Shown here: piece after piece, positions 1 through 44,881 of the stretch
How the letters are laid out: each line of letters starts with the position of its first letter
How positions within the stretch are numbered: position 1 is the stretch's first letter
Origin: a virus
IMG/VR virus record: IMGVR_UViG_3300005471_000026
Span: 1 to 44,881 of that record
Direction: 5' to 3' (one strand)
DNA length: 44,881 bases
Position numbers and translations under genes: made by a program
The notes under the pieces: generated by a model
Database searches by the model: none
Told to the model about the DNA's origin: nothing
What the model saw: only the letters and a program-made list of their open reading frames with translations

Positions 1-11
1 TTCGATCGGTT
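1..11. repeat. 11-bp terminal direct repeat (copy at 44871-44881)
   Basis: The first 11 bases, ttcgatcggtt, are identical to the last 11 bases of the window. Both copies lie inside the two halves of one RuvC-like gene. This is best explained as the overlap left when a circular or circularly permuted genome is opened. It is shorter than a typical assembler overlap, so chance similarity is not fully excluded. Confidence 0.6.
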
Positions 12-418
12 CTTGTTCGCTTCTCCCCTTTGGCGTAGCGGAGCCCGACGATCGGTTGCCACTCCTGCGCGCGGAGCTCGTCATACGGCACGCGCACGAC
101 CTCGAGCGCCATCTCGAGATGGCCGATGTTCTTGAAGAACGAGCTCGAGCCCTTCGCCGACCACGGCGCCGATCGCGAGCTCGCGGGTTGCGGCTGAATC
201 TTCTCGAGGAGCGCGCGGATGATCGGCGGGTTGGCCGGCATGATCGCGCCGGTCGCCGTGTCGGTGTAGATGGCGCCGGCTTTCTCGCGGAACGCGACGA
301 GGACCTCGAGGAGGCCCCGGCAGGAGTCGGGCATCGGCTCGAAGTCAACGAACCGCCCACGGTCGGAGATCAGGGCCAGCCCCCCAGATCCCCCCGGATC
401 GATCCCGAGGTAAAGCAT
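1..418 (-). CDS. RuvC-like Holliday junction resolvase, N-terminal part (cut by window end)
   Basis: The protein begins with MLYLGIDPGGSGGLALI, the first beta-strand and catalytic-aspartate motif of RuvC-fold resolvases. It continues to a WQP segment and a KGEKR stretch, as in phage RuvC proteins, and is cut at the window edge. Resolvases of this kind cut branched DNA during recombination or before packaging. An ATG at 433 is also in frame, but the one at 418 gives the standard family N-terminus and keeps the upstream motif (432-449) about 14 bases away, as at two other genes. The matching C-terminus is at 44759-44881. Joining over the 11-base repeat leaves the halves one base out of frame, so either a base error or a true frameshift is present near CGAACAAGAACC. 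Confidence 0.8.
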   Translation of the reverse strand, partial: MLYLGIDPGGSGGLALISDRGRFVDFEPMPDSCRGLLEVLVAFREKAGAIYTDTATGAIMPANPPIIRALLEKIQPQPASSRSAPWSAKGSSSFFKNIGHLEMALEVVRVPYDELRAQEWQPIVGLRYAKGEKRTRTDR

Positions 419-431
419 CGGCGTCGCGTGC

Positions 432-449
432 ATTCTGAGCGGAAAGTCT
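432..449 (-). promoter_or_regulatory. Operator-like motif, site 1
   Basis: The plus-strand sequence attctgagcggaaagtct lies between the helix-turn-helix gene and the RuvC-like gene. It matches three other intergenic sites (5215-5232, 8020-8038, 37982-37998) that share TTC-(T)GAGCG-GAA. Read on the minus strand it ends 14 bases before the preferred resolvase start. Just upstream on the minus strand is TTGACG, 18 bases before CAGAAT, so the site may overlap a sigma-70-like promoter here. The function is inferred. Confidence 0.45.
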
Positions 450-457
450 CTAGCTCG

Positions 458-1078
458 TCAACGTGCACGCCGTCGCACACGTCCCGCCGGCGGGAGCTCG
501 AGCCGGAGCAGCTTCCCGCGAACGGCCTCGAGGAGCTCGAGGCGACGGGTCCGATCCCCGTCCGGTTCTTCGGTCGTTTGCTCGAGCGGCGATCCTAATA
601 AGGTTTCTTGATCGATCACTGGAGGATCGGAGGCTGCCGGTAGCCTCCCCCCCGGCTGCCCATAGCCTCCCCCCTGTGGAAAACCTGTTGAAGCTGTGGA
701 AATCGGCGGCGCCTCGAGCTCCTCGAGCCAGGTCGCCGGCGGGAGCGCCTCGGCCCGGAACTCGTAGCGCGTGGTCCCGAACCGCGTCACGCCGGCGGGG
801 CGGAGGATCCCGAGCTCCCGGAGCTCCGCCAGGATGGCCCGCGCCCGCCGCTTGTGGAGCCCGCAGGAGCGCGCGACCAGGCCGACCGATGGGAACGCCC
901 TCGAGCCGTCCGGCGCCGCGTGGTGAGCCATGACGACGGCCGGGAGGCGCAAGTAGGCCGGGAGCCCGGAGGCGAGGACCAGGGACACGAGACGGGCGCT
1001 CAACGTGGGGGAACTCCGGCCAGGCTGGACCGTGAGAGAATCGCCGGGTCGGCGTGTCCCGCTCTCGTGCCAGCACAC
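458..1078 (-). CDS. Winged-helix (replication-initiator-type) DNA-binding protein
   Basis: The middle of the protein has the pattern seen in phage replication or regulatory winged-helix proteins: a hydrophobic helix (LPAVVMAHHAAPDG), then FPSVGLVARSCGLHKRRARA as the recognition helix region, then LRELGILRP and a wing ending in TRYEF. The C-terminal third is proline- and charge-rich and looks disordered. It probably binds DNA; a role in starting replication is an inference from family resemblance. The GTG start at 1078 lies inside a small inverted repeat (CTCGTGTGCTGGCACGAG) and has no clear ribosome site. A TTG at 1003 with GGAG upstream would remove about 25 poorly convincing residues and may be the true start. 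It ends just before motif site 1. Confidence 0.6.
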   Translation of the reverse strand: MCWHESGTRRPGDSLTVQPGRSSPTLSARLVSLVLASGLPAYLRLPAVVMAHHAAPDGSRAFPSVGLVARSCGLHKRRARAILAELRELGILRPAGVTRFGTTRYEFRAEALPPATWLEELEAPPISTASTGFPQGGGYGQPGGRLPAASDPPVIDQETLLGSPLEQTTEEPDGDRTRRLELLEAVRGKLLRLELPPAGRVRRRAR

Positions 1079-1091
1079 GAGCGCGGCTTAT

Positions 1092-1129
1092 GGCCGGGAG
1101 GTTCGCGCCTCCCGGCCGTTCGTCTTTTA
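1092..1129 (+). terminator. Perfect 10-bp hairpin with plus-strand T-tract
   Basis: The arms ggccgggagg and cctcccggcc enclose the loop ttcgcg. On the plus strand they are followed by gttcgtctttt, the form of an intrinsic terminator. All nearby genes are on the minus strand, where the hairpin has no T-tract downstream. It lies in the 121-base gap between 1079 and 1199, which holds no other feature I recognise. It may block antisense transcription or act as an RNA processing structure. Confidence 0.5.
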
Positions 1130-1199
1130 GGCGACTCTGCCGATCGCGCGCAAGGCCCCAAGGGGTAGCGGCGATCCGCCGGCGTATGAGGCGCTCGAC

Positions 1200-1505
1200 C
1201 TACCGCGGCGCCGAGCCGTAGCGCCGGCCGGACGCGAGGAGCGCCCGGTTCTCGTCCGTGATCCGAATCGAGCAATTCGACCGCTGCCAGTAACACCAGC
1301 GGGCGGAGCGGCCGATCGGGATGTTCGTCCGAACGATCCGCCCCTCGAGGACTAGCTGCCGCCAGGCGCGCACCCCCTCGTATGGCTCGAGCCGGAGCCG
1401 GCGCGCGGCGCCGTCCGCGTCACTCGGTCGAATGAGCCGCGGCGGGAGCTCCCGGAGGAACGTCTCCGAGTCGCGCGACCATTGCCAGAACGTGAACGAG
1501 CCCAT
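1200..1505 (-). CDS. Hypothetical protein, 101 residues
   Basis: I do not recognise this protein. It is basic and rich in tryptophan and arginine, with a short segment (EGVRAWRQLVLEGRIVRTNIPIG) that could form a small alpha/beta fold. It starts with ATG three bases after the stop of the zinc-ribbon gene upstream, so the two are probably co-transcribed. Codon use (CTC, GAG, CGG) matches the surrounding genes. It is the last gene before the hairpin gap. Confidence 0.6.
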   Translation of the reverse strand: MGSFTFWQWSRDSETFLRELPPRLIRPSDADGAARRLRLEPYEGVRAWRQLVLEGRIVRTNIPIGRSARWCYWQRSNCSIRITDENRALLASGRRYGSAPR

Positions 1506-1508
1506 CGC

Positions 1509-1826
1509 TCAGCGGCGCCCCGTGGTCGCGCGCCGAGCGGCGACGATGTTCGTCGCGAACTCGAGCGCGCATTGCAGCCGGCAGAAGTAAGGCACGCCCG
1601 GCCGCGAGGAGTAGCCGCGCCACTGAATGAACCGGCGCCGGAGGACGCGGCGCTTCGTCTCCGGCGAGCCGTCGTAATGCGTCCGGCCCGTCTCGACGCG
1701 CGTCGACTCGAGGATCTCGGAATCGTAGGCGAGCCCCTTCCCGCAGTGTTCGCAGAGCGGCCGATCGGCCGGGAGCCCCTCGACGCGCGCCGCGCCGGCG
1801 CCGGCCGGCGATGTTGTCGTCGCCAT
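1509..1826 (-). CDS. Zinc-binding protein with two cysteine pairs
   Basis: The 105-residue protein has CEHC at residues 25-28 and FCRLQC at 81-86, separated by a basic linker (KRRVLRRRFIQWRG). This spacing suggests one structural zinc site, similar to treble-clef or MYM/TRASH-type fingers. DNA or RNA binding is a reasonable inference from the basic linker. The ATG at 1826 overlaps the stop of the gene upstream (TGATG), which fixes the start and suggests translational coupling. Confidence 0.65.
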   Translation of the reverse strand: MATTTSPAGAGAARVEGLPADRPLCEHCGKGLAYDSEILESTRVETGRTHYDGSPETKRRVLRRRFIQWRGYSSRPGVPYFCRLQCALEFATNIVAARRATTGRR

Positions 1827-2290
1827 CAGAACGATCCCCCGTGATGCTTGTCGAGCACGTCGCCGAAGAACGAGGCGAGGTCGTTCCGCGCGAGCTCCAC
1901 GTCCCGCGCGCTCGAGTCCGCGTCGATGATGTGCACGGTCCGCGCGGCCTGCCGGCGCTCGCCGACGCGCTTCCCGCCGCGGCCCGAGCTCTCGAGCGGC
2001 TCGTCGAACTTGTGATCGTGGATGTTCTGATTGAGCTCCGGCTCCCGCCGGCGTCCGCCCCCTCGAGGCGCCGGCTTGCGGGCGCTCCGTTTCTTCGGCG
2101 GCGTCCGCTGCATCTTGAGGACCTTGTCGACGAGGTCGTGCGCCTCGAGGAGCTTCGCGCACCGGGCACACTCGCCGGCCAGGCAGAGGCCCCGATGGCA
2201 CATATTCTCCTCGGTCGGCCGCGGCGGGAGCGTCGAGACGAGCGCGCCGAGGAGCATTCCCTCGAGACGTGTGAGGCGTCGCCATCTCAT
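1826..2290 (-). CDS. Hypothetical protein with CxxxxC-CxxC-type cluster, 154 residues
   Basis: The protein has an N-terminal hydrophobic stretch (LEGMLLGALVSTLPP) followed by a cysteine cluster (MCHRGLCLAGECARC) that could bind zinc. A long basic, glycine- and arginine-rich middle follows, then an acidic C-terminus (IIDADSSARDVELARNDLASFFGDVLDKHH). I do not recognise the family. It overlaps its neighbours by a few bases on both sides, so it belongs to the same operon as the recombination genes upstream. Confidence 0.6.
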   Translation of the reverse strand: MRWRRLTRLEGMLLGALVSTLPPRPTEENMCHRGLCLAGECARCAKLLEAHDLVDKVLKMQRTPPKKRSARKPAPRGGGRRREPELNQNIHDHKFDEPLESSGRGGKRVGERRQAARTVHIIDADSSARDVELARNDLASFFGDVLDKHHGGSF

Positions 2291-2607
2291 GACCGATTCC
2301 CCCTCGTGTCGAGCTCGCGCTCGATCGCGGCGACGATCGCGCGGAACCGATCCTCGTAGCCGCCCGGCCCGTAGTCCGTGGCATAGCGGCGGATCTGCGC
2401 GACCTCGTTCGGCGCCAGCACGAGCCGCCGGTCCTTCGTGATGCGCGGGACCAGGCGGAGGAGGAAGCCCTGCATCCCGCCGAGGCCGACGATAGTCCGC
2501 GTCACGATCGCGAGCTCGTCGACGGTGAGCTCGACGAGGACCGGCCTTTCGGCCGGCCTCCGTGGTTCGCGCCCGATGCGCTGATTCCGGTTGTGATGCC
2601 CGCCCAT
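2287..2607 (-). CDS. Hypothetical protein, 106 residues
   Basis: The basic N-terminus is followed by VLVELTVDELAIVTRTIVGLGGMQGFLLRLVPRI and two predicted helices. There are no cysteines and no membrane segment. The family is not recognised. The ATG start overlaps the TAA stop of the gene upstream (TAATG), and its own end overlaps the next start, so it sits in the middle of a coupled operon next to the nuclease and ATPase genes. Confidence 0.6.
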   Translation of the reverse strand: MGGHHNRNQRIGREPRRPAERPVLVELTVDELAIVTRTIVGLGGMQGFLLRLVPRITKDRRLVLAPNEVAQIRRYATDYGPGGYEDRFRAIVAAIERELDTRGNRS

Positions 2608-3077
2608 TACTCGCCCCGCGCCTCGAGCCGGCGCCGGCGACGCTGCCCGCGGCGGATGTTCTCGAGCCCCTCGGCCGAGAGGACGCGCTTCTTCCGCTTC
2701 GCCGTGCGCGCCTTGCGGAGCGCGGCGACGTTGCCGATCGGCGTCCCGTTCGTGCGCTTCGTCTCGATCGCTTTGCGGGCGCCCCGCTTGCGCGAGCGCG
2801 TCACGTTGCGATCGCGCTGCCGGTTGATCGCCTCCATAACCTCGGCCGGCAGATGCAGCCGGAGCGCGCCATCGGCCGCGTTGCGCTGAAGGAATGACTC
2901 CTCCGTCGCGTTCGTGCCGTCGCCGCCGGGGAGCCGGAACGTCGAGACGTGCCAGGTCGCGACGTTGCCGTAGAAGTCGCGCACGTGGACGGTTGACTCG
3001 GCGCGGACCGCGCCGGGGTTGTCGGTGAGCTCGCGGAGGCGCCGCGAGAATGCGTCAGTCGGTATCGTGTCGGCCAT
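2607..3077 (-). CDS. Hypothetical basic protein following the nuclease gene
   Basis: This 156-residue protein has a beta-rich N-terminal half (VHVRDFYGNVATWHVSTFRLPGGDG) and a strongly basic C-terminal half (NVTRSRKRGARKAIETKR, AKRKKRVL, RRGQRRRRR). The second half probably binds nucleic acid. A segment LHLPAEVMEAINRQRDR resembles the strand-helix start of a ribbon-helix-helix protein, but the second helix is not clear. It lies six bases after the PD-(D/E)XK nuclease gene, so a role in recombination is possible. Confidence 0.55.
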   Translation of the reverse strand: MADTIPTDAFSRRLRELTDNPGAVRAESTVHVRDFYGNVATWHVSTFRLPGGDGTNATEESFLQRNAADGALRLHLPAEVMEAINRQRDRNVTRSRKRGARKAIETKRTNGTPIGNVAALRKARTAKRKKRVLSAEGLENIRRGQRRRRRLEARGE

Positions 3078-3083
3078 GTCGGA

Positions 3084-3893
3084 TCACTCCTCCTCATCAA
3101 CGGGAGCCGCGTCCGCTTCGCGACGGGCGCGGTCCCAATACTCCGGAACGAACTCATCGATCGCCGCGGCGAAATTCTCGACCGCGCGCGTCACTTCGGC
3201 CCGCATCTCCGGGTAGGCGTATTGCGTCGAGGTCTGCCGCTTGACGATGCGATAGGCCTCCTCCCCTTTGAGCGGAGGCCGGACCGTGAACACTTCCCAC
3301 CGGAACCGCCGCGCGCCGGTCGCGAGGAGGTAGACCTGCCACTGCCACGAACGCTCGAGCGCCTCGATGTCCGGCCGGCCCGAGAACTTGTAATCGACGA
3401 CCTCGACGCCGTCGCCGCCGTCGACGCGGCCCTTCGCCAGGAGGAGCCCGCGCGAGGTCGGGAACTCGAGCTCGACCTTCGACTCGCGGATCGGATGCAC
3501 GCGGAGCGCCTCCTCCTCGCGGAGCTCCCACCGCAGCGAGACGGGCACGAGGTCGCCGTCGTTGACCTCGACGAGCGTATACGTCGACGCGCTCGCGGCG
3601 AGGACGCTCGAGCCCGGCGTGAGGCCGAGCGCGTGATCGAACGCGGAGAACCCGCGGACCTCGATCCCGCGGTCCCGGATCGAGCTCTCGTTCCCGGCCG
3701 AGAGCTCCTCGAGGACCTTGTGCCCGGCCAGGCCCGCGATCATCTTGTGCGTCTGCGCGCGGCCGAGGAGCTCGCGCCGGAGGTCGTCGACGGTCGGCGG
3801 CTCCCGGTCCTCGTCGCCGTCGTCATGCGCCCACCGCTGCCACGTGTCGAGCGCCGTTACCGCGAACGTCTTACGCCTGTCGCCGGTTGCCAC
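3084..3893 (-). CDS. PD-(D/E)XK nuclease, RecB/Cas4-like
   Basis: The 269-residue protein carries the PD-(D/E)XK core: GRVDG with Asp158, then VEVVDYKF with Asp167 and Lys169, then WQWQVYLLATG, the QxxxY-type motif of RecB and Cas4 nucleases. Such enzymes resect DNA ends and, in phages, commonly work with an annealing ATPase. The GTG start at 3893 overlaps the end of the Sak4-like ATPase gene by 23 bases; it is the first start that avoids an arginine-repeat shadow sequence upstream. No four-cysteine iron-sulphur cluster is visible, so this is nearer to the phage exonuclease type than to true Cas4. It probably makes 3' single strands for recombination. Confidence 0.75.
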   Translation of the reverse strand: MATGDRRKTFAVTALDTWQRWAHDDGDEDREPPTVDDLRRELLGRAQTHKMIAGLAGHKVLEELSAGNESSIRDRGIEVRGFSAFDHALGLTPGSSVLAASASTYTLVEVNDGDLVPVSLRWELREEEALRVHPIRESKVELEFPTSRGLLLAKGRVDGGDGVEVVDYKFSGRPDIEALERSWQWQVYLLATGARRFRWEVFTVRPPLKGEEAYRIVKRQTSTQYAYPEMRAEVTRAVENFAAAIDEFVPEYWDRARREADAAPVDEEE

Positions 3894-4899
3894 TGCTCCG
3901 CCCTCCTCGGTTGCTCGCGCGCGGAGCCGATGCCGGTCCCGTGCCGTTCGTCGCCGGCGGCGGAGCCGAGCCCGTGTTCGGCGCCGCGTCCTGCGCCGGC
4001 GCCGGCTTGGCGACGAAAGCCTTCTTCTCCCGGTCGAACGTGAATCCCTTCGCGCCGGCGACCTGCAAGAGGAGCGACTTGATCGCCGTCTCGGCGCCGA
4101 TCTTCGCGAGGTTCTCGGCCTGCTCCGTGAACGCCTCCGGCGTCTCGAGCTTCTCGTAGACACCGCGCGCGGCCTCGAGCTTCTCGCGCATCTCGCGGAT
4201 CGTCTCGTTCTCGGCGTTAAGGGTCGTCTTGATCTGCCCGATGATGTCGGCCAGGAACCGCGGATCCTTGACGTGGTCCCGGAACACGAGCGGCCCGAGC
4301 ATCGCGGGATTCTTGCCGTAGGCCGCGGCGGTCGGCGAGAAGTTGAGGACCGTCGAGGCGTCGTCGTCGAGATAGACGCGGCCCATCGCGTCCGAATTCT
4401 GATGAATGAGCGCGCGACTCGCCCCCGGAACCTCGAGCCGCTCGATCACGTCGTCGCCCTTCTTCTCCTCGACCATGTGCGACACGATCACGATGTCGAG
4501 GCCGAACGACTTGAGCCGCGAGAGCCAGGACGCGAACGCGCTTTTCATCTCGCCGAACCCTTGCAGACTCGGCGCTCCGCCGCGGGTCCGGTTCTTCGGG
4601 TCCTCGGCCATGACGTGAAGTGCGAGCTTCTCGAGCGCCTTCCCGCCCGTGTCGACGATCGCCGTCTTGTAGCCGGCGAAGTCTGAGGCCTCCATGCGGA
4701 CCGCGTCGATCCACGTCGGGATCTGCGCGACCTCGGTCCGGTTCGGCGCGCGATAGGCGCCGTCGTCGAAATCGAGACAGAGCGGCGCGTCGGCCGTGAA
4801 CGCGATCGTCGTCTTGCGTCGGCCGGGTCCACCGTAAATCGTGGTGATGATGTGCTCGACGAGCATCGGCTCGTAAGCCCGAATGATCTTGAGAGCCAT
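3871..4899 (-). CDS. Sak4-like RecA-fold ATPase (AAA_24 type)
   Basis: This 342-residue protein has a P-loop region at residues 23-31 (GGPGRRKTT), a substrate strand (LCLDFDDG), and a Walker B-like segment (KTAIVDTGG, 78-86). These fit the Sak4 / AAA_24 family of phage recombination ATPases. The usual glycine before the P-loop lysine is replaced by arginine (GRRKTT instead of GxGKT), which is unusual. The C-terminal 60 residues are a low-complexity Pro/Ala/Gly/Asn tail. It overlaps the downstream nuclease gene, so the two probably act together in strand annealing. A hairpin terminator lies directly upstream and an AGGAG-like site is weak (CCGGAG). Confidence 0.75.
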   Translation of the reverse strand: MALKIIRAYEPMLVEHIITTIYGGPGRRKTTIAFTADAPLCLDFDDGAYRAPNRTEVAQIPTWIDAVRMEASDFAGYKTAIVDTGGKALEKLALHVMAEDPKNRTRGGAPSLQGFGEMKSAFASWLSRLKSFGLDIVIVSHMVEEKKGDDVIERLEVPGASRALIHQNSDAMGRVYLDDDASTVLNFSPTAAAYGKNPAMLGPLVFRDHVKDPRFLADIIGQIKTTLNAENETIREMREKLEAARGVYEKLETPEAFTEQAENLAKIGAETAIKSLLLQVAGAKGFTFDREKKAFVAKPAPAQDAAPNTGSAPPPATNGTGPASAPRASNRGGRSSGNRRQA

Positions 4900-4911
4900 A
4901 GCAGTCTCCGG

Positions 4912-4945
4912 AAATGAAAACGCCGGCGGTTCCCGCCGCCGGGCG
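4912..4945 (-). terminator. Intrinsic terminator, minus strand
   Basis: On the minus strand a GC-rich stem (CGCCCGGCGGCGGG paired with CCGCCGGCG, one bulged base) is followed by TTTTCATTT. It lies directly behind the small acidic gene at 4951-5199 and just 12 bases ahead of the ATPase start. The same T-tract follows the hairpin at 39643-39690. It probably gives partial termination between the two genes. Confidence 0.65.
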
Positions 4946-4950
4946 TCGAG

Positions 4951-5199
4951 TTAGTTGCTGAAGGTCGTCGCGCGCCGGATGGCGTCGGCGATCAGGTTGG
5001 CTTGCTTGAGCGCGAGGCGTTCGTCGTCGGTGAGCGGCGTCTCACAGCCGCGCGCCTCGCACGCCTCGCACCCGTTCGGGCACCCGTTCGGATAGAGCTT
5101 CTCGTGCTCGCGTTCGGCCCACTCGCGGAACTCCGCGTCGCTCATGTTGTCGAGGTCCGCGCCGCGATCGTCGTCGCCGGTCCAGTGTCGTGATTCCAT
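4951..5199 (-). CDS. Small acidic cysteine-rich protein
   Basis: The 82-residue protein is acidic in its first half. It contains a compact cysteine group (GCPNGCEACEARGCE, residues 39-53) that could bind zinc, followed by a helical tail. The family is not recognised. The ATG at 5199 lies 16 bases downstream of operator-like motif site 2, so it is probably the first gene of a transcription unit. A terminator follows its stop, so it may be largely transcribed alone. Confidence 0.6.
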   Translation of the reverse strand: MESRHWTGDDDRGADLDNMSDAEFREWAEREHEKLYPNGCPNGCEACEARGCETPLTDDERLALKQANLIADAIRRATTFSN

Positions 5200-5214
5200 G
5201 ATCAGATCATCGGC

Positions 5215-5232
5215 ACTTCTGAGCGGGAATTC
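5215..5232 (-). promoter_or_regulatory. Operator-like motif, site 2
   Basis: The plus-strand sequence acttctgagcgggaattc lies in the 66-base gap between two genes. It shares 14 identical bases with site 3 (8020-8038). It ends 16 bases before the downstream start on the minus strand, nearly the spacing seen at sites 1 and 4. It is probably a shared promoter or repressor-binding site. Confidence 0.5.
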
Positions 5233-5265
5233 AATTGGCAGAATTGCACGGGCAGATCTGCACAC

Positions 5266-5547
5266 TCACCGCGCCACGATCCAGGCGGCGCAGCGGTCGA
5301 CGATCCACGCGACGATCGCCAGCGTCCCGCCGGCGGCGATCCCCCACCAGAGGCCCGCCCGCCGGCCGGCCGCGTAGCCGAGCGTCGAGCCGGTCCCGTC
5401 GCCGACGATCATCATGTGCATGCAGGCATCACAGAACCGCTCCGGCTCCGGCGCCGGCGGGTCGCTCTCCTCGAGGCGCTTCGGGAGCTCGCCGAGGCGA
5501 CGGTTACATTTCTCGTTTTTGCAGTGGGCAAACCGGCGGCGTGTCAT
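5266..5547 (-). CDS. Zinc-ribbon protein with C-terminal membrane helices
   Basis: This 93-residue protein has two cysteine pairs (C9/C14 and C39/C42), consistent with a zinc ribbon. A glycine-rich hinge follows, then a hydrophobic C-terminus (LWWGIAAGGTLAIVAWIVDRCAAWIV, residues 66-91) that would cross the membrane once or form a hairpin. The ribbon would face the cytoplasm if the tail is inserted C-terminally. The ATG overlaps the stop of the HNH-type gene (ATGA). I do not recognise the family; the small size could suit an accessory lysis or exclusion role, but this is a guess. Confidence 0.65.
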   Translation of the reverse strand: MTRRRFAHCKNEKCNRRLGELPKRLEESDPPAPEPERFCDACMHMMIVGDGTGSTLGYAAGRRAGLWWGIAAGGTLAIVAWIVDRCAAWIVAR

Positions 5548-6068
5548 AGGTTCATCTCCGCGAGCACTGAGAGGACGGCGACCTGCCACGGGAGCAGCCG
5601 CTCGAGCTCGTGCGGCGCTCGTTCCCGCGCGACCTCGACCCATTCGGACGTAGGGGTTTCCGGATCCGCCATGACGCGGAGAAGCTCCGGGACGACGAGC
5701 GCCGATCGCTTGATCTCGAACGCGACCGGCCCGCGGTTCTTCGTCGGCGTGAGCGCCCGGATCCGGAGGTTCTTCCGGTCCCGCGCGATCTTGCCGTCTT
5801 GATGACGCCAGAAACAGAGGAGGATCATCGCGTCCGGGAGCGAGCGATCGCCGGACGGGTTGCCGCCGGCGCCGCGGTGCCGATCGTGGCTCACGGTCGG
5901 CGGCGAGTAGTTGGGGAACGACCGGCATCCGCACATCGGGAACCGGCAGTAGCGATCGCGGTCCCGGACGGTCTGCATATGAACGAGAACGGCGTCGCGC
6001 CGGCGTCGAGACTCTCGAGCTCGAGCGCGTTTCGCCGTCCCCTTCTTCGGTTTCTCGAGCGCCCCCAT
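5544..6068 (-). CDS. HNH-endonuclease-like protein
   Basis: The protein has a basic N-terminal tail and then a metal-binding region: C41, C46 and C48 (YCRFPMCGC), SHDRHRGAGG with H61 and H64, and MILLCFWRH with C85 and H89. This order of cysteines, His-containing core and final C-x3-H is typical of small HNH or treble-clef nucleases found in phages. The C-terminal half is helical and unassigned. Many phage HNH proteins assist packaging or cut DNA at special sites, but the role here is not shown. Stop and start codons overlap with neighbours on both sides. Confidence 0.6.
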   Translation of the reverse strand: MGALEKPKKGTAKRARARESRRRRDAVLVHMQTVRDRDRYCRFPMCGCRSFPNYSPPTVSHDRHRGAGGNPSGDRSLPDAMILLCFWRHQDGKIARDRKNLRIRALTPTKNRGPVAFEIKRSALVVPELLRVMADPETPTSEWVEVARERAPHELERLLPWQVAVLSVLAEMNL

Positions 6069-6325
6069 CAGGCGAGCGGATCAGGGATCTGGTAGACCTC
6101 GCGCCAGCGGCGCGCGACATCGTCCCACCCGCCCGGCGGCGCCTCGAGGAGCCGCTCGAACCGCCGGCGCTCCTCCTCGTGCCCCGTCCAATCGCCGGCG
6201 GCGAGGCAGATCTCGATCGCGGTGCGTGTGTCGGAGATCCCGGCCTGCCCGCGCGCGAACCGATCGATCGCCTCGAGCGCGAACGAGTCCGGCCGGTTCG
6301 TCTGATTCAGCGGAACCGCGGCCAC
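6068..6325 (-). CDS. Hypothetical protein, 85 residues
   Basis: This small helical protein is acidic and tryptophan-containing (GDWTGHEEERRRFERLLEAPPGGWDDVARRWREVY). No cysteines or membrane segments are present. The family is not recognised. It starts two bases after the coiled-coil gene upstream and overlaps the HNH-type gene downstream by one base, so it is part of the same operon. Confidence 0.6.
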   Translation of the reverse strand: MAAVPLNQTNRPDSFALEAIDRFARGQAGISDTRTAIEICLAAGDWTGHEEERRRFERLLEAPPGGWDDVARRWREVYQIPDPLA

Positions 6326-6327
6326 GG

Positions 6328-7020
6328 CTAGAAGTCCTCCGCCGTGTATTCCTTCACCGTGCGATCGGCGAGCGCGGCGACCTCGGCGCTCGTGTCCTCG
6401 CCTTTCGGCTCGAGGACGAACGGCGCCTCGAGCGGCTCGACGGCCGGCGCGACGAGGTCCTCGAATCCCGCCGGCGGGACGGCCTCCGGCGCCGGCGTCG
6501 GCTCGAGCGCGACCTCCCGCGGCTGGAGCGCCTGCTCGAGCGCCTCGTCGTCGACCTCGACGCCAAGCGTCGACACGAGCTCGCGGAGCGTCGCGCGCAT
6601 GCCGTCATACCAGGCATCCGAGCCGACCTCGAGGAGGAAGATCCGCGCGGCGTCGAGGACCTGCGTCCCGGCGCGTTGAATGACCTGCTCCGCCTGCCAG
6701 GCCGGCCGCGCCTTGAGCTTCCCGATCGCCTCGACGAGTTGCTCGAGCTCCGAGCGACGCTCGTCGACCATGAGGTTCGCGCGATCGAGCTCCTGCTTCG
6801 CCGCGCGGAGGTCGTCGAGGAGGAGATCCTTCCCGACCTGCGCGCCCTCGGCGAGCGTCGCGTCGAGGCCGGCATCCTGCCGGAGCCGCGCGCGGAGCTC
6901 GCCGGCGAGGTCGTTCGGTGTCATCCGATCGAGGTCGAGCGGCTCTCGAGGTCCGCGGAGTCTGAGCATCGGCGGGACCAGCAAATCCAGGAGCTCTTGG
7001 GGCGTAAGACTGATGTCCAT
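6328..7020 (-). CDS. Coiled-coil protein of unknown function, 230 residues
   Basis: The protein is predicted to be mostly helical, with a heptad-like stretch around residues 62-105 (LLLDDLRAAKQELDRANLM onward). The C-terminal third is rich in Pro, Ala and Glu and looks disordered. There are no recognisable catalytic motifs. It lies between small hypothetical genes in the early-type region. A scaffolding or protein-interaction role is possible but not supported beyond the helices. Confidence 0.6.
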   Translation of the reverse strand: MDISLTPQELLDLLVPPMLRLRGPREPLDLDRMTPNDLAGELRARLRQDAGLDATLAEGAQVGKDLLLDDLRAAKQELDRANLMVDERRSELEQLVEAIGKLKARPAWQAEQVIQRAGTQVLDAARIFLLEVGSDAWYDGMRATLRELVSTLGVEVDDEALEQALQPREVALEPTPAPEAVPPAGFEDLVAPAVEPLEAPFVLEPKGEDTSAEVAALADRTVKEYTAEDF

Positions 7021-7040
7021 TGTCGGCGTTGCCTTTCGGG

Positions 7041-7310
7041 TTAGGGGAGGATGATCCCTCCGGGAGATGTGACGTTGAACGGGAGCACGACCTCGTCGGG
7101 CGTCTCGCCCTCGAGATACATCCGGATCGCTTCATTCATGGCGCTTTGAAGCTCCGGCGGGTAGCGTCGGATCAGGACGCGCGCGTTTCGGATGAGCGCC
7201 ATCACCGCGAGGCCGGCCTCCGTGTTGTGGGCAAACGGTCGGAGGACCTTCGCGACCTCGACCTGTATCCGCGCGATCTGCGCGTGGTCCTCGCTCGTGA
7301 ACTGTGGCAT
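7041..7310 (-). CDS. Hypothetical protein, 89 residues
   Basis: This is a helical protein with a conserved-looking core (LAVMALIRNARVLIRRYPPELQ). The ATG at 7310 follows GAAGGATC, a fair ribosome site. About 20 bases upstream of it on the minus strand is an inverted repeat (GGATGCG ... CGCATCC, 7328-7355). The large hairpin at 7361-7392 precedes that. The family is not recognised. Confidence 0.6.
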   Translation of the reverse strand: MPQFTSEDHAQIARIQVEVAKVLRPFAHNTEAGLAVMALIRNARVLIRRYPPELQSAMNEAIRMYLEGETPDEVVLPFNVTSPGGIILP

Positions 7311-7360
7311 CGGGGATCCTTCTGGTAGGATGCGGACTGTCTCCGGGTCGCATCCAGCCA

Positions 7361-7402
7361 GGCCGGCGCGAGGTTCCCGCCTCTCGCCGGCCGTTTCTAT
7401 TT
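7361..7402 (+). terminator. 13-bp hairpin with plus-strand T-rich tail
   Basis: The arms ggccggcgcgagg and cctctcgccggcc (one mismatch) enclose ttcccg and are followed on the plus strand by gtttctattt. The structure starts immediately after the stop codon of the gene at 7397-7621 when read on the minus strand, but the T-tract is on the plus side. It resembles the hairpin at 1092-1129 in size, loop and orientation. It lies in the 86-base gap 7311-7396. Confidence 0.5.
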
Positions 7403-7621
7403 CCGCGCGCGCCGCGCTCGCAAGTAGCCGTGCACGTAAGACTCGCCGAGGAGGATCGCCTCGATCGTGTCGGCGTCGCTCGCCGTCTCGCGGCCGGCCT
7501 GCTTCGCGAGCTTCCTCCGTTCGCGCTCGAGCGTTTTCTTCGCGGCGTCGCTGATCGTGGCTTGAACGCGGTTCGTCTTGCCGCGGAATATCGACTCGCG
7601 CCCCATCACACCCTCGGCCAC
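7397..7621 (-). CDS. Ribbon-helix-helix-like small DNA-binding protein
   Basis: After a short leader the protein reads NRVQATISDAAKKTLERERRKLAKQAGRETASDADTIEAILLG. This is a strand, a helix and a second helix in the order of ribbon-helix-helix repressors, with a basic C-terminus. It may act as a transcription regulator for the phage, perhaps at the operator-like motifs. The GTG at 7621 is chosen because GGGAGG lies five bases upstream; an ATG at 7606 is the alternative. The fold assignment is from the pattern only. Confidence 0.55.
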   Translation of the reverse strand: MAEGVMGRESIFRGKTNRVQATISDAAKKTLERERRKLAKQAGRETASDADTIEAILLGESYVHGYLRARRARK

Positions 7622-7653
7622 TCGTCCTCCCTTCTGACTTTCGAGCCGGAAGT

Positions 7654-7986
7654 CTATCGCGGTTCGCCGGCGCCGCGCTCGACGCCGAAATGCCGATCGG
7701 TCCCGCACCGGCCGCACACGTCGCCGACGTAGCCCTCGGCCTTGCAGTTACGGCACGGCCCGGTCACACGCTCCGCGGGGAACTTGCCGCGGATCTTCGC
7801 GTGATAGAGCCGGCCCTTCGACTCGGCGAGATAGAGCTCCTGCGCGAGCTCCGCGTCGACGCCGGCGTAATTCCGAACGACGCCGTCCGTCTTGAATTTG
7901 ATCGCGAGGACCTGCCGCGCGTGGTCATACCCCGCGGCGGCGATGTTGCTCGACTCGAGCGGCTCGAGCGGAATCTTCAGGACCAT
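7654..7986 (-). CDS. KTSC-domain protein with C-terminal zinc ribbon
   Basis: Residues 10-70 match the KTSC domain pattern: ESSNIAAAGYD, then LAIKFKTDG, then LAESKGRLYHAKIRGKFP with the SKG signature near residue 57. KTSC domains are found next to lysyl-tRNA synthetase and in phage proteins; nucleic-acid binding is suspected. The C-terminus adds two cysteine pairs (C78/C81 and C91/C94), a zinc ribbon. A hairpin (GATCCC ... GGGATC) around the ribosome site AAAGGGGG may limit translation. It is the first gene after motif site 3. Confidence 0.75.
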   Translation of the reverse strand: MVLKIPLEPLESSNIAAAGYDHARQVLAIKFKTDGVVRNYAGVDAELAQELYLAESKGRLYHAKIRGKFPAERVTGPCRNCKAEGYVGDVCGRCGTDRHFGVERGAGEPR

Positions 7987-8019
7987 CCCGATCCCCCTTT
8001 CGAGGGATCAGGATAGCCG

Positions 8020-8038
8020 AACTTCTGAGCGGGAAGTT
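8020..8038 (-). promoter_or_regulatory. Operator-like motif, site 3 (perfect inverted repeat)
   Basis: The plus-strand sequence aacttctgagcgggaagtt has perfect 6-base arms (aacttc/gaagtt) around a 7-base centre. It overlaps the last bases of the holin-like gene stop and lies 34 bases ahead of the KTSC gene start. It is the most symmetrical of the four related sites, which suits a dimeric repressor. On the minus strand TATCCT follows and could be a -10 element. Confidence 0.55.
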
Positions 8039-8441
8039 ATTCGGCGGACGCCGGCGGGACGATCACGAGCGGCGGCGGCTCGAGCTCCGCGCGCACCTTG
8101 GGGAGCATCGAGTCGATCATCTTGCCCACGGTTTCACGGGTCGGCGGCTCGAGGCCCGGCGTTTCGTGCGCGAGCTCGCGGAGGATCCCGTCCGTCGCCG
8201 CGGTCCGCTTCGCCTCCGGCGTCATATGCTGCCGGCGCGCGGCCTCCTCGACACGGCGGAGCACGTCGGCGACGAGCTTCCGGATCCGCTCCTCCTGCGC
8301 CTCGGTGATCGCGAGCCCCTGCTTCTTCGCCAGGCGCCGGAGGAGCGCGACAACCTGCCCGGCGATGACGGTCGCCAGGCCAGGGAGCACGAGCTCGAGG
8401 AGGCCCTTCCCGATGGATCCGCCGATGCTGCTCCAGTCCAT
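8037..8441 (-). CDS. Phage holin, LLH-type (probable)
   Basis: This 134-residue protein has one N-terminal hydrophobic helix (GLLELVLPGLATVIAGQVVALL, about residues 13-34). A long charged helical region follows (AQEERIRKLVADVLRRVEEAARR) ending in a segment with RETVGKMIDSMLPKVR. This layout is that of the LL-H family of phage holins, which make the inner-membrane lesion for endolysin. Its position after the internal virion protein and another membrane protein fits a late lysis gene. The call rests on layout rather than a catalytic motif, so a different membrane role remains possible. Confidence 0.55.
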   Translation of the reverse strand: MDWSSIGGSIGKGLLELVLPGLATVIAGQVVALLRRLAKKQGLAITEAQEERIRKLVADVLRRVEEAARRQHMTPEAKRTAATDGILRELAHETPGLEPPTRETVGKMIDSMLPKVRAELEPPPLVIVPPASAE

Positions 8442-8453
8442 AGCCCTACACTC

Positions 8454-8828
8454 CTAGCGCCCGGCACACCGCCAAGGCTCCTCACGGTTGACGCCGTGGC
8501 AGATCCCCCGGAGGAGGATCCCCATCTCGGCGTGTTCGCCTCGGATGGCTCGAGCGTCGGCGGCGATCGCGCCCATGTTGGTTGTCACACCCGAGAGGAT
8601 CGCGTTCGTGAGCCAGAACACGAGGACCCAGGCGGGACCGTATTTGATGGCGACGCCCGCCCACCCGCCCGGCGTGCCGTCCGCGATCTGTCGCATGAAT
8701 GAAAACAACCACCCCCCCGCCGGCCCTCCAGCGGTCGAGCTATTGTCGGATGAGTGTCGTCCGATGTGACCTCGGCGAAGCACTGGATCCCCCTTTTTTC
8801 TGTGCACCTTACGGCGCGTCTGTTTCAT
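8454..8828 (-). CDS. Single-span membrane protein downstream of the giant virion protein
   Basis: One transmembrane helix is clear (AWVLVFWLTNAILSGV, residues 66-81), followed by a soluble tail with two cysteines. The ATG at 8828 overlaps the stop of the giant virion gene (ATGA). Codon use in the first 44 codons (AGA, AAA, CCA, TCA, AAT) is unlike the rest of the genome. Two shorter starts are therefore realistic: GTG at 8783, preceded by AAAGGGGG, or ATG at 8696. It may be a holin, antiholin or spanin-like partner of the next gene, but this is inferred from location and topology only. Confidence 0.55.
   Translation of the reverse strand: MKQTRRKVHRKKGDPVLRRGHIGRHSSDNSSTAGGPAGGWLFSFMRQIADGTPGGWAGVAIKYGPAWVLVFWLTNAILSGVTTNMGAIAADARAIRGEHAEMGILLRGICHGVNREEPWRCAGR
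8697..8824 (-). promoter_or_regulatory. Atypical leader with possible promoter ahead of lysis genes
   Basis: This stretch is lower in CTC and GAG codons and higher in A than the surrounding genes. On the minus strand it contains GTCACA, a 17-base spacer, and GACAAT, each matching four of six sigma-70 consensus bases. It also holds the AAAGGGGG ribosome site. It could be an internal promoter for the membrane-protein genes. Evidence is weak. Confidence 0.3.
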
Positions 8829-11800
8829 CGGCCCGTGACGATCGCGGTCGGATCGGCCTTTCCTTCGATGTAGGCCGCGGTCCCCTCGAGCGTCCGCCGA
8901 ATCTGCCCGGCCGGGAAGTGCAGCCACACGCCGGCAGTATCCGCGAGCGACCGCCAAAACGCGGCGTCGAGTTTCTCCGGGTCGAACCCTGAGCTTACAA
9001 ACTGATCGGTCTGACGCACGAGCCGTGCCGCGGCGGCGAAGCCTCGCGCGCCCGCCGGCCCGTCGTAGCCCGCGTAGCCCTGCACGGCGCTCGAGAGCTC
9101 ACGGAGCCCGATCATCGAGCCCATGACATACGACAAGTTGGCGCGGACCAGGCCGGCCCAAAACCCCTCGTCGTCGTCATCGTCCCCGCCGCCCATGAGG
9201 GAATGCGCGAGCTCCGGGAGCGCGTAGGTCAGCGTCGCCGGCGCGATGTAGATCAGGAAGTAGTCGGCCGCGAGGCGCCCGATCTCGACGGGATTCCGGA
9301 GGTTCTTCGCGCGCTGCGCGCGGACGGCTTGGTTATAGAACACGTTGAACGCCGAGTAGAAATTCGTCCAAAGCTTCTTGGCCGCGCCGCCCTTCTGCAC
9401 CGGCGCCAGGTCCTTGATCTGGCCTCCGCCCTGCGTGTCGAGAACCGCTTGATCGGCGAGCGCGACCGCCGTCGCGTCGTCCTTCCCGTTCGCCATGGCC
9501 TTCTCGTAGGCCCCGATCCACGTCGGCACGTCGGCGATCATCTGCGCGCGGCCGATGAGGAAAAAGTAGCTATCCGCGATCGCCTGCTTGTCGGCGAGCC
9601 CGAAGCTTGCCCACTGGAACGCCTGATCAACCGCGGCCGAGAACCGGCCCGTCTCGACGCCGATCGCGTTGCGGATCTCGTTGATCTCGCGCTGCATCGT
9701 CTTGTGGCGGAGCCTCATGAACGTGCTGCGCTCGTGGACCCATGAGACGGTAGAGGTCATCGAGGCCGCGTCGCGCATCCAGCGGCCGATCCCCTTGGCG
9801 ACCCACTTCCCGCCGACCTGCCGCCACGACACGGTGAGCCCGAGCGGCTGATAGAGCGGCGTCGTGAGCGACCAGCCGAGGCCGACGACCGTCGCGCCGG
9901 TCCGCGCGTGCGCGAGCCCCTTCTCGAACCCATCTTGAGCCGGCACGTCGCCGATCGCGATGTCGCGAAGATGCGCCTTGAGGTCCTTGTAGACCTGATC
10001 GCCCTTCGTCTCGTAGATCGCCGCCTGCACGTCCCGATGGCCGAGGATGCGCCCCACGTCGATGAGCATCTCGTGATGCGTGAGGTCGTGAATAACCTGC
10101 GTCGTGTGCTCGAAGATCGTCCCGAAGTCCAAGCGAACCGGGTCCGTCCCGCCCTTCCGCTCCTCGAGATGCCCGCGCTTCGTCGTCGGCCGCGTGAACG
10201 CGGCGAGCTTCGCGATGTTCGCGGCGTCGAGATCCAGCTTCGCCGCGGCCGACGCGGTGAGCCGGTCGTCCGCCTTGATCGGGAAGTAGCCGCCCCGATA
10301 CTCGCCGTGGCGCGTGGTGATCGGCGTCGCCTCGACCCACGTCGGCTCGAGCCCCGTGATCCGCTTCTGCTTCGCGGCGATCGCCGGCCGGAACGTCTCG
10401 AAGTAGTCGAACACGCCTTGCACGAAATCGAGGTCCGCCTTCGCGAGCGTGTCGATCACAGCTTGCGCCTGCGTCTCGTTCCACCCTTCGCCCTCGAGGA
10501 TCCGCTGCCGGTTCCCCTCGTTGCCGTAGTTCATCGCGACCATGATCCGCTCCATGCGCGACATCGAGCGGCCGACCGCCGGGACCTCGACCTTCTCGTA
10601 AAGCTTGAACTTCTCCGCGCCGGGGAACGCGCCCTCGACGAGCCCGTGTAACGCCTTCGTCGCCTTCTCGTTCTCGAGCGCCTCCTCGTTGCCGGCGTCG
10701 TTGACCAGGCGGAGGACCGCCTCCCACATCGGCCCGCCCTCCTCGAACCCGTCGAGGTCGGCGACGATCGTCGAGAGCTTCACTTGCGAGGCGAAATAGC
10801 CGTCGATCGATCGCAGCCGTTCGTCGGTCGGCCGGCGGTCCCGCGCGACGGCGCGCTTCGTCGTCTTGGTTTTCGCGCGGATGTTCGCGGCCAGGTCGCC
10901 GGCGAGCTCGTCGAGCTCCCGCTTCGCCTGCTTCTTGAGGAGCCGATTCTTCAGGCGCGACAAGTGGAGGATCTGATCGATCCCGTCGAGGACGCCGACG
11001 AGCTCGTCGACCGTGAGCTTCTTGTAGTTGACGCGACGCGCGTCGTCGAGGATCTCCGCGGGGAGGTCGACCGGGAGGCCTTGCCCCTCGAGCGCGGCGA
11101 CGAACTTCGCGACCGACGCCCGGCGCGCGAGCGCCTTCGCGCTCACCTTGGCGAACTCGAGCCGGTCGAGGATCCCGTCGATCTGATCGAGGTAGGTATC
11201 GCCGGCGATCCCGAGCCGCGCGCGAGCGGCCGGCTTCGCCAGGTCGCGCGCCTTGCCGACGCGGCGTTCGAGCTCCTCGACGACGGTCGTCGCCTCGCGG
11301 TAGAGCGCCAGCGAGAAAAGCTCCTGCGTCTTGAAATCGATCGCGGCGTTGAAGTCCTGCCGCGCCGCGGCCTCCTGCGCCTTGAGCCCGTTCCGCTTCG
11401 CCGACTCGAACCAGATCCGCGGCCGGATGTTCTCGACCGTCATCGCGCCGATCTTGGCCTGCGCCGCTTCGCGGAGGAGCGCGGGATTCGGGAGCCCGCG
11501 GCGGATCGCCGGCGCCGCGCCGCGCGTCTTGGCCTTGAGCCGCGCGACCTGCTTCGTCAGGCGATCGATCTCGACCTGCTTGTAACCCTCCGCAATTGCG
11601 ATCCGAAGCTTCGCCTCGGCCTCGAACCACGCGCGTTCGTAGTCGCGCTCCGCCCTCGCCTCGGTCCGGGCCTCGGTTGCCGCCTGCCGCGCGAACGGGC
11701 CGACCTGCCGGCGGAGAGCTTGGAGCGCGCGGACCTCGGCGCGGATGACCGTCTCCCGGTCCTCGTTCGCGGTCGAGGCCCGGCGCGCGTCGGCGAGCCC

Positions 11801-14800
11801 GCCGTCGAGGAGGAGGTCGCCGTATTGCGTGACCATCCGGCGATCGGTTTCCCCCTTCACGACCTCCGGATACGGCGCCGCGTGCTCGATCTCGTTGAGC
11901 ATCTTGTCGACGCTGTCGAACACGAACCACTCCGCGGCGAGCGTCGGATCGATCCCGCCCTCGCTCGAGTAGATGAACGGTCGCGGGAGCGCCTTCGTCC
12001 GCGCCTCGCCGACCTGCTCGACGAGCATCTTCCGCGAGAGCTTGATCGGGACCGCCGGCTCGCCCTCGACGACGGAGCTCCCGTCAGGCTTGGTCCCGTA
12101 GCGCATGGCGGCGAGCGCCTTGTAGACCGGCGCCTCGTTGAGCTCCTCGACGACGGCGCTCTCGACGGCGTCGCGCTGTGCCTTGTAGGCCGCGGTCCGC
12201 TGCCGGCGAATGTCGGCCATGAGCTTCTGATCGAGCGCCTCCTGCGTCGCGACGCTGGCCTTCTCGATCTGCCGGCGGTAGAGTGCGAACTCGCTCTCGG
12301 TCATGCCGGCATCGGCCGCGGTGAGGAAGATCGGGACCTGCTCCTCCCGCGCCTTCGCGATCTGCGCGTCGCTCGCGAGGAGCCGATCGAAGATCTGCCG
12401 GACCTCCGGCGTGAGGTCGAGCGGCTCGCCGGCGGCGCGCTCGAGGCCGAGGAGCGTCTTATAGATCTCCGTCAACCACTGTTTGAACTTGTGGAACGCC
12501 GGGCGGAGCTCCTCGGATGGCGCGTTGCCCTCGAGCACGTAGGCCTCGAACGCGCGCGCGAATTTCTCATGCTGCTTTCTCGAGAACGAGGAGCCGGGAA
12601 CCGGCTTGTGATCCTCGTCCTCGAACCACGCCTCGAGCGCGGCCAGGTCGCCGAGGATCTCCTGCTGCGCCTCGGTCCGCTCCGTCGCCGGGATGCGCGC
12701 GATCTCGTTCGCGACATCGGCCATGAGCTCGAGGTAGAAGTGCCCGCTCTCGTGGATGACGGTCGAGAGGTTGGCCTTCTCGAAAAGCTTGATCGTGAAC
12801 TTCCGATCCTTGCCGAACTGGATCACGCCCTGCGCCTCGAGCGGCCCGCTCGCGAACAGGGTCGTCCGTCCGCGTTGCGCGGCGAGCGCCTCCTCCTTCG
12901 CGAACGCCTCGTCGAACGCGGCGGTCGCCGCTTCGTTCGCGGTGCGCGCCTCGAGGAACTGCGCGTCGGAGATCTCGCCGGCGCGGAACTGGCGTTGCGC
13001 GTTGCCGAACGCTTGCGACGCGAGGCGCGAGGCCTCGAGCGCCGCGGTGTATTCCGGCGACGGCGCCGGCGCCGCGCGCTTCCCGCGTTCCGGCTTCGCG
13101 ACGGGCGAGGTCAGAGCGAACGGCGCCTCGAACGTCGGCGTCGCGATGTTCTGATCGCGCACGTCCTCGGCGCCGGGGAGCCGCGGCTGCTCCTCGCCCG
13201 TGTCGAGGAGATCAACCTGCCGCGCGTCGCGCTGCTCGAGCGTCGACTCCGGCCCCTTCGGGTTGCGGATCATCGCCTTGAGCGTCGAGAAATCCTTGTT
13301 CCGCCCGGCGTTCCGCACGAAATCGAACCGGCGGTAGAACGCGACGAGCCTCGAGTAGCTCGAGGTTTTCTTGCTGCCCGGCTGATAGCCCTTATCCGCC
13401 GGCGAGAGGAGGATCCGCCGGCCGACGCGATCGGCAAACGCGGTGAGCTCGCGCATCGCGCGGGAGCCGCGCCCGTCGCCCGGCGAGGCGATCGTCTCGA
13501 GCTCGATATCGCCCGTGGTGAGGAGCCGGAGGTCGAACTCCTCGAGGCCGAGCCGCTCCTTCACGTCGAGCGCGAACGCCTCGAGCTCCTCCTTCGTGAG
13601 CGGCTGCTGCTCGACCTGATCGCGCTGCTCGAGCTCCGACGTGTCGAACGTCGGATCGCCGACGCCCTCGATCTCCGCGGCGTCGAGGCCGAGCTCCTCG
13701 ATCTGCTGATCGACGAGCGCGGATAGTTCGTCGGTGAACTGGCTCGAGACTTCCTCGCCCCACGACGGCGGGAGGACCGGCCGCGAGATCTCGCGGTAGT
13801 CGTCGGCCGCGCGGCGTTCGGCGACGCGCATCGCGCCCTCGACGAGGTTCGTCTTGATGCGTCGACTCTCGAGCGCCTTGCGAACCGCGGCCGCGATCTG
13901 CGGGCGCGTGCCGCGGACCTGCTTCGCGGTGCCCTTGCCGCCCTGCCCTTTCGAGAGTGGCGAGAGCTCGAGAATGTCGTCGAGAACGGGGGAGCCGGCG
14001 CCGCCGGCGACGATGTTCGCGTGCCCGCCGGCGGCGTTGCCGGTCGAGGCCTCGTTCGTGAGCCACGTCCACGTGCGGCCCTCGAACCCGAATTGCTCGA
14101 GCTCCTCGGCTACTCGCTCGAGCTCGCGGACGTGCTCCGGCGTGAACCGCGCGGCGTCGGCTTCGGCGGTTGCTGGCTCGAACGGCTTGTCGCCGTCGCT
14201 TGCGGCGAGCTCGAGGACGGTCGGAAGCCTGCGGCGTTGAGCGTTTCCGCCATCGCTTGCCCCTTCGGGACGCCGGTCCGCATCAGACCGACCACGTTCT
14301 CCGCCAGCGTCGCCAGGTCGCGCCCCTGCTTGAGCTCCACGCGGAGAGGATACCGCGGCCGGGACCTTTCCGCCGCGGTCCTCGAGGAGCCGGAATCCGG
14401 TCGGCCCGGCGACGCCGTAAGTCTCGCCGGCCTTCGCGGTGTAGTCGACGGCGTCCGGCCCGAGGAGCGGGCGCTCGTTGCCGGCCCGGTCGTAGACGAC
14501 GAACCGCTCGCCCCTCGAGGCCATGCCGGCGCCGCGGCTGAGCGCCTCGAGCGACGCGGCCGACTCGCCGCTCGCGTTTGCGGCCTCCGAGCCCGTAGGC
14601 GCCTCTGTGAGCTCCGCGCCGCCGAGGCCGGCCAGAACGTCGGCCAGGCCCTCCACGTCCTCTAGGCCGGGCGGGAGGCCAGCCGGCGAGCCGGTTCCGG
14701 CCTCGTCCGCCGTTCCACGTGGAACGCCCGGCTCCGCCGTAGAGCTCGCGGCCGGCTGTCCCGCGGCGGGACGGCGCCCCTTCGCGACCTCGGCGAGCGT

Positions 14801-16516
14801 CGCCTCGAGGCCGGCCTCGGCGAGGGTCGTCCGCTCGAACTTGAGCCCGTAACGCTCGAACGTGGCGATCGGGTCGAGGCCCGCCCGCGCGACTAACCCG
14901 TTCTGAAAGACGGCGTTATACAGCCGCGCGTAGCGTTCGGCTACGTCCGGCTTCACGCCGGCCGCGGTGAGCGCGTTCGTGATCCGGGCCTGCACGGCGC
15001 CCGCCGGCGTCGGTCCCTCGGCCGCGGCCTCCGCCGGCGCCGGCTCCATGGTCCGGGCCTGCTCGAGGAACGCGGCCCGCTCCCGCGCGTTCATCTCGCC
15101 CGGCGCCAGGCGCACGACCTCGGCGAAATAGGCGTTCGCGTCCGTCCCGGCGATCCGGGTCGCGTAGCGCGCCGCCGGCACGGCCAGGTCGGCGCCGGTC
15201 TGGAGCGCCTCGGCGTAGGCGGTCGGGGAGCCCGTGAGCGCCTCCGCGGCCTTGGCCGGGTCGAGCCCTTGCGACTGATAGAACTCGGTCACGTCCTCGA
15301 CCGGGATCAGGAGCTCCCGCGCCGGCGAGTCCTTCGCCATCTCGCCGACGAGCTCCTCGAACTTCTCCGGCGATCGGGTCGCGAGCTTGTTCCCCTTCGT
15401 CGCTGCGGCGAGGTCGTTCGAGAACGTCTTACCGCGATCGCCGGCGACCACGCGATCGAGGCCGCGCGTCGCGCCGGTCTGCACGCCCACGGCGACGACC
15501 GTCGAAACGAACGTGTCCCAGAACGCGCCCGGCCGCGCCTCGAGGTAGTCGGCGAACGGCTTGTCGGGATGCAGGAGCGCCCAAGCGTTGAGATCTTGGA
15601 GCGCGGTCGCGACCTGCTCGCCGGGGATCTCGGTGAGGAGTTGGTGCCCGATCGTCTTGAGGAGCCCGGAGCCCGTCGCCAGGTCGCCGACGATCGCCTC
15701 GAGCGGGAGCTTCTCGGTCGCGACCTCGACGGCGCCCTCGATCGCGGCGTAGCCGAGCGAGGTCCCGACGCCGGCGCCCTCGGCGCGCGCCTCGCTGTAG
15801 GCCGGCCCCGCCGTCTGCACGCCGATGAGGCCGAGCGCGAGCGACGGGTTTTTCGTGATGACGGTCGCGACCATGATCGGCGCCGCGGCGCCGACGCTCT
15901 CGAGCCCGCCGAGGACCGCCTTCCCCGTGCGGCCGACGCCGGCCTGCGTGCCGCGGAACTGCTGCCCGATCGCCTTCGCCTCGGCGCCCTTCTTCTTGCC
16001 CCACGCGGTGAGCTCCGGGATCGCGAACACGTCGCCGGCGGCTTCGGCGACGCCATACGCGCCCATGTTCGCGTGCTCGAAGAATCCGCCGGCGAGCGCG
16101 CCGAACGCATTGCTCCCGAAGTTGAACACGCTCTCGAGGCCGGTGAGTGGCACGAGGTCGTCGTGCACGAGCGCGCCGTGATCGGGATGCGACTCGATCC
16201 AGCCGGCGAGCTTCGGCGCGCGCTTGCGGAACTCGATCGGATCGAAGTCCGCGGCCGACGCCTGTCGCTCGACCTCGTCGAGGTTCCGGCGAATCACGTC
16301 GACCGGGAGGCCCGTCTTGATCTGGAGATTGAACGCGCGCGCCGCGGCGTCGGCGCCCGTCGACGGTGCCCGGCGTAGACCGTCGGTCAGTCGATCGACC
16401 GGCGCCTCCGGGAACGCCGAGAGGCCCGAGCCCCTCGAGGTAATGGTGCCCGGCGAGGCGATCGCGCTCCCCGGCTCTTTCGGCTCGTCGTCAGGGAACG
16501 CGGAGATCTGCGGCAT
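8825..16516 (-). CDS. Giant polyvalent internal virion protein (2563 residues)
   Basis: This is the largest gene. Features in order: an N-terminal region with hydrophobic Gly/Ala helices (about 140-370) that could cross a membrane; a GNAT-like polyvalent-protein segment near 1035-1085 (SYSRLVAFYRRF, then FSTLKAMIRNP); a zinc-metallopeptidase motif NLSTVIHESGHFYLELM with H1255, E1256 and H1259; long coiled-coil regions (about 1500-1950); and a C-terminal membrane-prone part (about 2400-2480, including an acidic DDDDD stretch). It is comparable in position to T7 gp16, which is ejected into the host envelope to form a DNA channel. Such multi-domain proteins probably enter the cell with the DNA and may protect it. 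It follows two smaller core proteins, as in T7-like gene order. Confidence 0.85.
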   Translation of the reverse strand: MPQISAFPDDEPKEPGSAIASPGTITSRGSGLSAFPEAPVDRLTDGLRRAPSTGADAAARAFNLQIKTGLPVDVIRRNLDEVERQASAADFDPIEFRKRAPKLAGWIESHPDHGALVHDDLVPLTGLESVFNFGSNAFGALAGGFFEHANMGAYGVAEAAGDVFAIPELTAWGKKKGAEAKAIGQQFRGTQAGVGRTGKAVLGGLESVGAAAPIMVATVITKNPSLALGLIGVQTAGPAYSEARAEGAGVGTSLGYAAIEGAVEVATEKLPLEAIVGDLATGSGLLKTIGHQLLTEIPGEQVATALQDLNAWALLHPDKPFADYLEARPGAFWDTFVSTVVAVGVQTGATRGLDRVVAGDRGKTFSNDLAAATKGNKLATRSPEKFEELVGEMAKDSPARELLIPVEDVTEFYQSQGLDPAKAAEALTGSPTAYAEALQTGADLAVPAARYATRIAGTDANAYFAEVVRLAPGEMNARERAAFLEQARTMEPAPAEAAAEGPTPAGAVQARITNALTAAGVKPDVAERYARLYNAVFQNGLVARAGLDPIATFERYGLKFERTTLAEAGLEATLAEVAKGRRPAAGQPAASSTAEPGVPRGTADEAGTGSPAGLPPGLEDVEGLADVLAGLGGAELTEAPTGSEAANASGESAASLEALSRGAGMASRGERFVVYDRAGNERPLLGPDAVDYTAKAGETYGVAGPTGFRLLEDRGGKVPAAVSSPRGAQAGARPGDAGGERGRSDADRRPEGASDGGNAQRRRLPTVLELAASDGDKPFEPATAEADAARFTPEHVRELERVAEELEQFGFEGRTWTWLTNEASTGNAAGGHANIVAGGAGSPVLDDILELSPLSKGQGGKGTAKQVRGTRPQIAAAVRKALESRRIKTNLVEGAMRVAERRAADDYREISRPVLPPSWGEEVSSQFTDELSALVDQQIEELGLDAAEIEGVGDPTFDTSELEQRDQVEQQPLTKEELEAFALDVKERLGLEEFDLRLLTTGDIELETIASPGDGRGSRAMRELTAFADRVGRRILLSPADKGYQPGSKKTSSYSRLVAFYRRFDFVRNAGRNKDFSTLKAMIRNPKGPESTLEQRDARQVDLLDTGEEQPRLPGAEDVRDQNIATPTFEAPFALTSPVAKPERGKRAAPAPSPEYTAALEASRLASQAFGNAQRQFRAGEISDAQFLEARTANEAATAAFDEAFAKEEALAAQRGRTTLFASGPLEAQGVIQFGKDRKFTIKLFEKANLSTVIHESGHFYLELMADVANEIARIPATERTEAQQEILGDLAALEAWFEDEDHKPVPGSSFSRKQHEKFARAFEAYVLEGNAPSEELRPAFHKFKQWLTEIYKTLLGLERAAGEPLDLTPEVRQIFDRLLASDAQIAKAREEQVPIFLTAADAGMTESEFALYRRQIEKASVATQEALDQKLMADIRRQRTAAYKAQRDAVESAVVEELNEAPVYKALAAMRYGTKPDGSSVVEGEPAVPIKLSRKMLVEQVGEARTKALPRPFIYSSEGGIDPTLAAEWFVFDSVDKMLNEIEHAAPYPEVVKGETDRRMVTQYGDLLLDGGLADARRASTANEDRETVIRAEVRALQALRRQVGPFARQAATEARTEARAERDYERAWFEAEAKLRIAIAEGYKQVEIDRLTKQVARLKAKTRGAAPAIRRGLPNPALLREAAQAKIGAMTVENIRPRIWFESAKRNGLKAQEAAARQDFNAAIDFKTQELFSLALYREATTVVEELERRVGKARDLAKPAARARLGIAGDTYLDQIDGILDRLEFAKVSAKALARRASVAKFVAALEGQGLPVDLPAEILDDARRVNYKKLTVDELVGVLDGIDQILHLSRLKNRLLKKQAKRELDELAGDLAANIRAKTKTTKRAVARDRRPTDERLRSIDGYFASQVKLSTIVADLDGFEEGGPMWEAVLRLVNDAGNEEALENEKATKALHGLVEGAFPGAEKFKLYEKVEVPAVGRSMSRMERIMVAMNYGNEGNRQRILEGEGWNETQAQAVIDTLAKADLDFVQGVFDYFETFRPAIAAKQKRITGLEPTWVEATPITTRHGEYRGGYFPIKADDRLTASAAAKLDLDAANIAKLAAFTRPTTKRGHLEERKGGTDPVRLDFGTIFEHTTQVIHDLTHHEMLIDVGRILGHRDVQAAIYETKGDQVYKDLKAHLRDIAIGDVPAQDGFEKGLAHARTGATVVGLGWSLTTPLYQPLGLTVSWRQVGGKWVAKGIGRWMRDAASMTSTVSWVHERSTFMRLRHKTMQREINEIRNAIGVETGRFSAAVDQAFQWASFGLADKQAIADSYFFLIGRAQMIADVPTWIGAYEKAMANGKDDATAVALADQAVLDTQGGGQIKDLAPVQKGGAAKKLWTNFYSAFNVFYNQAVRAQRAKNLRNPVEIGRLAADYFLIYIAPATLTYALPELAHSLMGGGDDDDDEGFWAGLVRANLSYVMGSMIGLRELSSAVQGYAGYDGPAGARGFAAAARLVRQTDQFVSSGFDPEKLDAAFWRSLADTAGVWLHFPAGQIRRTLEGTAAYIEGKADPTAIVTGR

Positions 16517-18391
16517 CTAGTCCTCGGCCCCGGTGATGATGCCCTCGATCTCGGCCCGCGTGCCGCCGAGGAGCCGGCGCGCGTAGGCGCGTTGAATGCG
16601 ATCGCCGAACGTCGCGGCGACCTGCGCGTCGGTCATGCCGGCCGCGGCGGTCGAGACGCTCCGGATGTAGTTCGCGTATTCCCCGAACGTCTGCGCGGGG
16701 ATCTTCGCGGCCGGGACGTAGGCCTTCGCCCGGTCCGCCGGGTTGACGACCGTCGCGGCGATCTTCGACGGGTCCGTGCCCCACACGTTCAACATGACTT
16801 GTTGATCGACGATGCCCCGCATGATCGCTTGTTTCCGATCGCGCGGGAGCGCCTTCCCGCTGGCGCGCTGCTCCGCGTCGATCTGCGTTTCGACCGCGTT
16901 CCGGAGCCGGCCGAGGTCGGCCTTCTCGTCGTCAGACTTCGGCGCGTAGGCGTTGAGGCCCGCATCCTGCGCCGTCGTCTTGAACAGGTCATCATCGATC
17001 GTCGCCGCGTGAACGCTCGCCGCGGAGCTCGAGAGCGCGCGGCGCTTCGTCATGAGCCGGTTCACGTGCTCGATCCCGAGCGTCGGCGTGAGCGCGAGAA
17101 TTTGGTTGTCGTTCATTTGCGAGAGGACCGCCGGGTTTTCGATGCGCCACATCTCGGCCCACCCGGCGCGCTCCTTCCGGTTCTCGTCCCGCGCGATCGC
17201 GGCCTCGGCGCGCTGCCCGCGGGTATACGCGCGGTTCGCGGCCTGCTCCTGCTGATCGACGATGTGCTCCGAGATCTGCGCCTGTAGGTGGCCGGGCGCC
17301 GTCAGATACTCCGGCATCGATTGAACCTGCTTGAGGGTCGCGCCCTTCGCCACGGCGCCCCAGAGCGCGCCGGCGGTCGCCTCCTTCCGGTCCGCCCTCG
17401 AGGCGTCGACCGCGGCCTTCCGCTCGCGGAGATTGAGCATCGCGGCCTTGAGCGCCTTCTCGTCGTCGGGAAAGAGCTCGCGCGCCTTGTCCTCCATCGC
17501 GGCCAGGTCGATCGGCTGCTGATCGTTCTTCGGCCCCATCTCGCGCCAGATCCCATCGGACGCGGTCCGGGCCTTCTTCGCCGTCGTGCCCGTGTCGATC
17601 TTCGCCTCGAGGTCCGCCCGCTTGGCGCCGTCGATCTGCTCCTTGTTCTTCTGGTAGTAGGCCTCCGCCTGCGCGCTGTGATCGGTCGCGAGGAGGTTGT
17701 CGATCACGGCTGCATGCGCCGCGGTGTGAAAGGCCTCGACCTGCCGATCGTAAACGTCCGGCCCGTCGCCGTTCCGGTTCGCGGCCTTGATGATCTCGTC
17801 CTCGCCGCGGTTGATGGCGTCGGTCCGCTTCGTGTCGTCGAGCGCGTTCGCCGCGGCAATCGAGACGGAATTCCGGAGCGAGGCGTCGAGTTGTGCGGCG
17901 TCGAACGCCTTGATCTCGCCGGCGACGTGGCGCCGGACCGTGAGCGCGATCGCCGATCCGCGCTGCTGCTTCGCTTTCTGGAACGCGAGTTTCTGCTCGT
18001 CGTTGGCGAGGCCCTTCTCGATCTCGCCGGCGACGCTGCGGAACGAGTCGTCGACCTTCTCCGGCAGGTCGAAAGAATTCTTCCCGCGCTGCGCGAGCGC
18101 GCCGTTCTCCGGATCGTGGAGCGTCGAGAGCTCCCATTGATCGAGCTTGTTCGTCGCCTCGAGGAGCGCGACCTCGTTCGCCTTGTTCCGCTCGCGCGTG
18201 GCGACCTCATTCGAGTAGCGCACGAACTGATCGCCGATGTTGGCCGCGGCGTTCGAGACGGCGCCCCACGCGCCGGCGGTCGCCTGCGCGGCGCCGGCGC
18301 CGAGCGATTCCGGCGTTTCGGCCGACGTGAGTCTCGCGCCGCTGATCGGGTTGAGGCCGACCCCGCGTTGTGCTTTCCGGACGACTGGCAT
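16517..18391 (-). CDS. Internal virion (core) protein, gp15-like position
   Basis: This 624-residue protein is largely helical and coiled-coil, rich in Ala, Glu, Lys and Asp, with a glycine/alanine-rich N-terminus. It has no signal peptide and no recognised enzyme motif. It lies between a gp14-like and a gp16-like gene, the order of the T7 ejection-core proteins, so a role in the internal core is inferred. The ATG at 18391 is preceded by AGGGGG. Earlier in-frame codons upstream read as a shadow of the neighbouring gene and were excluded. Confidence 0.7.
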   Translation of the reverse strand: MPVVRKAQRGVGLNPISGARLTSAETPESLGAGAAQATAGAWGAVSNAAANIGDQFVRYSNEVATRERNKANEVALLEATNKLDQWELSTLHDPENGALAQRGKNSFDLPEKVDDSFRSVAGEIEKGLANDEQKLAFQKAKQQRGSAIALTVRRHVAGEIKAFDAAQLDASLRNSVSIAAANALDDTKRTDAINRGEDEIIKAANRNGDGPDVYDRQVEAFHTAAHAAVIDNLLATDHSAQAEAYYQKNKEQIDGAKRADLEAKIDTGTTAKKARTASDGIWREMGPKNDQQPIDLAAMEDKARELFPDDEKALKAAMLNLRERKAAVDASRADRKEATAGALWGAVAKGATLKQVQSMPEYLTAPGHLQAQISEHIVDQQEQAANRAYTRGQRAEAAIARDENRKERAGWAEMWRIENPAVLSQMNDNQILALTPTLGIEHVNRLMTKRRALSSSAASVHAATIDDDLFKTTAQDAGLNAYAPKSDDEKADLGRLRNAVETQIDAEQRASGKALPRDRKQAIMRGIVDQQVMLNVWGTDPSKIAATVVNPADRAKAYVPAAKIPAQTFGEYANYIRSVSTAAAGMTDAQVAATFGDRIQRAYARRLLGGTRAEIEGIITGAED

Positions 18392-18399
18392 CGCGCCCC

Positions 18400-18942
18400 C
18401 TACTTGAACCCGTAGCGGTTGGCGAGGAGGTTCGCCGTCCCGCCGATCACGTTCGCGGCCCCGCCGATATAGGCCGCGTTGCCGGCGGCGTTCGCCGCCT
18501 TCTCTTGGTTGACGCCGGTCCGCCGCGTCACGTCGGCCCGGTTCCGGAGGTCGGTCGCTTGGACCTTGAACCCGTGCGCCTCGCGCGCCGCGTTCGTCGC
18601 GACCGTGAGCGCGTCGAGCTCGCCGAGGAACGCGGCGTCGGCCTGCACGTCGGCCGCGGAGCCGACGCCTACGTCGACGCCTTGCGCGGCGAAGCCTGCC
18701 CGCTGTGAGCCGATGACTTGCCGCGTCGCGCTCCGGACCTGCTGCTGCTGCTCCTCGCCGCGCGTGAGCGCGTCCGCGGCCTGCTGATCGGCTACGGCGG
18801 CGTTGTAGTCGATGATCCCGGCCTCCGACTGCGCGGCCTCGTTCGCGAGTTGGCCGGCCTTCTTCGTCGCCTTCCCCTGCTTGTAGGCGCCGTAGGCGGA
18901 GACGGCCAGGCTCCCGATCGCGAGCGCGGTAAGAACGGCCAT
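18400..18942 (-). CDS. Virion core protein, T7 gp14-like
   Basis: The 180-residue protein starts with a hydrophobic segment (ALAIGSLAVSAYGAYKQGK). A helical region follows with the family-like pattern QAADALTRGEEQQQQVR, then GSQRAGFAAQGVDVGVGSA, then LGELDALTVATNAAREAHGFK. These features match gp14-type internal virion proteins of podoviruses, which help form the trans-envelope channel during DNA ejection. The C-terminal AANVIGGTANLLA is again membrane-prone. It directly precedes the gp15-like and giant core genes. Confidence 0.75.
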   Translation of the reverse strand: MAVLTALAIGSLAVSAYGAYKQGKATKKAGQLANEAAQSEAGIIDYNAAVADQQAADALTRGEEQQQQVRSATRQVIGSQRAGFAAQGVDVGVGSAADVQADAAFLGELDALTVATNAAREAHGFKVQATDLRNRADVTRRTGVNQEKAANAAGNAAYIGGAANVIGGTANLLANRYGFK

Positions 18943-18945
18943 CGG

Positions 18946-19290
18946 CTACCCCTTCGCGGCGTAGAGTTTCGACTCGGTCGAGGCCTTCGGTTTCTCGTCC
19001 TCGAGACACAGGTCGGTGATCTGGAGCGTGAGCGATTGCGAGGTTTTCACCTTGCCGGCGCCGTCGACCTCGTCGCGCGAGTTGCTCCCGGTCACGTCGG
19101 CCCGCGCCAGGATCATGATCGTTCCGCCCGCCGGCGGGAGCTTCGCGAGTCCGAGCTTCTCGAGCGCCTCGTCGTCGAGCCGGAGCTCGAGGCCCCACGG
19201 GTAGAGCGGCCGATCGACGATCGCGCTCTCCGCGTATTTCTCCTCGCGCGCCTTCGGATCGAGCTTCATCGAGACAAGCTTGCCGGCCAC
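18946..19290 (-). CDS. Capsid staple-like protein
   Basis: The 114-residue sequence has the pattern KLVSMKLDPK ... YPWGLELRLDDEALEKLGL ... PPAGGT ... QSLTLQITDLCLE. I recognise this from small phage head-associated proteins annotated as capsid staple proteins in BPP-1-like phages. It probably adds stability to the capsid or the connector region. It is a compact beta-rich protein with no membrane segment. It starts two bases before the end of the small membrane-protein gene upstream. Confidence 0.6.
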   Translation of the reverse strand: MAGKLVSMKLDPKAREEKYAESAIVDRPLYPWGLELRLDDEALEKLGLAKLPPAGGTIMILARADVTGSNSRDEVDGAGKVKTSQSLTLQITDLCLEDEKPKASTESKLYAAKG

Positions 19291-19292
19291 GA

Positions 19293-19454
19293 CTAGACCC
19301 CTCTCCGCTGCATGACGCGCACGATCACGAGCACGAGCACGACCACGAGGAGCACGTGCACAAGGTTTCCGCCGGCGACCAGGCCGACGCCGAGGCCCCC
19401 GCCGGCGAGCCAGAGAATGAGAACGACCACGATCAAGATCTCGAGCAAGCCCAT
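19293..19454 (-). CDS. Small two-helix membrane protein (DUF5670/Lmo0937-like)
   Basis: This 53-residue protein has two hydrophobic helices (LEILIVVVLILWLAGGG and LVHVLLVVVLVLVIVRVM) joined by a glycine-rich turn and followed by a short basic tail. This resembles the Lmo0937/DUF5670 family of bacterial two-span peptides. A strong ribosome site, AGGAGG, lies within the last codons of the tail gene upstream. A small holin-like role or head-proximal membrane contact is possible. It is an unusual insertion within the virion module. Confidence 0.65.
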   Translation of the reverse strand: MGLLEILIVVVLILWLAGGGLGVGLVAGGNLVHVLLVVVLVLVIVRVMQRRGV

Positions 19455-19458
19455 AGCG

Positions 19459-21516
19459 TTAGCCTCCTGCGTCGACGTTCGGAATGATCCCGAGCACCGT
19501 GAGCGGCGTCGGGTCGGTGTGTCGGATGAACACGCGCCCGCTTTGCGACCACGTCGTCGAGACGACGGCCTCGACCGCGCCGTCGATCGTGGCCGAGGTA
19601 TCCCAGGCCTCGGCCCGCGTGAGTGAGAGCTTCGAGGCGTTCGGCCCCACGTAGAACCCGCGCGCCGAGTCCTCGACGAGGACCGTCACGTTCGCGACCT
19701 TCTTCCGCTTCGCTCGAATGTCGGTCCCCTGAATGTCGAGGTCGAGCGTCTCGAGGTCCGCCACGATCGGGAGGCCGACCTTCACGTTCTCCGCCGCCGT
19801 GTCGAGCGTGATCTCGCCCGTGACGCCGACCGTAAACGGGCCTTGCGGGAGCCCATCGGCGAGCACGTTCACGGAGCGGCCGATCAGGTGATCGAGCCCG
19901 CCGATGACGGTCGCCGCGGCGCCGTCATACTCGAGGCCCGAGTCGACGAACCAGGCGTCGGCCGCAACCGTCTCGACCTCGCGCGAGACGAGCCGCTCGA
20001 TGTAGCGTTTCGTCGTCCCGTTGATCGTCCGCTTCACGATCACATAGACCGCGTCCTCGTCGTCCTCCGGCACGACGACCACATCCTCGAACAAGTCGCC
20101 GGCGCCGGTGTCGTGCCGATGCCAGGCGATCACTTCCTGCTCGCGGTTGTAGGTGAGCCCGAGGAGCACGCCGTCGCTCCGCACGGCCCAGAGGATCGTA
20201 TCGGGCGTGATCGCGAGCGCCATCCGCTCGACCGTCCGCTTCTTGAACAGGTGCCGCGAGTAGACCGTGAGATCCCGCGAGCCGATCCCGCCCACTTCCT
20301 GATCGAACGAGAGGTCGCGGACGCGCGTCCCGCGCGCCTGCACAAAGAGGACGGTCTGCCCGACGACGACCGGCCGGACGTAGGCGGTCCCGGTGTAACC
20401 CTGCCGATCCGGATTGATGGCCGATGGAATGAGCGCGCCGCCCTCGCCGTCGCCCTGAATCTTCCACTCGCCGCGGCCGGTGAGCACGAGGAGCCGCTTC
20501 AGATCGATCAGGTTCCGCACGTCTTGCGCGCCCCGCGAGGCGAGCCGGAACGTCACGGCGTCATCGTCTTGGAGCGGCGACCGGATCGAAAAGTTGGAAT
20601 GGAACCCGATCCGCGAGGCCCACACCGTCTCCGGGTTGTTGATCGTGTTCGCGAAGCATCGGCGCTGCTGGTAGTAGCCGACCGTCCGCGGGTAGTTGCC
20701 CGCCGTGTCAAAGAGCGCGCGCGCGATCGGCGGCGTGAGCGTGAAGTCCGGGAGAAGCCCCACGTCGTTGAAGTAGGCGAGCGGCGTCGAGCCGATGTAA
20801 CCGTAGACCCCGCCGCCTCCTTGGTAAGGGTCCTTGTAGATCCGGTATTCGACGGCGCCGGCGACCGGCGTCCATGACGTGAGGATCGGGTCGGACGGCG
20901 TCGGCTCACTCACGCCCGAGAGCGTGTTCGGCGAGCTCGCGACGCTCTCCTCGTAGGTGTCCGCCTTCACGGCGGTTACGACATAGGACATCGTGAGCGA
21001 GCCGGCCAGGCCGAACCCGCCGCCGATGCCAGTCGGCGCCGCGATCGATGGCTCCGTCGTGATCACGGTGAGCGTCCAGTTTGTATCCGCCACTCGCCGG
21101 AGCTCGCGCGGCCGGTATAGCTGGTGCGTGATCGTGAGAACGTCGCCGTTCTGCTCGAACTCGAGGTCGGGAATGTCGGCCGTGACGTAAGGCGTCGAGA
21201 TCTCGTAAGCCACGCCCGGCGAGCTCTCGACCTGATCGGCCAGGCGGACGAACCGAAAGTAGGTATCGCCGACCTCGATCACGTAGGCGAGCGCGTCCGA
21301 AAAGACGACCGGGAGGAGGTAGGTCCGCGCGCTCGAGGTTTTGACCTCGACGACGAACCGCGTCCCCGAACGGTTCGCGGCGCCGCCATGCTCCTGCACG
21401 ACGAAATTCCGCACCGTCCGCGCGCCGGCGGCGTAGCGCGCCAGGTCGGCGCGAGCGCCCAGAGCCGGCGCGAGCTCGCCGGCCGAGAACGCCCGTTGCA
21501 AGATGTTCGAGCCCAC
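19459..21516 (-). CDS. Tail tube / tail stabilisation protein (nozzle-like)
   Basis: The 685-residue protein begins NILQRAFSAGELAPALGARADLARYAAGARTVRNF. It continues with GGAANRSGTRFVVE, then LEFEQNGDVLTITH, the pattern of podovirus tail proteins found beneath the portal in BPP-1-like phages. The rest is beta-rich with repeated short strands, consistent with a propeller or tube. It probably forms the short tail tube. A GTG at 21516 preceded by AAGGGGG is taken as start; earlier in-frame codons overlap the neighbouring gene. Confidence 0.75.
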   Translation of the reverse strand: MGSNILQRAFSAGELAPALGARADLARYAAGARTVRNFVVQEHGGAANRSGTRFVVEVKTSSARTYLLPVVFSDALAYVIEVGDTYFRFVRLADQVESSPGVAYEISTPYVTADIPDLEFEQNGDVLTITHQLYRPRELRRVADTNWTLTVITTEPSIAAPTGIGGGFGLAGSLTMSYVVTAVKADTYEESVASSPNTLSGVSEPTPSDPILTSWTPVAGAVEYRIYKDPYQGGGGVYGYIGSTPLAYFNDVGLLPDFTLTPPIARALFDTAGNYPRTVGYYQQRRCFANTINNPETVWASRIGFHSNFSIRSPLQDDDAVTFRLASRGAQDVRNLIDLKRLLVLTGRGEWKIQGDGEGGALIPSAINPDRQGYTGTAYVRPVVVGQTVLFVQARGTRVRDLSFDQEVGGIGSRDLTVYSRHLFKKRTVERMALAITPDTILWAVRSDGVLLGLTYNREQEVIAWHRHDTGAGDLFEDVVVVPEDDEDAVYVIVKRTINGTTKRYIERLVSREVETVAADAWFVDSGLEYDGAAATVIGGLDHLIGRSVNVLADGLPQGPFTVGVTGEITLDTAAENVKVGLPIVADLETLDLDIQGTDIRAKRKKVANVTVLVEDSARGFYVGPNASKLSLTRAEAWDTSATIDGAVEAVVSTTWSQSGRVFIRHTDPTPLTVLGIIPNVDAGG

Positions 21517-21530
21517 GTCGCCCCCTTCGC

Positions 21531-22214
21531 TTACGTCATCTGAGCCGGGAACGCCTCGATCGGCACTTCCGACCAATCGATATTGAAGCGATAGACGACG
21601 ACGCCCGTCGCGCCCTGCGTGAGCCCGAGCCGGATCCGGAGGCCCTCCTGCGAGTCGAGCACGATCGGATGTTCGCCCGGCGCGATCTCGTAGAGGGTCG
21701 CGCGGCCCGACATGCCGAGCGTATTCGTGAGCCCGTCGAACGCAACCGAGGCCATCGGATTCGCGTCCTCGACGCTCGAGGCGCCGGCCGTGACGGCGGT
21801 CGCGCTCGCGACGCGCATGTTCGCGAGCGCCGGCGTCATGCCGATCCCCGGCGCCTTGCGGTTCGTGAGGCCAAACGCGATCGCCGTGCCGCCGGCGTCG
21901 GCCGTGATGAAATTCGTCACGCGGACCAGATCGACGGAGAGCTCCTGCGCGGTGCCGAACGCGGTCCGAATCGACGCGAACGCCTCGATCTTATGAATGA
22001 GCGCGCGGAACGTGACATTCGACCAGCGGATCGACGCGAGCGCGTCGCCCGTGTTGAGGACCGTCGTCAAGCCCGTAACGAGCGCGGTCCGGTAGTGCCC
22101 GCCGACCAGGCCCGCCGATCGATACTCGAGCGGCCGAAGCGTCGTCCTGAGCGCGTGGTGTGTCCGATCGACCTCCGCTTGTATGCGGGTATCGCCGGGA
22201 TTTTCGATGATCAT
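21531..22214 (-). CDS. Tail-associated structural protein (beta-rich)
   Basis: The 227-residue protein has the pattern ALRTTLRPLEYRSAGLVGGHYRTALVTGL, SIRWSNVTFRALIHKIEAFASIRTAFGTAQEL and LDSQEGLRIRLGL. I associate this with a family of phage virion proteins that lie near tail genes. It is beta-rich with no signal peptide. A role in the tail tip or as a decoration protein is inferred from its position between two tail genes. Confidence 0.55.
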   Translation of the reverse strand: MIIENPGDTRIQAEVDRTHHALRTTLRPLEYRSAGLVGGHYRTALVTGLTTVLNTGDALASIRWSNVTFRALIHKIEAFASIRTAFGTAQELSVDLVRVTNFITADAGGTAIAFGLTNRKAPGIGMTPALANMRVASATAVTAGASSVEDANPMASVAFDGLTNTLGMSGRATLYEIAPGEHPIVLDSQEGLRIRLGLTQGATGVVVYRFNIDWSEVPIEAFPAQMT

Positions 22215-22217
22215 GCT

Positions 22218-22649
22218 CTAGCCTCCGATGACGTAGTGAACCGAGACACGGCCCGCGAGGCTCTCCGTCGCGGCCCACCTTACCCGCATCCGCCGGCGGT
22301 CGAGGACCTCGGCGACGGCCGACACGATGACGCCCTCGGCCTCGTCCCGCGGCGGGAGGATCTGCATCAACACGGGCGCCCCGACCTGCGCGTCGGTGAA
22401 CGTCGCCTCGAGGTAGGCGGTCCCGCCGCGGCGACGATCCCCTCCGAGCTCGAGCTCCGCGCGCACGAGCGCGATCGGCGTGCCGCCGGCGGCGAACGTC
22501 GCCTCGAGCGTGCTTGTGACCTGTAGGCCCGCCGAGAGCCGGAGGAGCCAGTCGGCGATCCAGCCGCGCCACGGCGGCGTGATCTTCCGACCGGCATCGA
22601 CAACCGGCGACGGGTAGGGCGGATCCGGGAGCGTGACCTCGATCGCCAT
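22218..22649 (-). CDS. Hypothetical tail-module protein, 143 residues
   Basis: The protein starts MAIEVTLPDPPYPSP, then GWIADWLLRLSAGLQV and a beta-rich C-terminal half. I do not recognise a family. It starts one base before the stop of the fibre/adaptor fusion gene and is followed by the tail-associated gene three bases on, so it is part of the tail operon. It may be a small tail accessory or fibre-attachment protein. Confidence 0.55.
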   Translation of the reverse strand: MAIEVTLPDPPYPSPVVDAGRKITPPWRGWIADWLLRLSAGLQVTSTLEATFAAGGTPIALVRAELELGGDRRRGGTAYLEATFTDAQVGAPVLMQILPPRDEAEGVIVSAVAEVLDRRRMRVRWAATESLAGRVSVHYVIGG

Positions 22650-25600
22650 CTAGCGCCCGAGGAGCCAGTCGGGATCGCCCGGCGGCTGCTGCTGCTGCTC
22701 GTTCTGGACCGTCGTCGACGCGGTGTTTTTCTCGATGATGTAGCCGCGCTCCATCCGCGCGATCGTCTTTTCGTCGCGCGAGAGGCCGGTCGCCAGGTCG
22801 AACGCCAGGCGGAACGCGAACGCGCTCACGAACTTCTGATCGCCCCCGGCCTTCGCGCCACACGCCGGCCGAACCGTGTATTCGATCTCGATGAACGGCT
22901 CGTCGTTCGAGTCGAATTGCACGCCGTCGTCGGTCACATAGACGAGCGGCCCCACGTCGTCGACGACCATCCGGAACGCCGGCGGCTTCGCGTCGTGCTT
23001 GCGCCCGAGCTCCGGCCGGATGATCCGGCGGACGAACAGACAGCCGGCCGGCGCCCGGAACCCGTAGACCCAATCGGCATTAGTCGGATCGCTGATCGAG
23101 CCGTCGACGAGGACGAGCGAGGCGTAGCGCGTCGCATGCGCCCACGGGAAATCCCGGAGGACGAACCGGAGCGTGTGCTCGAAGAACTGCGCGGCGAGGC
23201 TGCGCTCCTGCGAGGTCGGCGTGAGGAGGTCGCTCGCCGCGGTGAGCATGTCGGTGATCCCGAGGCGCGCGAACGCCAGGTTCACGGCCCGGAGCGTGAA
23301 CGGCACACAGAGCGCGTCCGCGAGGTCGTCGGCCAGGTCCGGCCCGTCGTCGAACGAGTCGACCTCGTCGGGCACAGTCGGATTCTCGAGCTCGTCGAGC
23401 TCGTCCTGCGTGTAGCCGTCCGGCCACTGCCCGCCCGGCGCCGGGATCGGGTCGGTGATGTATTCCCCGTTCGTGCCCCATCCGCCATTTCCCGCGGTCG
23501 CGTCCGCGGCCATGATGACGAGGAGCGAGAACGAGACACCGCTCGCGTTGAGCGTCGATCCCACCGTGACGGAGTCCACCCCGCCGGCGGTAAAGCCCGT
23601 GTTGATCGTCGAGCTCCCGGCGCTCGCGAGGCTCGAGGTAATGCCGGTGTGCGAGGGATCGCGCACGTGCCCGGATACCGTCGTCCCTTGGCAGTAGGCC
23701 CAGAGCGGACGCTTTCCGGAGACGCGCGGGAGCGCGATCGTTCTCGAGGCCGCGCCGTCGCCGACGTAGCTCATGATCTGGACGACGATCGGCTCCGTGA
23801 GCTCGAACCCCGCGTAGTCGGCGCCGTCGCGCTGCCGCCAGAGGTTGTAAGTCGTCTGCGCGACCGCGCCGGACGGATGGAGCGTCGTCATCGATCGGAG
23901 AATGCCCGTCAGGAACCGGGCGAACGTGGTCCCCTCGCTCCCGCCCATCTGCTGCCCGCCGTTCACGTCGTTCCCCGGCCCCTTAAAGAACATGAACCCG
24001 CCGCCCGATGGGAACTCGGTCGCGAAGAATGCGAGCTCCGCGAGGAAGTCCGGATCGGTGAGCACGTTGTCGAACGTCGTCGTTCCGGAAAGATGCTTGA
24101 ACGCGCCGTTCAGCATGAACCGCATCCCCGGATCGCCGACCGCGATGTATTGGTAGGTCCCGCCCGTCGCGTTCTCGGCCGTCGCCGGCCCGCCGATCTT
24201 GTTGATCGATCGCGTCTCCGGATCGCTCGCGCCGCCGACGCCGACGAACTCCGGATCCTCCATGAAATTCGCGCCGCTCCGGAGGTCGCCGGCGACCGCC
24301 CAATGCGGCGCCGACATCGACGACCACCAGCGGACCGCGCCGACCGCCGTGTCGGTTTTCCGGACCCACCAGAAGTGAGCCGGGATCTTCGCGACGATGT
24401 CCTGCCCGAGATTGTTCCCGGTGTAGGTCCCGGCCTTCACCCACACGGGCGAGTCAGGCGGGACGGCGGTCCGGTTCCACGGCGTCCGCGGATAGGGCGC
24501 GTTGTGGATGCCGAATTGAATCGGCTCCGCCGATTCCGGCTGCTCCTCGTCCTCGTCCTGCGGCCACTGATCGCACTTGTCCCAGACGCCCACGAGCGCG
24601 ACGTGCGCCGTCAGGCGTGTAACCGTCGTGAGGTTCGCGTCCGCGGCCTTCGTGAACCGGAGGAGGAGCGAATGGATCCCCCACGGCGAGGCCTCGTTCG
24701 TCGGCGCGTATAGGACCGTGTCCCAGGCGTCGGTAGTCTGCCCGACGACTGTCGTCATCGGCGTGGTCCCGGCGTCGGCCGAGGTCCGCTTGAGCGTGAA
24801 CCCGAGTTGACCGTCGCCGGCGGTCGCGCGGCGCCACGCGATCGCGACCGTGATCGCCTGCGCGCCGAGCGCGCCATCCTGCCGCGCGATCAGGTCGGCG
24901 CGTGTCGTGGCCGCGAGGAGCGCGCCGGACGTGGAGCTCGTGAGAATGTCCTCCGGCTGCGCGGTGTGCTGCGAGAGCCCGCGAATGTCGCCCGTCCAAT
25001 TCGCCGAGTGGGTCGCGTCCGGCCCCATCGGATTGATCTCCTCGACGTGGTGCCCGTGCGTCCAGTCCGGCCCGGCGTAGACGACCGTCGCCGCATTGTT
25101 CGGCGACGACGTGATCGGCCCGACCCACACATCCGCGCCGCCGGCGCCGCCGTGCGTCGCGTGCTGGCTCGCCGGCAGGATGAACCCGAGCCAGTCGTCG
25201 AGGTCATACTCCCAATCGTTCGGGCCGACCGATCCCTGCGCGCATCCGAGAAACGAGTTGTCGAGCGTGCGATAGGTCGGCGGGTCGACCTTCGTCTCTG
25301 TCTGCCCGGTGAACGTCGACGTGAGGACGTGATCGATATACAGCTTGCCGCTGATATTGATCCCCTCGGAGCTTGGCTCCGTGCCGGTGTCCGATCCGTG
25401 GTTGTCGTAAACCACATCGATCAGATACCAGCGATCGAGCTCGAGCGCGTCGGTGAGCCCGAGGTTCGCGCCGGTGAGCGAACCGCCGCTCGTGACCATG
25501 CGGAAGTAGAGCGCGCCGCTCGAGTTGAGCGCCATCACGAGCCCGCTATTCGTGAGCCCGATGTTCGATCCGCACTTCATCTGCCAGACGCCGCAATCGC

Positions 25601-26198
25601 CGGTCCCGCGCGTGCGGAGGCGCAAGTAGAACCGCTCCCACCCGTGGCCGGTCGGCGTCGCGCCGAAGAACGTCCACGAGTGTTGGACCGTGAGCGAGGC
25701 GCCGCGGCAGGCCATCCCGCGCCCGCCCGGCACGCGCGAGGCGTTGCGGCTGAGCGGGTCCGTGTTGCTCGACTCGCCGTTCGGCCCGTTGTTGCTGCCG
25801 ACGCCCCAATTCTCGAACCCGTCCGCCCATGCAACCTGTCGCATTACGCCGGCGGTCTGCCCCGCGGCCGGCGCCTGCGTGATCGGCGCCGCGTAGACGA
25901 ACCGCCCGACCCAGGCGTATTTACGCGAGCTCCCGAACAGGTGCCCCCAGAACGAATCGTTCAGCGTGAAGAACGCGCGATCGAGCGGGAACTTCCCGGC
26001 GGCGAGCGGCGGATACCAGGCGGTCCGCGTGCACGGGTAGGTGAGCGGGTCGCCGTCCTGCTGGAAAGGGGCGGAGAACTCGGTCGCCGCGGGGAGCGGC
26101 CCTCGAGAGACGCCGTTCGGATACTGCGCTTGGAGCGCGGCGACCGTCGCCTGATCGGTGAGGTAGATGTAGAAAGTTAGCTGCGTCGTGTTCGCCAT
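22650..26198 (-). CDS. Tail fibre-like protein fused to a head-tail adaptor domain
   Basis: The 1182-residue protein has at least two parts. Residues about 1-930 are beta-rich and fibre-like. They include a probable concanavalin A-like (LamG-type) segment near 125-350 that ends in DLDDWLGFIL, and Gly/Ser/Thr-rich domains up to about 900. An acidic linker (DELDELENP to DDLADALC) follows. Residues 964-1182 look like the podovirus adaptor that sits below the portal: NLAFARLGITDMLTAASDL, SLAAQFFEHTLRFVLRDFPWAHATR, DWVYGFRAPAGCLFVRRI, and a C-terminal alpha region. These parts are normally separate genes. No stop or start region separates them here. GGGGGG lies upstream of the ATG. Confidence 0.75.
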   Translation of the reverse strand: MANTTQLTFYIYLTDQATVAALQAQYPNGVSRGPLPAATEFSAPFQQDGDPLTYPCTRTAWYPPLAAGKFPLDRAFFTLNDSFWGHLFGSSRKYAWVGRFVYAAPITQAPAAGQTAGVMRQVAWADGFENWGVGSNNGPNGESSNTDPLSRNASRVPGGRGMACRGASLTVQHSWTFFGATPTGHGWERFYLRLRTRGTGDCGVWQMKCGSNIGLTNSGLVMALNSSGALYFRMVTSGGSLTGANLGLTDALELDRWYLIDVVYDNHGSDTGTEPSSEGINISGKLYIDHVLTSTFTGQTETKVDPPTYRTLDNSFLGCAQGSVGPNDWEYDLDDWLGFILPASQHATHGGAGGADVWVGPITSSPNNAATVVYAGPDWTHGHHVEEINPMGPDATHSANWTGDIRGLSQHTAQPEDILTSSTSGALLAATTRADLIARQDGALGAQAITVAIAWRRATAGDGQLGFTLKRTSADAGTTPMTTVVGQTTDAWDTVLYAPTNEASPWGIHSLLLRFTKAADANLTTVTRLTAHVALVGVWDKCDQWPQDEDEEQPESAEPIQFGIHNAPYPRTPWNRTAVPPDSPVWVKAGTYTGNNLGQDIVAKIPAHFWWVRKTDTAVGAVRWWSSMSAPHWAVAGDLRSGANFMEDPEFVGVGGASDPETRSINKIGGPATAENATGGTYQYIAVGDPGMRFMLNGAFKHLSGTTTFDNVLTDPDFLAELAFFATEFPSGGGFMFFKGPGNDVNGGQQMGGSEGTTFARFLTGILRSMTTLHPSGAVAQTTYNLWRQRDGADYAGFELTEPIVVQIMSYVGDGAASRTIALPRVSGKRPLWAYCQGTTVSGHVRDPSHTGITSSLASAGSSTINTGFTAGGVDSVTVGSTLNASGVSFSLLVIMAADATAGNGGWGTNGEYITDPIPAPGGQWPDGYTQDELDELENPTVPDEVDSFDDGPDLADDLADALCVPFTLRAVNLAFARLGITDMLTAASDLLTPTSQERSLAAQFFEHTLRFVLRDFPWAHATRYASLVLVDGSISDPTNADWVYGFRAPAGCLFVRRIIRPELGRKHDAKPPAFRMVVDDVGPLVYVTDDGVQFDSNDEPFIEIEYTVRPACGAKAGGDQKFVSAFAFRLAFDLATGLSRDEKTIARMERGYIIEKNTASTTVQNEQQQQPPGDPDWLLGR

Positions 26199-26255
26199 CG
26201 TCCCCCCGAACCGCGGCGCCGATCGCCGGCGCCCGAAGCCTGAAGCCTGAAGTCC

Positions 26256-26735
26256 CTAGTCCGCGTCGAGCGGGTTGTCGCCGGTGTCCTCGACCTCGTG
26301 CTCCGCGGTCGCGACGCGATCGGCGTTCTTCATCTGAAGGATCTCGTCGTGCTTCTTGCGGAGCTCCTCCCGCCCGGTCGTCCGCTGGAGCTTCGTCCCG
26401 GCGTCGACGGGCGCCATCCACGAGGGATTGAACTGCGCGCGGTCGACGACGAACACATCGCCGACGCGCCGGCGCTCGTGCCCGTAATAGCCCATCTTCT
26501 TCGCCTGCACTTTGATCCGCGTCGCCTTCGCCGGCGCCGTGGCGGTCGAGGCCTTGGCGGCGACGGGTCGCGTCGGCCGCGGTGCCGTGTCGGCCTGCCC
26601 GAGTCCCGCGGCGGGACGCTTCGCCGGCGTTGCGGCCGGGAGCTCCTGCCCGCGGCGTGCCGCGGCGGCTGCGCGTCGATCCGAGACGGGTTTCGCGGGC
26701 GCTGCCCCCGGCCGGCCGACTGCTTTCTTCGTCAT
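26256..26735 (-). CDS. Small head-module protein with disordered N-terminus
   Basis: The first 75 residues are Ala/Pro/Arg-rich and disordered. The C-terminal half carries a compact pattern (RIKVQAKKMGYYGHERRRVGDVFVVDRAQFNPSWMAPVD) found in small phage proteins near the capsid genes. The KMGYYGH...GDVF motif is the most characteristic. It may bind the capsid or a tail component. A GC-rich hairpin precedes it and a 57-base gap follows, which contains an inverted repeat (ggcgccgatcgccggcgcc). Confidence 0.6.
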   Translation of the reverse strand: MTKKAVGRPGAAPAKPVSDRRAAAAARRGQELPAATPAKRPAAGLGQADTAPRPTRPVAAKASTATAPAKATRIKVQAKKMGYYGHERRRVGDVFVVDRAQFNPSWMAPVDAGTKLQRTTGREELRKKHDEILQMKNADRVATAEHEVEDTGDNPLDAD

Positions 26736-26754
26736 GCTCTGACTCCTCTCGAGG

Positions 26755-26791
26755 CCGACCGGCGGGAGCTCGAGCCCCCGCCGGCGGTCGG
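26755..26791 (-). terminator. GC-rich hairpin between cement-protein and next gene
   Basis: The arms ccgaccggcggg and cccgccggcggtcgg (one 3-base bulge) enclose agctcgagcc. No T-tract follows on either strand, so this is a weak terminator at best. It could stabilise the 3' end of the strongly expressed capsid transcript or reduce downstream expression. Confidence 0.4.
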
Positions 26792-26795
26792 TTGC

Positions 26796-27254
26796 CTAGT
26801 CGATGACGTAGCCCTTCGCGTAGGCCTTCGCGAGGACCTGCACGAACGAGAGCGGCGCGATCCAGGCCGACACGGTGATCGTGTCGTCGGTGCCGAGCTC
26901 GTAGCGTGCGCCGATATACCGCTTGGTCGGTGTGCCAGGCGGGATCGGAATGATGACGATCGCGCCGGCCGTGAGGCTCGCGCCGGCGACGCGCCGTTTG
27001 ACGACCTCGTCATGCGACGAGAGGTTCGCGTTCACGCTCTGCACGAAAATGAAATCGAACGTGTTCGTGAAGCTCGCCGGCGTGCCGTCTCCGGCCGCGG
27101 CAGTGTCGACGGAGATGATGAGCGCCATCGGCTCCCCGTCTCCGATCTGCCGGACCGGCGTCGTCGCGCCGAGGTCGATCGTGTTCGTCGAGTAGGCGTC
27201 GGCCGACGTTACGGCCTGCGCGTCCGACAGTTGAAGCAAGGCATCGAGAACCAT
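26796..27254 (-). CDS. Capsid cement/decoration protein, Bbp16-like
   Basis: The 152-residue protein starts MVLDALLQLSDAQAVTS, then STNTIDLGATTP and a beta-rich body with PMALIISVDT and IIPIPPG. This is the pattern of Bbp16 of Bordetella phage BPP-1, the jelly-roll cementing protein that staples the capsid. It lies immediately after the major capsid gene, as in BPP-1. It probably binds at capsid symmetry axes on the outside of the shell. Confidence 0.8.
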   Translation of the reverse strand: MVLDALLQLSDAQAVTSADAYSTNTIDLGATTPVRQIGDGEPMALIISVDTAAAGDGTPASFTNTFDFIFVQSVNANLSSHDEVVKRRVAGASLTAGAIVIIPIPPGTPTKRYIGARYELGTDDTITVSAWIAPLSFVQVLAKAYAKGYVID

Positions 27255-27293
27255 TGTGTTCGCCCTCTCTCTCTGAAATGGGAGTGTGACCGC

Positions 27294-28424
27294 TTACGCG
27301 ACCACGCTCTCCGTGTTGAGGATGGCGTCCACGGTGCGGACCGGGACCTCCGAGAAGAACATCACGCGGCGCCCGCCGACGTTCTCGAACGTGAGGCCTC
27401 CGCCCGCGCTCACATCCTCGCGGACCTGCCGGCGGAGATGCCGGCGGATCGTCCGGTTCATGTAGAAAACCGGCTTCCCGAGGCGGTTCGGCAGGAGCTC
27501 GATCGCGTGCTCCATGAGGTCGATCAGGTCCGCGCGGGCCGACGTGCCGGAGAGCTCCGAAACGTCGATGTTCGGGATCCGGACCACATAGCGCCAGTCC
27601 TTCACCGCGATCCCGCCCTTCCACTGATACCGCTCCTGAAACGCGCGCATGCGCGAGCCAGCGACGCCGGCGGTTACTTCGACCGTGACCTCGCCGTAAT
27701 CGTTGTGCTGAATGCCCGCCTTCGATCCCTTCGGGAAGATCCCGCACACCGTCTCCTCGCCCCAGGCCACGAGCCAGATCGAGGTAAGGTCGGTGTGACC
27801 GTCGTCGCCCCCGCCGAGAATGATGTTGTCGGCGCTCTCGGCCGTGAGGTCCGAATAGCGCACGGCAAGCCCGGTGAACTCCTCCGGCGCGAGGCCGGCG
27901 TTCCCGTAGATGATCGTCGACTGCATTTCCTGATTCATCGCCTCGAGGAACGCCTTCGCCTCGGAGAGACGGAAGCTCGAGACGTTGCCGTTCAGGAGCG
28001 CGAGGTCGACATCGACCTCCGACCAGGCCTCGAGCATCCCCGTCGCCTCGTCGATCTGCGCGGTCGTGCTCTTGGACGGCGTCACGCCGGCGTTCAGCAA
28101 ACGCCAGAACACGGACGGGAGCCCGGTCCGGACCGTGGTCCGGTGGCCGGTCGGGAGGTTGCCCTCCTTCCACAACATATCGGCGAGCATCTCGTTTGTT
28201 TGCTCGAGGAGCTCGACGATGTCGGGGATCTTGCCGTCCGGGTCGACGCGCTTCGCCCAATCGAGGAGCGTGAGCGCGCCCGTGCTCAGCGTGAGGCCCA
28301 TCATCGGCGCGTCGGGCGCCGCATGCGGCAGGAAGAACTCGAACGCCTTCCCGATCAGGACGGCGACGAGCGTAACGAACGCGACAGCCCCCCACGAGAG
28401 CCGGCGCTTTGGATCGGTGAACAT
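27294..28424 (-). CDS. Major capsid protein with hydrophobic N-terminal extension
   Basis: Residues 42-376 match the BPP-1/epsilon15-type major capsid protein: LTLLDWAKRVDPDGKI, NLPTGHRTTVRTGLP, TIIYGNAGLAPEEFTGLAVRYS, SIWLVAWGEE, IFPKGSKAG and VKDWRYVVRIPNID. This protein builds the HK97-fold icosahedral shell. The first 40 residues are extra: MFTDPKRRLSWGAVAFVTLVAVLIGKAFEFFLPHAAP includes a hydrophobic helix (about 12-31). The start at 28424 has a good AGGAG seven bases upstream. No ribosome site precedes the in-frame ATG-ATG at residues 41-42, where the standard protein would begin. Codon use is uniform across the join. Confidence 0.85.
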   Translation of the reverse strand: MFTDPKRRLSWGAVAFVTLVAVLIGKAFEFFLPHAAPDAPMMGLTLSTGALTLLDWAKRVDPDGKIPDIVELLEQTNEMLADMLWKEGNLPTGHRTTVRTGLPSVFWRLLNAGVTPSKSTTAQIDEATGMLEAWSEVDVDLALLNGNVSSFRLSEAKAFLEAMNQEMQSTIIYGNAGLAPEEFTGLAVRYSDLTAESADNIILGGGDDGHTDLTSIWLVAWGEETVCGIFPKGSKAGIQHNDYGEVTVEVTAGVAGSRMRAFQERYQWKGGIAVKDWRYVVRIPNIDVSELSGTSARADLIDLMEHAIELLPNRLGKPVFYMNRTIRRHLRRQVREDVSAGGGLTFENVGGRRVMFFSEVPVRTVDAILNTESVVA

Positions 28425-28441
28425 TGCGAAACTCCTATCGG

Positions 28442-29206
28442 CTACGTCCGGCCGTCCGCCGCTTTGCTCGTCGGGTGGTCATACATCTTGGTCGCGGTAT
28501 CGACCGCCCCCGAGCGCGCGCCGGCGCCTTGCACGTGCCCGTCCTCGTCCATCAGTTTTCCGGCGTCGGCCAGTAGAGCGACGACCTCCGGGTGATTGAG
28601 AGCTCCGCCTCGGTTCAAGAACTTGAGGAACGAATCGCGCCGCGCGTGTCCGACCGGACGCATCCGGTCGACGAACGCATTCGCGAGCCGCTGACTCTCG
28701 GCGAGCTTCTCCCCGCCGTAGTCCGGATCTGCCTTCAACGCGGCGAGGTAGGCGTCGCTCTGCGCTTTCAGCGTGACGCCCATCTCGTCGAGGTAGGCCT
28801 GCGCCTCCTCTTGGCTCATGTCGTTCTCGCGGGCGATCTTCTCGAGCGCCGGGAGATCCGTCGTATCCATGAGCCCGCCGGCCGGGAGCTTGAGCTCATA
28901 CTTCGCGGGAGCCTTTGCGGCGCCTGCCGCGGCTCCGGCGTCGCCGGCCCCTGCTTCCTTGCCTTTGCCCTCTCCGGCGGCGTTCCCGTCGCCCCCGGCC
29001 TTGCCCTTGTCGCCTGCGCCCTCGGCTCCTGCCGCGGCGCCGGCGCCGTCTCCTGCCGCTGCTGCTCCGGCCGCGGCTGCTGCCGCGCCATCCCCGGCGC
29101 CGGCGGCGCCCGCCGCTGGAGCCGCTCCGCCCTCGTTGCCCGTTCCGCCTGCCGCGGCTGCGCCGTTTGCGGGTGCTGCGGCGCCTGCTGCTGCTGCTTT
29201 TGCCAT
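28442..29206 (-). CDS. Capsid scaffolding-type protein
   Basis: The first 100 residues are a low-complexity Ala/Gly/Glu/Asp/Lys stretch. The second part is helical, with KYELKLPAGGLMDTTDLPALEKIARENDMSQEEAQAYLDEMG and a C-terminal pattern (LNRGGALNHPEVVALLADAGKLMDEDG). This matches phage scaffolding proteins upstream of the capsid gene in BPP-1-like phages. It probably fills the procapsid and is removed during maturation. No protease motif is visible, so it is scaffold rather than a fused protease. Confidence 0.7.
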   Translation of the reverse strand: MAKAAAAGAAAPANGAAAAGGTGNEGGAAPAAGAAGAGDGAAAAAAGAAAAGDGAGAAAGAEGAGDKGKAGGDGNAAGEGKGKEAGAGDAGAAAGAAKAPAKYELKLPAGGLMDTTDLPALEKIARENDMSQEEAQAYLDEMGVTLKAQSDAYLAALKADPDYGGEKLAESQRLANAFVDRMRPVGHARRDSFLKFLNRGGALNHPEVVALLADAGKLMDEDGHVQGAGARSGAVDTATKMYDHPTSKAADGRT

Positions 29207-29209
29207 GAC

Positions 29210-29587
29210 CTACTCCTCCGCTTCGTTGCCGGCCGTCGCGTTCTGCGCGGCCTCCGCCTGCTGCTGTTCGATCCGGTCGACCCTCCGGGCCTCGGCCTCC
29301 ATCAGCAAATACTCGTCGGGCGCCAGGCGAAGGACCTCGGCCATGAGCTCGCGGCCTACGTCGGCCCGCCCGATCTTGAACGACTGCATTCCGCCGTGCA
29401 TGTCGAACGGAGACTCGTAGATCCCGGCCCGGCGAATCATCGCCCACACGAACGCGCGCCCCTGCGGCGTCGCCATGACAGCCCGTAGCGCGTCGCCCCA
29501 CCGCTGCTCCCGGCGCTTCTCGAGTTGCGCCATCGCGCGGACCTGCCGCGGGTCGGCGGCGTTCGCGGTGCGTGCCTTCGCGCTCAT
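29210..29587 (-). CDS. Bbp19-like phage protein
   Basis: The 125-residue protein has RWGDALRAVMATPQGRAFVWAMIRRAGIYESPF, then MQSFKIGRADVGRELMAEVLRLAPDEYLLMEAEA. This pattern belongs to the Bbp19-like phage domain of Bordetella phage BPP-1. It is a small helical protein usually found between the portal and the scaffold gene. Its function in the virion is not established. The gene overlaps the preceding stop codon by four bases. Confidence 0.7.
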   Translation of the reverse strand: MSAKARTANAADPRQVRAMAQLEKRREQRWGDALRAVMATPQGRAFVWAMIRRAGIYESPFDMHGGMQSFKIGRADVGRELMAEVLRLAPDEYLLMEAEARRVDRIEQQQAEAAQNATAGNEAEE

Positions 29588-30330
29588 GTTCTCCTCGGCG
29601 TCTGCTGCGTCCGGCGCGTGAACAGGTCGCCCATGACGCGCGGCCCGAACTTCTCCCGGATGTTGACGATCGCGGTCTTGTCGCCGCGTAGGTGGCCGCG
29701 CGAATTCTCCGGCACGAGCTCCGGCGCCAGGTAGGCGTAGCCGGCATCGAACGAGAACCCCTCGGTTCGGACGCTCGAGGCGCCCGCCCAGAGCGCCAGG
29801 AGGACGCCGAACATTCCGGCCGAGACGCTCAAGTGCCGATCGCGCTCACGGTCGAGCGCGCCGACGTTGTGCGCGAGGAGGACCTTCGTCGCCTTCGTGA
29901 TCGACATCACGCGATCCCACGTGGTCCCCTGCCGGCGGAGCCGCTCGAGCGTCGCCTCCTCGGCGCCGACCTCGGTCACAGGCAGGAGCGCCAGCGTCCG
30001 CACGTGGCGGTCGGCCGACTGCGCGAACATGGCCGCATTGAGCGCGCGCCGCTCCTTGTTCCACGTCACGTGAGGCCCGACGCGCGCGTTCATCAGGTGC
30101 ACGTCTGGCACGCGCTCCCGGATGCTCGAGAGCGAACCGTTCACCGTGACGACCGCGGTCCCCTTCGTCCAGCGGAGCACGCCCTCGATCGGCGCCGAGC
30201 CGATGACGACGACCGGCCTCGAGCCGAGGTCGTCGATGAGGACCTCGAGCGGCGCCAGGTCCCCGCCCTCGAGGACCGCGCGCCGGCGACGCGACACGGG
30301 TCGGCCGCGGTGATCGGTCGCGACCGTCAT
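29584..30330 (-). CDS. Glycosyltransferase-like protein (sialyltransferase-fold resemblance)
   Basis: The 248-residue protein has VVVIGSAPIEGVLRWTKG, a Rossmann-like first strand and loop, then VTVNGSLSSIRERVPDVHLMNARVG. Later comes HLSVSAGMFGVLLALWAGASSVRTEGFSF with a downstream RGHLRGDKTAI. This order (GSxP, N, SxG...GVLLA..GA..V...GFSF, H..GDK) resembles the CstI/GT42 sialyltransferase and DUF115-type folds. It might modify a virion or host glycan, but activity is uncertain. ATGA overlap couples it to the related gene upstream. Confidence 0.5.
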   Translation of the reverse strand: MTVATDHRGRPVSRRRRAVLEGGDLAPLEVLIDDLGSRPVVVIGSAPIEGVLRWTKGTAVVTVNGSLSSIRERVPDVHLMNARVGPHVTWNKERRALNAAMFAQSADRHVRTLALLPVTEVGAEEATLERLRRQGTTWDRVMSITKATKVLLAHNVGALDRERDRHLSVSAGMFGVLLALWAGASSVRTEGFSFDAGYAYLAPELVPENSRGHLRGDKTAIVNIREKFGPRVMGDLFTRRTQQTPRRT

Positions 30331-31022
30331 TTCGCGCCTCGAGGAACGCGCGGCTTCGGCCGCGGCCGGCCGCGTTGATCGGGACCGCGGACCGCGCGGC
30401 GGATGTTGCGGAGCTCGTCGAACCCGAACCGCTCGTAGGCGTAGATCTCGCGCGGCATCTGGTAAACGGATGGCTCGTCGACGAGAACCTCGAGGCCGCG
30501 CCCGCGCGCGAAGCCAATCCAGTAGAGGATCCCGCGGTGCACGAACTGATGGCCGACATCGGTCGCGAACCCGATCCCGTTGAGGATGATCCGCCGGTAG
30601 CCGCGCACGATCGCGTCGGCGATCACAAAGTCGAGCATGCAGGTAAATTGCCGGCACGGCTCGAGGCCTCGCTCGAGGTTCTCGACGAGCGCGAACTCCC
30701 GTTGCACGCGCGCGAGGTCGAACGTCCGGCTCCCGGAGATCTGCGGATGCTGCTTCGCCATCCAGATCGGACGGCCCGGCCCCTGATCGCGATACCACTC
30801 CCAGGCCAGCGGCCGGCGCTCGCGGATCCCCTGCCACTCGCCGACCGTCTCGAGCGGATGCAGGTCCCACCACTCGGACCAATCGAGGAGGCGCCCCTGC
30901 CAGAACTTCACGTTACAGCGGGTCAGGCCCCAGAGGTCCGCGTATTCCCGGCCGGTCCGCGGCGAGACGAGCTCCTTCGTGATCCGGACGCCGTGGATGA
31001 TGACCGTTTTCGGATGCGTCAC
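30327..31022 (-). CDS. Rossmann-like protein related to the following glycosyltransferase-like gene
   Basis: The 231-residue protein begins KTVIIHGVRITKELVSP and has YADLWGLTRCNVKFW. In the second half it has FTCMLDFVIADAIVRGYRRIILNGIGFATDVGHQF, then YWIGFARGRGLEVLVDEPSVY. The second half has the same shape as the SAG...G..V...GFSF segment of the next gene, so the pair may be distant paralogues. The C-terminus is a basic tail. The GTG at 31022 follows the portal stop by a few bases. I do not know its function; nucleotide-sugar or glycan handling is the leading guess. Confidence 0.5.
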   Translation of the reverse strand: MTHPKTVIIHGVRITKELVSPRTGREYADLWGLTRCNVKFWQGRLLDWSEWWDLHPLETVGEWQGIRERRPLAWEWYRDQGPGRPIWMAKQHPQISGSRTFDLARVQREFALVENLERGLEPCRQFTCMLDFVIADAIVRGYRRIILNGIGFATDVGHQFVHRGILYWIGFARGRGLEVLVDEPSVYQMPREIYAYERFGFDELRNIRRAVRGPDQRGRPRPKPRVPRGAK

Positions 31023-31029
31023 GATCGCC

Positions 31030-32775
31030 CTACGCGGCGGCGGCGCCGGCCGCGGCCGATGCGATCGCATCGAGCGCGCTCGTCCCGTCCGCGAGCTTCG
31101 CGCCGCTCGCATCCTTCGCGGCCTTGGCCTCGAGCGCGTTCTGCTGCGCCTGTTGTGCCTGCGCCGCGGCCTGCTGCTGCTCCGCCGCGCGGGCGCGCGC
31201 CGTCTCGGTCGGCACGATGATCCGCGGGTCGATCCCGGTCATGTCGCCATAGTTGTCGACGACCTGCGCCCAATCGACCTTTTGCACGATCTCGCTCGAG
31301 ACTTGCGCCTGCACGAGCGGGAGGAGCGAACCGATAAATCGATCCTGCCCGACCAGGCCGACAAGCTTCTGCGCCTGCGCCATGATCGAGAGGTATTCGA
31401 CCTTGAGCTCGACGCCGTCGAGCTCGTCGGGCGGCTCCGGTATGAGCTTCGCGTCCTGCATGAACATGAACGCGCGATCGATCATCGGCTCGAGGAGCTC
31501 GTCGTTCGTCCGCTCGAGGACCGGCCCGAGCGCGATGAGCTTCTCCTCCTTCCGCTCCGCGATCTCGGTCGCGGTGATCCCGGCCTTCACGTCGGAGCGC
31601 GCCAGCATGAGGAACAGGTCCTCGTAATAGGCCCGCTGGATCCGGAATTGAACCTCCTGCATGTCGCGGAGGAGATGCTCGAGATTGAGGTTCGTCTCGT
31701 GAATCGGCGCGAGCCCCTGCTGCCCCTCGCGCACGTCGACGTAAGTCACATCGCCGGCGACAAGGGAAGTCTTGGACGCCTTGAGCGACGCCGGCCCGCG
31801 GAGCGGCGGGTCGACCATCTTCGCGATCCCCTGCCCCTTCCTGCGCTCCTCGATCTGAAGCTGCCGCACGTCGCCGAGCGCCGTCATCCCCGGCGAGTCG
31901 GTGCCGTAGGTGTCCTCCGCCGTCACGTCCCACCGTGGCGCGAAAACCGGGAACGTCTTGAACCCGCTCTCACGCAAGAACCGATAGCCGGCGTCCTCGC
32001 CGAACTCCCACCAGCACGAACGCCAGGGGAGCGCGTCCTTCGCCTCGAGGCGATCGCGCCGCGGCTCCTCGTTCGGCGTGACGCACCAGACCACTTTGAC
32101 CGCGGCCTCGTAGTCGCCCTGATCCCAGAGCGTCCGGAGCGTCGGCGAGGCCTTCGACCAATCGATCAGGCGCGTTCCCGGCACGCGCAAGAACTCGCGG
32201 ACGATCTGCCGCACCGTGAGCTCGTATTCCCGGATGAACGTCGCCGCGTTGCCGCGCTCGTCCTGCCCGAGGTAGTAGGAGCCGATCGGGTATTGGTAGG
32301 TCCGAAAGAGATCTTTCGAGTCCGGGAGCATCGACATCGCCGCGGTGCCGAAGTCGCCGGCGTCGCCATAGATCACGGGGAGCGTGTTGTAGACGTTCGT
32401 CGTCAGAAAGACGGAGATCATCCGCTGCGTGACGATGTGCAGCCACTCCTTCACCGGGCCGAATTTCGAGAGGTCCGGGTCCGGCGTCCCGAGCTTGAAC
32501 CACGGACGCGCCGGCGAGGTCAGGCCCGCATGGAGGCCCGACGCGAGCGTGCGGCTCGAGAACTTCGCCGTCGAGTTGATGATGTTCTGATTCCGCTTGT
32601 CGCCTTTGTTGCGGTCCGTGGTCGTGAACCGCGAGCGCCGCGGGCGGATCCAGTCGGAGAGCTCTTTCCAGTGTGAATCGAAGGAGCTCCGCTCGCTCTT
32701 GAGTCTCGAGAGGAGGCGCTCGTATTGGTAGCGCCGCGGGCGCGCGGAGTCGATCGACGAGTAGCGATCCGGCAT
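31030..32775 (-). CDS. Portal / head-to-tail connector protein
   Basis: This 581-residue protein carries the family pattern of podovirus head-tail connectors: YERLLSRLKSERSSFDSHWKELSDWIRPRRSRF, then RNQNIINSTAKFSSRTLASGLHAGLTSPARPWF, FGTAAMSMLPD, and MQEVQFRIQRAYYEDLFLMLARSD. Twelve copies form the ring through which DNA is packaged and ejected. The C-terminal 60 residues are Ala/Gln-rich. Start and stop codons touch those of its neighbours. It lies in the usual position, three genes after the large terminase. Confidence 0.9.
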   Translation of the reverse strand: MPDRYSSIDSARPRRYQYERLLSRLKSERSSFDSHWKELSDWIRPRRSRFTTTDRNKGDKRNQNIINSTAKFSSRTLASGLHAGLTSPARPWFKLGTPDPDLSKFGPVKEWLHIVTQRMISVFLTTNVYNTLPVIYGDAGDFGTAAMSMLPDSKDLFRTYQYPIGSYYLGQDERGNAATFIREYELTVRQIVREFLRVPGTRLIDWSKASPTLRTLWDQGDYEAAVKVVWCVTPNEEPRRDRLEAKDALPWRSCWWEFGEDAGYRFLRESGFKTFPVFAPRWDVTAEDTYGTDSPGMTALGDVRQLQIEERRKGQGIAKMVDPPLRGPASLKASKTSLVAGDVTYVDVREGQQGLAPIHETNLNLEHLLRDMQEVQFRIQRAYYEDLFLMLARSDVKAGITATEIAERKEEKLIALGPVLERTNDELLEPMIDRAFMFMQDAKLIPEPPDELDGVELKVEYLSIMAQAQKLVGLVGQDRFIGSLLPLVQAQVSSEIVQKVDWAQVVDNYGDMTGIDPRIIVPTETARARAAEQQQAAAQAQQAQQNALEAKAAKDASGAKLADGTSALDAIASAAAGAAAA

Positions 32776-33050
32776 CAGTAGAGCCCCATTGCGGAGCGGC
32801 CCGCGGCGACGAGCTTCTTCGGCGTCGGCGTTTGCGCCGGCGCCTGCTTCGCGACGGGCGCCTGCGCGCTCGCGGCGGCGATCGATCGCTGCCGGCGCGC
32901 GGCGTTCGTGGCGGCGAATCCGGCAGTCGTGGCGAGGAGGTTCGGCGGAGCGGTCGGCGGAGGCGCGAGGAGCGGCCCGGCGGGAGCGCCAGGCGTGCCC
33001 GATGCCGGCGAGGTTTTCTTGCGGCCTCCGAGCCAGCTAGGTAGACCCAT
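32775..33050 (-). CDS. Small Ala/Pro-rich protein upstream of the portal
   Basis: The 91-residue protein is low in complexity (Pro, Ala, Gly) with a basic centre (NAARRQRSIAAA) and the C-terminal SAMGLY. It is probably disordered. Its stop overlaps the portal start by one base. Proteins like this occur before podovirus portal genes but I do not know a function. Confidence 0.6.
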   Translation of the reverse strand: MGLPSWLGGRKKTSPASGTPGAPAGPLLAPPPTAPPNLLATTAGFAATNAARRQRSIAAASAQAPVAKQAPAQTPTPKKLVAAGRSAMGLY

Positions 33051-33054
33051 CGGT

Positions 33055-33504
33055 TCAGAGCCTCAAAATGTAGGTCGTTTCGAGCGGTTGATACCCCCGA
33101 TGTTCATAGAGCTTGCCGATCTGTGAACCCGCGGGCGCGACCATTTTAAGCACGCTCGCCCCTTTCCGTCGTGCCCAATCCTCCGCGGCCCCCAATAACT
33201 TGTATGCCGCGGTCCCCCGGCGTGCCCTAGGTTCGAGCCAATACGCGACCTCCTCGGCCCACGGCGGACCGCCGAACGGGTTGCTCACGAGGATGAGAAC
33301 CGACAGGCCCACGAGGTCGCCGGCGCCGTCGTCGACGACGAGGACCTCGCTCGATTCGCCCGCGGCCAGGTCGCGGATAAAGGCCTCGAGCGCCTCCGGT
33401 TCCCACTGAAAGATCTCGGCGTAGAGCGGGATCGAGACGATGAACGAAACGCCCATCTCGAACACGCGATAGAGGTCGGCCTCGAGCGCCGGGCGGATCG
33501 TCAT
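33055..33504 (-). CDS. GNAT-family N-acetyltransferase
   Basis: The 149-residue protein starts MTIRPALEADLYRVFEMG and has a central beta sheet. The acetyl-CoA motif is PRARRGTAAYKLLGAAEDWARRKGA (Q/RxxGxA type), and it ends with LYEHRGYQPLETTYILRL. This is the full length of a small GNAT enzyme. Similar proteins near the terminase genes of podoviruses probably acetylate a host protein or act structurally. The ATG at 33504 overlaps the stop of the small gene upstream (ATGA), so a longer reading starting upstream is a shadow. Confidence 0.75.
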   Translation of the reverse strand: MTIRPALEADLYRVFEMGVSFIVSIPLYAEIFQWEPEALEAFIRDLAAGESSEVLVVDDGAGDLVGLSVLILVSNPFGGPPWAEEVAYWLEPRARRGTAAYKLLGAAEDWARRKGASVLKMVAPAGSQIGKLYEHRGYQPLETTYILRL

Positions 33505-33641
33505 CGCCCGAACAGGAGCCAGGAGAGCCGGCCCCAGAATCCGCGCTTGAGGAACATCTCGAACGAGGTCGAGGTCGCGAGTTGCGCGGTCGCGAGCGCG
33601 CGAATTTGCCGGGAGCGCCGGCGGTTGCTTGTCGGCCACAT
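33501..33641 (-). CDS. Small basic protein between terminase and GNAT gene
   Basis: This 46-residue protein is basic at its start (MWPTSNRRRSRQIRALATAQL) and ends in an aromatic segment (GFWGRLSWLLFGR). A strong ribosome site, AAGGAGG, lies 15 bases upstream of the ATG, directly behind the terminase stop. ATGA overlap links it to the GNAT gene. The C-terminal helix could be amphipathic or membrane-associated. The family is not recognised. Confidence 0.6.
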   Translation of the reverse strand: MWPTSNRRRSRQIRALATAQLATSTSFEMFLKRGFWGRLSWLLFGR

Positions 33642-33656
33642 AGCAGGAGGTCCTCC

Positions 33657-35207
33657 TTAAATCCGGTTCGGGTCGAAGTCGCGGAGCGCGCGGAGCGTCT
33701 CCTCGGTTTCCTCGCGCCGGCGCTCGTCGTCGGCGTAGGGGTCGAAGTCGTGATCGGCACGGCCGACACGGCGCCCGCCGGTCGACAGGAGCTCATACAT
33801 CCGGCCGGGCATCTCCGGGTAGGCGTAAGTCTGCATGTAGGCGTCGGCCAGGTCGGGCGAGATCCCGATCCGCTCCTTGAGTTGCGCCTTCTCCTCGAGG
33901 ATGAATTGCCCGTTCACGAACGAGTAGGTGATCTCCGTGAGCTCCGGGACCATCTCCGGCAGGAACGGGAGCGCGGCGCCGTTCCGGATCGCCGTCGAGC
34001 CCTTGACGTAGAACTCCGCGCGCCGGTTCTTGAACCGCGGGTCGAGCGCCTTCCCCGCGTAGTTGATCCCCACGGCGGCGAAGTTGGCCGTCGTGAGGTT
34101 GTCGATCACGCCGTGGCCCCAATGCCCCGTATCGTCGACGAGCGTCAATTCCGCGCCCCATCGGTTCGAGGCCATCATCACGCGCGCCGCGATGTCCGTC
34201 GTCTTGGCCTGCCGGAGGATGACCGGGCGGAACGAGGCGAGCCCCTGCCGCGGGAAGATCACGGTCCGGTCGTCGCCGAACCGCGCCACGTCGACGCCGA
34301 GCCGCTTCTGCTGATGTTGATACACGTCGGCCGGGAGCCGGCGCTGCATCGCGAGCTCGACCTCCTCGACGCCGAGGAGCGCATTGATCGACGCCGGCGG
34401 GAACTCGCCGAGGATGTTCACCTTCACCCACGGGTTATCCCGCCCGTATTGCTTGATCTGCTCGCGCGCATGGTCCGCCGGCGTCGGCCGACCGCCGATC
34501 GATTTGTTGACGCGCGGCGAGTGAACCCAGGCCTTCGGATTGTCAGGGTCGCCGGTGATCGTCGTGACGTGCCAGAGATGGCGGTCGACCGTGCACGCGC
34601 GATAGAGCGGCCCGGTCGTGTGCGTCGGGTTGCCGGCGCCGACGACCTTCGTCTCGATCCCGGAGAGGAGCACGGCCTCCGCCGTGACCATGATCGATTG
34701 TGGGTAGCCCCCGATCTCGTCGAGGAGCCACATCGCGTAATCCTCATGGAGGCCGGCCATCGCGTGAGCCTGCTCCTCGGCGCTCGCCTTCTTCGGCCAG
34801 GTGCGCGCGCGCGCCCACCACGTCGCCGGGTATTGCCGGTGCAGGATCGCCGTCTTAGTCCAGAGGAACGTATTCCGGAAGAACTCGCTCCGGTTCATCC
34901 ACTTGGCGAACTCCGGCCAAAGGCCATTGTCCAAGTTGGCGCCGGTGATCGACGTGGCGTTGATGCGCGGATGCGGGCGCGTCGCGAGGAAGTTCAGCCC
35001 GAGCCAGGCGAGGACGGTCGTTTTCCCCGGCCCCTTGCACGCCTTCATGATCTGGCGCGCGTTGTGCGGGAACGCCTCGAGGACCTCGATCTGCCACGGG
35101 TCCGGCTCCGTCCCGAACTCCTCGCGGACCATGAGGACCGGATGCTCGCGCCAGCGGCGAAGCTTCTCCCAGATCCGCCGGGCCTCGGCCCGCTGTGCGT
35201 TGGTCAC
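33657..35207 (-). CDS. terL: Terminase large subunit
   Basis: The 516-residue motor protein has the ATPase domain first: DPWQ near 36-39, the P-loop KACKGPGKTT at 55-64, and Walker B WLLDE at 160-164. The RNase H-like nuclease domain follows: GVDVARFGDD with Asp306, LTLVDDTGHWG with Asp358, and ISPDLADAYMQTY near Asp452. This complete set indicates a working packaging motor that cuts DNA and pumps it through the portal. A GTG at 35207 overlaps the stop of the gene upstream (GTGA); the arginine-rich frame upstream of it is a shadow. It shows neither pac nor cos specificity by itself. Confidence 0.92.
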   Translation of the reverse strand: MTNAQRAEARRIWEKLRRWREHPVLMVREEFGTEPDPWQIEVLEAFPHNARQIMKACKGPGKTTVLAWLGLNFLATRPHPRINATSITGANLDNGLWPEFAKWMNRSEFFRNTFLWTKTAILHRQYPATWWARARTWPKKASAEEQAHAMAGLHEDYAMWLLDEIGGYPQSIMVTAEAVLLSGIETKVVGAGNPTHTTGPLYRACTVDRHLWHVTTITGDPDNPKAWVHSPRVNKSIGGRPTPADHAREQIKQYGRDNPWVKVNILGEFPPASINALLGVEEVELAMQRRLPADVYQHQQKRLGVDVARFGDDRTVIFPRQGLASFRPVILRQAKTTDIAARVMMASNRWGAELTLVDDTGHWGHGVIDNLTTANFAAVGINYAGKALDPRFKNRRAEFYVKGSTAIRNGAALPFLPEMVPELTEITYSFVNGQFILEEKAQLKERIGISPDLADAYMQTYAYPEMPGRMYELLSTGGRRVGRADHDFDPYADDERRREETEETLRALRDFDPNRI

Positions 35208-35422
35208 TGGAGCCCGTGACGCTCTACGAGCTCGCGACCGTCGAGCGCGTTGTGCGTGACGAGGAGGACGCCGAGGGTTGGGAGGAACTCGGTCCGCGGC
35301 CGACACCAGCACGATCGGCTCTCGACGTGCTCGCGGAGGTCCTCGACCGGGAGGACGTGGCGGTTCCCGTCTCGAGCTCCGGCGAGGACGAGCTCCCACC
35401 GCTCGCGACCGTCGTCACACAC
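35204..35422 (-). CDS. Small conserved phage protein with HVLP-DL-H pattern
   Basis: The protein reads ERWELVLAGARDGNRHVLPVEDLREH, then CWCRPRTEF, and ends LVTHNALDGRELVERHG. I recognise this HVLP..DL..H / CxC / DGRE pattern from small proteins of many phages; their function is unknown. A GTG at 35422 is the best start. The upstream frame (SDVEAVGTADAAPAPAV) also looks coding, so the protein may instead be the C-terminal part of the zinc-ribbon reading at 35224-35694 joined by a -1 frameshift. Confidence 0.6.
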   Translation of the reverse strand: MCDDGRERWELVLAGARDGNRHVLPVEDLREHVESRSCWCRPRTEFLPTLGVLLVTHNALDGRELVERHGLQ

Positions 35423-35694
35423 GGCCGGCGCCGGCGCCGCGTCCGCGGTTCCCACCGCTTCCACGTCCGAGGGATGAGGCGCTCGAGGCGCTCGAGGCCG
35501 AACCACTCGACGGTATACGGCTCGCCAGGCGCCGGCGGCGGAGGCGGAGGCGGAGGGTCAGGCACGCGCTCGATCGTGCCGGTAACGCCGGCGGCGAGGC
35601 ATTGCGGGCACTCGAGAAACCCGCGGCTCGTCTCGAGCTCGTGCCGCTCGAGCCGCCCATGCGCGCGAGTGCACCGATATCGCTCATCGGCCAA
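35224..35694 (-). CDS. Zinc-ribbon protein with polyproline linker; 3' end uncertain
   Basis: From a TTG at 35694 the frame reads ADERYRCTRAHGRLERHE, then GFLECPQCLAAG (cysteine pair), then a polyproline run encoded by a (ggcgga)n-type repeat, then TVEWFGLERLERLIP. Codon use to this point fits the genome (CTC, GAG). Downstream of about 35490 the frame continues to 35224 but looks non-coding (SSSSRTTRSTVASS), while the overlapping frame looks coding. The reading may really end by a -1 frameshift into the 35204-35422 gene. The N-terminal start overlaps the preceding gene by 11 bases. Confidence 0.45.
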   Translation of the reverse strand: MADERYRCTRAHGRLERHELETSRGFLECPQCLAAGVTGTIERVPDPPPPPPPPAPGEPYTVEWFGLERLERLIPRTWKRWEPRTRRRRRPCVTTVASGGSSSSPELETGTATSSRSRTSASTSRADRAGVGRGPSSSQPSASSSSRTTRSTVASS

Positions 35695-36094
35695 GAATCC
35701 CCCAGGCCTCGGCCTCGTCCCGCCGCGGGACGCCGCCGTTCCAGCTACACGCGCGACAGCGCATTTCGTCGGTTGGCTTGACCGGCCGGGCGCCGGCGGC
35801 GTCGAGCGCCGCGGTCCGCTCGAGGCGCCAGGTCTGATCCCCACCCTTGCGCGTGAGGAGCTCCCGGCGTCGCGGCTCGAGCTCCTCGAGAACCGCCGCT
35901 CGCGCATCCTCGAGGCGCTTCCCCGTGAGCCGGAGGCCGGCCCGGAGACTCTTGAGCGCGTCGGCGCCGCACCGTGGACAGAGCGGCCAGCCGTCCGACC
36001 GATAGGCGACGCCGGCCCACCCGTCCGCCGGCTGGCTCTCGAGGAACACGCGGAACGCGCCCCCGTCGACGACGACGCGCGTCGGTCTAAGCAT
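35684..36094 (-). CDS. Zinc-ribbon protein with helical insert
   Basis: The 136-residue protein has two cysteine pairs far apart: CPRC at 39-42 and CRAC at 113-116, separated by a helical, basic stretch (GLRLTGKRLEDARAAVLEELEPRRRELL). One zinc site bridging the two pairs is likely. The family is unknown. It starts eight bases before the end of the gene upstream and belongs to the cluster of small genes ahead of the large terminase. Confidence 0.6.
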   Translation of the reverse strand: MLRPTRVVVDGGAFRVFLESQPADGWAGVAYRSDGWPLCPRCGADALKSLRAGLRLTGKRLEDARAAVLEELEPRRRELLTRKGGDQTWRLERTAALDAAGARPVKPTDEMRCRACSWNGGVPRRDEAEAWGILGR

Positions 36095-36269
36095 CGAGCT
36101 CCGCCGCGTCGCGCACGGCGACCTCGAGCGCGTGCTCGAATAGCTGCTCGAGGAGCTTCTCGAACGCCTCGCGGAGTGTGCCCCCGCCGGCGCGGAACGT
36201 CGTCCCCTCGAGCTCGAGCTCCCAGAGCCCGCCGGGGAGTTGCTTCCCGCGGAGGACGATCTGCTTCAC
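36087..36269 (-). CDS. Small hypothetical protein, 60 residues
   Basis: A beta-hairpin-like N-terminus (MKQIVLRGKQLPGGLWELELEGTTFRAGGG) is followed by an amphipathic helix (TLREAFEKLLEQLFEHALEVAV). The GTG start overlaps the stop of the upstream gene (GTGA), which fixes the start. No family is recognised. Confidence 0.6.
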   Translation of the reverse strand: MKQIVLRGKQLPGGLWELELEGTTFRAGGGTLREAFEKLLEQLFEHALEVAVRDAAELDA

Positions 36270-36496
36270 GAAAGGCGCCCCGAGCGATTGACCCACTTCC
36301 CGATCGGGACCTCGGCCAGCGGCGAGAACCGCACGACCGGCCCCTTCGCCGGCGCCGGGACGAGCGTCCCGGTCGGCCGATAGGCCGGCACGTTCGCCGG
36401 CACGCCGGCGCGCTCCGGCGGGACCGTGTGCCGCCATGACTTACCAGGCCCGCGGAGGCCCTTCCCTCGAGGTCGCCGAGGCCGCGCGTCGATCAC
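36266..36496 (-). CDS. Small basic Pro/Arg-rich protein
   Basis: The 76-residue protein is rich in Arg, Pro and Gly with no cysteines or membrane helix. The GTG overlaps the stop of the peptidase gene upstream (GTGA). It is probably a flexible nucleic-acid-binding or structural peptide, but no family is recognised. Confidence 0.5.
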   Translation of the reverse strand: MIDARPRRPRGKGLRGPGKSWRHTVPPERAGVPANVPAYRPTGTLVPAPAKGPVVRFSPLAEVPIGKWVNRSGRLS

Positions 36497-36840
36497 GAGT
36501 CGAACCCGCCGCGGACCGGGTCGCGCTCGACGTGAATGTGCTCGTTCGGCCCGTTGAGGTCCTCGAGGATGGCGTCATACGCCGGGCCGAGCCGTCGCTG
36601 TAGGCCCGCGATGATGGCCTGCTTCTCCTCGAGCGTGAAGATCTTCGATCGGAAATCGAGCGCCCACCCGTTCCCGTGCATCGAGCCGCTCTTGTGGACC
36701 CCGTCCGTCCCGGACGTAACCACGAGGTCGAGCGCCGGCGCGTCGTTCGCGTCGAGGAGCCCGAGCTCGAGCGTCACGTTCACGAACGCGCAGAGGATCC
36801 AGAGGTTGTAAGGCCGAACGGTCCGCTTGACCTTGATCAC
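36493..36840 (-). CDS. Peptidoglycan peptidase, M15 type (probable endolysin)
   Basis: The 115-residue protein has the zinc-peptidase signature of the D-Ala-D-Ala/L-Ala-D-Glu peptidase family (M15): SMHGNGWALD with H55 and D62, and NEHIHVE with H103 as third ligand. VTSGTDGVHKSGS precedes the first ligand, as in VanY-like and phage peptidases. These enzymes cut the peptide part of peptidoglycan. There is no signal peptide and no cell-wall binding domain, so it needs a holin for export. The GTG start overlaps the stop of a 31-residue membrane peptide gene, which is the likely partner. A role in lysis is inferred. Confidence 0.75.
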   Translation of the reverse strand: MIKVKRTVRPYNLWILCAFVNVTLELGLLDANDAPALDLVVTSGTDGVHKSGSMHGNGWALDFRSKIFTLEEKQAIIAGLQRRLGPAYDAILEDLNGPNEHIHVERDPVRGGFDS

Positions 36841-36932
36841 AATTTCCCCCTCCCGAACAGAACGACCACGAGGAGCCCCACGACGACGATCGCCGTGAGG
36901 CCCCACACGTAAGGCATGAGCGCCTCGTTCAC
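36837..36932 (-). CDS. 31-residue single-span membrane peptide (holin candidate)
   Basis: The peptide MNEALMPYVWGLTAIVVVGL and its continuation VVVLFGRGKL form one transmembrane helix (about 8-25) with a basic C-terminus. It overlaps the stop of the upstream gene (GTGA) and the start of the M15 peptidase (GTGA), so its translation is tied to both. Its size suits a minimal pinholin or a holin accessory. The larger LLH-type protein at 8037-8441 is a competing candidate. Confidence 0.6.
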   Translation of the reverse strand: MNEALMPYVWGLTAIVVVGLLVVVLFGRGKL

Positions 36933-37123
36933 TCGCTCCGGCCTTCGCCTCGATCGAGGAGGCGGCGGACCGCGTCGGCCTGCTCGCTCTCGGTCGGCGT
37001 CTCCTCGAGGATCTCGCGCACGATGCCGGCGAGCTCCTTCTCGATCGTCGAGTAACCGTCGTGCCCGATGATCGCCTCGAGCCGCTCGCGGAGCTCCTGC
37101 TTCTTCGCGCGGTTGAGCATCAC
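36929..37123 (-). CDS. Small helical protein, 64 residues
   Basis: The protein is almost fully helical and charged (KKQELRERLEAIIG ... STIEKELAGIVREILEETP). A GTG and an adjacent ATG (37120) both serve as possible starts; the ATG overlaps the previous stop in a TGATG. No family is recognised. It lies in the terminase-endolysin cluster. Confidence 0.6.
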   Translation of the reverse strand: MMLNRAKKQELRERLEAIIGHDGYSTIEKELAGIVREILEETPTESEQADAVRRLLDRGEGRSE

Positions 37124-37404
37124 GCGACCTTGAGCGGCGCCCGCCGGTGGAGCTCCTTCTCCGTCTCCTCGTAGATCTGCTCCGCGGTGAGTCCGCCGCG
37201 GACGCGCGCCACGAGTTGATCGAGCTCGTTCTTCCCGAAGTTCATCGTCTCGTGCGAGAGCTCGCCCTCCGTCACGCGAGCCCCGAACCGCCGGCGGACC
37301 TCCGCCTTCACGGCGCGGTATTGCCCCATCGTCCTGATCGGGATGAGTTTCCCGTTGTGCAGGAGCTCCGCGGGGTTGCTGAAATCGATCCGGTCCTTCG
37401 CCAT
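37120..37404 (-). CDS. Hypothetical protein following the small terminase gene
   Basis: The 94-residue protein has a mixed fold (AELLHNGKLIPIRTMGQYRAVKAEVRRRFG) and a helical C-terminus (GLTAEQIYEETEKELHRR). No motif is recognised. It begins three bases after the small terminase gene, so it is probably co-expressed with packaging genes. Confidence 0.6.
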   Translation of the reverse strand: MAKDRIDFSNPAELLHNGKLIPIRTMGQYRAVKAEVRRRFGARVTEGELSHETMNFGKNELDQLVARVRGGLTAEQIYEETEKELHRRAPLKVA

Positions 37405-37407
37405 GGC

Positions 37408-37965
37408 CTACTCCTCCGGCGGCTCTGCGCCGAGATACTTCGCGTGATCGAACGTGATCGAGAGCGCGTTCGCCTTGAGCTTACCGCCGGCCTGCGCCAT
37501 GAGCTCAGCGGCCCGGAGGCCATCGTAGAGCACGACATCGCCGTTCGCCTTGATGCTCTTGACCGCGCGGCGGAGGTTCTCCGGCCAGCCGACGACCGGG
37601 AGGATCTTCCCGTCGTCATCGTAGGCCTCGAGCACATCGATCCGCGCGATCTCACTGATGCGCGCGAGCGCCTCGTCGGCCTTCATCTCGAGGCGCGCGA
37701 ACCGCTCCCGCGTGTCGCTCTCGAGCTCCTTCGCGATCTTAGGGTTTCTTAGGAGCCGGTGCCCCTCGACCGCGGCGGTCGTCCGCTTCACGTCCGGATG
37801 GATCTCGAGGTAGGCCCGCGTCGCGTTGCGCCCGTTGCTCTCGTAGATCAGGAGGAACGCGCGCTCGTTCGCCGTGAGCGGGTCGACCGGCGCCGGCGGC
37901 GGGTCGGGGATTGTTACCCGATTCTTAGCGGGTTGTTTCCGGGAAGGTTTCCGAGACTTCGCCAC
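37408..37965 (-). CDS. terS: Terminase small subunit
   Basis: The 185-residue protein has a basic disordered N-terminus, then the helix-turn-helix pattern of the Terminase_2 family: LTANERAFLLIYESNGRNATRAYLEIHPDVKRTTAAVEGHRLLRNPKIAKEL. The middle is coiled coil (ARLEMKADEALARISEIARIDVLEAY) and the C-terminus binds the ATPase in related phages. It selects the phage DNA for packaging and lies five genes upstream of the large subunit region. The GTG at 37965 is 17 bases after motif site 4, which suggests a new transcription unit begins here. Confidence 0.8.
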   Translation of the reverse strand: MAKSRKPSRKQPAKNRVTIPDPPPAPVDPLTANERAFLLIYESNGRNATRAYLEIHPDVKRTTAAVEGHRLLRNPKIAKELESDTRERFARLEMKADEALARISEIARIDVLEAYDDDGKILPVVGWPENLRRAVKSIKANGDVVLYDGLRAAELMAQAGGKLKANALSITFDHAKYLGAEPPEE

Positions 37966-37981
37966 GCGGCGAGGCTACCAC

Positions 37982-37998
37982 ATTCGAGCGAGAAGTCT
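37982..37998 (-). promoter_or_regulatory. Operator-like motif, site 4
   Basis: The sequence attcgagcgagaagtct on the plus strand lies in the 52-base gap ahead of the small terminase gene. It lacks the central T of the other sites but keeps TTC-GAGCG-GAAGTCT, and shares AAGTCTC with site 1. It is 17 bases upstream of the GTG start. Confidence 0.4.
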
Positions 37999-38017
37999 CG
38001 AGAACCCAGGATCGATC

Positions 38018-38242
38018 CTAGTGCTTGATCGGATCGCCGACGTTGCCGCCGTGATAGGGAATCTTGACCTCTTGCATCTCGCGCGACGCGCAGCCGAGGC
38101 TCTTGTCGGTGTGATCCTTCGAGAGTGCATGGCGGAGCGCCATCATCCACGCGCCGAGGTCCTCGCCCGGCCGGCGCTCGCGCACGAGGACCGGCCGGTT
38201 CTTCGCCCCGCACCCCTCGCACGAGTAGAGGACGGTAATCAC
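38018..38242 (-). CDS. Small zinc-binding protein with CEGC motif
   Basis: The 74-residue protein starts with YSCEGCGAKNRPVLVRERRPGEDLGAWM; C8 and C11 form a zinc-ribbon knuckle, with C51 as a possible further ligand. Proteins of this form are common in phage early regions and have no known function. The GTG overlaps the preceding stop (GTGA). It is the last gene before the terminase unit. Confidence 0.6.
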   Translation of the reverse strand: MITVLYSCEGCGAKNRPVLVRERRPGEDLGAWMMALRHALSKDHTDKSLGCASREMQEVKIPYHGGNVGDPIKH

Positions 38243-38523
38243 CGGAGGCCCCACACGCCCGGCTCGAGCTCCTCGAGGTCGAGCGGCCAGATGTGCGGCG
38301 GGACCTCGGCGACCTCGTCGACGATGAACTGATCGCCGGACTGGCGCCAGGTCGTGAACACAGAGCGCGACTCGCCGGCGCCGTAGTCCACGCCGGCGAA
38401 GCGAACGCGGTCGACGCGCGGCTCACGCATTGCGGCCTCGAGGTAGCGGAGTTGCCAGGCGTCCGGCTTGATCCGGTCGTCGAAGTAGAGGCGGACCCAC
38501 TCCGACGCCGGGAGATCCGTCAC
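38239..38523 (-). CDS. Hypothetical protein, 94 residues
   Basis: The protein reads SEWVRLYFDDRIKPDAWQLRYLEAAM, then VRFAGVDYGAGESRSVFTTWRQSGDQFIVDEVAEVPPH. The GVDYG...GES segment has a shape like an RNase H-fold strand, but too little is present to assign a nuclease. The GTG start overlaps the lipoprotein gene stop (GTGA). Function unknown. Confidence 0.55.
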   Translation of the reverse strand: MTDLPASEWVRLYFDDRIKPDAWQLRYLEAAMREPRVDRVRFAGVDYGAGESRSVFTTWRQSGDQFIVDEVAEVPPHIWPLDLEELEPGVWGLR

Positions 38524-38732
38524 GGCTTGTGACCCTTCGGATAGAGCCGCTCGACGCAATTCTGCCGCTCGACCTCGTCCGGCGCCAGGCGCACGCATGC
38601 CTCGAGGTCGTCGAGTTGGTCGAACGAGAGGCGCACGTGCCGCGGTCCCGCGCAGCCGGGCGCCGACACGAGGACCGCGATAAGGAGGCCGATGAGCACG
38701 AGGAGCCCGATCGAGAGTCGGCCCGGCGTCAT
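38520..38732 (-). CDS. Small lipoprotein (lysis-type spanin candidate)
   Basis: The 70-residue protein has an N-terminal hydrophobic segment (LSIGLLVLIGLLIAVLVSAPGC) ending in a lipobox-like APGC with Cys27. A short soluble part with two further cysteines (C46 and C59) follows. It should be lipid-anchored to the outer membrane face of the envelope. Small lipoproteins beside coiled-coil genes can be outer spanins, but it is not proline-rich and the adjacent coiled-coil gene has no membrane helix. The ATGA overlap with the gene upstream suggests coupling. Confidence 0.6.
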   Translation of the reverse strand: MTPGRLSIGLLVLIGLLIAVLVSAPGCAGPRHVRLSFDQLDDLEACVRLAPDEVERQNCVERLYPKGHKP

Positions 38733-39004
38733 GGTTGCCGCGCCTCCGAGCGGCCGATGCCGATCAATTGGAGCCGCGCCAGGTGCGCGCGGAGGCGCTG
38801 CTCGAACACGGGCGGCGGTTGCCCGTCGTTGACGCGCTCGAGCGCGCGGATCCGTTCGGCGTGCCGAATGTTCTCGTCCTCGAGTTGGCGAACCCGATGC
38901 TCGAGGCCTTCGATCCGGTCCCGGTCCGCGGCCCGCGCGATGAGGACCTCCTGCGCGACACACGCGGCGACGGCACGAGCGACGAGCTTGTCGATCTGGC
39001 TCAT
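38729..39004 (-). CDS. Coiled-coil protein, 91 residues
   Basis: A clear heptad region (ADRDRIEGLEHRVRQLEDEN, then HAERIRALERV) follows a short helical N-terminus. No signal peptide or membrane helix is seen. ATGA overlaps connect it with the frame at 39001-39276 upstream and the lipoprotein gene downstream. Function unknown. Confidence 0.65.
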   Translation of the reverse strand: MSQIDKLVARAVAACVAQEVLIARAADRDRIEGLEHRVRQLEDENIRHAERIRALERVNDGQPPPVFEQRLRAHLARLQLIGIGRSEARQP

Positions 39005-39276
39005 TGCGGACCTCCGACACACTTCCCGACCAGATACCAGTAACCCCCGGAGCCATTCGACGGGACCGCGTCGGCCGCGTATTGCACCCGGAGGACCGTG
39101 AGCTTCCATCCGTTCCGCTCGAGGAGCGCGACGCGGGTCGCGAGGTTCTGCGTCGAGAGTTGGTTCCGCTCGCCGAGCGCGGCGCCTACCGGACTATTCG
39201 TAACCCCGTTGGCGCAGCCGGCGGGGATTTCAAAGCGAAAGGGATCGCACTCGGCCCCTCGGTCCCCGTCGACGGA
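39001..39276 (-). CDS. Coding frame without a normal start; possible frameshift extension
   Basis: Codons with genome-typical usage run to a TGA at 39001-39003, which overlaps the next start as ATGA. The translated part includes ALGERNQLSTQNLATRVALL, then NGWKLTVLRVQYAADAV and YWYLVGKC. Between the upstream stop (39277-39279) and this region there is no ATG, GTG or TTG. The frame is -1 relative to the exported-protein gene and both frames are open over 39186-39276. A -1 shift at ACGGGGTTA would add about 60 residues to the exported protein. A base error or a rare start is the alternative. Confidence 0.55.
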   Translation of the reverse strand, partial: SVDGDRGAECDPFRFEIPAGCANGVTNSPVGAALGERNQLSTQNLATRVALLERNGWKLTVLRVQYAADAVPSNGSGGYWYLVGKCVGGPQ

Positions 39277-39629
39277 TCAAAGAGCTTGATCGTCACGGAA
39301 TGGAGGCCGGCCACGTTGAGGACCGTGAGGAGCGCCGGCGGGATCGGCGCGGTGCAGTTGAACGGCGCCGTCGCGCCCGTGCAGACCTCGGCGAGTGCAT
39401 GGAACGCCGTCGTCGATCCGTCGACGTAGACGCGCGGCTCGAGCGCGTTCGCGCCTGTCACCGTGAGGACGTTCGTCGGCGCCTCGAACGAGATCCGCAT
39501 GCTCGACGTGATCGGTCCGACGCACACCGTCGCATCGGCCGGCCCGGTGCACACGTCGGGCACTTGTCCCGCGGCGGGACGCGCGGCGAGAATCACCAGC
39601 GCAACGAGGAGAACAGTCATGTAACGCAT
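39186..39629 (-). CDS. Exported beta-rich protein with signal peptide
   Basis: The 147-residue protein starts MRYMTVLLVALVILAARPAAG, a signal peptide with a probable cut after RPAAG. The mature part has cysteines and ends in a fibronectin-like strand pattern (LHSVTIKLFDPSTGTEGPSA, then PPAAPTGLRIVR). It should be secreted to the periplasm or surface. Phage-encoded exported proteins may block superinfection or aid envelope change, but no specific role is shown. A terminator lies 14 bases upstream. The TAG end lies within the region that is also open in the -1 frame. Confidence 0.65.
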   Translation of the reverse strand: MRYMTVLLVALVILAARPAAGQVPDVCTGPADATVCVGPITSSMRISFEAPTNVLTVTGANALEPRVYVDGSTTAFHALAEVCTGATAPFNCTAPIPPALLTVLNVAGLHSVTIKLFDPSTGTEGPSAIPFALKSPPAAPTGLRIVR

Positions 39630-39642
39630 ATGTCGGCGCCTC

Positions 39643-39690
39643 AAATGAAAAGGGCGGGACCAGAGAACCCCCCGGTCCCCGGTCCCGCCC
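39643..39690 (-). terminator. Intrinsic terminator, minus strand
   Basis: On the minus strand GGGCGGGACC pairs with GGTCCCGCCC across a 19-base GC-rich loop and is followed by TTTTCATTT. It lies behind the gene at 39709-39990 and just ahead of the exported-protein ribosome site. The T-tract is identical to the one at 4912-4920. Confidence 0.7.
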
Positions 39691-39708
39691 GTCGTGCCTC
39701 GAGCTCGT

Positions 39709-39990
39709 TTACCCCGCCGTGTCGCTGCCGGCGCCCGGCTCGCCCTCGCCGCCGGTGCCCGTGCCCGGCTCACCCTCGCCGGTGCCCGTTCCGCCGCCGG
39801 TGGGATTGTCCTTGTTGATGCCCTTGAGACGGGTCGCCGCGGCCTGCCCGCGCGCCAGGACCGCCGCCTCCTCCTCCGCCGTCATCCCGCCGGCCGCGAG
39901 CTTCGCGAGGATCTCCTCGAACTCGGTCCCGATGCGGGTTGTCTCGGCGTCGATCGTGTCGAACAGGGCGTCGTAATCGGTCTTTGCCAT
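39709..39990 (-). CDS. Small phage protein with Gly/Glu/Pro repeat tail
   Basis: The 93-residue protein has a helical first part (ALFDTIDAETTRIGTEFEEILAKLAAGGMTAEEEAAVLARGQAAATRLKGI) of a type I know from many phage genomes as an uncharacterised small protein. The tail is a repeated GTGEGEPGTGTGGEGEPGAG stretch. It is soluble and acidic. It is followed by a terminator, so it is the last gene of its transcript. Function unknown. Confidence 0.65.
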   Translation of the reverse strand: MAKTDYDALFDTIDAETTRIGTEFEEILAKLAAGGMTAEEEAAVLARGQAAATRLKGINKDNPTGGGTGTGEGEPGTGTGGEGEPGAGSDTAG

Positions 39991-40042
39991 GCGTGTCTCC
40001 TTCTCGCTGAGAAATAAGAATCCGGGAAGGAGTCTAACCCGA

Positions 40043-40231
40043 CTAGCGACGATCCCAGACTTCGCGGAGATCCTCGAGCGACTGCCGCCGGTCGAGCTCT
40101 CCGCGGTCCGTCGCGCGCCGGTCCCGGCCGGCCCGCTGTTCCGCCAGGCCGAGCGCGAGCGCGGCGACCGCGGCGTCGATCCGGAGCGCCTCGAGCTCGT
40201 CGGCCGCGATCGTGACCGTCGCCGGCGTCAC
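40043..40231 (-). CDS. Small hypothetical protein, 62 residues
   Basis: The peptide is helical (ADELEALRIDAAVAALALGLAEQRAGRDRRA) with a basic C-terminus. The GTG start overlaps the stop of the single-span peptide gene upstream (GTGA). No family is recognised. The 52-base gap that follows contains the palindrome ttctcgctgagaa. Confidence 0.55.
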   Translation of the reverse strand: MTPATVTIAADELEALRIDAAVAALALGLAEQRAGRDRRATDRGELDRRQSLEDLREVWDRR

Positions 40232-40371
40232 TGCCCGGCCTCCGAGACGGCGACGATCGCCGCGTTGCGGCCGGCGACGGCCTTGTCGATCGCGGCGTCG
40301 GCCGCGGACCAGAGCGAGAACAGGAGAGCGCCGGCCGTGCCGACCATGACGAGGAGTGCAATCACGCGCAT
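40228..40371 (-). CDS. 47-residue single-span membrane or exported peptide
   Basis: The peptide starts MRVIALLVMVGTAGALLFSL and continues WSAADAAIDKAVAGRNAA. The first 20 residues form one hydrophobic helix or an uncleaved signal. An inverted repeat (AACCTC ... GAGGTT) around the GGAGG ribosome site precedes the ATG. A small holin or spanin-like role is possible, but unproven. Confidence 0.55.
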   Translation of the reverse strand: MRVIALLVMVGTAGALLFSLWSAADAAIDKAVAGRNAAIVAVSEAGQ

Positions 40372-40416
40372 AGGTTCTAACCTCCAAAGAGGTTATCGGC
40401 GCGTAGGCCCGGACCT

Positions 40417-40863
40417 TTAGGACCGCCGGCGGAGCTCCTCGTCGCCGATCGCGCGAGCGTCGAGCGGCGGGTCGGACGGGCGCCAGCCGATCGGATCGCG
40501 AATGAGGTCGTTGTAGGTCCCGGTCCAGAAGTAGAACCCCGGCTCGATCGGCGGATGGTCCTCGACGAACGCGCACCAATGCGCCCGGCGCTCGAGGCCG
40601 GCGGCGTTCTTGACCGTGATCTCCTGTCCGCCTCGAGGCGCGCACACCATCGGGCGCCAGCCGTCGCCGGCCGGGTCCGCGCATGGCCGGCGATCGGCAT
40701 GCGAGCGCCACGACGAACAGAGCGCGCACCGGGTATACCCGCGCGCCTTCAGGTGGACGGGACAATACCCATCGAACGCGGAGAGCGCCGCGCACGGTTG
40801 CGGCTTGAGCGTGCCGTGCATCGAGCGCCCGCCCGTCCGCGCCGGCGCCAGGTCCTTGCACAT
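40417..40863 (-). CDS. Cysteine-rich hypothetical protein, 148 residues
   Basis: The N-terminal 65 residues contain many cysteines (MCKDL, PQPCAAL, DGYCPVH, RCALCSSW, RRPCAD) and could bind two zinc ions. The C-terminal part (HWCAFVEDHPPIEPGFYFWTGTYNDLIRDPIGW) is a separate small domain. Start is ATG 40863; a GTG two codons earlier is possible. No family is recognised. Confidence 0.6.
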   Translation of the reverse strand: MCKDLAPARTGGRSMHGTLKPQPCAALSAFDGYCPVHLKARGYTRCALCSSWRSHADRRPCADPAGDGWRPMVCAPRGGQEITVKNAAGLERRAHWCAFVEDHPPIEPGFYFWTGTYNDLIRDPIGWRPSDPPLDARAIGDEELRRRS

Positions 40864-40871
40864 ATCCACGT

Positions 40872-41114
40872 TCAGCCCTTCACGTTCCCGAGCTCGCGCT
40901 CGTAGATGGCGCGCGACCAGGCCGAGAGCTCCGGGTCGGCGAGGAGCTTCTCGAGATGCTTGATCCGCGCGGCCTTCCATCGCTTGTGAGTCTTGTCCGC
41001 GGACGCGCCGTCCTCCTTCTCGACCTCGAGGTCGCGCCGTCCGCCCGTCATCGGGTTGTAAACGACCTTGCGATCCTCGTTCGGGTCCGGCTGATAGCGC
41101 GTCCGCGTCGACAT
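40872..41114 (-). CDS. Hypothetical protein, 80 residues
   Basis: The protein has a charged disordered N-terminus and a helical C-terminus (KTHKRWKAARIKHLEKLLADPELSAWSRAIYEREL). The ATG overlaps the previous stop (TGATG). No family is recognised. Confidence 0.6.
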   Translation of the reverse strand: MSTRTRYQPDPNEDRKVVYNPMTGGRRDLEVEKEDGASADKTHKRWKAARIKHLEKLLADPELSAWSRAIYERELGNVKG

Positions 41115-41365
41115 CAGAGAACCATCCGGAGCGGAAAGGCCTCGAGCGCGCCGCGGGTCCGCGGCTCGTGGCACTGCTGAAGCTCGCGCTCGAACTCCGC
41201 CAGCGTGTCCGGCCCGTTGCCCGTCTCCGCGGCGATCCGCGTGACGAGCGCGACGACGCGGATCCCGCTCTCCGTCACGCCCTCCCAGATCCGGCCCGGC
41301 ACGACGACGCCGGCGGCGACCTCGAGCTCGACGATCCGGGTCGTGCTCTCGAGTGTCACCTTCAC
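41114..41365 (-). CDS. Hypothetical protein, 83 residues
   Basis: The protein is beta-rich at first (KVTLESTTRIVELEVAAGVVVPGRIWEGVTESGIRVVALVTRI) and helical at the end. The GTG start overlaps the KGG-protein stop (GTGA). A longer upstream reading is a shadow of that gene. No family is recognised. Confidence 0.6.
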   Translation of the reverse strand: MKVTLESTTRIVELEVAAGVVVPGRIWEGVTESGIRVVALVTRIAAETGNGPDTLAEFERELQQCHEPRTRGALEAFPLRMVL

Positions 41366-41562
41366 TGGATCAACCTGCCGCGCCCGCCGCGCGAAACCTG
41401 CCCGCCCTTCCGGCCCGCGGCCTGCGCCTCGAACGAGTCCCACTTATGCGCGGTCCCCTTCGCGTGCGCGGCCTTGCCCCCGAGGCTTGCGATCTCCCGC
41501 TGCCGCGTCTTGTCCATGCTCGCGAACCCGCGCGAGTCCTTGCTTCGTGTCGGCGTCGCCAT
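41362..41562 (-). CDS. KGG-repeat stress-type protein (Con-10-like)
   Basis: This 66-residue protein matches the KGG repeat family: GFASMDKTRQREIASLGGKAAHAKGTAHKWDSFEAQAAGRKGGQ, with two GGK/KGG turns. Bacterial relatives are general stress or desiccation-related proteins and fungal ones include Con-10. A phage copy may protect the host or DNA, or bind nucleic acid. AGGAGG lies upstream with good spacing. It is the clearest host-derived small gene in this region. Confidence 0.8.
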   Translation of the reverse strand: MATPTRSKDSRGFASMDKTRQREIASLGGKAAHAKGTAHKWDSFEAQAAGRKGGQVSRGGRGRLIQ

Positions 41563-41573
41563 GATCTCCCCTC

Positions 41574-41960
41574 CTATCGTTTGAAACGGTCCCGATCGGG
41601 ACAGACGGCCCAATGATTTCCCGCCGCCGGATAGCCGTGAATCCGGCGGTTCGTTCCCTCCTCGATCCGGAACGTGATCGGCTTGAGCGCCGGATCGTCG
41701 AAACACATCTTCCGACCGCTGCCGACGATCTCGCCCCACAAGATCTCCCGTCGACAGTTGCGCCCCGTGCACTTCGCGCGGCCGAGCGTGTCGACGTAGA
41801 CCTCGATCGTTCGTGGCGGCGCCGGCGTCGTGGCGAGGCCGAGCTCGCGCCCATAGGCGCACTCCGGGTAATCCTCGCAATGGTGCGGCTCCGCGGTCTG
41901 CACGTTCGCCCAGAGCGGCGGGACGGTGTCCGGGTCACATCCGCACGATCGCGCGCTCAT
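41574..41960 (-). CDS. Zinc-ribbon protein, 128 residues
   Basis: The protein has an N-terminal cysteine group (SCGCDPD, then HCEDYPEC) and a central pattern KCTGRNCRREILWGEIVGSGRKMCFDD with C64, C69 and C86. The second half resembles small zinc-binding modules often seen in phages. It may bind nucleic acid. It overlaps the gene upstream by four bases and is separated from the KGG gene by 11 bases containing a strong ribosome site. Confidence 0.6.
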   Translation of the reverse strand: MSARSCGCDPDTVPPLWANVQTAEPHHCEDYPECAYGRELGLATTPAPPRTIEVYVDTLGRAKCTGRNCRREILWGEIVGSGRKMCFDDPALKPITFRIEEGTNRRIHGYPAAGNHWAVCPDRDRFKR

Positions 41961-42343
41961 GAGAGGCGCCTCGATCCGCGCTGCTGCCCGTGCTCGTCGA
42001 ACGCATCACAGAGGCCCGCGGCGACCTTGTGGCGGCTGCATCCGCACTCGAACACGTTCGGCCAGGCCTTCCCCTCCGGCGGTCGCTCGCTCCGCTTTCG
42101 GATGAACTGATAGGCCCGATTGACGAACACGATCCGCGGGAACCCGTCCGGCCGGATCCCCTGCTCGAGACAGACCTCGGCGAACACATCGTCGCGGAGC
42201 CAGATCTGCCGCGCGCCGGCGCGCTCGAGAACCTCGAGGACCTGCTTCGTCGTCGGCCCGTCCGGGCGCCAGATCGCGCATTCCGCGGTGATCGCGCCGG
42301 CGCCGGCGACGAGCCGGTCGCGTCCCTGCCGTCGCTCCGTCAT
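41957..42343 (-). CDS. Hypothetical protein with conserved-looking C-terminal CxC-H motif
   Basis: The protein reads AECAIWRPDGPTTKQVLEVLERAGARQIWLRDDVFAEVCLEQGIRPDGFPRIVFVNRAYQFI, then FECGCSRHKVAAGLCDAFDEHG. The FECGCSRH...C...H segment may bind a metal. A replication or repair role is possible but not recognised. It overlaps its neighbours by four bases. Confidence 0.55.
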   Translation of the reverse strand: MTERRQGRDRLVAGAGAITAECAIWRPDGPTTKQVLEVLERAGARQIWLRDDVFAEVCLEQGIRPDGFPRIVFVNRAYQFIRKRSERPPEGKAWPNVFECGCSRHKVAAGLCDAFDEHGQQRGSRRLS

Positions 42344-42681
42344 GCGTCCGCCCTCCCGCGCTGCGTGTAGGCCTCGAGCTCCTCGTGTATCCGCTGGATC
42401 ATCTCGACGCCGACCTCCTCGCTCACGTCGTCCGGCGCGACGCGCGTCATGAGCTCGAGCATCGACGCGGCGCCGGCGTAGAACGACCGCTCGAGGGTCG
42501 CCTTGACGGCCTCATCGTTGATGTCGATCCCGTGCGGCTCGAGGCGCTCGCGCGCGTAGACGAGCCAGAGGTCGCGAACCGTGCGGCCGGCGAGGACCTG
42601 CCCATGCACGCGCTCGAACGTCTCGCGCCGGCCCTTCTTCGCCGCGGCCCGCTCGAGCGCCCGGCGCTGCTGCCGGCTCAC
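42340..42681 (-). CDS. Helical phage protein with SRQQRRALER start
   Basis: The 113-residue protein begins SRQQRRALERAAAKKGRR, a start pattern common to small phage proteins of unknown function. It continues with helical YARERLEPHGIDIND and AASMLELMTRVAPDDVSEEVGVEMIQRIHEELEAY. The GTG overlaps the upstream stop (GTGA). The much longer frame upstream of it is a shadow. Confidence 0.6.
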   Translation of the reverse strand: MSRQQRRALERAAAKKGRRETFERVHGQVLAGRTVRDLWLVYARERLEPHGIDINDEAVKATLERSFYAGAASMLELMTRVAPDDVSEEVGVEMIQRIHEELEAYTQRGRADA

Positions 42682-43283
42682 CCGATCCGTCCTCTCATCA
42701 CGGCTTGCTCGAGCGGCGTGAGGTCCCAGGCGAACACGATCGCGTAGAGCGCCCCGCCGAGCGGCTTCAGGAGGAGCGGGTCCGCCGGCGGCGCCGGGAG
42801 CCACACCGCATCCCAGAGGATGAAATAGTTCGAGAGGCCCGTCGTCGGGAGTCCACTCGGCGGAATCATCGGCGTAAGCGCCTTGCCGCTGAATGTCCGG
42901 TTCGAGCTCGCGAACGTGTTCCGCGGGAGCCGCACGGCGTCGACGGCGCGGTCGCCGACGTTCCACATCTCGCGGCCGGCGAACACGGCCCGCCCCTCGG
43001 TGTCCCGCCGGCAGAATACCCACTGACGATCCGCCCGCCCGATCGCGAGCTTCGGGAGTTGCGTCGTCTCCTGCACGCCGGCCGCGGCCATGACCTTGTG
43101 CAGGTCGAGGACCTGCTGCCCTTTCGCGATGGCGCGATACCCGCGCATGAGCGCCGCGTAGTCCTTCGCCTGCCCGCCTCGAGGGTCGCGCCGGAGCGCG
43201 TCCCGATACTCGAGATAGGCCTTTCGCGCGGCGTAGGTGTCGATCTGCGGCGAGCCGATGCGTTCGATTTCCTTGACAGTCAT
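42678..43283 (-). CDS. Hypothetical protein following the methyltransferase, 201 residues
   Basis: The protein has a helical start (AARKAYLEYRDALRRDPRGGQAKDYAALMRGYRAIAKGQQVLDLHKVM) and a beta-rich second half with QWVFCRRDTEGRAVF and ILWDAVWLPAPPADPLLLKP. It is soluble. No family is recognised. It starts three bases after the methyltransferase gene, so it may work with it. Confidence 0.6.
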   Translation of the reverse strand: MTVKEIERIGSPQIDTYAARKAYLEYRDALRRDPRGGQAKDYAALMRGYRAIAKGQQVLDLHKVMAAAGVQETTQLPKLAIGRADRQWVFCRRDTEGRAVFAGREMWNVGDRAVDAVRLPRNTFASSNRTFSGKALTPMIPPSGLPTTGLSNYFILWDAVWLPAPPADPLLLKPLGGALYAIVFAWDLTPLEQAVMRGRIG

Positions 43284-43286
43284 CGT

Positions 43287-44375
43287 CTACCCTCCGGCGC
43301 GATCGGCCTCGTGCCGCGCGCGATGTTCGGCGAGGTCCTCGTCGACCTCCTCCGGTTGCCAGAGCCGCGAATCGTTCCCGAATGCGTTCCACCCCTCGTG
43401 ACGCTCGCGCGCAAAGAGCTCGAGATACGGGCCGACCGTCCAATGCTTTTCGAGGATCCGGCGGAACTCGATCGGCTTCTCCGAGTGAACGCGCGACTTC
43501 CGCACCGTGACGACCGAATGCGGGAGGTCGCGCGGAACGTCCGGCGTCCCGCTGCCGCGCGTGCAAATGAGAAAGAGCTCGACCGCGCCATCGGTGTAAT
43601 TCCCGCCGGCGCCGTCCACCTTGTCCCAGACGATCACGGCCTTGTATTCAAAGCCCCACGCTTCGATGAGGTCCTGCGGTCCGAGCTCCTTCTTCTTCGG
43701 CGGGTAGAGGAGTGGCGCCGGCACCCAGAACCCCATAACCGCGTGCTTCGTGACGTGCCGTTTCACCGGGAGCGCCATCCCCTCCTCGATCGGCATGCCC
43801 GGATAGTGATCCTTCTGATTCGAGCCCGAGGGTTGCGAGTTTTGATACAGCCAGGGGTAATCGGCCATGAGGACGCGATGCTGCCCGCGGAGGCGCTGCT
43901 GCCCTTCGATGACCGCGGTCCGCTTCGCGACGCGGATCTCGCGCCGGAGCTCGTTCCGGTCGAGCCCCTCGACGACGACGCGCTCGAGCCATTGCGTTTG
44001 TTCTGCCGGCGGGAGCGCGGCCACTTCGCCGTGATAGCCGAACTCCACATCGGCCCGCCGGCGGGACGGCTCGATCGCGCCGATCGCCCGGACGTTCGCG
44101 AGCGTCTTGCGCGTGAGGCCCGTCGCGCCCTCCGCGGCCTCGAGCCGCTCCTTCCACTTCCGATCGTGCGCGGCCCGCTCCTCGCCGTAGCGGAGCCAGT
44201 CGGCGAGCCACCAGCCGGAGGCCTTGTGCGCCCGTTTGATGAACTCGCCGACGCCTTCGTGCTCGCCCCAGGTCGGGGAACCTTTCACGTCGAGCCCGGT
44301 CGCCGTCAACGTGTAACACCCGATCGTGATCGGCTTCTCCTCCGGAATCGTGACGAGCTTCCCGCCCTTCGCCAT
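43287..44375 (-). CDS. MT-A70-type adenine methyltransferase with an N-terminal regulator-like domain
   Basis: Residues about 165-340 match MT-A70 methyltransferases: HRVLMADYPWLYQNS, then YPGMPIEEG, HAVMGFWVPAPLL, AWGFEYKAVIVWDK, FLICTRG, RKSRVHSEKPIEFRRILE and YLELFARERHEGWNAFGND. The catalytic motif reads DYPW (172-175) instead of the usual DPPW. The first 160 residues include GWWLADWLRYGEE, then a helical region and a WLERVVVEGLDRNELRREI segment, resembling LmbU/ParB-like modules. The enzyme probably methylates adenine in DNA, for example to escape host restriction; RNA or another base is not excluded. Confidence 0.8.
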   Translation of the reverse strand: MAKGGKLVTIPEEKPITIGCYTLTATGLDVKGSPTWGEHEGVGEFIKRAHKASGWWLADWLRYGEERAAHDRKWKERLEAAEGATGLTRKTLANVRAIGAIEPSRRRADVEFGYHGEVAALPPAEQTQWLERVVVEGLDRNELRREIRVAKRTAVIEGQQRLRGQHRVLMADYPWLYQNSQPSGSNQKDHYPGMPIEEGMALPVKRHVTKHAVMGFWVPAPLLYPPKKKELGPQDLIEAWGFEYKAVIVWDKVDGAGGNYTDGAVELFLICTRGSGTPDVPRDLPHSVVTVRKSRVHSEKPIEFRRILEKHWTVGPYLELFARERHEGWNAFGNDSRLWQPEEVDEDLAEHRARHEADRAGG

Positions 44376-44378
44376 GGT

Positions 44379-44759
44379 CTACTCCTCGCCCGTGCCTTCG
44401 TCGCCGTCCGCGGCCTCGTCCGCCGGGACCGTGTCCTCCGGCTTCGATCCGCGCTTGACCTTGCGCGCCGAGAACTTCTCCTCGCCCTCGCTCCGCACGA
44501 ACTCGTAGCCGTGCCCGATGAACAGGTGAGCATCGAGGACGTTCGACATTCGATTGCGGATCGTCTGCTTCGCCTTCGTCGCGCGCTCGAGCGCCTCCTC
44601 GCTCTCGAACATGGCGTCGGCGTAGATCTTGGCCTGCGCCATGAGCGCCCGGTCCTTGATGTTCTCGAGGCCCGGCAGGAGCTCCTCACTCGGTCGCGAG
44701 GCCTTCCGGGTTGTGTGCTTGTCGCCGTCCGCGCGTTCGCGCGGCTTCTGTCTCGCCAT
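44379..44759 (-). CDS. Hypothetical protein between RuvC-like and methyltransferase genes
   Basis: The 126-residue protein has a basic N-terminal tail, a helical core (KDRALMAQAKIYADAMFESEEALERATKAKQTIRNRM) and a C-terminal acidic tail (EDTVPADEAADGDEGTGEE). The ATG at 44759 overlaps the RuvC-like stop (TGATG). An earlier in-frame start overlaps that gene and is not used. Function unknown. Confidence 0.6.
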   Translation of the reverse strand: MARQKPRERADGDKHTTRKASRPSEELLPGLENIKDRALMAQAKIYADAMFESEEALERATKAKQTIRNRMSNVLDAHLFIGHGYEFVRSEGEEKFSARKVKRGSKPEDTVPADEAADGDEGTGEE

Positions 44760-44881
44760 CAGTAAACCCCTCCCTCGTTGATGCGGCGACACACCTCCGC
44801 CAGGAGGAGCGCGTCCGCGGCTGCGTGCGTCACGTTCTCGAGCGTCGGAAAGATCGTTTCGACGACCTCCTTCGATCGGTT
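44759..44881 (-). CDS. RuvC-like Holliday junction resolvase, C-terminal part (cut by window end)
   Basis: The last 40 residues read NRSKEVVETIFPTLENVTHAAADALLLAE and end RRINEGGVY. THAAADALLLAE is the final catalytic segment of RuvC-type resolvases (H...D). This piece completes the N-terminal part at 1-418, about 180 residues in all. The join needs a one-base change in frame. Confidence 0.75.
   Translation of the reverse strand, partial: NRSKEVVETIFPTLENVTHAAADALLLAEVCRRINEGGVY
44871..44881. repeat. 11-bp terminal direct repeat (copy at 1-11)
   Basis: These bases, ttcgatcggtt, are the same as bases 1-11. See the first copy for interpretation as a circular-genome overlap. Confidence 0.6.

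Follow-up and report, generated by a model that had tools for sequence, protein, structure and literature searches.

A podovirus tail adaptor predicted to carry a lectin-like arm within the same polypeptide chain

Introduction

The best-studied phages make the head-tail joiner and the host-binding arm as separate parts. The adaptors T7 gp11, KP32 TTPA and SU10 gp11 and the Carin1 connector gp37 are stand-alone proteins of ~200 residues, and the fibres or spikes that they bind have genes of their own. Those of T7 and SU10 combine a helical bundle with a fibre dock and form dodecamers, in which the conformation alternates from one subunit to the next to meet the six-fold nozzle (PMC6702177; PMC9509320), and the spikes of Peru-2 dock by their N-termini (PMC13320782). 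How the receptor contact of a fibre is relayed to the adaptor, portal and nozzle for DNA release is an open question for the short-tailed phages. In the virus genome described here, by contrast, sequence comparison and structure modelling place an adaptor and an arm, which is probably host-binding, in the same chain.

Gene order and integrity of the frame

The window, by which we mean the whole stretch of DNA analysed, is a 44,881-base virus record that contains a podovirus structural module read in one direction. This comprises the terminase large subunit (33657-35399), the portal (31030-32775, reverse strand; PF12236, E=1.5e-145), a protease/scaffold-like gene (28442-29206), the major capsid protein (27294-28424, reverse strand; phrog_212, E=7e-86) and a phrog_427 protein (26796-27254), followed by a 159-residue protein, the fusion gene, two small proteins and the tail nozzle (tail tubular protein B; 19459-21576, reverse strand; phrog_376, E=5e-187), which matches the Carin1 ‘tail nozzle’. 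An internal virion protein, lysozyme-type proteins and a protein of 2563 residues also belong to the module. The order of major capsid protein, small genes, adaptor and nozzle is common to the window and its cultured relatives, and a separate adaptor of ~200 residues in the same gene order is found in Ab31, Shamal, UFJF_PfDIW6, Nostoc phage JY18, Carin1, epsilon15, HU1 and a Klebsiella prophage-type record. Vibrio 1.021 and Caulobacter SR18, which were found via the nozzle, have a gene for ~200 residues just upstream of it.

The fusion gene (22650-26198, reverse strand), which encodes a lectin-like arm, an acidic linker and a tail adaptor, is a single uninterrupted open reading frame of 1182 codons that begins at an ATG with GGGGGA just 5' of it. 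Third-position GC is 0.84-0.95 across its entire length, with no step at the junction of arm and adaptor, in agreement with an earlier reading of this DNA from its letters only (the sequence-only reading), which had described one unbroken frame of uniform codon use. That reading had also pointed to 23309 as the place near which a stop or new start might separate the two parts; no stop is present there and no start is conserved across relatives. The boundary that it had proposed is accurate to within a residue, as the adaptor starts at the invariant C964, and Met1 of stand-alone adaptors falls opposite V965 in the alignment.

The merging of two adjacent genes by an assembly chimera or a missed frameshift could be suspected from contigs of the family in which the gene contains frameshifts (L011, L042, L050, L052 and L089), although these are most likely sequencing errors. 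The identical uninterrupted join, with conserved join residues, recurs in tens of contigs that are independent of one another and come from different metagenomes; an assembly error or missed stop is excluded on this basis, and a chimeric origin, which was rejected, has virtually no chance of being correct.

The adaptor domain

Residues 964-1182 (22653-23309, reverse strand) are, on the evidence of sequence profiles and structure prediction, a podovirus tail adaptor of the T7 gp11 type (tail tubular protein A). Residues 992-1182 match phrog_394 (‘tail protein’ in PHROGs) with E=4.8e-14, and tblastn picks up Pseudomonas phage genes for tail tubular protein A at ~26% identity. A profile built from 17 family members and compared with the PDB aligns with almost the whole length of the Carin1 connector (8ck1_E; E=1.6e-15) and also matches the LME-1 adaptor (9efk, E=0.004). 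The model of residues 952-1182, for which 45 relatives served as input, has a mean pLDDT of 91.9 and a pTM of 0.85, and its best PDB match is again Carin1 (E=6.5e-12, TM 0.69/0.77), with LME-1, KP32 TTPA, Kp9, PhiM1, SU10, E1004 and T7 gp11 among the further top matches; the best 28 PDB matches are all phage adaptor or tail chains. Family similarity, a fold with helical bundle, C-terminal extension and fibre-dock beta domain, position between the capsid and nozzle genes and the status of sole adaptor gene are thus in accord, and the proposal that the C-terminal region is a podovirus adaptor comparable with the gp4/gp11 type is borne out by PHROGs, tblastn, the PDB profile and fold comparison alike. 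Within the model, a beta domain (72-158, model numbering) is enclosed by helices 14-27, 46-65, 170-188 and 192-216, an arrangement that fits the bundle and fibre dock of T7 gp11 and SU10 and suggests that a dock-like domain has been kept despite the fused arm.

No second, free adaptor gene was found when the window, over its entire length, and 20 further contigs, each 44-48 kb long, were searched with the adaptor profile; every one of these sequences has its adaptor matches within a single frame. The fused product must therefore supply the neck ring, barring cleavage or an internal start, and under the same proviso every adaptor subunit would carry a fibre, as had been anticipated from the sequence.

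The linker

The two parts are joined by residues 916-963 (23310-23453, reverse strand), which are acidic, as originally described, and predicted to be disordered, with pLDDT values in the full-length model below 50 over 921-934 and 936-961. The linkers of relatives are likewise long and mostly composed of proline, glycine and acidic residues. This region bears on two ways in which the ring could be freed of some or all of its arms.

If an internal start were used, a full-length fusion and a free adaptor would both be made and only some ring subunits would be armed, a mixed ring that would relieve the crowding of 12 arms. The codon GTG965 (23304-23306, reverse strand) is a possible relic start, given its exact alignment with Met1 of stand-alone adaptors, and synonymous divergence is lower in the linker (pS 0.23-0.26, or about 0.25, from 48 codons only) than in the arm (0.36-0.51). 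However, no Shine-Dalgarno motif lies upstream of GTG965, the position is GTC in L009, and an in-frame ATG, GTG or TTG is absent from L021 and L029 in the interval from 45 codons before the boundary to 35 after it; moreover, GTG is a common valine codon in a genome of 69% GC. A conserved internal start at the junction was consequently rejected as a feature of the family, and dual translation is considered very unlikely.

Alternatively, the linker could be cleaved during maturation to give a separate virion adaptor and fibre, in which case the fusion would merely secure expression or delivery in a 1:1 ratio. The length, acidity and predicted disorder of the linker are compatible with cleavage, as is the presence in the head module of a protease-like gene (phrog_458), although the proteases of this family presumably act on head precursors. 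In addition, the linker is strongly conserved between the window and its close relatives, but has no obvious motif common to the wider family, and we regard cleavage as a rather improbable explanation. An intact chain, in which the last 219 residues build the ring below the portal and the first ~915 a lectin-like receptor-binding arm on a flexible acidic linker, is the reading that we consider probable.

The N-terminal arm

The arm (residues 1-915) is nearly all-beta in the full-length model, which is of moderate quality (pLDDT 71.3, pTM 0.61). Following a conserved N-terminal region (residues 1-105; 25884-26198, reverse strand), which has 77-79% identity to L009 and L003, are a concanavalin-A/LamG-like sandwich (residues 116-345; 25164-25853, reverse strand), a second beta-rich module (residues 376-545; 24564-25073, reverse strand), recognised from the model and its divergence, and a third, well-conserved beta-rich module (residues 566-915; 23454-24503, reverse strand). 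When the whole model was compared with the PDB by Foldseek, the Carin1 connector was matched first, followed by the concanavalin-A-type lectin domains of sialidases, alginate lyase and laminarinase, while a viral library returned LamG and DUF7483-type phage proteins in addition to stand-alone tail tubular proteins. Since the Foldseek output gave no query ranges, the modules were assigned from the secondary structure of the model and the lengths of the matches, which point to residues 116-345 as the concanavalin-A-like part and to the third module as possibly of the DUF7483-type fold. The PDB search also paired the arm with clostridial binding domains, a similarity attributed to the common lectin fold. 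Concanavalin-A-like folds occur in structural and enzymatic proteins too, a point counted against the receptor-binding reading.

Sequence divergence is distributed very unevenly over the protein. Between the window and L003, identity is 39-46% over residues 116-545, compared with 79% at the N-terminus, 67% in the third module, 79% in the linker and 88-89% in the adaptor; the sandwich evolves fastest (39-43% identity to close relatives) and the second module is also fast-evolving. Such a restriction of rapid change to the lectin-like part is to be expected of a receptor-binding module, but is not proof of binding.

No Pfam family matched the window protein at E<=10, the T7 gp17-type N-terminal tail-fibre domain included, and single or few family members gave weak matches to Laminin_G_3 and CBM_5_12 (E about 0.005-0.007). 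Homologues of the arm were not found in cultured phages by tblastn with the window protein, of which the adaptor part alone was matched, by tblastn with the L017 arm or by blastn with the L011 arm. Of the earlier description of the first 930 residues as fibre-like with a LamG-type part, the concanavalin-A/LamG-type fold stands, whereas ‘fibre’ is an inference for a region that has no gp17-type domain in Pfam and must be held at its C-terminus.

A role in receptor binding is suggested by the carbohydrate-binding-type fold, the high variability and the modular exchange of this region (see below), together with the absence of another candidate: the structural module of the window has no second gene recognisable as a large fibre or spike. 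The genes at 22218-22649 and 21531-22214 are without assignment, and in relatives the slot of the former contains longer reading frames (397 residues in L002 and 498 in L009), so that another receptor-binding protein may exist. The arm might instead be a structural collar or a head-spike-like or generic glycan-adhesion part that does not determine host range, given that the Carin1 genes at the matching position include a head spike base protein and that concanavalin-A and Ig-type modules are common as non-essential decorations. Set against this are the choice of fusion partner, which is the tail adaptor rather than a capsid protein, the position of the lectin modules as the most variable part of the protein and the lack of a rival fibre or spike, and we consider such a role unlikely.

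Distribution and evolution of the fusion

The search of related phages that the sequence-only reading had proposed yielded about 57 non-redundant viral contigs, with the window counted in, that carry the join. Among these are L003, at 55% identity over 1033 aligned columns, and L009, from a different metagenome, with an intact fusion of 1184 residues. Scanning with the third module turned up 25 loci, most of which have arm and adaptor in one frame; with the adaptor as query, 163 relatives were reached and 80 of them retained. After removal of repeated contigs, the arm is followed by one adaptor in 52 frames (the window included) and by two in 20, with another N-terminal module preceding the adaptor in 3; when adaptors more than 95% identical are collapsed, these numbers become 39, 18 and 3, respectively. 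As the counts comprise contigs reached by patterns derived from fused members, they are not a measure of the frequency of fusion among all adaptors. In bacterial genomes, the adaptor scan reached only four distant relatives, all with stand-alone adaptors. Judged by these sequences, the fusion is common in an unstudied clade of uncultivated podoviruses.

In the adaptor tree, the fused adaptors group with L076 and L084 (support 98/96). The tandem relatives have two adaptor domains after the arm in one frame, the first of which is without the C-terminal tail, and their first domains form one group (100/98) and their second domains another (100/99), indicating that the tandem arose by one duplication and then diverged. 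An independent tandem adaptor pair, without an arm, is present in L103. The adaptors of L084, L093 and L107 bear unrelated adhesin-like modules, which in L093 and L107 consist of a discoidin-like module or other domain plus RVSQxxxEVL repeats; these two lie inside the arm-bearing group, adjoining L063, which implies that the adaptor was retained while its N-terminal module was exchanged. Relatives also show inserts. Conversely, in a sister lineage (L030, L033-L035, L037 and L038) a homologue of the arm of ~950-980 residues, which includes the third module, is encoded by its own gene after a nozzle-like gene, and L030 has a separate adaptor-like gene upstream (Pfam SU10_adaptor, E=2.7e-4, below the curated cut-off). 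The arm is thus portable as a module. Both the faster change of the lectin modules relative to the linker and adaptor and the unrelated modules of L084, L093 and L107 are as expected of host-range parts.

Proposed mechanism

If the adaptor ring of the window is a dodecamer, by analogy with T7 and SU10, up to 12 arms would surround the neck, each anchored by its C-terminus and hence reversed relative to T7 gp17 or P22-type spikes, and receptor contact could be relayed straight to the adaptor, portal and nozzle. A single chain containing both the recogniser and the neck ring would remove the fibre-adaptor interface and fix the stoichiometry. In the tandem relatives, six chains with alternating first and second domains might complete one ring, giving six arms that match the six-fold nozzle. 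We put at about even the chances that this holds for a large uncultivated podovirus clade as a whole, that is, that each neck-ring adaptor subunit has a covalent, C-terminally anchored receptor-binding arm (12 in all, or six in the tandem subclade), that recognition and the portal gate form a single mechanical unit, and that the arm is swapped by recombination onto a constant adaptor. An adaptor that stays constant while its N-terminal modules are interchanged may also be the natural point at which these phages attach new surface-binding parts.

Comparison with known systems

Compared with T7 gp11, KP32 TTPA, SU10 gp11 and the Carin1 connector gp37, the window adaptor has the same fold over the whole domain and occupies the same slot between the capsid and nozzle genes, the difference being that its arm is in-chain. 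The nearest cultured adaptors, those of epsilon15 (gp11), the Pseudomonas phages Ab31, Shamal and HU1, Purivirus and Nostoc phage JY18, are about 25-35% identical and share the synteny, but have no N-terminal extension of note. The polarity of the arm is also distinctive, as T7 gp17 and the Peru-2 spikes dock by their N-termini (PMC13320782), and the sister lineage of L030, despite its homologous arm, is unfused.

The dual tubeA genes of PhiGT1 and Bcep22-like phages resemble the tandem relatives (L017, L018 and L026) in providing two adaptor paralogues per genome, but are adjacent separate genes of very divergent lineages (PMC10386132), whereas the two domains of the tandem forms share one chain and stem from a duplication within the fused group; in the window, only one adaptor domain is present. 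The single ring predicted for the tandem relatives is an alternative to the two rings discussed for PhiGT1 (PMC10386132), and these variants bear on the question, raised for that phage, of whether two adaptor paralogues share one ring.

The earlier statement that adaptors and fibres of related phages are known only as separate genes has to be qualified, because in p14 of Vibrio phage VP2 (phrog_9239, ‘tail tubular protein’, 741 residues) an adaptor is likewise covalently joined to adhesin-like domains, and a fusion of adaptor and adhesin is not, therefore, categorically new. The order in VP2 p14 is the opposite one, with the adaptor N-terminal (1-189) and Ig-like and glycine-rich parts C-terminal, and its arm is unrelated to that of the window. 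An Ig-bearing tail-protein homologue has been noted for phage OVC8, with the adaptor not recognised in the part of the account consulted (PMC4802629). A literature search covering few subscription journals found no paper on an adaptor-fibre fusion, nor any mention of the C-terminal-adaptor order, lectin-like arm, tandem version or spread seen here.

Tandem adaptors and other partners of the adaptor fold

The arrangement of arm and adaptor is extended in a set of relatives in which the arm is followed, within a single chain, by two adaptor domains occupying the C-terminal ~450 residues (loci L017, L018, L026, L080, L082, L087, L091, L100/L104, L102, L105, L108-L113, L115 and L116). The first and second domains form separate clades, and those of the arm-bearing chains derive from one duplication. 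Two adaptor domains are also encoded in one frame, without an arm, at L103:4368-5636; judging from the tree, this pair was probably duplicated separately from the fused clade.

Elsewhere the adaptor is fused to N-terminal modules unrelated to the arm (L084:3693-5657, L093:4083-5666 and L107:3912-5669), among which are a putative Ig domain, an F5/8-type C discoidin domain and RVSQxxxEVL repeats. In L027:4065-4832 an insertion that looks like a chitin-binding CBM5/12 motif lies within the adaptor domain, at a loop of the fibre-dock-like part; a similar motif is found in an arm insert of L043. Adaptor domains are also longer in L085, L088, L098 and L106.

The arm-adaptor border and neighboring genes

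In relative L011 (9900-13540), frameshifts affect both the arm and its border with the adaptor; these are probably sequencing errors, a real split at the border being the less probable reading. When the window is compared with L003 and L009, synonymous divergence is lower in the linker (23310-23453) than in the arm, which could reflect recombination at the module border or an overlapping element.

The next gene past the fusion (22218-22649) encodes only 143 residues, versus 397-498 at the equivalent position in relatives (L002:629-1822 and L009:13557-15053), and is possibly a second, variable tail protein. The 2563-residue protein encoded at 8825-16516, whose C-terminal 950 residues match phrog_9880 (unknown function), is probably an internal virion protein.

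Comparison with characterized phages

Cys 964 (23307-23309) and Cys 1113 (22860-22862), both invariant among 14 aligned fused adaptors, may constitute a disulfide or metal-binding pair, which differs from the disulfide of the T7 gp11 bundle. In the cultured Vibrio phage VP2, VP2p14 (NC_005879; L121:9329-11554) joins an adaptor with Ig-like and glycine-rich domains, and VP2 is one phage available for work on adaptor-adhesin fusions.
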